DNA of 64,000 nucleotides from Apostichopus japonicus (Eukaryota > Echinodermata > Holothuroidea > Aspidochirotida > Stichopodidae), in contig NC_092583.1 of the NCBI RefSeq assembly GCF_037975245.1, positions 5,553,264-5,617,263 on the forward strand, read 5' to 3'. The position numbers and the translations under genes were made by a program. This document shows positions 1 to 64,000 of the stretch, one piece after another. The notes under the pieces are model-generated. The model made no database searches and was not told the origin of the DNA. It saw only the letters and a program-made list of their open reading frames with translations. Every line of letters begins with the position of its first letter. Position 1 is the stretch's first letter.

Positions 1-2
1 GC

Positions 3-74
3 ACAAAGGAAGATGGAAAGTTAAGCTCCATGGCAGAAAGTAGCTCTCCACAGGTTGTTAATGCTCAGGCATAA
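3..74 (+). CDS. Possible C-terminal tail of an off-window gene
   Basis: One plus-strand frame is open from the window edge for 23 codons to a TAA. Its composition is polar and Ser/Ala/Gln-rich (it ends SSSPQVVNAQA), which looks like a protein C-terminus, and non-coding AT-rich DNA follows. There is no domain, no visible splice acceptor and no clear AATAAA nearby, so this could be chance. The upstream sequence would decide it. Confidence 0.18.
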   Translation, partial: TKEDGKLSSMAESSSPQVVNAQA

Positions 75-1800
75 ATGACATCAGTTGGAAGAGGTCACAA
101 TCAAGACATTATTCTTCTGATGCCAGACGGATCAAGATACAATACTTCCTTTTGTATACTTGGAGTGTGGCACCATGGCTATGTCTTTACTGCAAGTTGC
201 CACAGGAGGGACAAACAGGCGGAATGGCACTTACTGTTGTGATGATGTTGTTGGTCAAGAAGGGCTAGTTAAGAATTGGGCAGAATCTTGTGAAGGTTGC
301 ACTTGGAGGCATTAAGTGCCAAGATGTAAGATTTTAATCCATGAAACATGACATTTGACCAATACCCTTTCTCTGGCCTAAACATGACTGCTTTTGGTTA
401 AGTATGACCTGCATCTTCTTGTGTAACATCATCATCAGCTAGTAAACAATCAAATGATTGTCACCAAATTTACCAGTAATGCAGTGAAAATGTGTTGACC
501 CTCTGTGCCATTAGAAAGTGAACTTTTATTCTTGATGTCCATGAATATGTAAATGTAAGAAATTAATTTTTCGCTGATTAGTAAAGCATTGAAAGTTTAT
601 TGGTACAATGTTATACAGCACTAAAAGAATCTTGGCTGTATGGAACAAAATACAGAAAGTTTGGATTTGATAATAAGCTACTTGTGTATGTAAGAAGTCC
701 AATTGTGGTGTTAGACAGTTTCATTTTATTTGGTCACCATAGTTGAACAATCTTATGAGAAATTAGGAACTTTTGCTATGTCCATGTTTTTTAGCATAAA
801 GAAAATCTATGCATGCCTTGGTTTGTTGCTTTGGGATCCCTTGAAAATATATTATTAATTTAATTTGTCTTTTCTAGAGCATGACACCCCTCATTAAATG
901 TAGAATAGTATTATGGGTGTGATTGTAACATTAATCAGTGAAACCATGCTTCTCCTTAAAATTCCTTCATAAGTTTTTACTATTACCACTTTGGTACTAT
1001 TACCACATGGTACTTTTACACAATGCTGTCTCACATTGTGTTTAGTGAAGCAAGTTTTCATGCTCAGTTGGAGAGGAAATAATCTTATGTCTTAAACTTT
1101 GTTAATTTTGTAATCATTCATGCCATTGTAGTGATACATTATAATTCAAATCCAAGTTGTATTATTCCCTTGAATCGTGCATGAATGTTGCTCACTGTAT
1201 TACATCATATTAGATCAAATAATGCTCCACCAAAAGGAAGGTAGTCAGCTGCACAAAAGTGTGCAAACTTGCTTGTTGTTATGATGATGTTACAGTGATT
1301 ATAAAGTATATGTACAGATGTACCTTACAAGTAGCTGTCAATAATGATGGATCACAAACAGAACATTTCTGAGTGGCTGTTTTAAGTGACACCAAATACT
1401 TTCAATTGTTAAACTGAGGTATACATACACAACTGGTGACATTTCTGTGTGAACTCAATGCTTTATATGTCAAGGACTTGTGAATACCATGAGGGTGTCC
1501 TCAATGCAGTGTGAGGTATAGTACGATTTGGAATGGAGCTCAATATGGAGATATATGTCTACATTCTAGTGACTAATTCAAAATATTAATTACATATTTG
1601 TTGATTTTGTAGGTAAAAACAAGAACTTTTTGTATCATTTTCTGTTAAACCATAAACATCTACTCATGTCGTAGCCATTGCCAGGAATGTGACCAGTTGA
1701 ATGGTATGTCCCTGAGCCTTCTGTTTATTACATTAAGACTTATGTGACCCTAAGAATACTAATGATTCTTGCTGGTGAAACCTAAAAGTTATAGGATAAT
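75..1800. other. AT-rich non-coding stretch
   Basis: No frame stays open for more than about 60 codons, and I recognise no domain, RNA gene or tandem array. It could be the 3' UTR and downstream flank of the putative gene at the window edge, or simply intergenic DNA. Confidence 0.5.
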
Positions 1801-2230
1801 TATATTAATGGTTTCGATGATAATCATAACCTTTGCATTCATGATGGCGTACGTGTGTGTGTGTGTAGTTTTTGGTGGAGGTCAAAGGTCATTTTAGCTC
1901 ACCGGGGGGTCAAATTTTGAAAACCTTGTAAACACAATATCTAAAGAAGAGAAGGTCGGACCAACTTCATAGTTGTACAGAAGCCTATCGTACTTGGTGG
2001 AGGGCAAAAATTATTTGGGGTCACCAAGGGTCAAATCGTGAAAACGTTGTAATCATGATATCTCAATACTGGAAGCTTGGGCCGACCTCTAATTAAGTGT
2101 ATAGTAGTACCACATTGAGTTAAAGAATCCTATTGTTTTTGGTGGCGGCCAAAGGTCATTTGGGGTCACCAGAGGTCAAATCGTGACACCCTTGTAAACA
2201 TGACCACCCTCACTATACTTTACATCAGAT
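1800..2230. repeat. Dispersed GGTCAAAGGTCA-type repeat, block 1
   Basis: A terminal module with GGTTTCGATGATAATC and a (GT)n run is followed by about three units of roughly 115 bp. Each unit carries 'GGTGGAGGTCAAAGGTCATT', 'GGGGTCACC', 'GTCAAAT' and 'CTTGTAAACA' submotifs. The block near 34.6-35.0 kb is the same element in reverse complement, ending in the CGATTATCATCGAAACCAAT module. Other partial copies lie near 24.0, 50.6 and 53.0 kb. I associate this type of repeat with echinoderm genomes; its class is unknown to me. Confidence 0.7.
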
Positions 2231-3772
2231 TCATGAAGAAAACTGATCATGTGACATCATCGAAATCACAATGCATCTTTGCATTCAGGTTCAACATCCT
2301 AACCATGCATCCAACACATTGCTAGGTTAGAAATCACCTTTTAATCTGCCGAGTTGATATGGCGTAAACACTTCCGGTTACCTTTTGTTGTTGAAAGTTG
2401 TGCTTGTATGACAGGAAGAAGACAGTGGTATAGAAAACATCGATAACATTAAGTTACAATTTTACCAAAATTCCAATTATTTAGCAGTGCAACTATCCAT
2501 TGTTGATATGGGTGTGGAATTATTACAATGGATGTGACTACACCTGTAACAGTTGAAGTTTGCTTGAAAGTGGATCAACGCACGTGTCTTTCGCAACTGA
2601 AATACACGATAGCTTCATCGTAAAATATTGAAGCCCCACTCCTCCCCCATGGGTGCATAAATTATCGAAAACCAAAGCTTAATTTTGTAGTAATTCTTTT
2701 AAGCTAACTAGACAAGGAAATAGAAAGCACACTACTGGATACTCCAAAATCAATGGGGGAAGGAAAACAATCAAATCGAAGACCAGATCTTCGTTAGTTT
2801 TGACTAATATCTGTCGGGTGAACTAATTTGGACGTGAACTATTAGCATTTGGTTGACTGCAGAAATATATCACATAGAATGCAATACTGGTTTCTGTTAA
2901 TCCATACTGTTGCAGTTACGAGTTCACGAACAAAGGCTCTAAGAAAAGTGGTGCTCCCCGAAGTTACTATGAAACCATCAGTAAAGCACAGCATTTCAAA
3001 GGTGGTGAAGGGGGGGGGGCAGCTGATTTAGGTAGGCGACGAATCCTATGAATGGGCTTCCAGTGCCCGAAAGAGTGAACTATAGTACTTTCTAGACTGA
3101 ATGTATACGTCACGCGACATAGTACATTACCTCCGACTGACTAGCAACTCCATATACGCACACCATTGGTACACACGTATTGATAATTTGGTAGGGGTCA
3201 AAGGTCATTTATTTAGTTATGTTATATTTAACATTAAAGGGCATACTCGATTTGAAAAAAAACTTCATTTGTTCTCGTATACATATTCATGTATCCATTT
3301 CAAAAGAAATGCAATTTTCTTTGAACTGATGCACACAAAAGTTGCATAAATGGTGGAGCATTGATTTTTTACTATTAATATTACTATTATTATTATTATT
3401 GTTATTAACCTACTTCTTATAATGATTATAGAATAATTCCACTGTGCTCTATTTTCGGACGTATGTCTCCTTTCTTCTCTCAGAGCTTTTCTTCAGCTGG
3501 AGAAAGTAATTTCTATAGATTAAAAAAAAAAAAACTTTTTCCGCCGCGCAGAAGGTGCAAAACAATAAATAAGTCCTATGTCTCATTTCGTCTCTCCGAG
3601 CTCTGCTACGGAACATACGGGCAAAGAATTCTTATTCCGGTGGAGTTTCTGGGAGTCTCGATGCATAAGGAAGAGAATATGGACGAGGTTTGACTGGTAT
3701 GTAAATCAGTATTTCTTTATTCAATACACATGAGACGCAATGAACCTAGCACGAAACAGATACCTAAATACA
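2231..3772. other. Non-coding stretch without recognised genes
   Basis: It contains scattered stops, a short fragment of the GGTCAAAGGTCA repeat near 3190-3210, an ATT/TTA-rich run near 3380-3410 and an A-run near 3523. The small open frames lack start context, splice signals and any recognisable motif. Confidence 0.5.
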
Positions 3773-4036
3773 TTAAAGGGTAACAGCTACTTAAGGTGGC
3801 TATTACATAAATTACATCACTTGTCTGTGAACATGAATTAAAGGGTAACAGCTACTTAAGGCGGCTATTAAATAAATTACATCACTTATCTGTGAACATG
3901 AATTAAATAAAGGGTAACAGCTACTTAAGGCGGCTATTATATAAATTACATCACTTATCTGTGAACATGAATTAAAGGGTAACAGCTACTTAAGGCGGCT
4001 TTTATATAAATTACATCAATTATCTGTGAACATGAA
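3773..4036. repeat. 65-bp tandem repeat, four copies
   Basis: Four head-to-tail copies of a unit begin ATTAAAGGGTAACAGCTACT and end CTGTGAACATGA. Spacing is 65, about 69 and 65 bp; the third copy is longer because of an inserted AAAT. Copies differ by only a few substitutions (for example GGTGGC versus GGCGGC), which implies recent amplification. Confidence 0.85.
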
Positions 4037-5092
4037 CGTCGTCGCGTCTTCAAGTTAGGAATGCGTCATTGCGTGGAATTAAATAATATGAATGTTCATC
4101 CAGTTACAAATTGATGTATCCATCCAAGTATTCAGGGTTATTCACGATGATAATGGGTGAGAAATTTAATACGGTTAAGGACGGGTAAAAATTAAGCATG
4201 GATAAGTTAATGCAGAGTGGTAAGCGATGATCTGTTCCCAACGATGACGTAAAAACCTGTAAGATGTTACGACGATCACGTGGTTTCAGTAGTAACGGCA
4301 AACAGTACTGGATGACGTCACTTCATGGTGGGACGATTTCCCAGATAGGTGCGTTAACCTCATCACACTATACTGTTGTTGTGTTTCGATGTTACACCTG
4401 ATTAAAGAGACATTAAAGGTTAATTAACAATAATCAGAAACACGATTAAGGTCTGATTCGACTCCGAATTATTTGATATTTCTCTACGTCTGCTTACAAT
4501 TACTCACTAACAACTCCCAGACCGTGACTGGCGCAAGGTCCCAAGCCTTCCAGATGCAGAAACTTCGATTTAGTTATCTTGACCACATCATATGACATGC
4601 ATAATAATGAATACTTATGAATCAATAACCAATCACAATACTAAAGATGACCTTTGATTTTACCGAGAAAGGCATTATAGTCCTCTACACAAGACTATGC
4701 AACACTAAATTGTAGCAAATTCAACCAAAGTGAACCGTCCTTCAGATGATGTGCATTGTAGCGTCTGTAGTTTCTTTCATGGATTAGTCACAACCTTTAA
4801 CAAAATACTGTGATTATTGTTTTCATCAAATATCTCAAGTTCCAAAGAAAGCCCTAGTGGATATCATTGTAGGCACATGAATAAAAACAAAATTAAATGC
4901 TATAGTATTTACTCTTGTCTGCCTTTAACTAACATTAATGTGACCAATGCACCTCTTTAGTGTCTTTAAGCAACATCATATAGTATGTTGTAAGACAGCA
5001 AATGGTCAGGAATCGTAAGACTCACTTACGTTGATAACATCGAGCATTACTTTAATCACATTGGGTATTCAACTTCCTTTAATTACGTGAAT
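4037..5092. other. Non-coding stretch downstream of the domain gene
   Basis: No supported exon is seen. If the terminal exon proposed just upstream is right, the 3' UTR of the minus-strand domain gene would lie here, but I see no convincing AATAAA signal in minus orientation close to the stop codon. Confidence 0.4.
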
Positions 5093-5217
5093 TTAAGTAC
5101 CGCCTATTACGCTATTGTGTTTGTATGAACGTAAGAAATTATAGTTATGTTCGCTACAAAACCTTTCCAACTCACAGTGCCGAGAAATAAACTGAGCGAA
5201 CCCTTGGTTGGTCCTAG
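5093..5217 (-). CDS. Candidate terminal exon of the domain gene
   Basis: A CTTTCAG acceptor is followed by two bases and 40 codons to a TAA. The frame entered is the same phase 1 used by every upstream exon. The 40-residue peptide contains 'FISRHCELERFC' and ends 'NSVIGGT', with two cysteines. I recognise no family. The evidence is only a compatible acceptor, phase and stop, so a different last exon is possible. RNA-seq junctions would settle it. Confidence 0.35.
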
Positions 5218-5897
5218 CTGAAAGACTGTTTGGTTGTTTTCTGATATACAAAACGGCTACAAAGCAATCCCTTTTGATTTCCTTACAAATCAGATGCATA
5301 TAGAATCAAACCGCATAGTTAGATGTATCGGAACTGACATAGGTAAAGTTCACCACGTTACTGGCGGAGACCCCTGGCTGAGGAAAGGATCTGTGTAGTT
5401 GATGTTATTGACAGAACTTCTCACGAAAGCTGTTGAAGGAATAAGTATGGATATGTTTTATGTGTTAACGGATGATGAGATTTTTATTTAGCAAAAACCA
5501 ACAAAATATTCAACTTTAGTTTTCAAGATTCCGTAGAAAGGTCATGTTTAGATTTCAGATGTAAGAAGTCAATATTTTGACGTTGCACTCACCTAAGACC
5601 TACCTATATGTTAATCCATACTTTTTTGTTTTCATGTTAAAGGCCATGTGTACATCGAGACGTAGTGAAAACCGCCATCATCACTCTCTGATAGTCAGCA
5701 GATTATCGTTCCACGATATCTGCTGAACAATGTTAAATCTGGTTTAATTCATTTACCGGTGGTTACAACTATACCGTCTTCGACAAGATTATCACACAGT
5801 ACACACTTAATATTACTGACAATTCTTAGGATATATTGCTGCCGCTCACCAAGGCAAACGGTTATAAACCGTATCATGAAATAAGGTACAGACTTAC

Positions 5898-5951
5898 CCT
5901 GGTTTTGACGCTGAGAACACGACAGGAAGTTGTCAAAACTCCCACTTACCT
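5898..5951 (-). CDS. Candidate 54-bp phase 1-1 mini-exon
   Basis: An ACTCGCAG acceptor and a GTAAGT donor bracket exactly 54 bases that are open in the gene's phase and encode about 18 residues (VSGSFDNFLSCSQRQNQ). It would join D10 to the candidate last exon in frame. Size and phase fit, but the coding content is too short to be convincing and it may be chance. Confidence 0.3.
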
Positions 5952-6039
5952 CTGCGAGTAAATACAATATGAAAGTCATTCACCTTAAAAATGTTTCAAA
6001 TATCGAATTGTCGTATTTATCTAGTCATGGTGACATGCA

Positions 6040-6768
6040 ACACATCATGATACAGGACAACACATGAGGACATACGATACATCACGGTACAGGAGAACGT
6101 ACTTTGTATCACAACACATGAGGACATTCGATACATCACGGTTAAGGAGAATGTACTTTGTATCACAACACATGAGGACATACGATACATCACGGTACAG
6201 GAGAATGTACTTTATATCATGAACACATGGGGACATACGATACATCACGGTACGGGAGAACGTACTTTGTATCATGAACACATGAGGACATTCGATACAT
6301 CACGGTTAAGGAGAATGTATTTGTGTCACAACACATGACGAAATACGATACATCACGGTACGGGAGAACGTTCATTGCATCACAGCACATGAGGACATAT
6401 GATACATCACGATACAGGAGAATGTACATACATGTGTATGACATATCATACATCACGATACAGGAGAATGTACTTTGTATCACAACACATGAGGACATAC
6501 GATACATCACGGTACAGGAGAATGTACTTTGTATCACAACACATGAGGACATACGATACATCACGGTACAGGAGAATGTACTTTGTATCACAACACATGA
6601 GGACATTCGATACATCACGGTTAAGGAGAATGTACTTTGTATCATAACACATGACGAAAAACGATACATCACGGTACGGGAGAACGTTCATTGCATCACA
6701 GCACATGAGGACATATCATACATCACGATACAGGAGAATGTACTTTGTATCATAAACACATGCGATAT
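6040..6768. repeat. 54-bp minisatellite, about 13 copies
   Basis: The tandem unit contains GATACATCACGGTACAGGAG, AATGTACTTTGTATCA and CAACACATGAGGACATA. The best units repeat exactly every 54 bp, and variants alternate GGTACAGG, GGTACGGG and GGTTAAGG. Because 54 is divisible by three, several frames stay open across the array on both strands; these are artefacts and not genes. The array lies just past the last domain exon, in the presumed intron. Confidence 0.9.
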
Positions 6769-6895
6769 ATAACGATGGGACTCGTCACGATACATAAAGT
6801 CGTACAAGACATCACCATACATGAATACGAAACTAAAGATGCCGTGGTTGGTGTAAAAGTTAGTATTAGTTCAGCAATCATATTAGGCAGAATAC

Positions 6896-7103
6896 CTGAG
6901 CAGTTCATTTGTTTACAGGTAACCATAGATCCACCACCTGAGGGCATCTCAAGAGTAAACACCGGTTCCTCCCCTCTGCCTCGACTGAATTTAACGCACA
7001 TATAATTGAGATAGCCACATCCGAGCTGGCGAGTGTCTACCTTTTCCGTTATAATGTCAGAGAGTTGAATAGGTCCACCTTTGGGAAGGGTTGTCCCAAG
7101 CGA
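6896..7103 (-). CDS. Domain D10 (type C), second exon
   Basis: This is the C-terminal two-thirds of the tenth domain. A TTCTATAG acceptor opens in phase 0 at 'SLGTTLPKGGPI'. The exon then carries 'LGCGYLNYMCVKFSRG' and ends 'TCKQMNCS', with a TCAG/GTATTC donor in phase 1. The GCGxYxxxCxxF and CxxxxC signatures match D4 and D7 (type C). With its first exon it gives 134 residues, slightly shorter than sibling domains because the region around the internal intron lacks about six residues. Confidence 0.8.
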
Positions 7104-7308
7104 CTATAGAATAGACAATACATTGGTGAGTGAATCATATGCTGATTTTGATAACTTTTATCATATAAAATTATGGGACGATGAACAGTGTACTGCACTG
7201 GGAACTCCAAGCAAAGTTTGGAAGAGTAACTCGGTTTTTGCTTTGAACGGCATTCGGATCTCAGGATAAAGTAAGAAGATTTGCTGTTTAATTTTATACC
7301 TTATTTAC

Positions 7309-7502
7309 CTTTTTCAAGAATGAATCCGTTTTTATTTTGCCCTCAGGATCAGAGCTGGCAAACACCTCCAGTTTCCAAAGATCTTCCCCAGACACTGCGC
7401 GACTGTAAGGTTCGGTAGACGCAACCGCGTCGATACTAAGGGGACCGAATGATACGTCATCCGGAACACTGTACTCGAAGTCTAATCCAGTAAACACGAC
7501 AC
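7309..7502 (-). CDS. Domain D10 (type C), first exon
   Basis: A CTTATAG acceptor leads in phase 1 into 'VVFTGLDFEYSV', then 'SRAVSGEDLWKLEVFASS', the type C signature shared with D4 and D7. The frame ends at AAAAAG/GTAAAT in phase 0; a second possible donor nine bases further on, GTATAA, would add VNK. Unlike the one-exon siblings, this domain is interrupted by a 205-bp intron. Confidence 0.8.
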
Positions 7503-8319
7503 CTATAAGAAAGGTAAAAACAAAATAATAGCCTAGACATGAACATCTTTGCTTTGTGATTCCATTTAGCATGACTGTTTTGCGAGGCGGTTACAAACTG
7601 CTGTCAAACTATAGCTTAATTTAGAGACAGTGACCTTGGACGATCGTCACTCTATCTACATCGATACACAAGAGAGAGAAAGGTACGTGTACGCAATACA
7701 TTAATAGAGTATGTTACCTGCAAGTTACTGTTATATGACGGAACATTTCGGTTCATTGTTGCTACATTAGTAATACACATACAGTTAAGTTTATTGAATA
7801 AATTGGGTTAGAATATGTCTCGTATGTCTGCAATGTACAGATTATGCTTTCAAAGTCATTTAGACTATTCTAAGTTTATGCTCTAAAATATCCCAAAGTA
7901 GTTACTTCGGAGACACAACATATATTGAATAACGCAGCTAAACTCGTTGTAAACTCGTAAAATAACCCATTTGACGTTTGCCTTATAAACATCACAAGCT
8001 CAAATCTAAACACTAGTTTTGTGTCAAATCGTTTCACAGGCTCATTATTATCTGTCCGAACGTATTTGCCCTTTGTACAAAAAGCTTGGGTTTTCTACCC
8101 TGTAATGAATCCCCCAATCCATATATACATCTCTATAGAACGAATTATTGTATCTCGGCGATCGCAGATTTGATTATTTAGGAACTACCCATTGAAATGA
8201 ATTTCCTTCCTCAATACGTTCCATTGGCAGCCTGGGTTTGTTAAAATCAAAGATCAAAAGACACTTATTTCGTATTGCGTTCATTTCTTTGTACTTTGTT
8301 TCATTGATTGTGAAGCGCA

Positions 8320-8378
8320 TTGTAGAATGCTCGGCAGATTTGGCGCTTTATCAGTGTACTATTATTATATAAAGTAGG
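8320..8378 (+). repeat. LINE/SINE-like 3' tail (GCGCTTTAT...ATTATTAT)
   Basis: Within an intron, a GAAGCGCATTGTAGAATGC motif is followed by GGCGCTTTATCAGTGTACTA and TTATTATA. The same AAGCGC...GCGCTTTAT...TTATTATT pattern occurs near 18.5 and 32.8 kb. I associate such tails with 3' ends of non-LTR elements in marine invertebrates. It lies antisense to the domain gene. Confidence 0.5.
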
Positions 8379-8760
8379 AATATATCTTTATCATAATGCA
8401 GACTTATGTAATTGCTTACATCACCTGTGTGTTGTATGTTTTCTATTGTTACAAGAGGCTCTTGTTTTGCACAGTTTAATATATTGCAAGTTATGAATGT
8501 GTACATAGTAGCCTATTGAAACAGATAAAGATGGCGACAAACATATAGAACAGTCATGCAATTTGAATCAAATTTTCTCATTAACAATCAAAGACCACTA
8601 AACGCATACAACTTATAGAATGCATCATCACCTCATAGGAACCGGGAGGTACAATAACATACTTTTAAGAATGCTACAACCTTTTTGTAATTGCAGAAGG
8701 CCGCTGCAATTCAAATATAACGGTGCCAACACAAGGCTGGACTAACACTTGGACTATGAT

Positions 8761-8941
8761 ACTTTTTAAAAAAAGTCACCTGGGCACGAAAACCAAACTA
8801 CCGAACGACTGATCCGCACTCATCCCCAGTCCCTTTGCATCGGGACTGTGACTGTGTGATCATCGTCGAATGTGCATCACCATTCCCCTCGAAAGGGAAC
8901 AGATACTATACACATGATCTTAGCCAAAAGGCCGAGAAGCG
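8761..8941 (-). repeat. U2-snRNA-headed dispersed element, copy 1
   Basis: Read on the minus strand it begins GCTTCTCGGCCTTTTGGCTA and continues through the U2 branch-recognition region (GTAGTATCTGTTC here interrupted as GTATAGTATCTGTTC). It then departs from U2 into an unrelated body with CACAGTCCCGATGCAAAGGG, TTCGGTAGTTTGG and CGTGCCCAGG, and ends in a T-run. A full U2 gene would continue with the Sm site and 3' stem-loops, which are absent. It sits in the D9-D10 intron, in the same orientation as the gene. It is probably a SINE-like element with a U2 head. Confidence 0.75.
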
Positions 8942-9029
8942 AATATTGGAATATGAATCTGTGTGTATTTATCATCCACAAGCAAAACGTGGTGTACCAA
9001 GCAAGCCCGATTCATAAACTAAATCTCAC

Positions 9030-9446
9030 CTTTACAGCGTGATGAAATATCTATACATTTCAAAACATCTCCTCCAAATTGGTAGTTAATGCTCGATTCC
9101 GGATTCTTGGTTAATTCATAGCATACAAAAGGTATTTGATCACAAGTGACATCCAAATCAACGTCAAATATTGTTTCATTGAACATTAAATCGTCGCCAT
9201 GATTAAGGGTGAGACTTGCTTGAGAATCATCCAATACTTGTCTCGTTTCATAGATTCTTTCTCCCAGACCGTCGTCTTGATCGGAGAAGAAGGTGTTTAA
9301 TTGCCAGAGTTCATCACCTCCTACCGACGTCGACCTGTCTTTATCAGTCGGGGCAAATATCGTGGTGCTCACCCTTTCTTTCTTCGAGTTTTCAACAAAT
9401 ATGTCAGGTTCGTTTATTGATGGTTCAAGATCAGTGAAGAAAACTC
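9030..9446 (-). CDS. Domain D9 (type B), single exon
   Basis: A GTCCTAG acceptor and an AAAG/GTGAGA donor, both phase 1, bound 139 residues. It starts 'VFFTDLEPSI', then 'TSVGGDELWQLNTFFSDQ', 'GLGERIYETRQVLD', 'CDQIPFVCYELTKNPESS' and 'CIDISSRCK'. The FFSD...G.G.RI motif, IP(F/Y)xC and KNPxSS place it with D3 and D6 as type B. All four cysteines are present. It lies between type A D8 upstream and type C D10 downstream, closing the third ABC set. Confidence 0.88.
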
Positions 9447-9893
9447 CTAGGACATAAACAAAGAAAGTCAATTAGAGAGTAAAACACTGGAAGCTAAAAG
9501 AAGAAATACTGCGTGGACATCCGACTGTAGTAGTTATTGTGGTGATCCATTATAGTATAGCGACAAAAATCTGATTCTTCTGCCGAAAAAGATGAAGTTC
9601 CGTCATCGGAAATTGCACCATTACATAATGAAAGATATAATTGCAAACAACCCAGCAGGTCAAAATAGTCACTTTTACAACTTGTTGACCTGGTACTAAA
9701 TTATTGTTTAATATTCAAGTATTAGCTGCGAGAATGTCTTTACTCCTCACTACGTGAATGGCCTTCCAAATCAATTTGAGCAAAGTAGCATTACTGGATA
9801 TCGTTTCTTTGAGCTGGCTGCTAAAAGCTAACCCTAAACAGCCATTCCTGCATTGTCGGCTTACGTAAAAACAAACATACTATTGAAACGTAC

Positions 9894-10163
9894 TTGCATT
9901 ACAATCTTTTGGCTTGCAGTTTACAACTGACTGTTCTGGTAGTGCATCGCTAGTTGATGGCATGATCAGAGTAAAGTTAACAGAGGGCTTTTCCGCCTTC
10001 TTCAATGCAATGCAAATATGGGAAAACTCATTGCAACCAATCGAACCGATGTCGAATAAAGCATCTGTATCATTGAATGTAATGGAGTATTCCTTAGTAA
10101 CTGGAATCGAGGCTTGGTCTTCAGATAGTATTTGAGGTACTTCTCCATACCTGACACCATCCC
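9894..10163 (-). CDS. Domain D8 (type A), second exon
   Basis: A TATTTCAG acceptor opens in phase 1. The exon encodes 'DGVRYGEVPQILSEDQAS', 'FDIGSIGCNEFSHICIALKK' and 'VVNCKPKDCNA', ending A/GTACGT in phase 1. 'IGxIGC' and 'CKPxxCxA' match D5 closely and D2 more loosely, which defines type A. Joined to the first exon, the split glycine codon restores a G-D-G sequence and a 146-residue domain. Confidence 0.85.
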
Positions 10164-10324
10164 CTGAAATATAATAAATATTATAGATGCGTGAATCTTG
10201 TGAGATATGATAGTGAATTAGGAAACTAGGAATTAGGAAACAGTTGATTAATATACGTGTACGTTTCGTTTTGACTTGTATGATAACTTGAATTTACAAC
10301 CTCAACTGTGTCAATGACATTTAC

Positions 10325-10492
10325 CTGTGGGAGTCGTGCTACCAAATAAGGACACCTGCCAAAGATTTTCACCATCTAATGTCTTCGACTGATCACCAAA
10401 GTCTGCGACTATGTCTAGAACAACAGGAGATAACTGACCGGGAATCACAGGTTCGTGTGTCAGCTCCCAAGATAAATCATCAAAGAAGATTG
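10325..10492 (-). CDS. Domain D8 (type A), first exon
   Basis: A CCTTTACAG acceptor in phase 1 leads into 'IFFDDLSWELTHEP', a VLDIVADF strand and 'KTLDGENLWQVSLFGSTTPT', then ACAG/GTAAAT in phase 1. This is the N-terminal third of a type A domain (compare LFGS in D5 and LYGS in D2). The intron falls in the variable loop after the F-G-S motif, and neither D2 nor D5 has it. Confidence 0.85.
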
Positions 10493-10621
10493 CTGTAAAG
10501 GAGGTAGAGATGGTGCAATTTATGTCATTAATAGGTTAAAGGAAAGTTCATAAATAGAAATAAGCATTCATTTCATAAACTTATGCATATTGAAGTGCTT
10601 CTATATTGACATCAAACTCAC

Positions 10622-11050
10622 CATCACAATTATATTCCACACACTGTTTCACGGTGTCGGCGCCATCGGTTGTTTCAAACGAAAAGTCTGGATCTGAGAC
10701 TTCGGACTTACGCAGTTCTAAGCAAAAGTGTTTGTAATCGCCGCAGCCCAGTAAGTCAATTGGATAAGGAGGGGTCACAACGTTTCGAAATATTAACGGT
10801 CCGCCGTCTTCTACGGGAGTTTTAGCTTGAGATGTTGATAAAACTTGCCGGAATCGAGGCCCAACTTGATTGTCTCCATTACTATCACTACTGGCAAACG
10901 CTGATAACTTCCACAACCGATTCCCCGCTACATCCCTTGACGCAGGAACCAAGTCAACTGTGACGTCACCAATAATTGGACTCAACTCTCCAGGTACATG
11001 TTCCCTATCCTCACCATCCGGGGACCAGGTAAGGAACCTAGCGACAACCC
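10622..11050 (-). CDS. Domain D7 (type C), single exon
   Basis: A TCCTTTTAG acceptor and a GATG/GTGAGT donor, both phase 1, bound 143 residues. It opens 'VVARFLTWSPDGEDRE', then 'SRDVAGNRLWKLSAFASS', 'GPRFRQVLSTSQAKTPVE', 'LLGCGDYKHFCLELRK' and 'QCVEYNCD'. The AFASS and GCGxYxxxC motifs are shared with D4 and D10. Four cysteines are conserved. Confidence 0.88.
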
Positions 11051-11986
11051 CTAAAAGGAAACACAGCTTTAGATGACTTGATCACTTGAATAAATTACAT
11101 TAAACTATAAAACATGGGCGGAAACCAAATCTTGGTTATCAAGAGACTCGCAGAAACATTTACCAGTAAAACCATCATGCCGTTAAAAAGTCCAACTACG
11201 AGTTTATTCACAGACGATACAGATGTAACAGTTACCATGATCATTTCTTTCGATGCTTCATTCTTAGCAAACAATTTCTTGCTAATGCGCGCCTAAGCTA
11301 CAAACCTGATGTGACAATGTCGATCAAACAGTAGGTATAATTTCCCTTTAACCTGCGAAATATTCAAGTAACTAACAAATTATGCAAACTGCGCCTCGTA
11401 GGAAAGAAGGTTGAATGAGGCATTTTATGCTTACAAGAATAGAGCAAGCGCGAGAACGGGACACTATAGCGCATAAAACATAGACACTTTAATATTACGC
11501 TTTCCCTAAAGAACAAGCCGTCATAGGGACATAATAATTGAGTTCATTATCATTATCATATAAAATGTTACTTAGCTGTTAAGGGAGCGATATGTATTGG
11601 TCACAAATTTGATCGAATCGTATATGTATGCTCTAGGTAATGGAAACAACGTTGAACTCTCTCAGTTTTCTGCGATGAAGTTTCTATGGGGCATTTAATT
11701 TGTATTATCTGAGCCTTTCCTCAGTTTAGAAGGCATATAATACCTTTCGGAAAATACAATATAAAAGTGATTGCTCATAAGTTTGTGTAACATGATTGTC
11801 TTAAAACATGTATAAATAATTGAATCTTCCTGAGATTGGTTTTGTTCCTACAGCACATTTGGGTTTGTAATACCTTCATCTGCTGTTCCAGTGTGAATTA
11901 AGGAGAGATAATTTGTTTAAAGAAACTTTATAGTTTTACTGCCACATATTGTAAATTACAATTCCAATAAAACTGAAAACACAAAC

Positions 11987-12421
11987 CTTTGCATAAATCA
12001 TCGGTACTCTTACAATCTACTAGAGGTTCCTTTTGTGGTTCTGGCTTAAATTTAAAATTGACGCTGGACTCTGGGTTCTTGCGTAGCTCAAAACAAACAT
12101 AAGGTATAGTTGCACATTGAACATGAGATAAATCGATCGGAAATTCAACCTCTGCAAATAATAAATTTTCATTTTTCCGTAATGTCTGGCTGATTTCTTC
12201 TTGGTCCAAAATCTGAGTTTGCTCTCTGATTCTTATGCCTTTTCCAGATCGTTTGTCGGAGAAATACGTTGCAACACTCCAAAGATTTTCTCCTGACACA
12301 AATGAAGATTTTGCTTTGTCGGTAACACCATCAAGTGAAACTGTTATACGCTGATTTGGTTGGGCTTCAACGATCATCGTAGAGTTAGGAAACGATGCAG
12401 AAAGCTCATCAAATACAACCT
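11987..12421 (-). CDS. Domain D6 (type B), single exon
   Basis: A CTTTGCAG acceptor and an AAAG/GTTTGT donor, phase 1 at both ends, bound 145 residues. Motifs are 'VVFDELSASFPNS', 'SSFVSGENLWSVATYFSD', 'GKGIRIREQTQILD', 'CATIPYVCFELRKNPESS' and 'CKSTDDLCK'. It is the closest relative of D9 and D3. The longer open frame that starts upstream at 12476 only reads through the intron. Confidence 0.9.
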
Positions 12422-13466
12422 CTGCAAAGAGACAACAGCAGGATAAAAAATACGTCAGATCTCCATAACACTTCATTAAATAACGAATTTATGTACATGT
12501 TTTCTGCAGGATGGTTGGCGTCTTTTTGTATGAAACTCACCGGGTAGCCTAATAAGTTTGGCTTATCATATAATAATCATATTATATCAGAAACAGCTCT
12601 TTCCGAAGGTTGTATTTGCCCAAACGTGGTGAAGGATATATGATTGAGGATCTATATTAGCATCTACTAAAAATGTAAACAAGAAGGCAATCCATGAAGT
12701 TGTAGATCCCAAAATATGTTTATAAATATAACTACTATAATGACATCATTATGACTCACCAAGTTTAAAGAACAACAGCCTTGAATTTTCCAGGTCCCAT
12801 GACCTTTCACATTTGATAAAGATTAATATCAGACATTCATTTAAAGAATGCAGTCACCCTTCCTCATTGAAACGACATTTGCAGGTATTTTTTCGTGTGG
12901 CATTTACATAATAGCTAAAAAGAACATTCTTTTACTAAATTAAAATTTATAGCATTCCTTGCTCAGCAATTAACTTTGGTCACCGGAATTTCCTTGATTT
13001 TAAACTTGAAATGGCCAACCACCCATGTTAGGTCATTTTGGTATGTGCACAAGTGAGCACTAGCGTTTGCCTTAATTGAGGCACTGTGGACATAAATTGT
13101 GTAATATTCTACTTGTTTTTGAAGGTTTCGGCCATATTGCTATTTTGGTATAAGTGTGATGGCCATAATGCTCATATTCGGTTATTTGACAATTGACATT
13201 TAACCCTACGACGTTCCGACAAGTACCATGGAGTGGGCTTTGTTTTGTAAGTAGGTGGAATAATAATAGGCACAGAGGCAAGAAGTTCTGTTATAGTAAA
13301 GTGTCTTCAAGTGTCAATTATATTTAAAAATAATATCTTTTTAAATATATCAATTATATCTAATGGTTGACTCAATAAGAATATAGCTGCCAACGCAACC
13401 AGCTGTTTTAATCAATTTATGAACACGCTTAAGCGCACGCACTACACCATGAGTTTAAAAACCTAC

Positions 13467-13904
13467 TTGCGGAACACTCCTGTGGTTTGCAGCTTACGAG
13501 AGATTTCGCGTCAAAGCCACCATTCCGCTCTATTAACATTACGTAGTCAGGTTCGGGATCGGCGTTCTTTGTAAGTTCTATACATACATAGTCAAGTCCT
13601 TCCACACAACCAATAGTTCCAATCTCGAACTGAGTTGTAAACGTGCCAAATTCTACAGGCATTTGATTAATAACTGGCTTTGACATCCCCTCATCACTCA
13701 GTACTTGGTAAACCTCGTCGAATTTTTGGCCTGTTCCGTTCTGTGACATAGACCCAAAGAGACCAAGCCGCCACAATCGAGCACCGCTTATATCTCGAGT
13801 ATCCTCTCTCAAGTTAACTGTGACATTCAGAGTGACATCTGTCTTACGCTCTGGTTGCGGGTTTTCAGCAGAAATCGCCCAGTTTAAATTATCTGGGGTT
13901 ACAG
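13467..13904 (-). CDS. Domain D5 (type A), single exon
   Basis: A TTTCTTCAG acceptor and a GCAA/GTAGGT donor, phase 1, bound 146 residues. Motifs are 'VTPDNLNWAIS', 'REDTRDISGARLWRLGLFGS', 'GTGQKFDEVYQVLSDEGM', 'IGTIGCVEGLDYVCIELTK' and 'VSCKPQECSA'. It shares REDTRD, the DxNW/DFDW opening and the CxAS-type ending with D2, so it is type A. Confidence 0.9.
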
Positions 13905-14244
13905 CTGAAGAAAGACAAGAACGGATGTGAAATTGTCATGAATATGGGTGAATGAAACATAAATGTGCTCCTAACATAGAAAGTTTTCTCTTATAGCTTG
14001 AACACTTGATCATCGAAACTCAAATTAGGAATTTGTACTTGATTATGTGATGTCCTTGCCCATGATATTCTGGTTTTTATTTACATCAGTCTTTTTGGGC
14101 ACGTGTAAGCAACCGATTCACCCAAAACAACATAACAGATTTACACATTTAAAAATGGATACACCTGGGCTTCTATATGATAAATTGACATTGATGATTA
14201 GCACAGCCGTTGGTTATACTACTGAAGACGCTGAACGCACATAC

Positions 14245-14682
14245 CTTGACACGACATTTCTTGACAATTGAGAACGGTTTTCCCTCCAGCTTCTTCGTTA
14301 AATGTGAACTCAGTATCTGTATTCTCAGCTTTCTTAAACTCGTAACACAAAAACCTGTATTTGCCACACCCCATTCGATCAACTTGAAATGGAGGAGTTT
14401 CCATATTGTAAAACCGTAGAATTCCATCTTCAGGAACTGGAAGACCAGACTGTTCATCGGTGAGAATCTGTTCAAAATAGGGCGGAAGAATGTCCTCTGG
14501 AGCAGCTTCTGCGGTACTACTTGCAAAAACAGACATTTGCCAGAGTGAATCACCTGTGACATCCCTGCTAACAGATTCCACATCGACCGAGGCATTACTA
14601 ACAATACTTTGGACAGGTTCTATTGGACCATCGATAAAACTGGGGAATTCTCCTTCCCATTCAAGATTTTTAGCAATGATAC
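14245..14682 (-). CDS. Domain D4 (type C), single exon
   Basis: A TTCTGAAG acceptor and a CAAG/GTATGT donor, phase 1, bound 146 residues. Motifs are 'IIAKNLEWEGEFPS', 'SRDVTGDSLWQMSVFASS', 'PYFEQILTDEQSGLPVPE', 'RMGCGKYRFLCYEFKKAE' and 'LNCQEMSCQ'. The VFASS and GCGxYxxLC motifs identify type C. An upstream in-frame Met-rich stretch looks like a signal peptide but is intronic. Confidence 0.9.
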
Positions 14683-15057
14683 CTTCAGAAAAAGTAGTGA
14701 AAAGAAGGAAGATATTTAGTTGGTTCATTTGTTTCCATCAAAAACGCATTTAAAGAGCCTAAACAGGAGCAATGGTTGTTTAACGTATGTATTGAAACAA
14801 AACTCTAAAACCACTACAAATTCGTTTTGCCTTTAAACCTTAGCTTCAACTGATCCTCGTGCACATACTGTATACATGCAGTACAGGGTTTTGAGCCAGG
14901 AATGGTGGTATAGATGAATTAGATGTTTATAGCTAGGTATATGCTTTTGAAAGCAGTTTTTAGTTTATGCCATACCGATATTTTTTCTAGAACACAACGT
15001 TGTTGACGAATATTGAGGCAGACTTGGTGTGGACAACTGAACATGTATAGATCTTGA

Positions 15058-15093
15058 AAGATATATATATCTATATCTTTCGAGATCCAGCTT

Positions 15094-15133
<40 letters not shown>

Positions 15134-15182
15134 AATATAAATATATTTATATATTTATTTATGCATATATATATTTTTTCTT
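15058..15182. repeat. TA-rich microsatellite
   Basis: Interrupted (TA)n and TATATT runs lie in the D3-D4 intron. They begin with a short inverted repeat around AGATATATATATCT. No coding or regulatory role can be argued. Confidence 0.85.
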
Positions 15183-16030
15183 TAAACAACCCCTAATTGC
15201 CACCTTTCATATAACAAGTGCCCAGTTTGGGAAGAAATATTCATTTTCGTTTAACTAATCTATAAAAAGTCCTTTTGTTGAAGCTAAATAAAAATGTAAT
15301 TAAAAAAAAAGTCCAGTTGTTACCAACTAAGAAGAAATTCTTATGATAAAAGTGCCCTTATGTTGAAGAAACTTAACTGCTGGGAATTTTTGATGCGGAA
15401 TGTCCAATTTGCCGGAAGTTTTTTTTTAGTAATTGTGTGGTGTATCCCCTCAAAAAGGGGGATATTCTATAATAGTGAAGAACTTCCCCTTCAGAGTTTT
15501 TCTATCCGTAAGGATGTTTTAAACTAAACAAAAAATATCCCCGGATTAAATACCCCTGGGAGATTTTACACTGTTACACAGGAAACCATGGGAAGATTAC
15601 TTTCAGGAATTCCTTGTTGTTTGTTTCCCGAAAGGGAACGATGGAGTCACTGTTACTGACCTTGTAAAATTGTGGGGGGGGGGGGGGCGCGGATATCAAA
15701 GTCGGCGATGACTATAACGCGGATCGCCAAGTCAGTAATTACTATTACGGTTAGATTTTTCCAACATTGCAGTATACAGAAACGTTGTAATCAAAGCCGA
15801 AGCCAAATTTTATTAATCAGGTCACACTTCCCAAGTCTATGTATGCTAAATTCTTAAAAACCACCCATATAACGGGGAAACGTTTGATAATGTACTTTTA
15901 ATTCTGTAATTGAACTTGTGGAGTTGGTTTAGCATTATGGGTACTTTCTGTCGCAATATTATACGCGACAAACACTTCAAAACGACACTTCTTTGTTACT
16001 AAACGTAGCACACTGAATGCACGAGCATAC

Positions 16031-16465
16031 CTCTACATACGGATGACATATCAAGACATCCGACGAAAGGGTCCTGTTTTGGCTTGGTACCAAATTCGTA
16101 ATCAATACTTGAAGATGGATTTTTATTCAGTTCGGTACACATATATGGAATGTCACTGCAGACCAGTCTGCTCAAGTCAACTTCGAATACTACGTCTTCA
16201 AAGAACAAATCCTCGCCTACAGTAAGTGTCTGCATCTGCTTAACCGGATCAAGTACATACAATTGCTCATCAATTCTCTGCCCAAATCCAGATTGTTTCT
16301 TGCTGAAGAACACGTTCATTTGCCACAGCCTTGTCCCTTCAACAGTTGTCGAGAGAAGTTTGTCCGTGACAGCATCGATGTTTAGTTTAACAGTTTGTCC
16401 TGGAGTATTCTCTATCAAAGCTCTTGGTGACACGATTTCAGGAACTAACTCAGTAAAAACGGCTC
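16031..16465 (-). CDS. Domain D3 (type B), single exon
   Basis: A TTCTCTAG acceptor and an AGAG/GTATGC donor, phase 1, bound 145 residues. Motifs are 'AVFTELVPEIVSP', 'STTVEGTRLWQMNVFFSK', 'GFGQRIDEQLYVLD', 'CSDIPYMCTELNKNPSSS' and 'CLDMSSVCR'. FFSx...GxGxRIxE and KNPxSS place it with D6 and D9 as type B. Confidence 0.9.
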
Positions 16466-16962
16466 CTAGAGAAAAACAATGGAGAGTTTAATCGCAAAAC
16501 TACTTCCAAACAAGCAATTTTTATACTAACAAAACAACTCTGTGTTTTCCCGGGGGAGGGGATGGGGTTCATGCTCTTCGCTATCCCTCATTTTTCCCTA
16601 ATGATACTCTAACCCACGTTTATGTAGGAATCATTAAAAATCCTTTCGAGTGATTTGTGTTGAATACTACTTACTCCATCATTAACTACTGATGAACAGT
16701 CTTGGATTAAAGGAGGCCTAAACGCTGTATGCAAACGAAATTAACCAACATAGTTAAATAAATTAAGCAGTACATATTTCTAAAGCACTGCCTTTTTAGG
16801 GACTGAAAATATACACTTCTGTTAACGCGCCCTCTTGAACCCCCCCCCCTTCCCACCAAGAAATAAGATTGTCACCAGATTCTACCTCCCCCTCCCCCCA
16901 GTCTCAACTTTTATCGATTTATTAGGCTACCTCCGACTTTATCGTAATCCTGCGAGACTTAC

Positions 16963-17391
16963 TTGCACCACATTGTCGAGCTACACATTTAACAGATGAT
17001 TCTTTTTCAACTATCTGACCATATTCTCCCAAGAATTCCAGGGTAAAGTCTGGCTGAGAGTTCAATCCTTTCCGTAATTCCAAGCAAACATATGTCGCGT
17101 CTGGAGTACATCCAATCATGCTTAAATCAAATTCCGTACGTATATCACGGAGTTGAAGCTGCTCGGCATTTTGTATCGACTTGCTTGCCTGCTCTCGATT
17201 TAAAATTTGAGTAACTTCTCCAAATTTGTCACCAGTTCCCTCTTCATTATCGCTTCCATAGAGCGTTGACTGCCATAAACTTGTTCCTTCTAGATCTCTC
17301 GTATCTTCTCTGAAGTCAACATCGAGATCAAGACTAACCTCTCGTCCCTCTCTTGGCTCGATGGACCAATCAAAATCGTCGATCACGACAC
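16963..17391 (-). CDS. Domain D2 (type A), single exon
   Basis: A TTGTAAG acceptor and a GCAA/GTAAGT donor, phase 1, bound 143 residues. Motifs are 'VVIDDFDWSIEPREG', 'REDTRDLEGTSLWQSTLYGS', 'GTGDKFGEVTQILNREQ', 'SMIGCTPDATYVCLELRK' and 'VKCVARQCGA'. It resembles D5 most and D8 next (type A) and begins the first ABC set. Confidence 0.9.
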
Positions 17392-18026
17392 CTTACAATG
17401 AAAATGAAAGAATATAATGTTTACAGTTTTACTGACATTTATTTAATGTGTTGCCAGTTAATTTGTGGCAGACTACATGCATCCTTTGAGTTGAGTTTCA
17501 GAGATGTTTGCGATACTAAAATAGCATTGCAATAAATGTCTTTTCACATGACCAGCCAATTTCTTTAACTAGTTGTGAAAGTCGTAGTTTGCAATTTGCT
17601 TAATGCTTTTGCTTTAATACTACTATGAAAAGGTTCGAGGGGCCTCTTGCCAGTGAACTCATAGGGAGACTAATCTCTAAACCGGTCGTGTTTTACATTA
17701 ATGTACCTATTGCCCAATAACCAGACAAACTTACAGCAATTTTTTTGAAGAAAGTTGAAAATATTCGGGTAAGCAGCACGCCATTTGTGCCTATACCTCC
17801 GACAATTCTACACTGCGTGACAATACAGTAGTGGGATTTTTCAAGTTTCTGTAAATTATTTGTAGAAGATGTTTGTAAAATTATCTTAGGACTTGCATCT
17901 TAACACTGTTCTCGATCCCATACGTACTCAGTTGATTAACAATAATTATTAATAGTAGTTTTACCAGAGGTCATTGTCTTAAACTCCAAAAGTCACAAAG
18001 TAGGATTAATATTCGGCATAACTTTT

Positions 18027-18147
18027 TTCTAATAGGGTTGTGAATGAGTGGAACGGTTTGCCTGAAAAAAATTGTACTTACAAGTAGTGTCAATGGGTTT
18101 AAGAATGCTTTGGACAAGCACTTTAAGCATTGTAATCGGGTCTGAGT
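18027..18147 (+). pseudogene. Non-LTR RT C-terminal fragment with frameshift
   Basis: The plus strand reads 'VVNEWNGLPE', then after a one-base shift in an A-run 'IVLTSSVNGFKNALDKHFKH', then a stop. The pattern W-N-x-L-P followed by S-V-N-x-F-K-N-x-L-D is typical of C-termini of non-LTR reverse transcriptases. It is a short, broken copy lying antisense in the D1-D2 intron. The AAGCGC/TATTATTATA tail near 18.49-18.56 kb probably belongs to the same insertion. Confidence 0.65.
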
Positions 18148-18489
18148 GTTTGTGTTTTCAGTTTTTTAGGTTCCTTGATGGGGACTTGAGTGTCCCTCCT
18201 GATCCTTTTTTTTCTACTAAACTATTGTGAATCTGAGTTGGAGAACTTTTGCTGTAAAATTGTGAACACTTCGCTCGAATTAAAAAAAAAATTCTTACCC
18301 CAACTTACTTATGTGATATCTTGCATCAACAAACTAAAACGATACCCTCTAGTTAACAATATGTTAACCAGTGAATGAGAACTGACACCCAGTATACATT
18401 AGGTCTCTTGAGTCACTTGATCAGTTTAAGCATCGTCTTAAAACTTATCTTTTTGCATATTGTTATTAGATGTTTCCTCCTTTTGTCTT

Positions 18490-18560
18490 CAGCTATAAAG
18501 CGCATTGATTAACTTTTTTTTGGACTCTGTGCTATATAAAACTAAGTGCTATTATTATAA
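18490..18560 (+). repeat. LINE-like 3' tail
   Basis: AGCTATAAAGCGCATTGATT and GTGCTATATAAAACTAAGTG are followed by CTATTATTATAAAA. It matches the layout of the tails near 8.3 and 32.8 kb and follows the reverse transcriptase fragment about 340 bp upstream, so it likely marks that element's 3' end. Confidence 0.55.
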
Positions 18561-19444
18561 AAGTGTCCGAGTGACAATGTTGACAATCGTCTCGAATTCG
18601 CTGTGGCTTATTAACCTACAGTGTGACAAATTTAGCAATGCGCATCCTTGTAAAGTTGGATAGGGTCAAACTAAAAACGCTGCACTTACATGTAAGCTAA
18701 AGCTTTTATTGCACATAAGAAAGCTAAAGTTTAATCGGCTAATGATTAAAAATCGTAAGATAGCAACCTGAAAAATGTAAACTCATGCACGGATGTTTTG
18801 TGCGCAATACTATAACGCTAAGCAGTTGGTGTCTAGGATGTTCAACAGTGAGATCCTGCTTCTGAATACCTGCTTCCCTTTGGCAAGTTAAGACTGCGTT
18901 TATTATACAGCGTACAACTTTATATATGTTACAGCTTATTTAAGCTCAACTTATCTTGTTTATTTTATTTATAGGGTTATGATATTGAACTATATTTTCT
19001 TGTCAAACTATGAAAAGTTTGTACTCTTAAGCAATTCTTATCCTCTGTAAACATTAAACATAGATGTATTACATCTCTCAATTCCACTCCCACTGTCATG
19101 CTTCTTACCTATTGTTTTTTATACTGTGTTTCATTATCATTTACAAACAATCACTTTTGAAAACTACGGGAGTGGTGATGAGAGACTTGGGACTGCCATA
19201 AAGATCCGTCAAAGATGACCGTTGTACATGTAATTTCGAATCCTTTGTTACCTTATGTAGACGCTATAAGTGTGATCTGATCAAAGCCTCTTTCTATTTC
19301 ACATCAATTGGACCCGATAAACAGGCAAACACAGAGACTGAGATTCATATGCACGGACACACAAAGAACATTGATGAACAATAACTGGACAGTCGAACAA
19401 GCAGTCAGAGATAGAAAGAGTACTTGCATAACGATTGACCTCAC

Positions 19445-19900
19445 CCTTGCATTCTGGAAGAAGTGCACAAGCGACCAGGCGGGTATCATCGCCGTTTTGA
19501 GGACCAAAACTGAAATCCAGATTGAACTCTGTTTGGATTTCATCCCCTTTATTAAACTTCACGCACAGATATTTGAAGTCTTCACATAATCCCCTTCTTC
19601 TTCCTTGTAAGTCCAGAGTCAAATTGGCAAACTGCCAAGGTGGATAATTCGGTTTCGAAAAGCTGGAATCCTGCTGCTCCTGGCTCAAAACGTTTTCATT
19701 GTAAAATAATCGAGACCCAGTACCATCAAAATTTTTACTGATCCAAGCACCCATACTCCATAAATTTTCCCCATTGACGTTGCGAGATGTTGATTGCTTG
19801 TTGATTTCTATTCCTACGTCAAAGGTAACTTCCTGGTTTTTACCCTCTATTATCGGATCGTCTTTGAGTAGAACGCCCTCTACTCGAGAGACAACCATTT
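19445..19900 (-). CDS. Domain D1 (divergent), single exon
   Basis: A TCGATGCAG acceptor and an AAGG/GTGAGG donor, phase 1, bound 152 residues, the longest copy. It carries 'MVVSRVEGVLLKDD', 'TSRNVNGENLWSMGAWISK', 'GTGSRLFYNENVLSQEQ', 'GLCEDFKYLCVKFNKGDE' and 'VACALLPECK'. The LW motif and all four cysteines are kept, but WISK replaces FxSS and an RRR stretch precedes the first cysteine, so it fits none of types A to C. It stands outside the triplicated unit. Confidence 0.88.
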
Positions 19901-20527
19901 CTGCATCGAAATAAACATGAACAATAATAGCCATACGATGTTTCATTTTGTGACTTGAAAGAAACTGTAGATGGAAATATAAAATGAACCAACGTGACTA
20001 CACGTGGATGAGCATTGTTGGAGATGAGGGCGTATTCGAAACAAAAAATATGTAACTGTGCTCTATACACTTTCTACCATCTTGACAAAATGTACAATAT
20101 CTTATGAAAAGGGGTTTTGATTAGCTGTTCTACAGTGAAAAAGAGTACAGAAAACAATTCTTGAGAGCTAATTTCGTAAAATGGTCATTTCAAGATGTTT
20201 TTTTTTATCTTGGAATTGATGAAAATGGTTGCTTTAAGACTATGGACGTCTTGCACAAACGTCAATATTTTCGGTATAAGTTCCGTTAACGACAGTTTAT
20301 AAAGAATACATCACAGCAAACCTTTCAAATGTAGTTTCAGAGAGTTTGTTTCTCATATGACAGAACATATTACCGATTGCGGAAAATGGCTTTACAACGT
20401 AATTACCAGATATCATTTACCCCAGATTAAAAAATGCACACATTCTAGCCTCTATTTAATTGTTTGTGAAGATAAGCGGCCACCCAGAATACCGATGTGG
20501 TTCATATCCAAGTAATGATGTACTTAC

Positions 20528-20734
20528 CAGGTGGGCATTTCTTACAGCACTCGCCGTCTATTTTCACTTGTTCAAAGAAGTCGCACGTAAGTGTTGGGCA
20601 AGTCTCGTAGACACAATTGGTAGTTCCATTATTGCAATAGCACCTGGAGCATTCGTCAACAACCCAACGCTCGGTATGAAAATATTCCTTTCCTTGATAG
20701 ACACATGCATTGGCATCGTTTGGATCATCGGGAT
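20528..20734 (-). CDS. VWC (chordin-like) domain exon
   Basis: This 69-residue exon has an ATTCGCAAG acceptor and a CCTG/GTAAGT donor, both phase 1. After an acidic linker 'PDDPNDANA' it shows the von Willebrand factor type C pattern: C-V-Y-Q-G, a W-x-V-D-E-C-x-x-C-x-C core, C-V-Y-E-T-C, and a C-C-K-K-C-P-P ending, ten cysteines in all. VWC modules bind TGF-beta/BMP ligands or mediate matrix multimerisation. Here it sits right after the signal peptide and before the repeated domains. The longer frame's hydrophobic start upstream is not needed if the distant signal exon is spliced in. Confidence 0.88.
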
Positions 20735-20830
20735 CTTGCGAATTACAGAACAAAACAACACTGAAGCATATTATCACATACCGTAACGGAATTTGGTGAT
20801 GTTCGCATATGTTTTCAATCAAGAAACAAA

Positions 20831-21021
20831 TACTTTTTAAGAAAAAGTCGCCCAGGAAAGAACCTGGGCACGAAAACCAAACTACTGAACGACTGATCCG
20901 CTTCTAACCCCGCTGTCCCCTTGCATCGGGACTGTGACTGTGTGATCATCGTCAGGTGTGTATCACCATTCCCTGAAAGAACAGATACTACACATGATCG
21001 TAACCAAAAGGCCGAGAAACA
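20831..21021 (-). repeat. U2-snRNA-headed dispersed element, copy 2
   Basis: Read on the minus strand: TTTCTCGGCCTTTTGGTTAC, then GTGTAGTATCTGTTC, followed by the same non-U2 body as copy 1 (CACAGTCCCGATGCAAGGGG, TTCAGTAGTTTGG). Its 3' part is fuller than in copy 1: CGTGCCCAGG, TTCTTT and CCTGGGCGACTTTTT form a stem-loop followed by a T-run and an AAAAAGTA end. It lies in intron 1, about 100 bp upstream of the VWC exon. Confidence 0.75.
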
Positions 21022-21350
21022 AATATTCGGCATTTAATACCACTGGTATATATATTCCTTTTTATGTCGCTTGTGTGCTTCACTATACAGTGGAGACATA
21101 CTTTTGCTCTCGCTATGAAAGAACATGACTGAAACTATCATTTTCTAAGGAAAGTAGAAACAATTTCCAAAGTTTTACAAAGGTATTCACCTTACAAATA
21201 TGAAATTTATCCAAGCTTGACTTTCTCTGAGTAATGGTGTTTATCCGTTGTTTGACTTTCACCGCTGTTAATCGCACATGACCTTTGACCTTTCAAGTTC
21301 TTGTACTCAGTAAGTTGGATGGACACACCAAATCCAAATGTGAAGTTCAC

Positions 21351-21353
<3 letters not shown>

Positions 21354-21406
<53 letters not shown>
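21354..21406. repeat. (AT)n microsatellite
   Basis: An uninterrupted AT dinucleotide run of about 26 units in intron 1. It creates long Tyr-Ile frames on both strands that are not genes. Confidence 0.97.
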
Positions 21407-21536
21407 CTAGAGTCATCGTGTTTACAACCAAACTCATCACATCCACCCACACGAACACAGACGCCTATGGTAGGCCCTATGGGACAAATAATTTTTTTGG
21501 AGTATATTAGTGTGTAAATAAAATATTCACACGTTT

Positions 21537-21804
21537 ATATTAGTAGCCAATCGGAAGACCAAGTCATATGGTTGTATTAAATCGAGTATGTTCACGTACT
21601 AATTCGACTATATTCGCGTATTAATTCGAATATATGCGAGTTTTAAATCAGCCAATCACATTAGCTTGAATACGTACACGTATTAAATCGAATATGTACA
21701 CGCATTACATCAGCTGATTTAATACGTGTATATATTCGTAATAATTCGCTTATATTTGATTACATGCAAACATATTAGTCAGCCTTCTAATTGGCTGCTA
21801 ATAT
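21537..21804. mobile_element. MITE-like inverted-repeat element, about 270 bp
   Basis: The ends read ATATTAGTAGCCAATCGGAA and, in reverse complement, ATATTAGCAGCCAATTAGAA, an imperfect terminal inverted repeat. The interior carries repeated TTAAATCGAATATG-like and ACGTATTAA motifs, also in inverted pairs. There is no coding capacity and the target-site duplication is unclear. It is probably a miniature DNA transposon in intron 1. Confidence 0.55.
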
Positions 21805-23970
21805 GTATTATTATATTCGTATATAATATGGTATATTTGTTCCACAGGGTCTACCATACACACCATCACTATAGGTTCCAGGTGCCTTTGATAAGGAATA
21901 AAGAATGGGACAAACAAAAACAAAAAAACATGGAAAAAATCAACAGTGAGAGAACTGTCGTGTTCGTTCCGTTCAATGTGAAATAATAGACTCACCTAGA
22001 TTAACTAACATGTCATTTGCGAGAGTCACCAAGATATGCTGGTTAGTTCATTGTTCCTATACTATCGCGTGTTCTCTATGAAACTACAAAGTACATATGT
22101 GGTTCCCACTTTTCATGAAAAAGAGTCACGGCATCGACACTAGGATGACATCGATCATTTGCATATTAGAAAACTCTCTGTTCAAAATTAAGACATCAGC
22201 ACAAAAGTTGACTACGCCGTGTAACTTTTACTTAAATCAGAAAGCAAAATTGCAGTGGATTTTCGATGATGCTATGTGAAAGATTTTATATGTATGTTAC
22301 ACGCTAGGCTGTAGCGTATAGCCAGGATGAATAACATACTTCAAAGTAGTCCAGTAAAAAGCATTGGGATATGAAAAACAATATTCACATTGGCAGCAGA
22401 TGACCGAGATGGACACCTTTTCTTGTATGCAGCATACAGATTGACCTCTACCAAAGACAACAGGCTTCTTCTCAGGCTTCGACAAATATTTATAAAAGTA
22501 CTCGCTATTTGAGGACCGTGACTAAAAATATACTGGCGAAAACGCAAAATTCACTCGGCACTATGAATGCAGTTCAAGTCTCCATAATGCAGATTTACAA
22601 CATCAATACTTTCTGTGAACAAAGGTTAGGCACGTTGGCAGATACATGGTGCTACGTGATTGCACATTGGAAAATTATATTTCTGTGCAGTATCGAATTT
22701 AAACTTTATCCACCAAAAGTAAATGTTGAACAAAGTAAAACATGCCGTAGAATCTTAAATAAGCAGCTCAAACAATTAAAATAAAACATCTGCAAAAATA
22801 CCTACGGAGATAGCTTAGCTTCTGTTACATTAGGGCTCCTCTATTGCTAGGCATATACTGTACACTCGCTAGTCCTAAGCATATACAGTACCTCACTGCT
22901 ACTTTGAACCGCTACTCAGTCAATCAGCGCGACTTCGAACAATTGTTAACCTTGTCTTTTAGCTGCAGATTGGTGCGCGAAAAAATATCGCTATTACTCC
23001 ATTACACTGCCTAACTCAAAGCGATCTTTTACGCAAAAAATCTAAGTTTGAAATTGCATCTATCTTCCACTTGCAAACTGGTGTTGAGGGAAAATCTTTG
23101 CCAAAAATCCTTGCAGCAATAACAAAACATTTGTCTCAAAACGCCTTAAATTGTTGTATATTTTGCGAATTATGACTGATGGCTTGTAGGAAATAATTAA
23201 GGAGATGTTTGGCTGGAGTGTATTGGTATTCTGACACGAAACATTTTTAACAATGCGTATCGTTAGAAGTCTACCTGCATATACTCTACTGTGCAAGCCG
23301 TCGTGATAACGACGGTTAATACTTTTTTAATTGGTTGAGAAATTAATATATGAACACAACATATTTATGAGTGCCTTTAAAACACATTACGTACTTCGTA
23401 AGCTCAAACCGTTCCGTCTAATTACTTGTTATTTTAGATTTTAAATGATGCTATCGCTGTATGTGTGTAAATGCTCCATGAAGTTTTGGAATAATTTCCG
23501 CACATGAAGACTTCCTGTACACTTGCAGATAGCGAACAAATTTACAAAGTTAATTCGCATTGAGGTCGGTCATTGATAAATTCTAACTAGGCGACAGTTA
23601 ACTTTCGTAAACGGCGCCAAGCCATTTCAGCTACGTAACACATCCAAACCTGCAGTTTTTATTTGGCACTGAATCTCGACAATTTCGAAATACGACAGAA
23701 AACTTACCGATGATTCAGTGATATCGTTCGTTCCGATAGCAACGCTGTATGTACAAAGAGTACACCTTTTGCACACAATGTATGTAACGAAAGAATGCAG
23801 CAAAGCGACACACTGAAGCATATAGAGGTTTGTCTGTGACTATTGATTCGATTCTACGGATGCTAATGCTAATTTCCAATTGCCAACAGCCTCCTATTCT
23901 TATGAGACGTAACGCACATATTATCTAAAAGGCTGGTCGTGGGAGATACGGTAGATTATAAAACAAGGTT
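21805..23970. other. Intron 1, unremarkable stretch
   Basis: No supported exon. A cysteine-rich minus frame near 22.3-22.5 kb was considered and rejected. The DNA is otherwise AT-rich unique-looking sequence. Confidence 0.5.
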
Positions 23971-23974
23971 TCCT

Positions 23975-24150
23975 CAATTTGACCACTTGTGACCCAAATG
24001 ACCTATGACCTCCACAAAAAACAGCAGGCTTCTTGTACTTAATGCGTCACAAATACATACTAAATATGAGCTTGACCAAGCCTCTCCTCTTGAAATATCG
24101 TGTTTACCAGCAAGGCGTCACACACACACTCATCCGCCTTGCATGTTTCT
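23975..24150. repeat. Dispersed GGTCAAAGGTCA-type repeat, block 2
   Basis: AATTTGACC...GACCCAAATGACC, TATGACCTCCACAAAAAACA, CTTGTACTTAATGCG and the GCAAGGCGTCACACACACAC module occur in the same order as in the 34.6-35.0 kb block. This is a shorter, one-unit copy within intron 1. Confidence 0.65.
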
Positions 24151-26660
24151 TCCCAATATATTAAAATACGAGCAAGTCCCTTGAATGACGACAAGCCTAA
24201 ATATTACTAGCTCAGTATATAGCGCCGTTCGTAGGTCAATATCCGCTGACTTTGGTTGGTCTTGTAATATAAATATTTCAAGTTATAAATGATTATTTGC
24301 ATGACCTGGTTATTGAGTCTAGCGGATTAAGAATGTAATCAAATGGCACGTTTCAACGAGACGCCATCTACAAAGCAAAGCGATGTCTTTGAAAGAGCGA
24401 GGTTAAAGCGAGTAAATACGTGTATATTGATTTATCTACAATTGCAGTAAAAGCAATCGTTCAGGTCAAGAGTTGTAAAACACTTTCAAATAAGAATGAC
24501 CTATAATATTCCCAATAACTAGTTTTACAGACTCATTGCAATTACGCGTACTGGGGCGTGAAATTATTGGAATGATCTATATTTGAAAGATGCCAACTAG
24601 ACAAGAGCGATTAGAAAATGGAGTGCTTGCTATTGTTCAACGGTCGTGATACAGTCAAGATCCCGACAACCCCCCCCCCCCCCTCGAAGTGATAGGTCAT
24701 GGTCACTATATATATTACTTGTTATTATGTGGCATACATCTCTTCTACAATAATGGCATCATATCAATACATTGTTCATAAGTGCAAATATAAACTTGTT
24801 GGAAAGAATATCACGTCAATTTTTAACTTCATGCATTGGATACTCTACTTTTTACGGACCAGGAAAGCCGACATATAATATGCCCTTGAATGTCTGCACT
24901 GGTACGATTACATAAAGTTGTAAGTGCACTTGTGCTCAAGTTCATTTAGGTTGCACTGTAATAATACGCGAGTCAATCTAGATTTGAGATGTATAACTTG
25001 GAGACTAACAAACTAACTCACTTAAGTCTATTAAAGCATTAATTGCGTGTTTATTATGTAGCATTGAACAATAACACGTTCAATCTATGGTTTGGCTTTG
25101 TTTATAGAGACTATAAAGATGTCTGACAGATAGCTATGTTGCAAAAGTATTGATAAACTAATTCACACATCAATTACGTCGATGCATTAATCTTATAATG
25201 TGAACAATTTCAAGAATTATTAAGCATACTGTTTTTCTAGATAGATCTTTATACCTGGGTGATTGCAGTGTTTATTTCATTATAACTGTATGACAAATGT
25301 TCTACTCGATCTGCTAAAAACACCACATGTCCAAATATCAAGCTATCAAACTTTCAGTCCCAGCATTTCCGTATAATGTCAATATAACAGATGCGAACAT
25401 AGCCTATATATCAACATGAGGAAATCATTAAAACGAAATAGAACACGACATAATATCTGAAGCGGTCTAGGTTGATATCCTGCGCATTAAATGATATTGG
25501 TTTGTTGAGGAGACTGGGAGAAGGCTTACGTATACTCCAAAGGTAATTTGTTTTTCATATGTAAAATGGAACTGGATCTTCCTGCATATGCTTGCGATTC
25601 TCACATGACGAGTTACCTGTTGCTGGTTGAAATCACAAATCGTATACGAGAAACGAAGTTGAAGCAAGAAGATGTGCAATCATTCACATTTATGTTGGGT
25701 GTTTGTTTCTTTATTCGCCACGTTATTATTTTGCCATTTTCACTGCATGAGTTGTGAACTTTATGCAATATCACTAAGCATGTTATTTTTGTACATGCGA
25801 CACTCCAACCCAACTTAAGTAAACATTTATTAGCATATAAAAATATTAATTATTATAATAATTTTAATTATAAAGAAAACACTGAGTTTCCTGTAAGGGC
25901 ATGCAGCCTTCGCTAGAAGATAATAAGTTGTTTTCGTTAGGTTTTGTTCATATTTCTTCATCTTTATTGGGGTGGAGCAGGCGGGCAGGGACGAGTGAGT
26001 CAACTTAAATTGTCAACTTTAATATCAAAAGTTTGCTTAATTTACAAAATGCTAAAAAATGAACAAACTAACTAATATCAACACTTTTCAAAACAAACTC
26101 CACAAAAGAGTATAATTCTACCCATTTTTGTGGTTTTGAGCAGCCAACACAATGTCATGTCTAATCCATAATCCGAAATAGTGGACAAGTGGAGTAGAGT
26201 AGCTCCGTTTGTACCCCCAGTCCAAAAAAAAAATAGTTTAGGTAAAAAAACAAGAGTATTTTAGGAGTTGTCAATGAATTTTTCAACTGCAGATTCAAGG
26301 GTGCCTTAGGCAGAATTTCTTTATATGCGTTATTGAACAGAGAAAAGGAAATAAATGTAAATGTAAAATGTAAGGTTTCTATAGCTTATTCCAGTTTTCA
26401 AGATATTCATGCTAAGAATATACTTATATAATGCACCTTAATGTCAAATTTATGATGTCGGCTGCTCAGCATGTGAATGAATATTGTTTTGTGAATTCTA
26501 GTGGCTTATCCAGAACATGTTCTTTAAACTTCATATAATCCATTTTGCATCTTAACAAATGGCTAACATGTAAACTTGAGGTCATTAAAGTCTCTTGTTT
26601 TCCCATTTAGTTTTGTATATATCTGACGAACAGATCAAATGCTTTGTGGATTATGATAAA
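24151..26660. other. Intron 1, AT-rich non-coding stretch
   Basis: No exon, RNA gene or array is seen. A C-run near 24670 and low-complexity A/T runs are the only visible structure. Confidence 0.5.
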
Positions 26661-26664
26661 TAGT

Positions 26665-27450
26665 CCAGTCATGTATTGAGTATCATCAGATGTTACCTGG
26701 GAATTCTCAGGATCATCAGATGTTCAAAGGGTGATTTATCAGGATCATCATATGTTTAAAGGGTGATTATTTATCAGGATCATCAGATGTTTACAGGGTG
26801 AATTATCAGGATCATCAGATGTTTAAAGGGTGATTATTTATCAGGATCATCAGATGTTTACATGGTGATTTATCAGGATCATCAGATGTTTAAAGGGTGA
26901 TTATTTATCAGGGTCATTAGATGTTTACAGGGTGATTTATCAGGATCATCAGATGTTTAAAGGGTGATTATTTATCAGGATCATCAGATGTTTACATGGT
27001 GATTTATCAGGATCATCAGATGTTTAAAGGGTGATTATTTATCAGGATCATCAGATGTTTACATGGTGATTTATCAGGATCATCAGATGTTTAAAGGGTG
27101 ATTATTTATCACGATCATCAGATGTTTACATGGTGATTTATCAGGATCATCAGATGTTTACAGGGTGATTATTTATCACGATCATCAGATGTTTACAGGG
27201 TGATTATTTATCAGGATCATCATATGTTTAAAGGGTGATTATTTACCAGGATCATCAGATGTTTAAAGGGTGATTATTTATCAGGATCATCAGATGTTTA
27301 CAGGGTGATTTATCAGGATCATCAGATGTTTAAAGGGTGATTATTTATCAGGATCATCAGATGTTTACAGGGTGATTCATCAGGATCATCAGATGTTCAA
27401 AGGGTGATTTCTCAGGATCAAAACATGTTTAAAGGATGATTATTTATCAT
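26665..27450. repeat. 32/35-bp minisatellite in intron 1
   Basis: About 20 copies of TATCAGGATCATCAGATGTT plus TAAAGGGTGATTA or TACAGGGTGATT. Longer (35-bp) and shorter (32-bp) units, the longer having an extra TTA, alternate in the middle, giving a 67-bp higher-order period. Edge units are more diverged, and one stray unit follows near 27545-27570. No frame remains open through it. Confidence 0.9.
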
Positions 27451-27574
27451 TAAAGTCTCCCCTTTCCCATTTTGTTTTTTATTGTATATGGGGAACTGAC
27501 CATAATGGTTTGATGATTATGCTAAATAGTCCAGTCACTATATTGAGGATCATCAGATGTTTAAAGGTGATTTA

Positions 27575-29930
27575 TCCAAACTTAAAAGTGGTAAAGAAAT
27601 ATAACTGTTACTGATTCCCGTGTTCTTGAACGGTCTACAACCACGGAGTTTAATCCGTAACAGATCCATGCTACAACACATCAAATTTATCCTTTAATTT
27701 AACTTCTTGCATACTGTTCTATTAACATTCAGTAATATGCAATATATTCATAGCGCATAAATGCAATATACAGCACCGGTATTATGACTGCATGATTCCT
27801 TGCACAAGTTCAATGTGCGATACACAAATAAAACTACTTAGGCATCTCAGAACTCGAATTAGACAAGATTTCTGATGTCCATGGCTTCCAGGAGAACACG
27901 TAGGATGCAACGATCCTGTTGGAGTGGTCACAGCCAGCCCTAGGAATGCTAAGACAGGGTAGCCTCCCTATGCCGAGCGCGTAATATGTGTGTGTGTGGG
28001 GGGGGGTGACTGTATATTGACGCCAGTTTAATGTGTAGTATATTGTTTTTACCACATCACTAAGGATTACACCTCAACTTCATTACTTATAATATATCTC
28101 GATCGTATTAGAAGTGTACGAACTGTTTTGCCAGTGTGGATGTGTTTAGAATTAACATGTCCGCTAGTGATATATGAACAAGAGAATGAATGCGCTTTCA
28201 AGGTAGGCTGTATAACATGTATAAGCACGTACTCGGTACAAACATCCATCAGTGTTTTCTTAGACACTACATTAGTACATAAGGTGCTACAGAAACAGGC
28301 TCTATCTTGAGTAATTTTCTATAAACAAAACTACAGGAACAGCCAGCGGCCTATACACGGGGTTGGAGTGAAGGTGTGTGTGAGGGGACAATGGGGTCAC
28401 ACCCTAGTGAACATCAAACGTTGGTCACAAATCGATGCCAAACCGATCTAAAAATTTGAGCCTATAAATCAGTGCACTCTGATAAGTGCATGACCTCAAG
28501 GTACTCTTACACATATCAACGTGATAAAACAACGTGTAATAATACTGATAATAACAAAGATCGTTCTCTCTGTTGCTCCCTTACGTCTATAATTCCAAGA
28601 TTTGGATAATATTAAACCGACAAAATGATACAGCTTCCGGGGTTGATCGCAACTGTTACGAGGTGTTTCTTAGTACTGCACGGTTCGTGTAATCCCTTCA
28701 ATATGATAACGTCGTGTGCTGATTTCCTATTTCAAGTATCAATACAACTTTATTTTGGCATTGTCTGCCACTGGCTATTTCATTAAGTGATTTCCAAGCA
28801 CTTAAATTGATTTATCCCAACTATAAATGCATGTCTGCTCCAACTTCCTCGGTTAAATAATCCCGGTGATCGCAGATTAGACCGTTGGGATGTAAAAGGT
28901 TTACTAGTATTAGTTGCTTCCCTGGTTACTAAAGAATCTAAATACTAACAAGCATTGTTATCATTTCTGTTTGTATTCTTCCATTCTGCTAAGATGAGTT
29001 ACAAGGATGAGCCGTATCCCTTTTAGTGTCATATTTACAGACAAGTGACAGAGAACACCCCCAAAAGAGCGATAAAATGTAAGTTGTTTCAAATGATATT
29101 TGGTTTCCATACTCCATGGTAACATTGCCGCACTATGGTGATTGTCACAATGGTGGATTAACTGCCACGCACAAAACACATAACAAAAAAAAAATAGCTT
29201 CTGTGCCGCCGAAACTAACGGTAAATGATTTAATGGGCACATGTATGAGGTGCACATAGGGCTACCTTCGATCATGTGTTACGGTTGGTTGCATACTTTG
29301 AAACACAATACAACCAATCATATAAATGGAGGTCCATACATAATATATTTGCTTGCCGACATAAGTTCTTGGTTCTAATTAGTACCATTCACGACGACGT
29401 GCTATTCATACTGAAACTTATTTCCTGTAACATTAAGTTTCATTTCATTCAACAGCGACTCGTAGGCCCTATTCCAAAATTCATGCTTCGTTTATCATTG
29501 TTGTGATGGCATGGTGTCATTCTACTTTAATATATCACTTGGAATGGTGCTGAAAGTTTGACATAAACATCTTGATTGCTATTATTATAGGTCCATGTAT
29601 GGGTTCAGAAGTAAACCCCAATACCCCTCCCACACCCCCCAAAAAGTAATATAAGAGATATAGTTGTCTCGCCCTATGATGCAATTTGGCCAAGAGTGAC
29701 GTGTAACTCAAACTAAGAAGAAGTCATTCAACTTCACTAGAAGCACTGCCGTCAAGTAGATATGACGACATTTCGATGGTAAATGTTCTTACGATTATAA
29801 TAGTAACTTATTATAATACTTAATATTATATGATATTGGCTGAAGTTGGTTGCTTTGCAAAACTGTTGAAAATTGTCTGAATCTTTAAACGAAAACCACA
29901 TCCTCACATCAGGTTGTGCCATTGTGACCA
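27575..29930. other. Intron 1, non-coding stretch
   Basis: No supported exon or RNA gene. There is a short GT/G-run near 27990-28006. Small open frames lack splice context compatible with the gene. Confidence 0.45.
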
Positions 29931-29932
29931 AG

Positions 29933-30297
29933 CAGTGGCGTAGGAAGGTACTTTTGAGTGGGGGGGGGCTGAAGACTGATGGCCGGCCTGGGGGAGGGGT
30001 CTAAGGGGAGGGGGTGTCCCCTCCCCTTTGGAATTTTTTGCATTTCCAGGTGGCCTCAGATGCAATTTGGTGCAATATAGCACACTTCAACACCCACTCC
30101 ATTTTGTAACTTAATTTTGTATTTTCACCTGGCCTTAGATGCAATTTGGTGCTCCAAATGAGATTTTTTTTCTCATTTGGAAATGAAAAAGGGGTTTTCT
30201 GACTTGCGAACCGGGGGGGCGGAATGATACTTCCGCCCCTCCACATTTTTCACTGGGGGGCTGGCGCCCCCCAGCCCCCCCGGTTCCTACGCCCTTG
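29933..30297. mobile_element. hAT-like MITE, TSD TGACCAAG
   Basis: The ends are CAGTGGCGTAGGAAGG and CCTACGCCCTTG, an imperfect terminal inverted repeat. It is flanked on both sides by the identical octamer TGACCAAG (29925-29932 and 30298-30305). Eight-base duplications and CAG(T/G)GGCG ends are hallmarks of the hAT superfamily. The interior has G- and C-runs and a duplicated CCTTAGATGCAATTTGGTGC-type segment, with no transposase frame, so it is non-autonomous. It lies in intron 1. Confidence 0.85.
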
Positions 30298-30305
30298 TGA
30301 CCAAG

Positions 30306-31120
30306 GCACTTAAAGATGAAAATGCCTTTATTTTTCTTTATAATTTGTCAATAATTTATCCAATGAGGAAAATAACATTTGCACAAAAGGGTACATTTTG
30401 ATGAAATTCTAAGTACAGAGAACCTTGATAGCTAAGCAAATATTCTACATATATTATGGTCCAAAAATAAATCAACAAGAATAATATGATAGTAAGAAAA
30501 GTATAGCTTTTGGAGAGCATTTGCCCAGATGACACCACAAGACCGATGAGTGGTAAAAAAATAAAAAAACTTCAATAAATAGCTCGAAACTGAAAAAGAG
30601 TTAATTCTTAGCAAGTGATTTGTTTATACTATTAAAGATACACATACATTACTGAAGGCTATGAAGACGGTGCTTAGAGAGTTTTAATTTACGGACTCTA
30701 ATCCTCTGCGTATTCAAAAACGTACAGTCGTTTGAAGTACTCGACTACCTACAGAATCTGACGGTAACCTTAAAGGATGTTAGTGTAATACACTTATTTA
30801 CACCAATATTAAGTTATTATGGCAACAATCATAGCTGTATCACAGGAATTGATCTCGACGGTCCTTTGGTAAACACATTAGCCGGGTTAAACATCTATAT
30901 AGCCTACATGCATTTAATCACTCCAGCAATAAATTATTAACGCATACATTACATATGTAGTTAATTGATCAGTCGGAGAATATTGAAATATATCTTTCTA
31001 AAATCGTGGCGACCTTGATCCTTATATCTCATAAATCCAATTAATTAACTATATTCGTGTAAGACATTCATCAATGCGAGTGGTTCCATGCATAATTGAC
31101 TTTCTAGATAATATACTTAC
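30306..31120. other. Start of intron 1, non-coding
   Basis: AT-rich sequence between the hAT-like element and the first coding exon. No further exon is recognised. Confidence 0.5.
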
Positions 31121-31250
31121 TGGGATCTACGGAATCAGGTAGGGCAAACACCTCGTCCAAATCTTGTGTTTCGGCAAACCATGGGATCGAAGAAACGCAC
31201 ATAAATAAAATAAGCCATCGCACCGGAATGAAACACGTTTTATTCTTCAT
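31121..31250 (-). CDS. First coding exon: signal peptide
   Basis: The ATG has an A at -3 (CCAAAATGA) and opens 43 codons. Basic residues (MKNK, PVR) precede a hydrophobic core WLILFMCVSSIPWF, then 'AETQ', a plausible signal peptidase site, and an acidic stretch. It ends CCCA/GTAAGT, a perfect donor in phase 1, and joins in frame to the VWC exon 10.4 kb away, making an Asn codon. No other start-bearing secretory exon in the right phase was found between the two. Confidence 0.75.
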
Positions 31251-31273
31251 TTTGGTATTGAACACATTTGCCG

Positions 31274-31282
31274 GTATATATT
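31274..31282 (-). promoter_or_regulatory. TATA-like box upstream of the first exon
   Basis: CAATATATACC on the minus strand lies about 25 bp before the ATG. If functional, transcription would start almost at the ATG, leaving nearly no leader, so it may be chance, or the real promoter may be further upstream. Confidence 0.2.
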
Positions 31283-31299
31283 GAGCCTCGATTATGACC

Positions 31300-32640
31300 C
31301 CTCTGAGTCAGGAAAGCTGACGTGGGGATGTTCGCTTGTCTGTGCCGCAGTGATGACTGAACTTTATCGTGCAGCTCAAGCGTCGCGTAAAATCTTTGCG
31401 GGTGACCTCGTGCCACAATTACTCACTTACACCGAAATTTGTATATTTACCTGTATTAACTCAGGACCAAAGGTTATGTGTTTTGCAGCTCAGTAGCCTA
31501 CGTCCAAAAGAAATATATACACATACGTGTATATATCAAAAAGGTATTGAACGTGTATCGTATAAATGAACTACTATTTTATGAATATGTATTGTCTGAT
31601 GTATTGTCTGAAGTAGTGCAGGAACAAGTGTTTGCTCTCATTGCTCACCGATCCAACTCGATACAAGCTGAACACTAGTAAAAGTCAGTGATTCCTAGCA
31701 AACTCCTAATCGATGTTGCCACTGAGTTGTTTCCTTTGTTAGTTGAACCTGGCTCTATAGCAAAATGGTTAGAGATACAGATCGATCGATGGATTTCACT
31801 TTAAAATGTCAATTACTCAGTAATGTTGTGTTCATTCATGTTCATATTTAATGTTCTGATTTATATGGATAAAATACAAGCTTTGTTCATGCTACGGTGG
31901 TCAACGAGGGACAATGGAGATGAATATTAATTGGTCGGAATGTCGACCTTCCTATCTCAAAACTTTCGACTTGCATTTCGAATTAATGATTTATTTAGCA
32001 TACCTCGATGAGGTGGGAATGTAGGGGTGGGGCCTAAGCTTAATTCCTCTCACATAATAGATCCATTCAGTTTGATGATTGTTCAGCGGGTGTTGTCGGT
32101 CAGGAAATTTGAACTTTCTGTCTAGACAATAGGAGATTCTATCAGGTGTTAGCATCCCAAATTGTCAAACCTTATTAACGTTCCTCGTTCCATATGAAAA
32201 TGACCTTTTTGTGCAAGAAACGGTCACCTTCATAGCTTACTTGACGCATGTCGCGATATAGTGTAAGTTTTTCCTGTTCATGAGCGATGTTTGCTTTCTG
32301 GTTAGGCGATATTTATATGATCTGTCAAAGCGTCATTACTTTGTTCGTGGAAGATGTTTTCTGTTATGACAATATATGTGCTTTTCCGTTAGATAATATG
32401 ATTTGTGTTCAGACGATACGTAACATCCCAGATAATTCTCGTTGCTCATGTGCAGTTAATACATTTCTTGCTAAACGTATCGTTATCAAGAAACCTGAAA
32501 TATATTTAGCCATTTATACCGTATTCAAACAGCTATTCAGTTGATTTATTGGTTTATCGATGGCATTTCTATTATTCCATAGCGATGTAGGTCAGTAGTT
32601 TGATAAGTCTTTCAAATATTAGTCTGTTTCGACCATATTT
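31300..32640. other. Upstream flank, non-coding
   Basis: The 5' flank of the domain gene contains no supported coding exon. The short open frames here show no recognisable domain. Confidence 0.45.
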
Positions 32641-32679
32641 TAAATATTGCGACCTTTACGTTGTGTTTTTGGTCAAGCT

Positions 32680-32872
32680 GCTTTATCTCAAATGCCTCTC
32701 TCCATACACCCAGGGATTAAATAGGTACCTGCAGTCATCGGGCGCAGTTTTTAACTGTAGCCACCTGGAGGGATTGTCTCATTGAACAGGGTACATTTAA
32801 CGTCTGTAAAGCGCTTGAAACCTATCGCTGGTATAAAGCGCTTTATTCATTTAATATTATTATAATAGATAA
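32680..32872 (+). repeat. LINE-like 3' end fragment
   Basis: CTCAAATGCC...ACCCAGGGATTAAATAGGTACCTG, then GTAAAGCGCTTGAAAC, AAAGCGCTTTATTC and TATTATTATAATA. This composite looks like the 3' untranslated end and short tandem tail of a non-LTR element and matches the shorter tails near 8.3 and 18.5 kb. Confidence 0.5.
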
Positions 32873-32989
32873 TAAGCCAGTTTGGAGTTACAAACACGCG
32901 AAGTATTACCAAATTTCAGTATATTGATGTCTTATAGGCTTAGTTTTAGTCATGGTGTTCTACACCATAGACACACATAGACATAAAAA

Positions 32990-34128
32990 ATAAAAAATCA
33001 GTTTGCCTACAAAAAGGCGTGTCCTGCACAGATGCTATACTCAAGCTCGTACATTGTGTTGTTTCTGGTTTAAATCAGAGTGACACAACAGTCACTAAAG
33101 TTTTATTTTTAGATTTTTCAAGTGCTTTTAATACGGTTTTACCAAATCGGTTAATCGAAGGTTTGTGTAGTTTTATCGATGAGCCATGGCTTATACATTG
33201 GTTGGCTAATTTTTTACAAGGATGGTCCCGACAAGTCAAGCTACAGAAAGGTTATTCAGAGGAATCAAATATTACAGTGGGAGTCCCCCAGGGAGGTCCT
33301 CTATCTGCGTTACTTTTTACAATATACACAGATGATTTACGTTCTTCTATGGGTTGTTATGTAATTAAGTACGCTGATGATACAGCTATATCCTGTAACA
33401 TTTCAAAGCGGACACACCTTGAAAATCAAAATGACTATAAATCCTGTATTGGTAATATGGTCAATTTGTGTGAGCAGAAGAACCTCTTACTTAATCCAAA
33501 GAAATCTAAAGAAATAATTTTTGAAAACATTAACATTAAACATCAAGGTCTCATTCAGACCAGGGATCAGAAAACTTATGTTCAAGGCTCCATTGTTGAG
33601 CGGGTGTCTCATACTATGTACTTAGGAGTTGATATTGACGCCAAGTTAACCTTTACTAAACATATATCTAAATCGATGTCTAAGGTGTATTATATTGTAC
33701 CAACGTTGGCATACATTACTCCTTATTTTCATTCTAATGTAAGAGATAAGGTTTTCAGCTCATCAATTCTGCCAGTGATTGTGTATGCAGTTCTTGTCTG
33801 GTATCACTTTCTACTTGAAAAGGACAAGAAAAGAATTAGAAGTTTCTTGAAATACTGCTCCAAAATATTTAATCTCGACTATGAAAGCCTTGTTGGTAAA
33901 GTAAACACTGCTGCTAAAAATGAATTCATAAGACTAGCTAAGAATATACATAGTTCTAAAGATCACCCACTTCACTCCGAGTTGACCTCTCTGTGCAATA
34001 GAACCAGCAAGTACAATCTACGTAATCCTACTATCTTGCCATCTTTTAGAATTATGCTTTTTAAGAACTCATTTATCTACAGAGCAGCCATTTATATTCA
34101 AAATGGGTTCTTAGAATCTCTGTTATAA
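32990..34128 (+). pseudogene. 5'-truncated non-LTR reverse transcriptase (CR1/Rex1-like)
   Basis: The frame from 33019 is open for 369 codons. In order: 'VLFLDFSSAFNTVLPNRL' (RT motif A, residues about 28-45), 'GVPQGGPLSALLFTIYTDDL' (motif B, about 88-107), 'KYADDTAI' with the catalytic DD (about 116-123), 'NPKKSKE', 'MYLGVDIDAKLTFTKHI' (motif E) and a C-terminal tail 'RIMLFKNSFIYRAAIYIQNG'. FSSAFNT and YTDDL suggest the CR1/Rex1 group. The homology extends upstream as QFAYKK in another frame, so a one-base deletion near 33017 breaks it. The RT fingers and the endonuclease are missing, as is usual for 5' truncation during target-primed integration. The element is not autonomous. Confidence 0.88.
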
Positions 34129-34290
34129 TCCTTTTAATCTTTAATCTTCAAAACTTCTAATCCTCTATCTTATTTCTTGTTTTTGTTCATGCTTTCATTT
34201 TTGTACATGTTTACGTCTTTTATGTATCATCTTTTATGTGTCCTATTTATAAATGTTATCATTTATACTGGAATAAAGATAAAAATTGAT
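34129..34290 (+). mobile_element. Probable 3' UTR of the non-LTR element
   Basis: A T-rich sequence with repeated TTTTATGTRTCATC-like words leads to GGAATAAAGATAAAAATTG, a polyadenylation-like signal followed by A-rich sequence. The exact end and target-site duplication cannot be fixed. Confidence 0.5.
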
Positions 34291-34594
34291 ATATGTGGCT
34301 ATTAATGATTAATACACACAAATACAGGCATACAATTTTTAACTGAAACTTCCTGAATTGATGATTTGTTCCAATGAAAATCAGCCTTGTGCACAATATC
34401 GTAGGATTGTTCTGACCTTATGACACATTATATTTCTTCACAGAAACATATTCAAATACAAACAATATTTTTGTAAACTTTCCTAAAGATATGAAGATGC
34501 AGCTTGTATATCAGTTTACAGTCATAATGCAATGAATAAATGGAAAAAAATAACACCATTAACTGCAATAGGCTTTCTGTATTCAATGTAGTAC

Positions 34595-35035
34595 TTCTAC
34601 ACATTAAATATGAGGTTTGCCCAAGCTTCCTTTCTTGGGATATCGTGTTTAAAAGGCTTTGACAATTTGACCCCTAGTGACCCCAAATGACCTCCAAAAA
34701 AACCATAGACTTGCTCCTACTCACGAAATGTGGTCCTCCTACTCGCGAAATATGAGACTGGTCCAAGCTTACCACCTTGAGATATCGTGTTTACAAGGTG
34801 TTCACTATTTGGCACCTTGTAACTCCAAATGATCTTTGACCTCCCCACAAAACAATAGGTTTCTTCTATTTAAGGTGGTACTAATATACACCAAATATTA
34901 CATTGGTCCAAGCTTCCCTTTGTGAGATATCGCTTTTACAAGCGAGGCGTCACACACACGCACAGATACACACTTACACTCCGAATGCATTAATGCATAG
35001 GCTACGATTATCATCGAAACCAATAAAGCCTTTTC
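34595..35035. repeat. Dispersed GGTCAAAGGTCA-type repeat, block 3
   Basis: This is the most complete copy. About three 120-bp units each carry GAGATATCGTGTTTACAAGG, a 'TTTGACC...GTGACC...CAAATGACC' run, 'AACAATAGG' and 'CCAAGCTTCC'. It ends with GCGAGGCGTCACACACACGC, GATTATCATCGAAACCAATA and AAGCC. It is the reverse orientation of the block at 1.8-2.2 kb. Confidence 0.75.
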
Positions 35036-35980
35036 ATGATCCTATGATGTATTATGAATAAAGTGGGCGTTACAGGTTCAATTTGTAGTAAAGACGTTTG
35101 AGAAGTAGAATACCTGGACTATTATCATTTTTTATAATTTCATGTTACTTGGAGAGGTAGCACATTTCTTTGTGTTATATTTTGTTTTCAATATTAAGAT
35201 CTGCGATATTAGGCTTCGTATGCCCTTTAAATGTCTGCATCTGAAACCATACCCGCGTAGCTTTCGTGATAACTCTTCCGTCGGCCCGTGGTAGAATTTA
35301 TAGTATCATGGTATTAAACAGTGAACCATAGCTACGCAGACAAGTCGAGCTGACCAAGTCTTGCATTGTTGGTTATGTAGTTCACCTAATCCTCAAAGAA
35401 AATACAGCAAAACCAGACATGCTACGACTGCAGACTACATTAGGGGACGATCCCGATGTTTGTGTACACCACTTTTTAATGAGCACTCACGATGTTGATC
35501 TCGTACTAGTAGCGTAGTCAAAACAGACAAATTGTCCTGCATTGCACTATTTATGTCAGCACATTATTGACTACCAAGGCGGCTGTGCTGTTCTTTGTGT
35601 AAATTTGATGCACATTGAGATACGTCATGAAATTGTCGTGGCCATATCGGAATCCGTTACATTTAATGTGTGTGTTAAGTGCAATATACTTGCAACGGAA
35701 CCATACGATTGGATCGCTATATAAGCTGGTATACACCAGTTACTGACGACGCCTCTGTACCATACGACAGTATCGTAATGTACTTAAATAATCGTTCATT
35801 CATACTTAGTAAAGATTCCTAAATCCTATTGGTCCATTCAGGTCAGCTGACCGTGGTTAATCCTGTGAGTAACGCACGGTAAAATTACGGGGCATCACTT
35901 TAATAAATCTTTGGTTATATGTAACCAAAAATGTTTTGTTTTATGATTTTCCCCCACACAAATGGTAGTGTATGAATGAA
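35036..35980. other. Non-coding stretch
   Basis: No gene is supported. A segment near 35850-35875 (GGTTAATCCTGTGAGTAACG) matches the arms of the palindrome that follows. Confidence 0.45.
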
Positions 35981-35983
35981 CGG

Positions 35984-36112
35984 GGTTAATCAACGGTCTA
36001 GCGTGCGTTACTCACATGATTAATGCACTCCGGGTGTTAATGCTATCGCTTGCATTATCCCCCGATCGTGCATTAATCCTGTGAGTAACGCACGCTAGAC
36101 CGTTGATTAACC
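35984..36112. repeat. 129-bp palindrome, 45-nt arms
   Basis: The left arm begins GGTTAATCAACGGTCTAGCG and the right arm is its reverse complement over 45 positions with one mismatch, around a 39-nt loop. A third partial copy of the arm lies about 130 bp upstream. It looks like a foldback/MITE element; no target duplication was identified. Confidence 0.85.
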
Positions 36113-36264
36113 ACTTATTGTATGACTTCGACTCTTGTTCGATCCGTTTTCGTTCAAACTTGATGTCACTGACAACCAGCCCCGTCTTGTTGTGGGATGT
36201 AACTTGAGAGATTGGCACTTCCATGTAGTATTCACTTATTACATAGATATCCTTTATTCTTGAG

Positions 36265-36345
36265 ATATATGTATGGCAAGCCAAATGCCCAATAACTCGA
36301 AAAACCTTTATGACAAGCCAAATGCCCAATAACTCGAAAAACCAG
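36265..36345. repeat. Short direct duplication
   Basis: ACAAGCCAAATGCCCAATAA followed by CTCGAAAAACC occurs twice, about 40 bp apart, with one difference (GGCAAGCC versus GACAAGCC). Confidence 0.8.
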
Positions 36346-36590
36346 GTTTATCGGTCGATAATCCAGGTTTATAAGTCGAAAATCTAGGTTTTAGGTCGAT
36401 AATCCAGGTTAATATAATTTATTATGATAAATCTGGATTATAGATTAAAAATCTTGCATTCTATCGGTTGATATTCCAAGTTTTATTCGATAATCCACGT
36501 TTATCAGTTGAAAATCCTGTTTTATCGGCGACAATCCAGGATTATAGATCGATAAACTTGGATTATCAACCGATAAACCGGTTTTTTTCT
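36340..36590. repeat. Degenerate 20-22-bp repeats (GGTTTATCGGTCGATAATCC)
   Basis: At least ten diverged copies in both orientations (AGGTTTATCGGTCGATAATC, TTGGATTATCAACCGATAAA) form an AT-rich field with many small dyads. No coding content. Confidence 0.7.
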
Positions 36591-36599
36591 GTTATTGGT

Positions 36600-38185
36600 C
36601 ACCTGGCGTGCATATATATTTGGTTACAATAATTTCGATGCTCCCAATTAGAGGCCAGCAGAAGTTTACGTGTGGTCCAGATCAGACAGAAGATGGTAAC
36701 ATTTCATCGTTTTCCCCTCATAGTTTCGATTATCTTTCTTGATTCCAGATTCGAACTTTTCGTAGGTAATTCGAATTTTCTCTAATTTAAAACGAAAATG
36801 TTCATCATTATTACCAAAGAATCGAGACGTTTTTTTCGCGCAAAATATGTTAGGTACATGTTTAAAGTAACAAATAATGGTATATGCAGGCGTCACTTTG
36901 GGGTGATACTTAAACGCAATATACTCCTTTAAGCTGTCTACTGTATATACTCGTGTGTCTAAATCGAAGAAGTTTCATTCTTTTGAAACTTGTTCAGGTA
37001 AACCAGGTTCATGTATTGGTTGGAAGATAGAAACCACTGCTGTATTTACGGAAGACATTGCAAGTACATTACTTTTGCTGTTTACTCTCGACATGTCATC
37101 ACAATGTGATTGGGACGTTCTTGTGATTGTCCGGAAAGTAATGCTAAAGTAACAGAAACAGGTCAACTTCGATAAAGATCTTAATGCAATAAACCTTAAC
37201 GATTACATTTTAAAGCACTATGTCGTTCTTTTCAAAAGTCACTTCATAGACAATGTTGTTTCTTTTGTTTCTGCATGGAGATCCTTGCAATTGACTGTTA
37301 TACAGACACTTGAGATGTCGAGTATACGAGTTACCCAAATTTGAAAACACAAAGGAACAAATAATGGAGATAGCTGGTCAGTGGTCATTATAAGCTTCAT
37401 ATTTGTAAAACAGAACTTAAATTATTCCCAAAGTAAAGTTTTGAGGTTTATTCACTCTTCGGTGTTATAATGTGTACAGCGCTAGATGTATGATAACGTC
37501 CTTCTTACTGTATCTTTCTCTTTGCGAAATTACATTGTGTAATTAATGTTTCCAAACTCTGATGTGAATTATTTGGAGGGTCATGTATTGTTTGTCAGCT
37601 TCCAATTACTTAATCATGCTAAAATTATAGGCAAGATTAATAACTTCCAAGTCACAACTTTACTGGGTAATGGTCTTCCTATATACTTTTACTAAAACAC
37701 ACGATCCTGCTTTAAGCTCTGTGAAATCCAATTGCCGGAAGTAACAAGTAGACTAATTTCAATTATACGCAATGTATAATGAAGAAAGAACTTAGAAACG
37801 ACCTATTGCGGTTAATACACTATTAAGCGGGATTTTAATGTCGTCAATATCAGGGAGCTGGAGTAACGATGGGTTATAGGGTAATATGTTACCATATGGT
37901 CATTGTCTAATTTTCAATATCGGCACTTATTGCTTTGTAACTCAGTGACCAAATACCAGAATCCTTAGATTTTTTGACATTTAACCATCCTAAGTGAAGT
38001 CTACCTTGGGTAGCTTAACAAACTTTCTCGGTTTCTTCAGGTGGGTTTGGTGGCCATAAATATACTTAAAATATGCTAGTTTAGCCGTACACTCTCAATT
38101 ACACTGTACTTTTTCTGGGCCTTTACTTTTTGGTGGTAGGTATTTCCAGTTCTTATTTGGTTAATAGTATGAACAAGTGTCCAAG
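36600..38185. other. Non-coding stretch
   Basis: No supported gene, RNA or array. Open frames here are short and lack recognisable motifs. Confidence 0.45.
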
Positions 38186-38730
38186 CTAAAATGCAGTGAC
38201 GTAGCTACGGGGGGGGCTTGGGGGAGACAGCCCCATGAAAGCTTGTCGCCCCCCCCCCCAGTCGCCCCCACTGGGATTTTGGGTGTCGAAAAAAAAATTA
38301 CATGTGCGAAAAATATATGATTGGTCTGAATGGTCTCGAATCTCCATGATGACCACTCCTGAACGACCCTTCCACCGCGGACCGGCAGTAGTCTATAGTT
38401 GCTGAAAAACCTGACGTGACATAGCGCATAGGCCGAGAAGTCTACAGTAGTCGCACTGTACTGAAAACTCATGTTAACGACCGTCGATAATATAATTCCT
38501 GCTCTACAAGACTACAACACACATAATGTTTACTACTGAATCTGTGTGTTCGACTGTTCGGGCAAACTTTGCCTTTGTCACTCTTTTTAAAATATCCATA
38601 ATCCCTAACATACAAATAAATACTAATACAAACAGCCAATCAGTATCTTGTAACCAGTTCGCATTAACTGATCAAACAAGCTAGTGAGCAATACTATACC
38701 CTTATAGAAAGGTGGTTTCCAGGTACTTGA

Positions 38731-38932
38731 ATGCCAAAGAAGATGTTAAAAGGTAAAAATGCTGACATCATACACATGTTTCTCACATCATTGCTCGAGT
38801 CATTGCCTCAATACCCTGTTACATTTTCAATCGGGTTTTCACTTCTGGGACGTACCCTAATGCTCTTAAAACCGCTAAAAAACCAAATTTTCAAGAAAGG
38901 AGACAACACTATCGCTGAGAACTACCGGCCAA
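38731..38932 (+). pseudogene. Non-LTR RT fragment split by a MITE
   Basis: With a frameshift, the plus strand gives 'GTYPNALKTAK', then 'IFKKGDNTIAENYRP', the classic K-K-G-D...N-Y-R-P-I block at the start of non-LTR reverse transcriptase. The reading resumes after the inserted element as 'PIILSP' before stopping. It is broken by frameshifts and by the insertion. Confidence 0.7.
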
Positions 38933-39486
38933 CAGTGGCGGAGTGTCCAAACAGTCAGGGGGGATGCCCCCCCCTAACTCAACTGGAGTGCTGGCGCCCT
39001 TTTCAGCTTTTTAGCACTTTTACTTATTTGCGATTATTGACATTTTTATTGCACTCTCATCTACCTATTGACATTTCTCACAATTGGTTGGTGTAGTTTG
39101 CTGACAAAATGCTTAACGTACGGCGGTATTTAATTTATCGGCACTTAATTCTGTTGTACGAAACTCTTTCCAAGAACTGTACGGGGTTTTCGATCTTTTT
39201 TTTCGAAAACATGAGCACTCACAAAGATACCACAGGAATTGTGATGAAGCGCATGTACTGTCAACACCCATGTAAACTTTCAGCTTGTCACAAATAGCGA
39301 TGACACATATTTTTTCTTCGTTTATCTTCAAATTAGCAAGGCCCGCGGAAAGAATTATTTCCGGCGATCTAGGAATATCTTTATTCAAAAACAAATTCTG
39401 TACGCTCCGCGCCAACCTATAAAGTGTCGAAAGGGCCCCCACAGGCCATTCTCGCCCCCTGACCAATACCCCTAGCTCCGCCACTG
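38933..39486. mobile_element. hAT-like MITE, TSD CCGGCCAA
   Basis: Ends CAGTGGCGGAG and CTAGCTCCGCCACTG form terminal inverted repeats. The octamer CCGGCCAA flanks both sides exactly (38925-38932 and 39487-39494). Removing the element and one octamer restores the N-Y-R-P-I-I-L block of the reverse transcriptase fragment, which proves insertion. The interior ends match the elements at 53428-53823 and 63602-63947; the middle has about 200 bp extra. Confidence 0.93.
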
Positions 39487-39845
39487 CCGGCCAATCATTC
39501 TATCACCCTAATAATAATATTTCAGAAGCAATCTTTGATGTCAGTTTGACATATAGTTTGGTCATTTCAGTATGTTTCTTGGCTGAAAGCCCAGTCAATC
39601 TTTCTTTATTTTCCACGCGCAATTTGCAGATTTGTCGAAAATGTCAATGCCAGTGTCAAACTCACAAAATATATGTCATGATATTTCAAAGTAACTTACC
39701 AGATTGTTTTTTTTTTCTATTTCACTAAACTATTTGATGACCATATCAAAACATGGGATCTCAAAATAAAGGATGTTGAGAAAACTTTAGAGTAGCTAAG
39801 AAGGCCTGGGAAGTGTCATTTCCAACGACCTAGGAGGCCTTTTTA

Positions 39846-39904
39846 GCTAAAAATGTTCGGCGCGCTGCGCGCCAACCCATGGTGGTGGTCCGCTTAGATA
39901 GTAA
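39846..39904 (-). repeat. Shared dyad module inside the composite element
   Basis: On the minus strand it reads CTATCTAAGCGGACC...CATGGGTTGGCGCGC, a diverged copy of the roughly 50-bp module found in the other hAT-like elements of this window. Confidence 0.6.
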
Positions 39905-40050
39905 CAAGAAAATGGTCAAGCCCCCCCCCCCCCAGGAAATGTTCAAGTCCCCCGCGCCCCCACTGTAAAATCCTGCTGCAGCCACTGCTAAAATGTAAAT
40001 GTGTTCTCCAGGTTTCCTTTCTTCTCCAAGGACCGGTTGCTAGATTTGTC

Positions 40051-40064
40051 GTTTCGGAGGTGAC
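40051..40064 (+). repeat. GTTTCGGAGGTGAC motif
   Basis: First of seven copies across 40-48 kb. It is followed by ATTTCCGTTAACA. An inverted partner with CCGTTAAA nearby lies about 200 bp to the right. Confidence 0.8.
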
Positions 40065-40261
40065 ATTTCCGTTAACAATTAGTACTTAAGTTTTACTGCA
40101 ACTAAGTTATATTTAATCCGTGTAAATTTTGTTAAGTAATGTTGCATTATTACAATAACTAATGTGTCTAATATATCTGGGCCCTAAAATATGTTTTATT
40201 TGGAATTCTTAAAAAAATGGTTAATTTCAACTTTAATATTTACTTTTCCGTTAAATTTTTC

Positions 40262-40275
40262 GTCACCTCCGAAAC
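40262..40275 (-). repeat. GTTTCGGAGGTGAC motif, inverted
   Basis: An exact reverse complement of the preceding motif. The adjacent sequence TTTTCCGTTAAA also pairs with the flank of the first copy. Confidence 0.8.
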
Positions 40276-40518
40276 AAAGCATTCTTCAGCCCGAGTCTTA
40301 TGTAAACAATAGTATAGCTATTTTGAACTGTGAGAACCCATTTAACCAGACACTGGGACCAGACATTGAATCCGATGATGACGTTGACGTGTAGAATACA
40401 TAGGTGTATGTGACCCTGTTGCACTAGGTTAATTGTCATATCCTCAGAATGCTGGTCCTAATGTTTATGTCATTCCTCCACAACATCCTAATGTCATCTG
40501 AAATGTTACGTGTATAGC

Positions 40519-40668
40519 CCAAGGGCACAACCACTTGGAGGCTCACGCCCAAACCTCATGTGGAACCTCAACTTCTGGCAGAGAAACGAAAACTTATCGG
40601 GGGATTGAGCACCTCCAACACAATCTGACTGGGACCCCCGTACCTTTTATACGTGGTTGCGCCCTTGG
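40519..40668. mobile_element. 150-bp MITE, TSD TATAGC
   Basis: The terminal inverted repeats are CCAAGGGCACAACCAC and GTGGTTGCGCCCTTGG, matching at 15 of 16 positions. The hexamer TATAGC flanks each side (40513-40518 and 40669-40674). There is no coding capacity. The superfamily is uncertain because the duplication is shorter than eight bases. Confidence 0.8.
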
Positions 40669-40674
40669 TATAGC

Positions 40675-42600
40675 TACTTGAAAATGAGCATCAATTGGTT
40701 GCTGACGTAATTCGATGTCGTTTCTACTTCATGAACATGTCAATTCGAGTAGGTTCCCTTCTATGTATTACATCTGCCTGGTTTCGTTTGAAAATTATGT
40801 GTTAATTTCAACCTAATCGGCTGATATATGTTAATTTTGGGTCACATACGTCATCCCTACCCTATGGTGACGTCATATAACATTGAAAATGTGCTTATTT
40901 GGTATTCTGGCATCATGTTCCTATAGGTTGGTAATACATTTCATATGCCAAAATTGAAGTATAAGGAGGTTTTCGGTACATTGAAGCCTTTGGGGTCCGC
41001 CATTTTGGAATTATGCAAATTAACCCCTTTCCCGGGGTCCGATTTTGGGGAGACTTTTTTTCTGGAGATGTCAGTAACCTATAGAGCGACTTAAAGCAAA
41101 AAAACCTTTCGTTGCAATTTTTTTGAGGTCAAATCCTATATTGACCCGACTAATATAGAAAAACCTCCTTCAAACCCTAACAGACGGGTCAAAATTGCAC
41201 GAGTATGATGAAGTATGATGAAGAATGTTGGTTAGGGAATTTTCAAAATTCAGACGGCTACTAAAAAATTTCGTTGAAGGAAATAAAAATATACCAGATA
41301 TTTCCGAAACCGAACACTACACACATCGACAGTTTTGAGCATGGGCGCAGATCAGTCTTGGATAATGGTGGGGACGCGTGTCTGTTCTATGACACTATCT
41401 AAGCGGAGCGCGACCATGGGTTCGCACGTAGCGCACGATTTTTTTGGGCAAATATACCTCCCAGATCGCCGGAAATAACACTTCCCAGACCTAATGATGC
41501 TCCTAAACCTCCTTAAGTTTTAGATCTCATGGCTTAGAAATTTAGTTTGGAGAAATACATGGGCGTCTGCAGAAAGAAAATCAGGGGACAAATAATCCAA
41601 GTAGACTTTTGTATATACGATGGGTCTGGGGTCCTCTCCCAGAAAACAAATATAGACTGCCGCAAATGCGATTTCCGTCCTATATTTAACAACTGTGGAT
41701 AAAATACAATAAAATGAGAACTGCTGCATGTCATTTGCACAATGCTGGATCAAACTGCGCCAAAGTTCAATACAGGGGAACTTGAAATGCAGCTATTGGT
41801 CAAGACAAATTGGTGGGGACACGGTATATCATGTCCCCACTACTGAAAAAGTTGGTGGTGACGCGTCCCGCTGTCCCCATGGTTTGGAGGCTGTTTATCG
41901 TGGAACGCCATTTTCATGCTCACTGATATGATGTGATATCTGCTGTTTGCTTTACAAATTCGAATAATTTTGTCACTGTTCCTCTTTCTCTTCCCGTTTT
42001 CTTGCCGTATTTTCTACTCCATCCTTTTCTCCTTTTCTCTTTCTTCTTTTTCTTTTCCTTCCTTCACCTCGTTGAAGTTGGCAAGTGTATACAGTTCCAA
42101 AGCTATTCAACAGCAACAAAACGTTTTGTGTATTTCTGTTGTGGGGTGAAGTTAGCGCTATGAGCTACAAGTTCCAATGCGCAAGGTGGGGGAAAGGGGC
42201 TAGAAATAATGTGTGGGTCAATTCTAACTCGGTTTTCGGTCGTTAATTGTTGATGTAGCCTACCAGGTAAAAGGTTGAAATGACTTTCACAATTTCAAAT
42301 TTAATAATTTGATTTATTATGCCATTTGGAGCACATAACATAGGCTATAACAGAACATTACTGGCAAAAACTAGGGGGGGTTGATTGTGTGGGCCAACCC
42401 CCCTCTTCAAAAAGTGGGGGGGTTAACCCCCCCCCCCCCCCCCCACCCCCCTGTTTCTCCGCCACTGTACTTATCCAATGAACATCTTCCTTGGCTAAAA
42501 CTCATACTACAGTAATTCTGTAGAGGTGTAGCAACCAGTATGATAATATATTTTAATAGGTCCTTTATCAATTGTGTTTAATTCGAGTTAAACTGTAAAT
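40675..42600. other. Non-coding stretch with transposon debris
   Basis: It contains a diverged shared dyad module (41392-41436), a pyrimidine-rich tract (about 41980-42070) and a right-end-like CTCCGCCACTG (about 42465-42475) after long G and C runs. The end has no partner with matching duplication that I can find, so it is a truncated hAT-like relic. Confidence 0.5.
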
Positions 42601-42605
42601 TATTG

Positions 42606-42618
42606 TATCGGAGGTGAC
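42606..42618 (+). repeat. TATCGGAGGTGAC motif
   Basis: A variant of the GTTTCGGAGGTGAC motif, followed by ACGAAATTGTTAACA, so the downstream GTTAACA is also kept. Confidence 0.75.
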
Positions 42619-42967
42619 ACGAAATTGTTAACACTACATTTTTTACATTTCTGCTGTTTTTATACCATAATATGCTAAACGATGACTTGATCTACCTTAG
42701 AAAACATTGTAACAATCTGAAGAAATTAAACTCTCACATGCACAGTTGATAAATAAATTACAAATGTGTGTGGGGTTTCTTTGCCAATTTTTTCCCTTTC
42801 TGGACATTGCTTACATAAGTGCGAGTAACATACTGGAATGAAACGATTGATTAGTAAAGTTCTGTCCATAAAAGATCACAATCACCAAACATGCAGTTTT
42901 CAAAACTTGATTAACATGGGACAAATTTATCAGATATTAGCTAAATCTGCCTGTGATCTTTGCTATT

Positions 42968-42981
42968 GTTTCGGAGGTGAC
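42968..42981 (+). repeat. GTTTCGGAGGTGAC motif
   Basis: An exact copy in plus orientation, followed by ACTGATTGTTTACA. Confidence 0.8.
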
Positions 42982-43828
42982 ACTGATTGTTTACATGAAA
43001 TGTACTGAACTGTCCCTTTGTTCGAGCATATTTCTGAATTATTCTGCTATAGTGCATACATTTGTGCTGTAGTTAGTTGTACCTCACCTTCTGTAAGTTC
43101 TACAGTGTGCTGTTGAGTACATGTTGACGGTTTTAATTGTGCACCATGTTAACCTGTACCAGTATACACATTAATTTGCACGATTCCCACAATTACCACG
43201 GAGGGCTCTACTATTTGGTCCAGGTAAATATCCTACAAAAGTTCAGAATATATGTTTGCAAAAATGTAGACCTGCTTCTGTAACATTTGCAGAAAAAACA
43301 AAGCATGTTATCGCTTATTTAATGAGCAGTTGTTTACCACAGCAAATTGTCCGAAAGAGATTTCCCCAAAATACATACAATTTGCAAGGGGAATTCCCCT
43401 CGCTTTTCTTAACAACCTATCACAACAACTGACCTGTATAGAGTGAACTCTCATTTAACTCCAGATTGTTGCTCCAGATGGTCTCTTAGGCCTTGTTCAT
43501 ATAACGCAACCTGGGCGATTATTGATATCAAGTCTGCGAGGAGGATCAACCAGTTTAAGAACAAGACGCGTTCACATTTCAGAACAAGTGAGTTTCGTCA
43601 GTTTGCAAGATTAAGATACTGCGCAGGCGTTACAAGGTCTATCAGCTGTTTACATTTTCCATGTGCTTTGTCATGCCATATGTGCTGTACTATTACGTAC
43701 TACTCCGTACACCACTTGCACCGCAACGTTCAATCATCGCAAATAAACAGTATACTGCATGTATTCGAATCACTACGTACCACCATCATAGGCGTACGAG
43801 GCGGGGGTGGGGGCAGACTGCCCCCCAA

Positions 43829-43963
43829 ATTTCCAGAGGTCAAGAAATTCGGGCAAAAGTCCTGAAAAATTCGGGCAGCCTAAGAGGAGAATTTTTTTTT
43901 TTCTCCTCTTAGGCTGCCCGAATTTTTCAGGACTTTTGCCCGAATTTCTTGTCCTCTGGAAAT
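43829..43963. repeat. Near-perfect palindrome, 63-nt arms
   Basis: The left arm ATTTCCAGAGGTCAAGAAAT... is mirrored by ...ATTTCTTGTCCTCTGGAAAT with a single mismatch. The loop is nine T. The transcript would fold as a long hairpin. It lies at the left end of the surrounding hAT-like element and abuts a (TA)n run. Confidence 0.95.
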
Positions 43964-44847
43964 ATATATATATATATATAAATAATCCGCTCAGATAGTC
44001 GTGCATACAACTTTGCAAATCCTGGCTAAGCCCGTGACTTTTAATGAATTTCTGTGGGTCAAACTCAAAGCTATTTCGAATGGAAAAAATTTGTTAAGAT
44101 ATTAACGAGAGAAAAAAACTCTTAATTCGGAAGATTCCTACATTAGCAACTAGCATGATTTCACCTCATTTTGTTTCAAAAGAAAACTTCCTTGTTTCTC
44201 AATTTGCGCTTTGGATATTGCAGTGCTAGTATGCATATTTTCCTTTGGGGGGGGGGGGGGCGTTGATGGAGTGATGTGTATACACAAATAAGATAATACA
44301 ATAAGAGTTATAAAGGGTACTAAATATAAGGCTGCATCAGTCCAATCGAATTTCTGCAAAGTGCCCTTTGATGTCGGTGCCCCCCCCCCCAGATTAAAAG
44401 TGCTTCCGCCGCCATTGACATGAGTGTATATAAGAAACAATTTCTTGTTCATGGATGGTGGGGGGGGGGTGCCTACAAGCCTAGAAGTACAGGTTTATCA
44501 TATTCTTTGTTATATTTTATACTTTTTGTGAAACAGATTGCAGTCTCACCCGACACAGCGACATTATTCCGCCTACGTGTCGTTGAACAAAGTATGTTTT
44601 TCTGGAGGTAGCTGAGTACTGTTTTAAAATAATAAATAAGGTAACTAAATAGGAGCTTAAAAATTATACTGTCCCATTTTTCCCCTTCAAAGTGATGTTA
44701 CCATTTTTTCTTCTTCTAATTTACCAAATGTTTGGGGAAGTGTAAATTTCTAAACGTGAGATTATAAAATAAAGAATGTTTAGATGCAACTTGCAAGGCC
44801 TCAGAAGTGCCGTTTCCGGCAATCTGAGAGGCATTGTTTGCCAACAA

Positions 44848-44902
44848 TTTTCTTGTACGCTACGCGCCAACCGATAGTGGCGCTCCGCTTAGATAGTGTC
44901 AC
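44848..44902 (-). repeat. Shared dyad module
   Basis: On the minus strand: CACTATCTAAGCGGAGCGCC, ACTATCGGTTGGCGCG, TAGCGTACAAGAAAAT. A GGCCTCAGAAGTGCCGTTTC-type companion lies about 50 bp away, as in the other copies. Confidence 0.8.
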
Positions 44903-45473
44903 GGGAACTTTCGGGCACAAAAAGTTCTGCCCCCCAAACTGAAATGGCCCCGTACGCCTATGACCACCATTACCATAACATGTTAACCCAGGTTCGAATT
45001 TCTTCCAATGGATGAGCGAACGATCTTGCTAGTCAGTGTTTTACTGCCTGGTGTCGCATTTGAGGCTAATCCAACATCAAAAGACCTAGTAAGGTATACA
45101 TGCATAGGCTAATGTAACTCATTATAGGCCAGGCCGGACGTAATGGTTTTAGCCTTTTACTAACTTCCGAAGCAACCGAATCCAAAATCATCCATTTTGA
45201 AATAACCATAAAATAACATATGTTGGCCTCTTAAAAATTCTGTCAGCACGGCGTACAATGAATTTAAGGAACTTTATTAGATTTAAGTGGACTGTCGTTC
45301 AGTTTGTTTTCGTCTCACAACCTTTACCGCGGCATTTCTGCAGTGTTGGTCAAATCGGTTCAAATAAAATCAAATGGTTTCACGAACAGCATCGTTTGGT
45401 AGTGATTCTGCCAACGGTCTGAAAAACACACGTGTACGTACTATACCCACAACTTGATGCAGCGGTTATTGTA

Positions 45474-46818
45474 CAGGGGCGTATCCAGGGGGGGCGCAAC
45501 AGGCGCGCGCCCCCCCCTATTGGCCGTCACCAAAAAAAAAAAGTTTAGCAAAAAAAAAAAAAAAAAAAATTGATGACGACCTTTATGTGAGATGTCGGTG
45601 ATCGCTCAACCCCCCCCCCCCCCTCCCGTATGCTTTATTTTTTGTTTGCCAAAAAAAGCTTCTGGCGAAGTTCGGCGGCATAATAGTTTTAGAAACATAG
45701 GTGGTAATTGTGTTTGTATTATCACTATAAACACTAAATGACATGCCAGCCATACTAAATTGTGCATTTTATGTCCATATTTACTGGAAATGTTGGTTAT
45801 TATTAAGGTCGAAAAATGGATCACATATGGCCATGGGCGGCGATCCTGGGTGGAGGGGGGATATATCCCTCCATGAAAATGGGTGGAGGGGATGTAATGC
45901 ACCATATCCCCCCCCCCCCACCAAATGCCAGGGATAAGAATATTTTCATGCCTACATTTATGCATCTTCGTTAATGTACGGCTCTTTTTTAGCTTCATTT
46001 CTCGCCTACCATAAACGCAGTGCGATTTTTTCAAATAAAGCGTCTTTATAAAGCAAAAATAGTTGACTGTAGGCTTCATTGGCCCTATAACAACAAAATG
46101 TATTATTGCGCCCACGGTATTGATATAGTACATATATGCACCCTCATAGTAATCATATAGACCCTATAGTAGGCCTACACACGTACATGTTCCCTCGAAC
46201 AGCTGAGAATCTCATGTAACCAGGGTAATGCTTAATACACGTTTCACCTGGATGCCCTAGCAATCGGTACCTAGGAATGTAACTATGTGTAATTGTGTAT
46301 TGCATGTGTATAGGCCTATAATAGCCTGCATGAGGCCATTTTCTTCATCGAATAATATAACAGAGCTCTCGAACATTCTTACGTTGCGCCTGAAACAAGA
46401 TTGACAGGGGCAATTTTCCCAAAATAACAACCGAAATTTAAAAAAAAAGTATTTTGGATCCTGATTATGAGATATTTCGGACATGACATCCCTATTTTAA
46501 AGTTGGGTATATGCCGCTTGGAAACCTCGGGAAGTGCCGTTTCCGGCCATCTAGAGGGTTTGTTAATCCCAAAATTTTCTTGTACGCTCGCGCCAACTCA
46601 TGGTGGCGCTACGCTTAGATAGTCAACAAGGTCATATCCCCCTCCCCCCACTCGGAAGTACGGATCGCCGCCGATGCATATGACACCATTTTGCATTTCA
46701 GCCCTTCTTTGAAAGCAAAAATTGTACACCCCTCCCCTTAGACCCATCCCCCAGGACGGCGATCATTCATGCCTGGCGCCCCCCCCCCCCCTATTGGAAA
46801 ATCCTGGATACGCCCCTG
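45474..46818. mobile_element. hAT-like element with 16-bp TIRs
   Basis: CAGGGGCGTATCCAGG at the left is an exact reverse complement of CCTGGATACGCCCCTG at the right. The flanking repeat is only five bases (TTGTA) rather than eight, so the insertion site has decayed or the true duplication is different. C-runs lie just inside both ends. The shared dyad module is near the right end. The 175-codon minus frame inside has no recognisable domain. Confidence 0.8.
46572..46626 (-). repeat. Shared dyad module
   Basis: On the minus strand: GACTATCTAAGCGTAGCGCC, ACCATGAGTTGGCGCG, AGCGTACAAGAAAATT, with GGCCGGAAACGGCACTTCCC following. Confidence 0.8.
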
Positions 46819-46959
46819 TTGTATAACTTAACCGGAAATCTCGGGTCACCATCCAGTCCGCGACCGCTCACATTACATTTATCAAGAATGCAAGCGGTAT
46901 TGAATAAACCCCAGAAAGGAGGATTATTCTTAAGACTGCACGCAGACTTTAATTATGAG

Positions 46960-46985
46960 CAGGGAGTTGTTATGACAACTCCCTG
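46960..46985. repeat. Perfect 11-bp-stem hairpin
   Basis: CAGGGAGTTGT, TATG, ACAACTCCCTG. It lies inside the right inverted segment that partly matches 43.48-43.58 kb. Confidence 0.8.
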
Positions 46986-47591
46986 GTATGAGAACGGGGT
47001 GTTCACATTAAGGGAATTAATCGCCCTGGCGGACTTGGAAGTACGGGTGCGTTGTTAGGTGTGAACAAGGCCAAGTTGCTGTTAAAAAGGTGTTTAGACA
47101 GGAGTGTGAGCCCATCATTTTATGTAGTTTTAGACAATTGTTAACCTAACTCTTCACTGACACTTGTATAGACTGTGGTTAGATCATGTGAATGATGGTT
47201 TTTTGCTCAGAATATAAGACTGAATGTCCTCTACAAATTTGTAAAGAGTTACAGGAATGTGACAGTAAGTTTCACTGCCAAAAGAGTAGCCAACATAAAT
47301 GATACTGTAACTAGCCGTCAAAATGGCTAATGACTACACAATGTTAATCATTTTTTTTGGTAAAATATTTATGCAGATAGCCAAAACAGTGTGAATTTAA
47401 CCAAATGATATTGAGTGGATACAGTATTGTCTCCAAGTTATCATAAATGGCAGCAAAAGCAGCCATGGTTCCAATATCATGAATGTTATTAAAATATTAT
47501 CAACATATCCTACTAATGTTTTCCATACTTTCCAAGGTAAGTTCTATGTGTTTTAGAATGAATCAAGCCTTCTGGTTGTGTAAACGTTAGC

Positions 47592-47605
47592 GTCACCTCC
47601 GAAAC
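47592..47605 (-). repeat. GTTTCGGAGGTGAC motif, inverted
   Basis: Exact copy on the minus strand, followed by GCTAACGTTTACA. Confidence 0.8.
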
Positions 47606-47950
47606 AAAAGAGACTGGATGTATACAATATGTTTTATGTGAGATAATCCTTTTAAATATGAGTGCTACAGTAAGAGAATTCAACCCAATGTTTACAACAA
47701 TTGCTTTTTTAAATGCCAAAATTTGATTTACCTGATATTTACCTATCTTTTATAACATAAAACTATCGGATTCTGTATTGTGTATTCAGTCACTTGTTTC
47801 ACTAGTTGTATGGGTCGTTGACGTACATTCTCTGCTACTTGGCATAAATGTTTTTATTTAGATCAGTGTTTGATTACAGATGTTATGAAAATATATTGAG
47901 TTTAAATGTTTACTTCTTTGTTATTAGCAAAACAACTTGTTAATATTTTT

Positions 47951-47995
47951 GTCACCTCCGATATACACGTAAAATGTTAACGTAACCTCCGAAAC
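47951..47995 (-). repeat. Two adjacent inverted GGAGGT(G/T)AC motifs
   Basis: Minus-strand GTTTCGGAGGTTAC (47982-47995) and TATCGGAGGTGAC (47951-47963), each followed by a TTAACA-type word. They form the right-hand cluster of the seven motifs. Confidence 0.8.
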
Positions 47996-47999
47996 GCGT

Positions 48000-50580
48000 T
48001 AGTGGGAAAATTCAAACGTTTGCAAAAATGCATGGAATTTTGGGCAACTCGCACTGGATATTAACCCTCTTATTTAGGGTGTTTCACGTGACCTATTCTT
48101 TGTTTTAAATAGATGATATTTAGAAATAAGACAAAAATGCTTGATTTTCCAATAAATTGTTAATTAACATTTAACAATTGACAGTATTAACAACTTTTTG
48201 CAAAACCATTTTCATTTTTAAGTTACATATAATCATAGTTTACTTGAAACAGTACTGTTTTAAATTGTGTAAATATGGTTGCTTGAGAAAGACATCTTTT
48301 TGTTTAAATTCCTAGAATGCTACAGTCACCGAAAAATAACACCCATAAACGTACATGTTTAAGCTCTGAAAATATTAAAATTAGAAAAATGTTAACCCTT
48401 TTACATGTGATATTACTAAACATTTCAATATATATGGTTTTTGAAATTTTGGCCCTCAGTGTGCAAAAGTTACAGCACTGATTTTGAAAATGACCATATA
48501 CATATAAACATGTGAAACATCCCAATATTGACTATACACCACTTTGCTTGACAGGTTTGTTTATCGACCTATACATTCACAAGTTCCTCCTTAAACTTAT
48601 TTTGCAGGGTAAGTCTCAATGATCTTATATGATCATCATATTATGTGATATTCAAGAAATTACTATAAATGACCAAAATGATATAAAGCCAATAAATATC
48701 ACTTGATACTATATACACCCCTGGAAGTTGCTGCTTCTTAAAAACCCGGTAAGATGGTCTCCAATAGGACAGAAGAAAGGTCTAAAATGTCCACCCTTGG
48801 TATGTTGGTAAGTCTATTCAGATCATTAAGAACCTGTCGGAGAAAATGGAGATTTGTAATATGATAAATGCATATTTTCAAAACGGTCGGTGTGTGGACA
48901 AGTTTTACAAGTAGTCTTTTTAAGCTACAATGGATATGATGTGGATATATTATTACACTACCATTCTATTTCAGGACACTCCATTTCCTAATACTAGTAT
49001 CCAACTGAATGATTAGCGCTGCCGTGGATTCATTAAGTTGGAAAAGTGAGAGGCAGAGCCCCACACCAATGACCACCAACCAAAAAGTTGTTTCAATATG
49101 GAAGGCATGATCAGTCATTCCTAATTCCAGAGTTCTCTCAGTATAACAGAACCGTATTTGATGCATCTATGGTACCTTACTTCGCACAGAGCAATACCAG
49201 TGGAACTTTGGTGAGAGGCTTGAGAAATTATTTGATTACGAAAGGCATTTTAAATATAGTCTCAGAATTATTACACAAGCGAAGAGCAACGTTCTGTGAT
49301 TTCGTTTTAGTACCGCTATTGAATTAGAGGATGTTTTCTCTTCATTCAAGGAGTAACACATTGGAATCCGCGAAGCAGAACTGTAAGATTCCGTCATAAT
49401 CGGCACAGGTATCATCTTATTACAAACAGTTAATATCAAAAATGGAATTGGGCAGAGAGGTCTGTGCTCCCCTATCCCCATCCGGACAATAGTGGAAATG
49501 TGAAAGGAAATCTGGAAAGAAAACAGACTACTTCTCCAATGGTCTATCTCGACCACCGTAGCACCAACAATACCCCCACATTCGACCGGTATTCTACCTC
49601 TCCCCTTCCACCACGTTTTGACGCTCTTCCTTGACCACTGTCAACTTTGTTAAGTAACATATACTGTTAAAAAATAACTAATCGACCGTTTGTATGGAAT
49701 AATTAAAATAAACACAACTACTTTGTTTCCTCGAAACATAATAAGTACCGGATGGGTTTGAAACAGGAGATACATCTTATAGCTCTTATATGTGTGTCTG
49801 CATTCAAGCAGGGCTCTTATTGCTAAATTTGCTCCTCCAACCCATGGAAACGGATCGACACATTTTATTCACTTCATGAGGGGACAGACAACCCACTCTC
49901 ACTTGTTTTTGTTTATGGCGTTTTTAAAGCACCAGAGATCAATTATTGATCGATCAGATATACTGTTGACGGCAGTCCTGACGGTTCATCGAGAATTTAC
50001 GAAATATATTAATTCTCTGTATGCGCATAACTGTTGACAGTAGTACTGGATTTACAGGCCTATAATGAACTGATCAAAAGAACGGAACGCCATATACTTC
50101 ACAATATTAAAAGACAATATCAGTATATCATGTTAAATATCATCATGTTACAAGTTAATATCAGCATGCCAATATTAATCCAATATTTTATGTTTCAATA
50201 TCAATAAATCCGAATAAATACCAACATTTTGTATGAACATGTCAAGAATAATGTTACTATTTTTGTCAACCTGCATGATGAGAAACGATTGAATTTTGGT
50301 TTGACCCTATCGGCGTTTATGAGCGGTGCCATTCGTTTCACAATTTCAGAACCTATGAACATGTTACGAAGAAATTTCAGGGTTTTACAATTAACCAGAG
50401 TCACTTGACTTAGTGACTTCTTGCCAATATGAGAAGAAACTTTAGATACAAGATTTTCTAATGAGCGGAATTGCTGAGCAGAAATGGCGAGTCTTACTGA
50501 ATTGAGTAATGCGTACCTATGCAAAGGGGGTCGAAGGTCCAACAAACTTCACTTCTGCATAATTAGACTTATTCTGACTG
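48000..50580. other. Non-coding stretch
   Basis: AT-rich sequence with no recognised gene, RNA or repeat array. Open frames of up to 114 codons show no domain or splice logic. Confidence 0.45.
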
Positions 50581-50584
50581 TAAC

Positions 50585-50795
50585 CAACAATTGACATTCA
50601 ACGACCTTCGACCTCTATGAAAAACAATAGGGATCATTTGCTCACCAATGGATATCGACATACCAAGTTCAAAGTTCAAGCAACTTCTACTTCTTGAGAT
50701 ATCGTGTTTACATGGTTTCAGCCTTTGACCTCTGGTGACCCCAATGACCTTTGAACTCCATGAGAAACAATAGAGATCATCCGCTCAACCAGGTC
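50585..50795. repeat. Dispersed GGTCAAAGGTCA-type repeat, block 4 (left part)
   Basis: GACCTTCGACCTCTATGAAA, AACAATAGGGATCATTTGCT, AAGTTCAAAGTTCAAGC, TTGAGATATCGTGTTTACAT. The array is cut at the sequence beginning AAGTGTTTCGACC and resumes with GTTCAAGTTTAAAGTTCAAG near 52.96 kb. Confidence 0.7.
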
Positions 50796-50799
50796 TATC

Positions 50800-52937
50800 C
50801 AAGTGTTTCGACCGATTATATGATAATCGGTTATTGCCGATTACCGATTAGTTCATATGACAATCGGGCCGATGCCGACTACTTCGTTTTCGTGGAACTG
50901 GCCTGATATATGATTAAGTGTTATGCATGATTACCAACTTTTAGGGCAATACAATAAAAAATGTAAATGAACGACTTAACCTTTTACACTAAATCAAATA
51001 AAGAACACTGCAATACATACATGGGGCGCTGTACGTTTCTAACGATGAGTCGCAATATTGCAATCCTACTACAGCACAATAAATGACAATGCTGTACAGA
51101 CTACAGAAGGGGAAATAGTAGCCAGCTTAAACATCTGGTATTATAACCATTATCAAGGGGGGCGGAAGCACTTTTAATCTGGGGGGGGCACCGACATCAA
51201 AGGGCACTTTGAAGAAATTCGATTGGACTGATGTAGCCTTATATTTAGTACCCTTTATAACTCTTATTGTACTATCTTATTTGAGTATACACATCGCTCC
51301 ATCAGCGCTCCCACCCCCCCCCCCCCTTCAAGGTAAATATGCATAGGCCTACTAGCACTGCAATATCCAATGTGCAAATTGGGAAACAAAGAACAAGTTT
51401 TCTTTTGAGACAAAATGAGGTGAAATCATGCTAGTTGCTAATGTAGGAATCTTCCGAATTAGAGTTTATTTCTTGTTAATAACTTTAAAAAAAAATCCAT
51501 TCGAAATAGCTTTGAGTTTAACCCACAGAAATTCATTAAAAGTCAGGGGGGTAGCCAGGATTTGAAAAGTTGTATGCACGAGTATCTGAGCGGAGCGCCA
51601 CCATCGGTTGGCGCAGAGCGTACAAGAAAATTTTTGGTTTTACAAACCCCAGATGGCCGGAAACGGCCCTCCCCGAGTGTTCATTCTGGTTCCCTAGCCT
51701 CTTGCTAACTTGAGACACCTCAATTTTTATGTAGAAAATGGGCACATTTTTAACCTGAGAAAAGGTGGGGGGCACGTGCCCCCTGAGCCCCCCCCCGGTC
51801 CCGCCGCCCTTGACCATTATCAACTCCAACGTAAACAAACTGAAAAGTAGACCGAATGGAAATAAAATATCCGTTATTTTTTAATCTGATATCGGAATGT
51901 ATAATCTGATATGAAAAATAAAACAATCCCGGACATTTGCTTCAAGTTTTCAATTATTACCATCTGCTGAGGGAAAACTTCCGATCGAACGTTGTTTCAC
52001 TTGAAATGATTATACACAGTAAGTCAATGGAGCTTCTCTATTGACTTGACTACATGTGAGAGAAATCACACAGACTTTGTAGCGCGTGACGCTGGAAATC
52101 AGACTTGCTTTAGTCGGTTGCGGTCGTTCAGTTACTGAAAGGGTTATTTTAGCACGTATGGTACATACGGTCAGGGGAAAAAAATTGCTACGTGTTTTTC
52201 ACACAAATATGCGTAAGTATGTTTCCCTGATCACAAAATAGTGTAATGCAGTAGAACTACTGAGGACTGTCGCCAAACATTTTTAGGGAATATCAGGAGT
52301 ATATGGTGCTTTGATTTCATCATTTTATCGCAGTTGTAAAATCCTGAGCGCATTTGCAAACTGAACAGATGAGGCTCAACTGTTCTCTCGCCAGACTAGC
52401 CTAATGTACGTAGAACTCACAATGTTCATCATTCACAATGTTTTCATTTTTACTTTCCAGTTTTCACGTACGGTGAAACGGTCAAAGTGGCTAAAAAGTA
52501 TATTGTTTCGGTTAATATTTAGTCAAGACAAAAAATCTTTCTTATAAATCGTTAACCATGGATAACAGGTTTTTTAGATGCAAGAAGCGAAATTGCGTTG
52601 TCCCCCTAAGCTTATCGCGGGTATATATACTGTATGATCTTAACTGCCAAAGCTGGATAGCATATCGACGAACATTAGTACAATCTCGCATGACAGACTT
52701 GCGATACTGTTACACTGTAGATTACCGCACCTTCACCGGCTTTGAATAGCGTTGAATCGAACGATCTATATGTTCCCCGTTGTCGTGAATCAGATGCGCT
52801 GACAAATACAATCCTTTACGTGGAACGTAATAACCGGTTCCGCATAATCGGTATCGCGATGGATCTTGCCGATGCTGATTATTTACCGATTGTCTGATAA
52901 TCGGCCCGATGTCTAACCAATTATGGGTCGAACACTA
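50800..52937. mobile_element. Probable inverted-repeat element inserted in the dispersed repeat
   Basis: The left edge AGTGTTTCGACCGATTATAT and right edge, in reverse complement AGTGTTCGACCCATAATTGG, are imperfect inverted repeats. Both are followed inward by further ATAATCGG and CGATTA words. It separates two halves of the GGTCAAAGGTCA-type array and contains a nested hAT-like element. The target duplication is unclear. Confidence 0.5.
51154..51812. mobile_element. hAT-like element, TSD ACCATTAT
   Basis: The ends are CAAGGGGGGCGGAAGC and GGTCCCGCCGCCCTTG. The octamer ACCATTAT is exact on both sides (51146-51153 and 51813-51820). The interior is the inverted homologue of the middle of the 43787-44962 element (CAAAGGGCACTTTG, GATTGGACTGATG, ATTCGAAATAGCTTTGAGTT) and carries the shared dyad module at 51585-51636. 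Confidence 0.92.
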
Positions 52938-52944
52938 GCGCCGG

Positions 52945-53095
52945 TCACTCTATCCACAGTTCAAGTTTAAAGTTCAAGCATATTTTACTACGTGAGATAC
53001 CGTGTTTACAAGGTTCTCTGCCTATGACCTCTGGTGATCTCTCAGATGACCCTTGAACTCCACGAAAAAGAATAGAGATCATCTTCTCACTAAGG
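52945..53095. repeat. Dispersed GGTCAAAGGTCA-type repeat, block 4 (right part)
   Basis: TTCAAGTTTAAAGTTCAAGC, GTGAGATACCGTGTTTACAA, CTATGACCTCTGGTGATC, AATAGAGATCATC. This continues the interrupted block and is itself followed by an hAT-like insertion. Confidence 0.7.
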
Positions 53096-53103
53096 GGTAC
53101 CCA

Positions 53104-54192
53104 CTAGGCGCGGCGGAACGGAAAAATTATTGGGGGGGCTATTGTGTGGAGACTATCTAAGCGGAGCGCCACCATCGGTTGGCGCGGAGCGTACAAGAAA
53201 ATTTTGGGTTTTTTCAAACCCCCAGATGGCCGGAAACGGCACTTCCCGAGTGTTTTATGCTGCGAATACCTAGCCCTAAAATATGGGTCTCAAGCCTGTA
53301 ATTTCTCAGATTGCACGTAAAAGTCTGTAAAAACATTGTAATTTGTATATTCGATGGTGTTTTAAGAGAGTAGCTATTACCGGTACTCGTTGTGTACTCG
53401 CAAAGACGTTTTTGAGTGTAGTAAGGGCAGTGGCGGAGCTAGGGGTATTGGTCAGGGGGGGCAAGAATGGTCTGTAGGGGCGCTTTCGACACTATCTAAG
53501 CGGAGCGCCACCACAGGTTGGCGCGGAGCGTACAGAAAATTTTTGAGTAAAGATACTCCCTAGATTGCAGGAAATGACCCTTTCCGGGCCTTGCTAATTT
53601 GCAGATAAATGGAGAATAAATAGGTGTCGTCGCCATTTTGTCGGAAAATTACACCAACAGAATATGACAAATGTCAATAGGTATATGAGAGCGCAATAAA
53701 ATAGTCAATAATTGCGAATAAGTAAAAAGTAGTGAAAAGCTGAAAAGGGCGCCAGCAGTCCATTTGAGTCCGTCAGGGGGGGGGGGCATCCGCCCCTGAC
53801 TGCATATGGACGCTCCGCCACTAAGTAAAGGGATGTTGGAGAACTAGCTGAAATGAGGCAAGTCATTGGCCTAAGACGAAGTTGTGTTACGCTTACCGGT
53901 ACTCACACTCACTGCTTCCACTTTTCACGGGGCGTGAAGACTCGGTTGGGGTGACAATGTGGTCTATAGCCAGGGGACGGGCCGAGGGTCCCCCAGCAAT
54001 TACTAAAATTATTACACCTATATAGTATACGTGTGCATCGGACAGATCGACAAGTATGCATTGAAAAATGGGCAGATGCACGTATCGGAGCCTTGGTAAA
54101 TATTGGGGGGGCTTATCATGCATTTGCCCCCTCAACTTTTTCATTGGGGGGCTGAGCCCCCCAAGCCCCCCCCCCCCGGTTCCGCCGCCACT
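53104..54192. mobile_element. hAT-like element, TSD GGTACCCA, with nested MITE
   Basis: The edges are CTAGGCGCGGCGGAACGG and CCGGTTCCGCCGCCACT. The octamer GGTACCCA is exact on both sides (53096-53103 and 54193-54200). It holds the best preserved dyad module (53152-53207: CTATCTAAGCGGAGCGCC, GGTTGGCGCGGAGCGTAC) plus GGCCGGAAACGGCACTTCCC, and is split by a second element. No transposase frame. Confidence 0.9.
53428..53823. mobile_element. Nested hAT-like MITE, TSD AGTAAGGG/AGTAAAGG
   Basis: The ends are CAGTGGCGGAGCTAGGGG and GACGCTCCGCCACTA. The flanking octamers differ at one position. It is the same family as 38933-39486 and 63602-63947 (opposite orientation), with CATTTGTCATATTCTG-type and GAGAGCGCAATAAAATAG segments in common, and its own dyad module at 53493-53545. 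Confidence 0.9.
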
Positions 54193-54200
54193 GGTACCCA

Positions 54201-54580
54201 CACACCAACTAAGGGGGATGACACATAAAAAGAACATTTATTTTGATGTATTCGGACATAAAGCTCTAATTCGATTATTCTTACGCGATAAAGGTAGGAC
54301 GAAGCCAGTCAGTCTCCAAAGAGCGAGTTTATGAGCTCAGAGAGCAGTTTGCTTTAGCCCCGACACCAACATTTGGCCAGACGTATGAAATTTCGCGAAA
54401 CTGCTTGAGACCTATACCACCGCTCTGGTTAAAAATGTTTGAATAATCCCGTGAACTTGATTTCGTTACAGAAGAAAAATGCACATTTTTGGTAAAATTG
54501 GCTAGTTAGGCTATGCTCTTTTCATTGATACCAAATTCGCCATTGTAAATGCACTAGTCTTGTCAATGATCAACGAATTA
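54201..54580. other. Non-coding stretch
   Basis: No gene is seen. This is a short unique-looking stretch between the hAT-like nest and the third U2-headed element. Confidence 0.45.
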
Positions 54581-54585
54581 ACCTA

Positions 54586-54690
54586 CGGCTTCTCGGCCTT
54601 TTCGCTAAGATCATGTGTAGTATCTGTTCCCTTTCGATGGGAATGGTGATGCACACCTGACGATGATCACACAGTCAGTCTCGATGCAAA
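54586..54690 (+). repeat. U2-snRNA-headed dispersed element, copy 3 (truncated)
   Basis: CGGCTTCTCGGCCTTTTCGC, TAAGATCATGTGTAGTATCTGTTC, then CCTTTCGATGGGAATGG and CGATGATCACACAGTCAGTC as in copies 1 and 2. It stops at GATGCAAAAAAA, lacking the 3' half. The U2 branch-recognition GTAGTA is intact in this copy. Confidence 0.75.
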
Positions 54691-56640
54691 AAAACCCTAA
54701 AAGATATGGCATTGCTTGCATGTATTGTTATGTGTGGATGAACTAAATCGATGTATTGGCAGTGAGTATTTTATGATCTCCAGGCGTCCTATTTCACTAA
54801 TCACTGCAGCCATGAATAGTTCCTCTAATTATCATTTGATGTAAGCATGGAGTTCCATGATATATCGGTACCGGTAAGCAATTCGATTCCATTAACTTTT
54901 ATCACACATACTGTATATATTGTAGCATTTCGCGCAATGCGTATCAACGTGAAACGGGTCAGTCACCACTTTACTTGTATCCTGTATTCGTAAACCTGTA
55001 TTCGTGTGCATATTTATTTGCCGTGAACTTGACTTCGTTACAAGATGATTTGAAGAAAAATGGGACACTAATTCGTGGAGTTTTTTCCGCCAATATACTA
55101 TAGTTTTCAAAATTGGAAATGATGATATTCATGCCCCTCCCCCCAAAAAAAAATTCTAAACAGTTTGAGAGTGGTTTCATTTACGTTTGGAAAATACGGC
55201 CGAAATGACCTTTCCACATGTTTTTTGTGTATTTTGTCAAAAAAGATTGGATTAAACACCTATCTTTCATCAAATTCAGTTATTACCATTTCAATTGGTT
55301 AATGACTTAGAAATTGACCTTCGAAAAGGATAATACATGCCAGGGTCTTCAATGTCGCCCTTATTACCTCTCTGGGAACATTTCATATATAGTTTTGATT
55401 TCTCTTATACTTAATTGAGCAGAACACTGGTACCATTCGTTGCTATAACAAATTTACGTAAGCATGAAACAATTACGGAAGCGTAAAAGGGACATCACAT
55501 TGGCAACTTACACATTGCAACACGGTACATATATGAAAATTACCACCTTGCATACTCACTAGTTTCTCTTCAAGACGTCAAAAAATCGTAGTGTGCAAAA
55601 CACATGTTTTATATTAGTTTCAATCGATAAGTATATCTAGTAAAGACGGTAGTTTTCAAATGTTTGACATTTACTAAGATTGTTTCAAGTGATGATATCA
55701 AAACTATCGGCTAAAGAATGGTTCTTACTATACTGTCGGAGCGAGAAATCAACATCGTGACAATTAGAAATATTCGTATAATACTGTTCAATGTCCATTT
55801 GGTGCAGCGGCTAGTGTAATCATATTGCAGTATCGGGCAGGGAACAGAGGAGATGGTGGGGGGGGGGGGTGAAGGTAAGCTCACTGACAACCGTATACTT
55901 TCACAGTCTGTCAGAGAAAAATCACATAGTTAGCACGGTTACATTATGAGCTACGTTTCTGGATTCCGTAAATGAATGGCTGGTCGTATTGCCATTGGGT
56001 TTCTGTATCGTAGTAGCGGATATCTATTAACTTGTTATTACGATTAACTAAGCTTCTCGGCCAATGTAAATTAGCCACATGTAATGTTCCCAACTTCCAT
56101 AATCATTTACAATTAATATGATGCCTGATGATACACCGTGCAAATCCTAAGAGCTTAAAGTGGATTTTTCGGTGTGTGGAACGTTGAGACTGTTCCTTGA
56201 ATGCGCTTCCTCCTGCGGTCTCGTATAAAGGTAGACATCACACATATACGATTTACTAGGCACCCATCACCTATTTATTGCCAATGTCTTCTTCTTTGTT
56301 ATGTGCAATGTGAAAAAATTGGTTGCGTAAATTGTCCGCGTCAAGTATAATAAATTGTCATATAAAACCTACGTTAGATTTATTTCAAGAACAGAACTAA
56401 TAAGAACATAGACATGTGTTTTCAATTGACCCTATATCAAGCACATGCTTAAATTACAGGTTCAAAGAATTTCGCGTAGGGTGTGCCGCACTTTGCCTGA
56501 CGAAACTTCAGTTTATGAGGTATGCAGCCTGAAGGAGTTAACTTTCAGACATCGGTTTTCCACTGCTTACCTGAGAGCATGCAGGAATAAGGATAGTCCA
56601 AAAGCGCGAAAATCGCAAAAGAGATCTGATAAAGAAATGC
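54691..56640. other. Non-coding stretch
   Basis: No supported gene or RNA. A G-run lies near 55857-55870. The plus frame at 56445-56645 has no recognisable domain. Confidence 0.45.
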
Positions 56641-56644
56641 AATA

Positions 56645-58372
56645 GCATTATAGACGAAGTAAGTTGGTTGAGGGGAGGTACTGTATATCCAAGAGAAATA
56701 CAATAGCATAAAATACGAACGTACGAACTAACTTGGTGGAGGGGAGGTATATACAAGAGAAATACAATAGCATACTATACGAACGAACGAACTAACTTGG
56801 TGGAGGGGAGGTATATCCAAAAGAAATACAATAGCATAATATACGAACGTACGAACTAACTTGGTGGAGGGGAGTTATATCAAAGAGAAATACAATAGCA
56901 TACATATACGAACGTACGAACTAACTTGGTGGAGGGGAGGTGTATCCAAGAGTAATACAATAGCATAATATACGAACGTACGAACTAACTTGGTGGAGGG
57001 GAGGTATATACAAGAGTAATACAATAGCATAATATACGAACGTACGAACTATCTTGGTGGAGGGGAGGTATATACAAGAGTTATACAATAACATACTATA
57101 CGAATGAACGAACTAACTTGATGGAGGGGAGGTATATACAAGAGTAATACAATAGCATACTATACGAACGTACGAACTAACTTGGTGGAGGGGAGGTGTA
57201 TCCAAGAGTAATACAATAGCATAATATACGAACGTGCGAACTAACTTGGTGGAGGGGAGGTATATACAAGACTAATACAATAGCATAATATACGAACGTA
57301 CGAACTAACTTGGTGGAGGGGAGGTATATTCAAGAGTAATACAATAGCATACTATACGAACGTACGAACTAACTTGGTGGAGGGGAGGTATATACAAGAG
57401 TAATACAATAGCATAATATACGAACGTACGAACTAACTTGGTGGAGGGGAGGTGTATCCAAGAGAAATACAATAGCATAAAATACGAACGTGCGAACTAA
57501 CTTGGTGGAGGGGAGGTATATACAAGAGTAATACAATAGCATACTATACGAACGTACGAACTAACTTGGTGGAGGGGAGGTATATTCAAGAGTAATACAA
57601 TAGCATACTATACGAACGTACGAACTAACTTGGTGGAGGGGAGGTATATACAAGAGTAATACAATAGCATAATATACGAACGTGCGAACTAACTTGGTGG
57701 AGGGGAGGTGTATCCAAGAGAAATACAATAGCATGTACTATACGAACGTACGAACTAACTTGGTGGAGGGCAGGTATATCCAAGAGTAATACAATAGCAT
57801 AATATACGAACGTGCGAACTAACTTGGTGGAGGGGAGGTGTATACAAGAGAAATGCAATAGCATACTATACGAATGAACGAACTAACTTGGTGGAGGGGA
57901 GGTATATACAAGAGTTATACAATAACATACTATACGAACGTACGAACTAACTTGGTGGAGGGGAGGTATATACAAGAGTAATACAATAGCATAAAATACG
58001 AACGTACGAACTAACTTGGTGGAGAGGAGGTATATACAAGAGTTATACAATAACATACTATACGAACGTACGAACTAACTTGGTGGAGGGGAGGTATATA
58101 CAAGAGTAATACAATAGCATACTATACGAACTTACGAACTAACTTGGTGGAGGGGAGGTGTATACAAGAGAAATGCAATAGCATACTATACGAATGAACG
58201 AACTAACTTGGTGGAGGGGAGGTGTATCCAAGAGAAATACAATAGCATAATATACGAACTTACAAACTAACTTGGTGGAGGGGAGGTGTATCCAAGAGAA
58301 ATACAATAGCGTACTATACGAACTAACTTGGTGGAGGGGAGGTGTATCCAAGTGAAATGCAATAGCAAAGGA
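56645..58372. repeat. 64-bp minisatellite, about 27 copies
   Basis: The unit reads GAGGTATATACAAGAGTAAT, ACAATAGCATAATATACGAA, CGTACGAACTAACTTGGTGG, AGGG. Most copies are 64 bp and differ by single bases. Variants (GTACGAAC/GAACGAAC, TATATAC/TGTATCC, ACAATAGC/ACAATAAC) recur in several non-adjacent units, suggesting higher-order duplication. Frames on the minus strand such as 'TSPPPS' repeats are artefacts. Confidence 0.95.
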
Positions 58373-61300
58373 ATATTTTCAATTCATTACATTAGGAAAA
58401 TTATCATTTTTGTCCCGAGTAACAGAAACATTGCACAGAAGGTTTTCGTGCTACATTGGTAGACATTTAAAGTGCTTCTGAGCCGTGAACATCTTTTGAC
58501 TGTTTGTTACGCTATATTATCGGTATGATCAATTATTTTAACTGTTGCGCGTGGTAAATCTGTCCTGTTTAGTCAGGGTGTCAATCATGGTGGGGGGGGG
58601 GGGGACACGTCACCCACTTTCTGCAGGATGGTTGACACAAAATCAACCCCACCCCCTCCCCAGGTTTATAGGATTCACTCGTGTAGGAGCTAGCCTATTA
58701 AGGTCATAATAACTCGTGTATCTCATAAAAAGGAGCTCAAACATTGTGCTATGAGATTAGTAGTTTTATTCTCACGTGCTAAACCCCCACCCCCCCCCCC
58801 TCCGATGAAGAGTTACGCATTTCATTTAAAGCGTAAGTTAAATAAAGAACAGCCCCAATACACCGCCGATGCTATATGCTTAGCCTAACTCCTTTCTAGT
58901 TTATTATTTTGTATATTTTATAGTATATTGTATCATCATGTACAAACAATATAACACTACATGTAAATTATTATGTGCATTGCTTGGTTAGCATGCCACT
59001 CATAGTTGTAAGTGGAGGGGGGATAATGACATATTTCATGGGAATTTTGAGACAGATACATATATGGTTAACCATGTGATTCATTTAACCTCAAGTTCTG
59101 GTTAGTAGTTATGTACATACTTCACAAAATATTAATTTGTGATGCCAATTACAGGGGTGTGCATTGGGGAGCTATCCAAATGAAATTTCCACGTCTTAAA
59201 TGAAAGAAGGCCTACGATAATGCTATTGTCAGTTAGTATTAGCGAAATGATCATATCGTTTCTGCTGATTTCATTAGTCAGTGTGCTCACTCAAGGTTCT
59301 AAGCATACATTGTAGGAATGGCGTTCAAAAGAACACACAATTTACTTTTAAGAGGGGATGAAGTGGTGGGTTTTCATGTCTTAGAATGGTTTATCTACAT
59401 TACTACAACACCATCCATTCACTACTTCCCGTAAATGCAGATGCAAAAGCCAGAAATTCGCTGTCAAAGTATTCCCTAGCGACCTCCCGAGCAGACTCTC
59501 GTGGAAAAAACTCAAAGCTTCCCACCGCAGTTCATATGACGTCAGTAAAGGGACCATTTCAGCCAAAGCCGACTCCATGATTTTTACTGTTACGGCGTCA
59601 TTCAGTTTACTACGTACAGGTAACTACAACACACTCTCATCATCAACTGAAAGTTTTCTCCCGAGTCTACCAATTCCGAGGAAATGGGCCTGCACCTTTA
59701 AGAACATTCGTAAGCTTTGACGAAATTATTTTCTTGAGGAAGAAGAGGAGGAAATAATTTTCGAGGGTGATGAAGATAATATCGGTGTTTTTCCCTATCA
59801 ATTGGGCCCCTTGCAGAAGAATTGTAAAACGATCCCGACGCATCGCCGCCGATCGAAGTCCCCGAGCAGAACGGTTGGACGATCCTGAACCGAGAATAAA
59901 CAAAATAAAACCACCGTTATTAAGACCATAATATGATTTACATTATCTCGAATGTCGATGATCCTACAACCTAAGTTCGTAGCGAAGCTTCTAGAATTTT
60001 GTTACTTACAGTGCAAGCTAACGGAAAATGTGACATTCTGTGCAAGTGCAACCCTATAATACTAGTAGTGGTAACATGGGGTCTAGACTTAACTAATAGA
60101 CGTTGTATAACAGGCTAGCCCGTGTAATTGTAACATCCAACTGTTACGTAAAATCATAACAAAACTCCAGTTTAACCATAATAGAACAATTGCAGATCTA
60201 GTATTGATTGTTCTAAAACCAACTGGGTTTAAGTTTTGTGCGAAATATTAGGTAACCAATAAATAAAAATTGTCATTTGGTGCATCTAGGCTGTGGTCTT
60301 AACAAGTAATTTGGCAATAGTATGGGCCACAGGCACTCGTAAAGTTGTGATGGGGTCGTGTTTGAATGAGTCGTGTCCAAATTCTTCGATTTCTATCACC
60401 TTTTGGAAAAGCGGGCATGCATGTGAAATCCGTCTTTACTTGTATTGGAGCAACCTGCAACCACACATCGGCTCGAGGATGCAAGCTTCGAAGCTAATTG
60501 GGTATCATTGGAAAGCTACGAGTGTATAGAAAACGATGATTCATATAAATTTTTCCGTTTCACCCCCTCTTTAACCATTCATTCCGTATATGCACGATCG
60601 CGGATGCGATTACTGAAAAAAAAATAACGTAGAGAGCTCCTAAGTTAGCATGCATTAACAGTATACAGTCTAATGTGAAACATACGATTCATAAATATAT
60701 TTATTACGACTAGCCTATAGGCCTACAGAGAGTAGTATATGTGTCCGGTTTGCAATGAAATTATTTTCATACGGACAGAATATTATACAGAAATTCGGAC
60801 AATAATGACAGCATCGTAAATACGATCTAACTTTGACAGTACTGTACTCCTTAAATCCCACGGTGGCCTAGGTGGTTACCGTAACTGGGTAACTTGGGGT
60901 TTACTCAAAAAAAAAAGTTTTGTACATGCTACGGCGGCCCAGATAAAACATTGGAAATTCTGTCCATTTATTCTTCACAATTGTAGTTTTCTCTCATATT
61001 TGGACCATCTTTTCACAATCTGGACATCTCTTGTGGGAAATCTCAAGAAGCAAAGAAATTGATCACCGTCTGGAAATTTTGTAGCTTACATCGAAACTTT
61101 AACGTAGGTGTATGCCTCAAAATTTTGACTATTCCATCTCAATATCTTAACTTCTTTTTACATAACGCTTTTCTTTTTCGATAAAAAAAGTCAAAATTGC
61201 CAGGGATTACTCCTCGAAATTGCGACGTTTTGTATTGAAGTTCTCCGAGAACTGCAACTTTTGTATCTCAAAATATCCACTTCACATGCTGATGAGTAAA

Positions 61301-61950
61301 GGGTAAACTTAGAGGTGTATTAACATGGTTAACGCTCAACCAACATTGAACCTGCTCTATTGGTCGTTCAATGCCCTCTTGCTTGCCCATAGCTTAGTAA
61401 AGTTAAACACAAGCTGTACTACAGTAGTAAATAGCGGCATACACTGGGTTCAAATGGGATAAAAACGCTCATTGGTCTTTCGTGATCGGATCTCGGGCGT
61501 GTCAACTGCAGAGTATGACTCGTGATATCATGTCATTTGCATCGGAAAACGAGACGGGTGTTAGAAACACAGGAAATTCCATTGCGAACTCTTACCAACT
61601 TTGTCACATAGAGGTAAGTGCACCTCAGGAAAACATGGTTATAAGAGAACCTTACCGATTTGCTCAACCTTTCCAGCAAAGGATTATCGTTAACGTGTTA
61701 ATGCATGACTTAATTAAATAATATATATATGGTCTCTTGTTCTCTCCACTAACTCTCTAACTGGTGAAGATTTTTGTCAAATATTAGAGTTTATAATGGG
61801 CAAATAATCATAAGACCTAGTATTATGAGTAGCCTAGATCAATGTAGTACTAGCCACCGAAATTGATAGGGCCTATGCTCCGTTTTCCTGCAGGGAATTT
61901 GCCGATTCAGATGGCGCTCTTCTTGTTAGCGCTTCAACTCGAATCCTTGA
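58373..61950. other. Non-coding stretch
   Basis: Mostly unique AT-rich DNA. G- and C-runs near 58590-58605 and 58785-58800 resemble the interior edges of hAT-like elements, but no inverted ends or duplications were found. Frames near 59.4-59.9 kb on both strands lack recognisable domains. Confidence 0.45.
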
Positions 61951-61965
61951 TATCACTAACTCGCA

Positions 61966-63187
61966 GGAAGCCACTAAATACTAACCCGCGTAGCGGTTCG
62001 GTTCATCGGTAAGGATCCCGAGCGAGAATGATCTCACCTGACGTCACAGTCTTGCATAACTACGTAGATGAACATGTTGTACATTTCACGTGTATAGTGC
62101 GGGTACGAGCTCGTGTAACACGTACGAATTGCCGGGCCAAGTCCCGCTCGCGATTAAGTAAAAGAGGGGAAAATAGGAGACACTTGAATACACAAATATC
62201 CAAACGTTTCACGGTTTATTCTTGACATTTTAAGCTAACAAATGTATATAAGAAAGCTGCAATAAAGTACTGTTGTATTTATCTTTATATCTCAAGTATA
62301 GCAGGTCTCACAAGTTATTACATAGAGTTAACTAACCTCCAAGACCTGGTTGTGTACATATATCATTTAAAAAACTGTGAGTACCGTTTCAAACCCATAT
62401 ATCTATCTTCATTTCAAATAACAGGTCTCACAGGTTATTACATAGAGTCAACTAACCTCCTACACCTGGTTGTGTACAAATATCAAATTTAAAAGCTGCA
62501 AAATTCACTTCAAACGTTTAGATCTATCTTCATTTCAAATAACAGGTCTCACAGGTTATTACATAGAGTCAACTAACCTCCTACACCTGGTTGTGTACAA
62601 ATATCAAATTTAAAAGCTGCAAAATTCACTTCAAACGTTTAGATCTATCTTCATTTCAAATAACAGGTCTCACAAGTTATTACATAGAGTCAACTAACCT
62701 CCAAGACCTGGTTGTGTACATGTATCATTTTAAAAACTGCAAGTACCGTTTCAAACCGCTATTATATCTATCTTTATCTCTTAACAGGCCTCATAAGTTA
62801 TTACATAGAGTCAACTAACCTCCAAGACCTGGTTGTGTGCATCATTTTTAAAACTGCAAGTACCGTTTAAAGCCGCTATTATATCTATCTTTATCTCTTA
62901 GCAGGCCTCACAAGTTATTACATAGAGTCAACTAACCCCCAAGACCTGGTTATTTACAAATATCATTTAAAAACTACAAGTACCGTTTCAAACCGCTATT
63001 ATATCTATCTCTATCTCGAGTAGCAGGTCTCACAAGATATTACATAGAGTCAACTAACTTCCGAGACCTGGGCAAAATAACGTAATTCGGGAACCGAGAG
63101 CGCCGAGCACAGTTGCACCCGAAACCGAGTTCCGAGGGCACTCGAAATGGTCCGACCCGCTGTAGGGGTTAGTATTTAGTGGCTTCC
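61966..63187. mobile_element. Mutator-like TIR element with internal tandem array
   Basis: The terminal inverted repeats begin GGAAGCCACTAAATACTAAC and are identical for 22 bases, then weakly similar for about 15 more. Flanks are TAACTCGCA on the left and TAACTTCGCA on the right, a probable 9-bp duplication with one indel. Long inverted repeats plus a 9-bp duplication suggest a non-autonomous Mutator-like element. It sits within the GATATCTC satellite seen on both sides. Confidence 0.7.
62285..63072. repeat. About 120-bp tandem repeat, seven copies
   Basis: The unit holds CAGGTCTCACAAGTTATTAC, ATAGAGTCAACTAACCTCCA, AGACCTGGTTGTGTACA, a TTTAAAA stretch and CTATCTTCATTTCAAATAA. Copy starts are spaced 117-122 bp. 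Copies two and three are nearly identical. The whole array lies inside the TIR element. Confidence 0.9.
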
Positions 63188-63189
63188 TA

Positions 63190-63600
63190 ACTTCGCATTC
63201 TTGATATCTCGAATTCAATTTAGGATACTTTGTATTCCCGATATCTCGAATTCAATTTTGGATATCTCTAATTCGAATTCTTGATATCTCTAATTCGAAT
63301 TCTTGATATCTCGAAATAAATTTTGGATATCTCTAATCCAATTTCTAAATACATCGAATTCAAGTTTGGATATCTATAACTGTAATCCCGATATCTCTAA
63401 TTCAATTTGGATATCTCTAATTCGAATACTTGATGTCTCTAATTCGAATTCTTGATATCTTGAAATATAATTCTAAAATATCTCGAATTCAATTTTGGAT
63501 TTCTTTAATTGTATTCCCGATAACCAGAATTCAAGTTTTGATACCTTTAGCTCGAAATATTGATATCTCGAACTCAATTTTGGATATCTCAAAGTCGAAC
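63190..63600. repeat. GATATCTC-type satellite
   Basis: Irregular units built from TTGATATCTCGAATTC, AATTTTGGATATCTC and TAATTCGAATTC, with frequent short palindromes. A short piece (CTTGATATCACTAACTCGC) lies left of the TIR element, showing that the element inserted into this array. Confidence 0.8.
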
Positions 63601-63601
63601 C

Positions 63602-63947
63602 CAGTGGCGGAGCGTCCATACAGTCAGGGGCGGATCCCCCCCCCCCACCCCTGACGGACTCAAATGGACATCTGGCGCCCTTTTCAGCTATTCACCACTT
63701 TTTACTTATTCGCGATTATTTACTTTTTTATTGCGCTCTCATCTACCTAATTATTGACATTTGTCACATTGTTGGCGATGACACCTATACCTAATGGTTA
63801 TTTCCGGCGATATAGGGAGTATCTTTACTCAGACAATTTCTGTACGCTCTGCGCCAACCTGTGGTGGCGCTCCGCTTAGATAAAGTCGAAAGCGCCCATA
63901 CAGACCATTCTCGCCCCCTCTGACCAATACCCCTAGCTCTGCCACTG
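63602..63947. mobile_element. hAT-like MITE without clear TSD
   Basis: The ends CAGTGGCGGAGCGTCC and CTAGCTCTGCCACTG match the family of 38933-39486 and 53428-53823 in layout and internal words (TTATTCGCGATTATTTAC, ATTGCGCTCTCATCTACCT). The dyad module is at 63839-63886. The flanking octamers do not agree, so one end may have recombined. Confidence 0.85.
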
Positions 63948-64000
63948 TCTCCCAATCATTCTTCCCCGTCAATCCGTCTAGTACCCCCACCCCCTCTCTA

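Follow-up and report, generated by a model that had tools for sequence, protein, structure and literature searches.

The window, a stretch of 64,000 nucleotides of Apostichopus japonicus DNA, carries on its minus strand a gene in which nine consecutive domains, D2 to D10, alternate as ABC-ABC-ABC without exception. The order is confirmed by a phylogenetic tree, by sequence motifs and by the identity of domains at fixed lags. Judged from its exons, the gene is probably a matrix gene composed of SURF modules only, with the predicted architecture VWC-N-(ABC)3, and its history is best explained, with similar probability, by an origin from a procollagen segment and by unequal exchange between like exons.

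Exon structure and domain order of the window gene

A VWC domain, the first module D1 and nine further modules are encoded by 13 in-frame minus-strand exons with GT-AG sites. When joined, the exons give 1,507 codons without a stop, and every between-module boundary is in phase 1. The VWC exon (positions 20528-20734; Pfam VWC PF00093, E 9e-11) is in phase 1 at both ends, and is followed by D1 (19445-19900), a SURF-like module of the first-position type, N. Type A modules are D2 (16963-17391), D5 (13467-13904) and D8, the last split by a phase-1 intron into exons 10325-10492 and 9894-10163. Type B comprises D3 (16031-16465), D6 (11987-12421) and D9 (9030-9446). Type C comprises D4 (14245-14682), D7 (10622-11050) and D10, which a phase-0 intron divides into exons 7309-7502 and 6896-7103. 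Each of the ten modules contains exactly four cysteines and is 133-152 residues long; published SURF modules have 140-145 residues. The open phase-1 donor at the end of D10 calls for a further exon, which a search downstream did not find, and the gene model is without its first and last exons. Comparison of open reading frames in the 3' flanks gave, among those listed, repeats, recent copies and pieces of modules, and no nameable shared last exon.

The initial annotation, which had proposed the ABC order, placed the outer ends of the nine domains exactly (6896 and 17391), and the lengths of ca. 3.5, 3.4 and 3.6 kb it gave for the three sets agree with the 3,487, 3,412 and 3,597 bp obtained from exon coordinates. 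Its motif signatures fit in 25 of 27 motif-by-domain cells, and fail in D6 (YFSD instead of FFS) and D10 (GCGYLNYMC instead of GCGxYxxxC). The C-type end was scored as CxxxxC plus at most one residue, because the final G is split between two exons. Each of the nine motifs is absent from D1 and from all domains of the other types. The period-three statistic for D2-D10 was reached in 36 of 20,000 random orders, and mean identity reached 35.7% and 34.7% at lags 3 and 6, versus 24.0-26.4% at lags 1, 2, 4, 5, 7 and 8.

In a tree of the ten window domains alone, type B was firm (support 100/99) and type C less so (60/51), while type A was split in the best tree, with a single A group not rejected (p 0.41). 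Clustering of domains with their neighbours, which the initial annotation had set against its own reading, was rejected in the ten-domain tests (p 1e-104, 3e-12 and 2e-4). Once paralogous modules had been added, the type groups became firm: in a tree of 105 modules, all from the A. japonicus genome and with fragments above E 1e-5 excluded, N, which unites D1 with the first modules of its relatives (100/94), A (99/93), B (100/97) and C (98/96) were each a supported group. Not one of the 58 position-labelled modules was misplaced, the other 47 rows carrying no label. These four types are ancient kinds of module.

The triad family in the genome

Four protein searches of the genome yielded at least 111, 83, 102 and 136 overlapping matches, part of which was taken into the analysis, and 12 loci of the triad family entered the tree. 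The tree excludes loci on C3, C20 and C21, at 16.6-16.8 Mb on C4 and at 15.9 Mb on C23, N-only matches at 11.42 and 11.445 Mb on C23, and most of C17 and C19. It also excludes two loci on C23, at 11.579 and at 11.631-11.635 Mb, that matched A and B but, among the matches listed, not C. One included locus, Q4, is a composite of two loci separated by about 7 kb that lie outside the data.

The nearest paralogue of the window gene, P2, has N plus 12 modules in strict ABC order (4 of 20,000 shuffles), and six other loci have one set (VWC-N-A-B-C). Thus, the modules after N come in threes at eight of the 12 loci (N+9, N+12 and, six times, N+3), and copying of the ABC block as a unit is supported. 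The remaining four loci are without some modules: Q5 and Q6 are N-A-B, Q7 is N-B and S1 is N-A-C. Because Q1-Q7 are near-copies of one another, the 12 loci count as fewer than 12 independent instances.

Each of modules 1-8 of the window gene has its own partner, in the same position, among modules 1-8 of P2. The support is 99/94 for D2 with P2_02, 100/91 for D3 with P2_03, 100/100 for both D4 with P2_04 and D5 with P2_05, 100/95 for D6 with P2_06, 100/98 for D7 with P2_07 and 99/97 for D8 with P2_08. D10 pairs with P2_13 (100/93), and D9 is nearest to P2_12, weakly (76/66). Two within-module introns common to both genes agree with this pairing, the intron of D8 being at the same site in P2_08 and that of D10 at the matching place in P2_13. 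Compared with P2, the window gene is minus one B-C-A stretch, three modules out of ABC register. A blastn comparison of window positions 5001-23000 with P2 gave no matches at E 1e-5; with no DNA similarity left between the two, the breakpoints are unreadable.

In R1 and R2, which are one-set genes, B is nearest to the first B found in the window gene and in P2 (85/62), and C to the last C there (91/76); the remaining B modules group with the Q genes (92/83). This pattern, a weak one, hints that the one-set genes may descend from many-set ancestors, and speaks against simple growth from one set. Many-set genes may have arisen from one-set genes by growth, or one-set genes from many-set ones by shrinkage.

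Procollagen relatives and probable SURF identity

Two further genes, T1 and T2, contain a VWC followed by 16 and 12 modules, respectively, homologous to those of the window gene, then Gly-X-Y exons and a COLFI fibrillar-collagen C-propeptide. This siting of the homologous modules between VWC and triple helix makes it very probable that the window modules belong to the echinoderm SURF kind, likened to those of sea urchins by description. The window gene itself meets the VWC side only. The T1 and T2 arrays alternate two kinds of module, with a period of two and not three (10 and 35 of 20,000 shuffles), and a lone A-B-C run inside a procollagen gene is formed by T2_06, T2_07 and T2_08, which lie beside A, B and C in that order. 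A Pfam scan of the window gene matched VWC only, with no family for the eight repeat modules scanned, and a profile of eight modules had no match among PDB sequences (best E 0.31). Rfam at gathering score returned no match, nor did a search for EGF-like patterns on the minus strands of the window and eight loci.

No collagen-like run of four or more Gly-X-Y triplets was present in the 24.9 kb below the window gene (window positions 1-6896, L025 and L029), a scan blind to shorter runs and to exons further off, whereas below T1 and T2 such runs are many (in L027 and L028), lying some 1 kb past the final module. The flanks of P2 and R2 likewise have no collagen-like Gly-X-Y runs. The 20 COLFI matches listed in the genome are on C4, C22 and C8, with none on C23 among those listed, although weak matches may be missed. 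Within these bounds, no collagen triple helix accompanies the SURF modules of the window gene.

The procollagens of sea urchin resemble T1 and T2. Published accounts give 11 SURF modules for the 5alpha chain (PMC10817530) and possibly a VWC plus 16 SURF modules for the long form of 1alpha (PMC2852846). In these chains and in 2alpha, a VWC precedes a series of four-cysteine modules, as it does in T1 and T2 before their collagen parts; the window gene differs in that no collagen part lies within the 24.9 kb downstream of it, and in that its modules repeat in threes instead of the twos of T1 and T2. Another close counterpart, by description, is fibrosurfin, which PMC10817530 presents as an interfibrillar sea urchin SURF protein of unknown function and does not itself call a collagen. 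In the portions of the sea cucumber and echinoderm literature on VWC, fibrosurfin, SURF and tandem families that were available, no SURF-only triad family was found.

Proposed history of the triad and competing explanations

We propose that a piece of a procollagen N-propeptide array, with kinds alternating X-Y-X, would have become a separate gene carrying A, B and C as a triad. Like exons, with phase-1 joints throughout, would then have exchanged unequally, so that whole sets were gained or lost; the window gene probably lost one stretch, B3-C3-A4, in this way. As like types pair, each such exchange shifts the number of modules by three without disturbing the ABC order. A comparable case, according to PMC1553488, is nebulin, where several domains are copied at once, in units of seven, and such copying produces an identity peak at a fixed lag. 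The window gene shares this peak. It differs from nebulin in that each module corresponds to a single exon joined in phase 1 (apart from a few modules with an extra intron) and in its unit of three, the unit in the related procollagen arrays being two.

The initial annotation had instead traced the three types to a single domain that was tripled and diverged, with a second tripling of the resulting block. Block copying of the triad stands. The rest of this history is extremely unlikely, since a single A+B+C clade is rejected under the model used (AU p 0.00014, or 0.00054 with the procollagen triad T2_06-08 added), a branch (96/99) of the 105-module tree separates A and C from B, and the nearest paralogue has four triads, from which the window gene differs by a B-C-A stretch and not by an ABC block. 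Gene conversion could also keep every third module alike, so that the tree would record exchange among like modules and not block duplication; it is possible wherever like exons pair and may have acted before the window gene and P2 separated. However, the one-to-one pairing of modules 1-8 is unblurred since that split, and within-type identity in the window gene is 27-46% only, which makes conversion a very improbable source of the pattern.

Selection for specific contacts among A, B and C, tolerating only whole triads, would fit the unbroken order in the window gene, P2 and six one-set loci, as well as the distinctness of the types despite great divergence. We consider it unlikely: modules were lost at four loci, the modules of the wider superfamily in T1 and T2 stand in a different order, and exchange between like exons suffices to explain the B-C-A change, so that the order needs no structural selection. 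The earlier suggestion that subtype roles require a fixed order is, accordingly, not borne out, exchange itself keeping the period of three. The open donor of D10 and the last exons not found would also agree with a procollagen gene that has its collagen exons at a greater distance downstream or at an unmatched site; given the Gly-X-Y and COLFI results, and a spacing of ca. 1 kb in T1 and T2, there is next to no likelihood of this.

Preferred over these readings, unequal exchange acting on a procollagen-derived triad would make the window gene a clear case in which the way modules are copied can by itself yield a strict domain order, without structural demand. A two-type array and a three-type repeat of the same family are present in one genome, and the graded series of one, three and four triads is available for testing what such rods do. 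By likeness to sea urchin fibrosurfin, the product may be a secreted rod built from about ten beta-sandwich modules, lying between collagen fibrils of mutable connective tissue. A bolder, unlikely extension is that the freed propeptide segment gave rise to at least 12 SURF-only loci in which the triad acts as the rod's functional register and the number of triads (1, 3 or 4) sets its span; if true, triad count would tune mutable connective tissue via reach between collagen fibrils.

AlphaFold models of D5 and D6 are confident (pLDDT 90.7 and 86.5, respectively) and all-beta. The best Foldseek match, Spo0M (E 1.1e-3 and 2.5e-3 for the D5 and D6 models; TM ca. 0.4), is read as a common arrangement and not as a sign of kinship. 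VIA-align, run with D5 only, gave Z of at most 7.4, among unrelated sandwiches.

Alternation of module types in the window gene

The window is located at C23:5553264-5617263, and its minus-strand gene contains 13 exons, all with GT-AG borders, that encode a VWC domain and ten modules, D1-D10, with two exons each for D8 and D10. The joined exons provide 1,507 codons without a stop. Each module is 133-152 residues long and contains four cysteines, and every module-module boundary is in phase 1. An open phase-1 donor at the end of the last D10 exon indicates that the gene continues further; its first and last exons were looked for and not found.

The initial annotation described D2-D10, the modules following the first-position (type N) module D1, as a strict ABC-ABC-ABC alternation of three types, and motifs, lag identity and a 105-module tree all confirmed it. 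With the nine motifs that had been proposed, 25 of 27 motif-by-domain cells fit (the exceptions are YFSD in D6 and GCGYLNYMC in D10), and none of the motifs was present in a window domain of another type. For lags 3 and 6, mean pairwise identity of window modules was 35.7% and 34.7%, respectively, versus 24.0-26.4% at other lags, and the period of three was equalled by 36 of 20,000 random orders. When a tree was built from the ten window domains only, topologies that grouped neighbours were rejected; type B was recovered as a group (100/99), type C weakly (60/51), and type A not as one group, a single A group not being rejected (p 0.41).

To collect further modules, the genome (671,581,487 bases, 35 contigs) was searched with D5, D9, D7 and D1 as protein queries, and at least 111, 83, 102 and 136 overlapping matches were listed, respectively. 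The 105-module tree was built with modules from the fetched part of matched loci of this genome; 58 rows had been assigned a type (N, A, B or C) from their position beforehand, and 47 were unlabelled. Each type formed a single group (N, 100/94; A, 99/93; B, 100/97; C, 98/96) and none of the 58 labelled rows was misplaced, in a tree that rests on 140 columns only and leaves many deeper forks open.

Two U2 snRNA-like stretches on the minus strand, one inside the gene (window 8854-8943) and one just upstream of it (20929-21023), scored 43.6 and 43.8 bits, below the Rfam cut-off of 46, and are probably retrocopies. A minisatellite with a 54-base unit (window 6003-6807) lies directly below D10, and a plus-strand ORF of 385 amino acids (window 32971-34128) is reverse transcriptase-like by the look of its sequence.

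Probable relation to SURF modules of procollagens

Two genes on C4, T1 and T2, contain a VWC exon followed by 16 and 12 modules, respectively, that are homologous to those of the window gene. Below these modules, on the same strand, are many Gly-X-Y exons and COLFI matches (C4, 8435227-8437062 for T1 and 8360833-8363519 for T2). T1 and T2 are fibrillar procollagens. Some sea urchin chains are described as having four-cysteine modules, named SURF, in a series that follows VWC and precedes the minor triple helix; VWC and 16 SURF modules may be encoded by the 1alpha gene (PMC2852846), and 11 are reported for 5alpha (PMC10817530). Because homologous modules follow VWC in T1 and T2, as published for SURF, the window module is very probably a SURF module by context and homology, the sea urchin SURF being set beside it by description only. 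Within 24.9 kb downstream of the window gene, no collagen-like run of at least four Gly-X-Y triplets was observed. The genome search for COLFI listed 20 matches, none of them on C23. A SURF-only family in a sea cucumber was not met in the literature searched.

AlphaFold models of D5 (pLDDT 90.7) and D6 (pLDDT 86.5) were confident and all-beta, with generic matches only in the PDB. Judging from the family, the product may be a secreted rod of beta modules between collagen fibrils. A structural need for the ABC order, suggested initially, is possible, and the data do not require one.

Proposed origin of the A-B-C triad

In T1 and T2, identity was higher at even lags; a period of two was equalled by 10 and 35 of 20,000 shuffles, respectively, and shuffling revealed no period of three. 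Even positions share the A + C side of a branch (96/99) in 7 of 7 cases in T1 (modules 2-14) and 5 of 5 in T2 (2-10), while none of the odd positions does (0/7 for T1 3-15, 0/5 for T2 3-11); the last module of each gene is an exception to this rule. In the 105-module tree, T2 modules 6, 7 and 8 adjoin A, B and C, respectively, with the order kept. Since T1 and T2 alternate two types and T2 modules 6-8 match A, B and C, the triad looks like an X-Y-X piece of a two-type array, and could have arisen as such a three-module piece. The history proposed initially, in which one domain tripled, diverged and tripled again as a block, is supported in part. Copying of ABC as a block is supported; a single A+B+C clade was rejected (p 0.00014; p 0.00054 with T2 modules 6-8 added), which speaks against local tripling of one domain. 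Copying of several domains together is a known mode, as in nebulin, where it occurs in sevens (PMC1553488); a contrast of two-type and three-type repeats was not met in the literature searched.

Module number and order among paralogues

The nearest paralogue, P2 (C23:1.77-1.79 Mb), contains N and 12 modules in strict ABC order (period three equalled by 4 of 20,000 shuffles). Modules 1-8 of the two genes pair one-to-one (eight supported pairs); for D10 the partner is P2_13 (100/93), and for D9, weakly, P2_12 (76/66). Two of these pairs share an intron inside the module: in D8 and P2_08 it is in phase 1 and precedes the same Asp-Gly, and in D10 and P2_13 it is in phase 0, at a matching place. 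Because these pairings of modules 1-8 and of D10 with P2_13, and both internal introns, agree, the window gene lacks B3-C3-A4 relative to P2. This step of three modules cuts across the register of the ABC sets and leaves the order ABC. Exactly this difference would result from exchange between A-type exons three and four, or between the adjoining introns. A new gain in P2 would be the converse; P2_09-11 have no close copy inside P2 (best identity 36-38%), and it is therefore more likely, though not proven, that the window gene lost its counterparts long ago. No DNA similarity from which breakpoints could be read is left between the two genes. Such an out-of-register step was not met in the literature searched.

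Six other loci (Q1-Q4, R1, R2) are N-A-B-C, and four are incomplete: Q5 and Q6 are without C, Q7 without A and C, and S1 without B. Q5, Q6 and Q7 retain a broken C start. The module count is N+3k in 8 of the 12 triad-family loci of the tree, which are not independent cases, since Q1-Q7 are near-copies. Of the 12, 11 have a VWC exon preceding N; the exception is S1, where 5.5 kb were examined and no such exon was detected. In R1 and R2, B is placed beside the first B of P2 and of the window gene (85/62), and C beside the final C (91/76); the other B modules join the Q genes (92/83). Either of two histories would fit this weak pattern: growth starting from a single set, or shrinkage of one-set genes from a many-set ancestor.

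Outside the tree, two more C23 loci, at 11.579 and 11.631-11.635 Mb, had A and B but no C among the matches listed. At C4:16.63-16.82 Mb, matches form a cluster in which most are partial and many cover ca. 60 residues of a module's first half; the cluster may be either a divergent branch or half-modules. C17, C19, C20 and C21 contain many N-type matches (e.g., loci L024 and L026), near which the matches listed include few of type A, B or C, or none; in L024, two VWC-like and two N-type stretches alternate, the second VWC being weak. The modules of short arrays on C7 (L020 and L021, at 20.34 and 20.385 Mb) all group with A and C, and no B-like module intervenes. On C6, an array of five modules and one of four (L022 and L023) make up a separate group (94/78), pairing across both loci.
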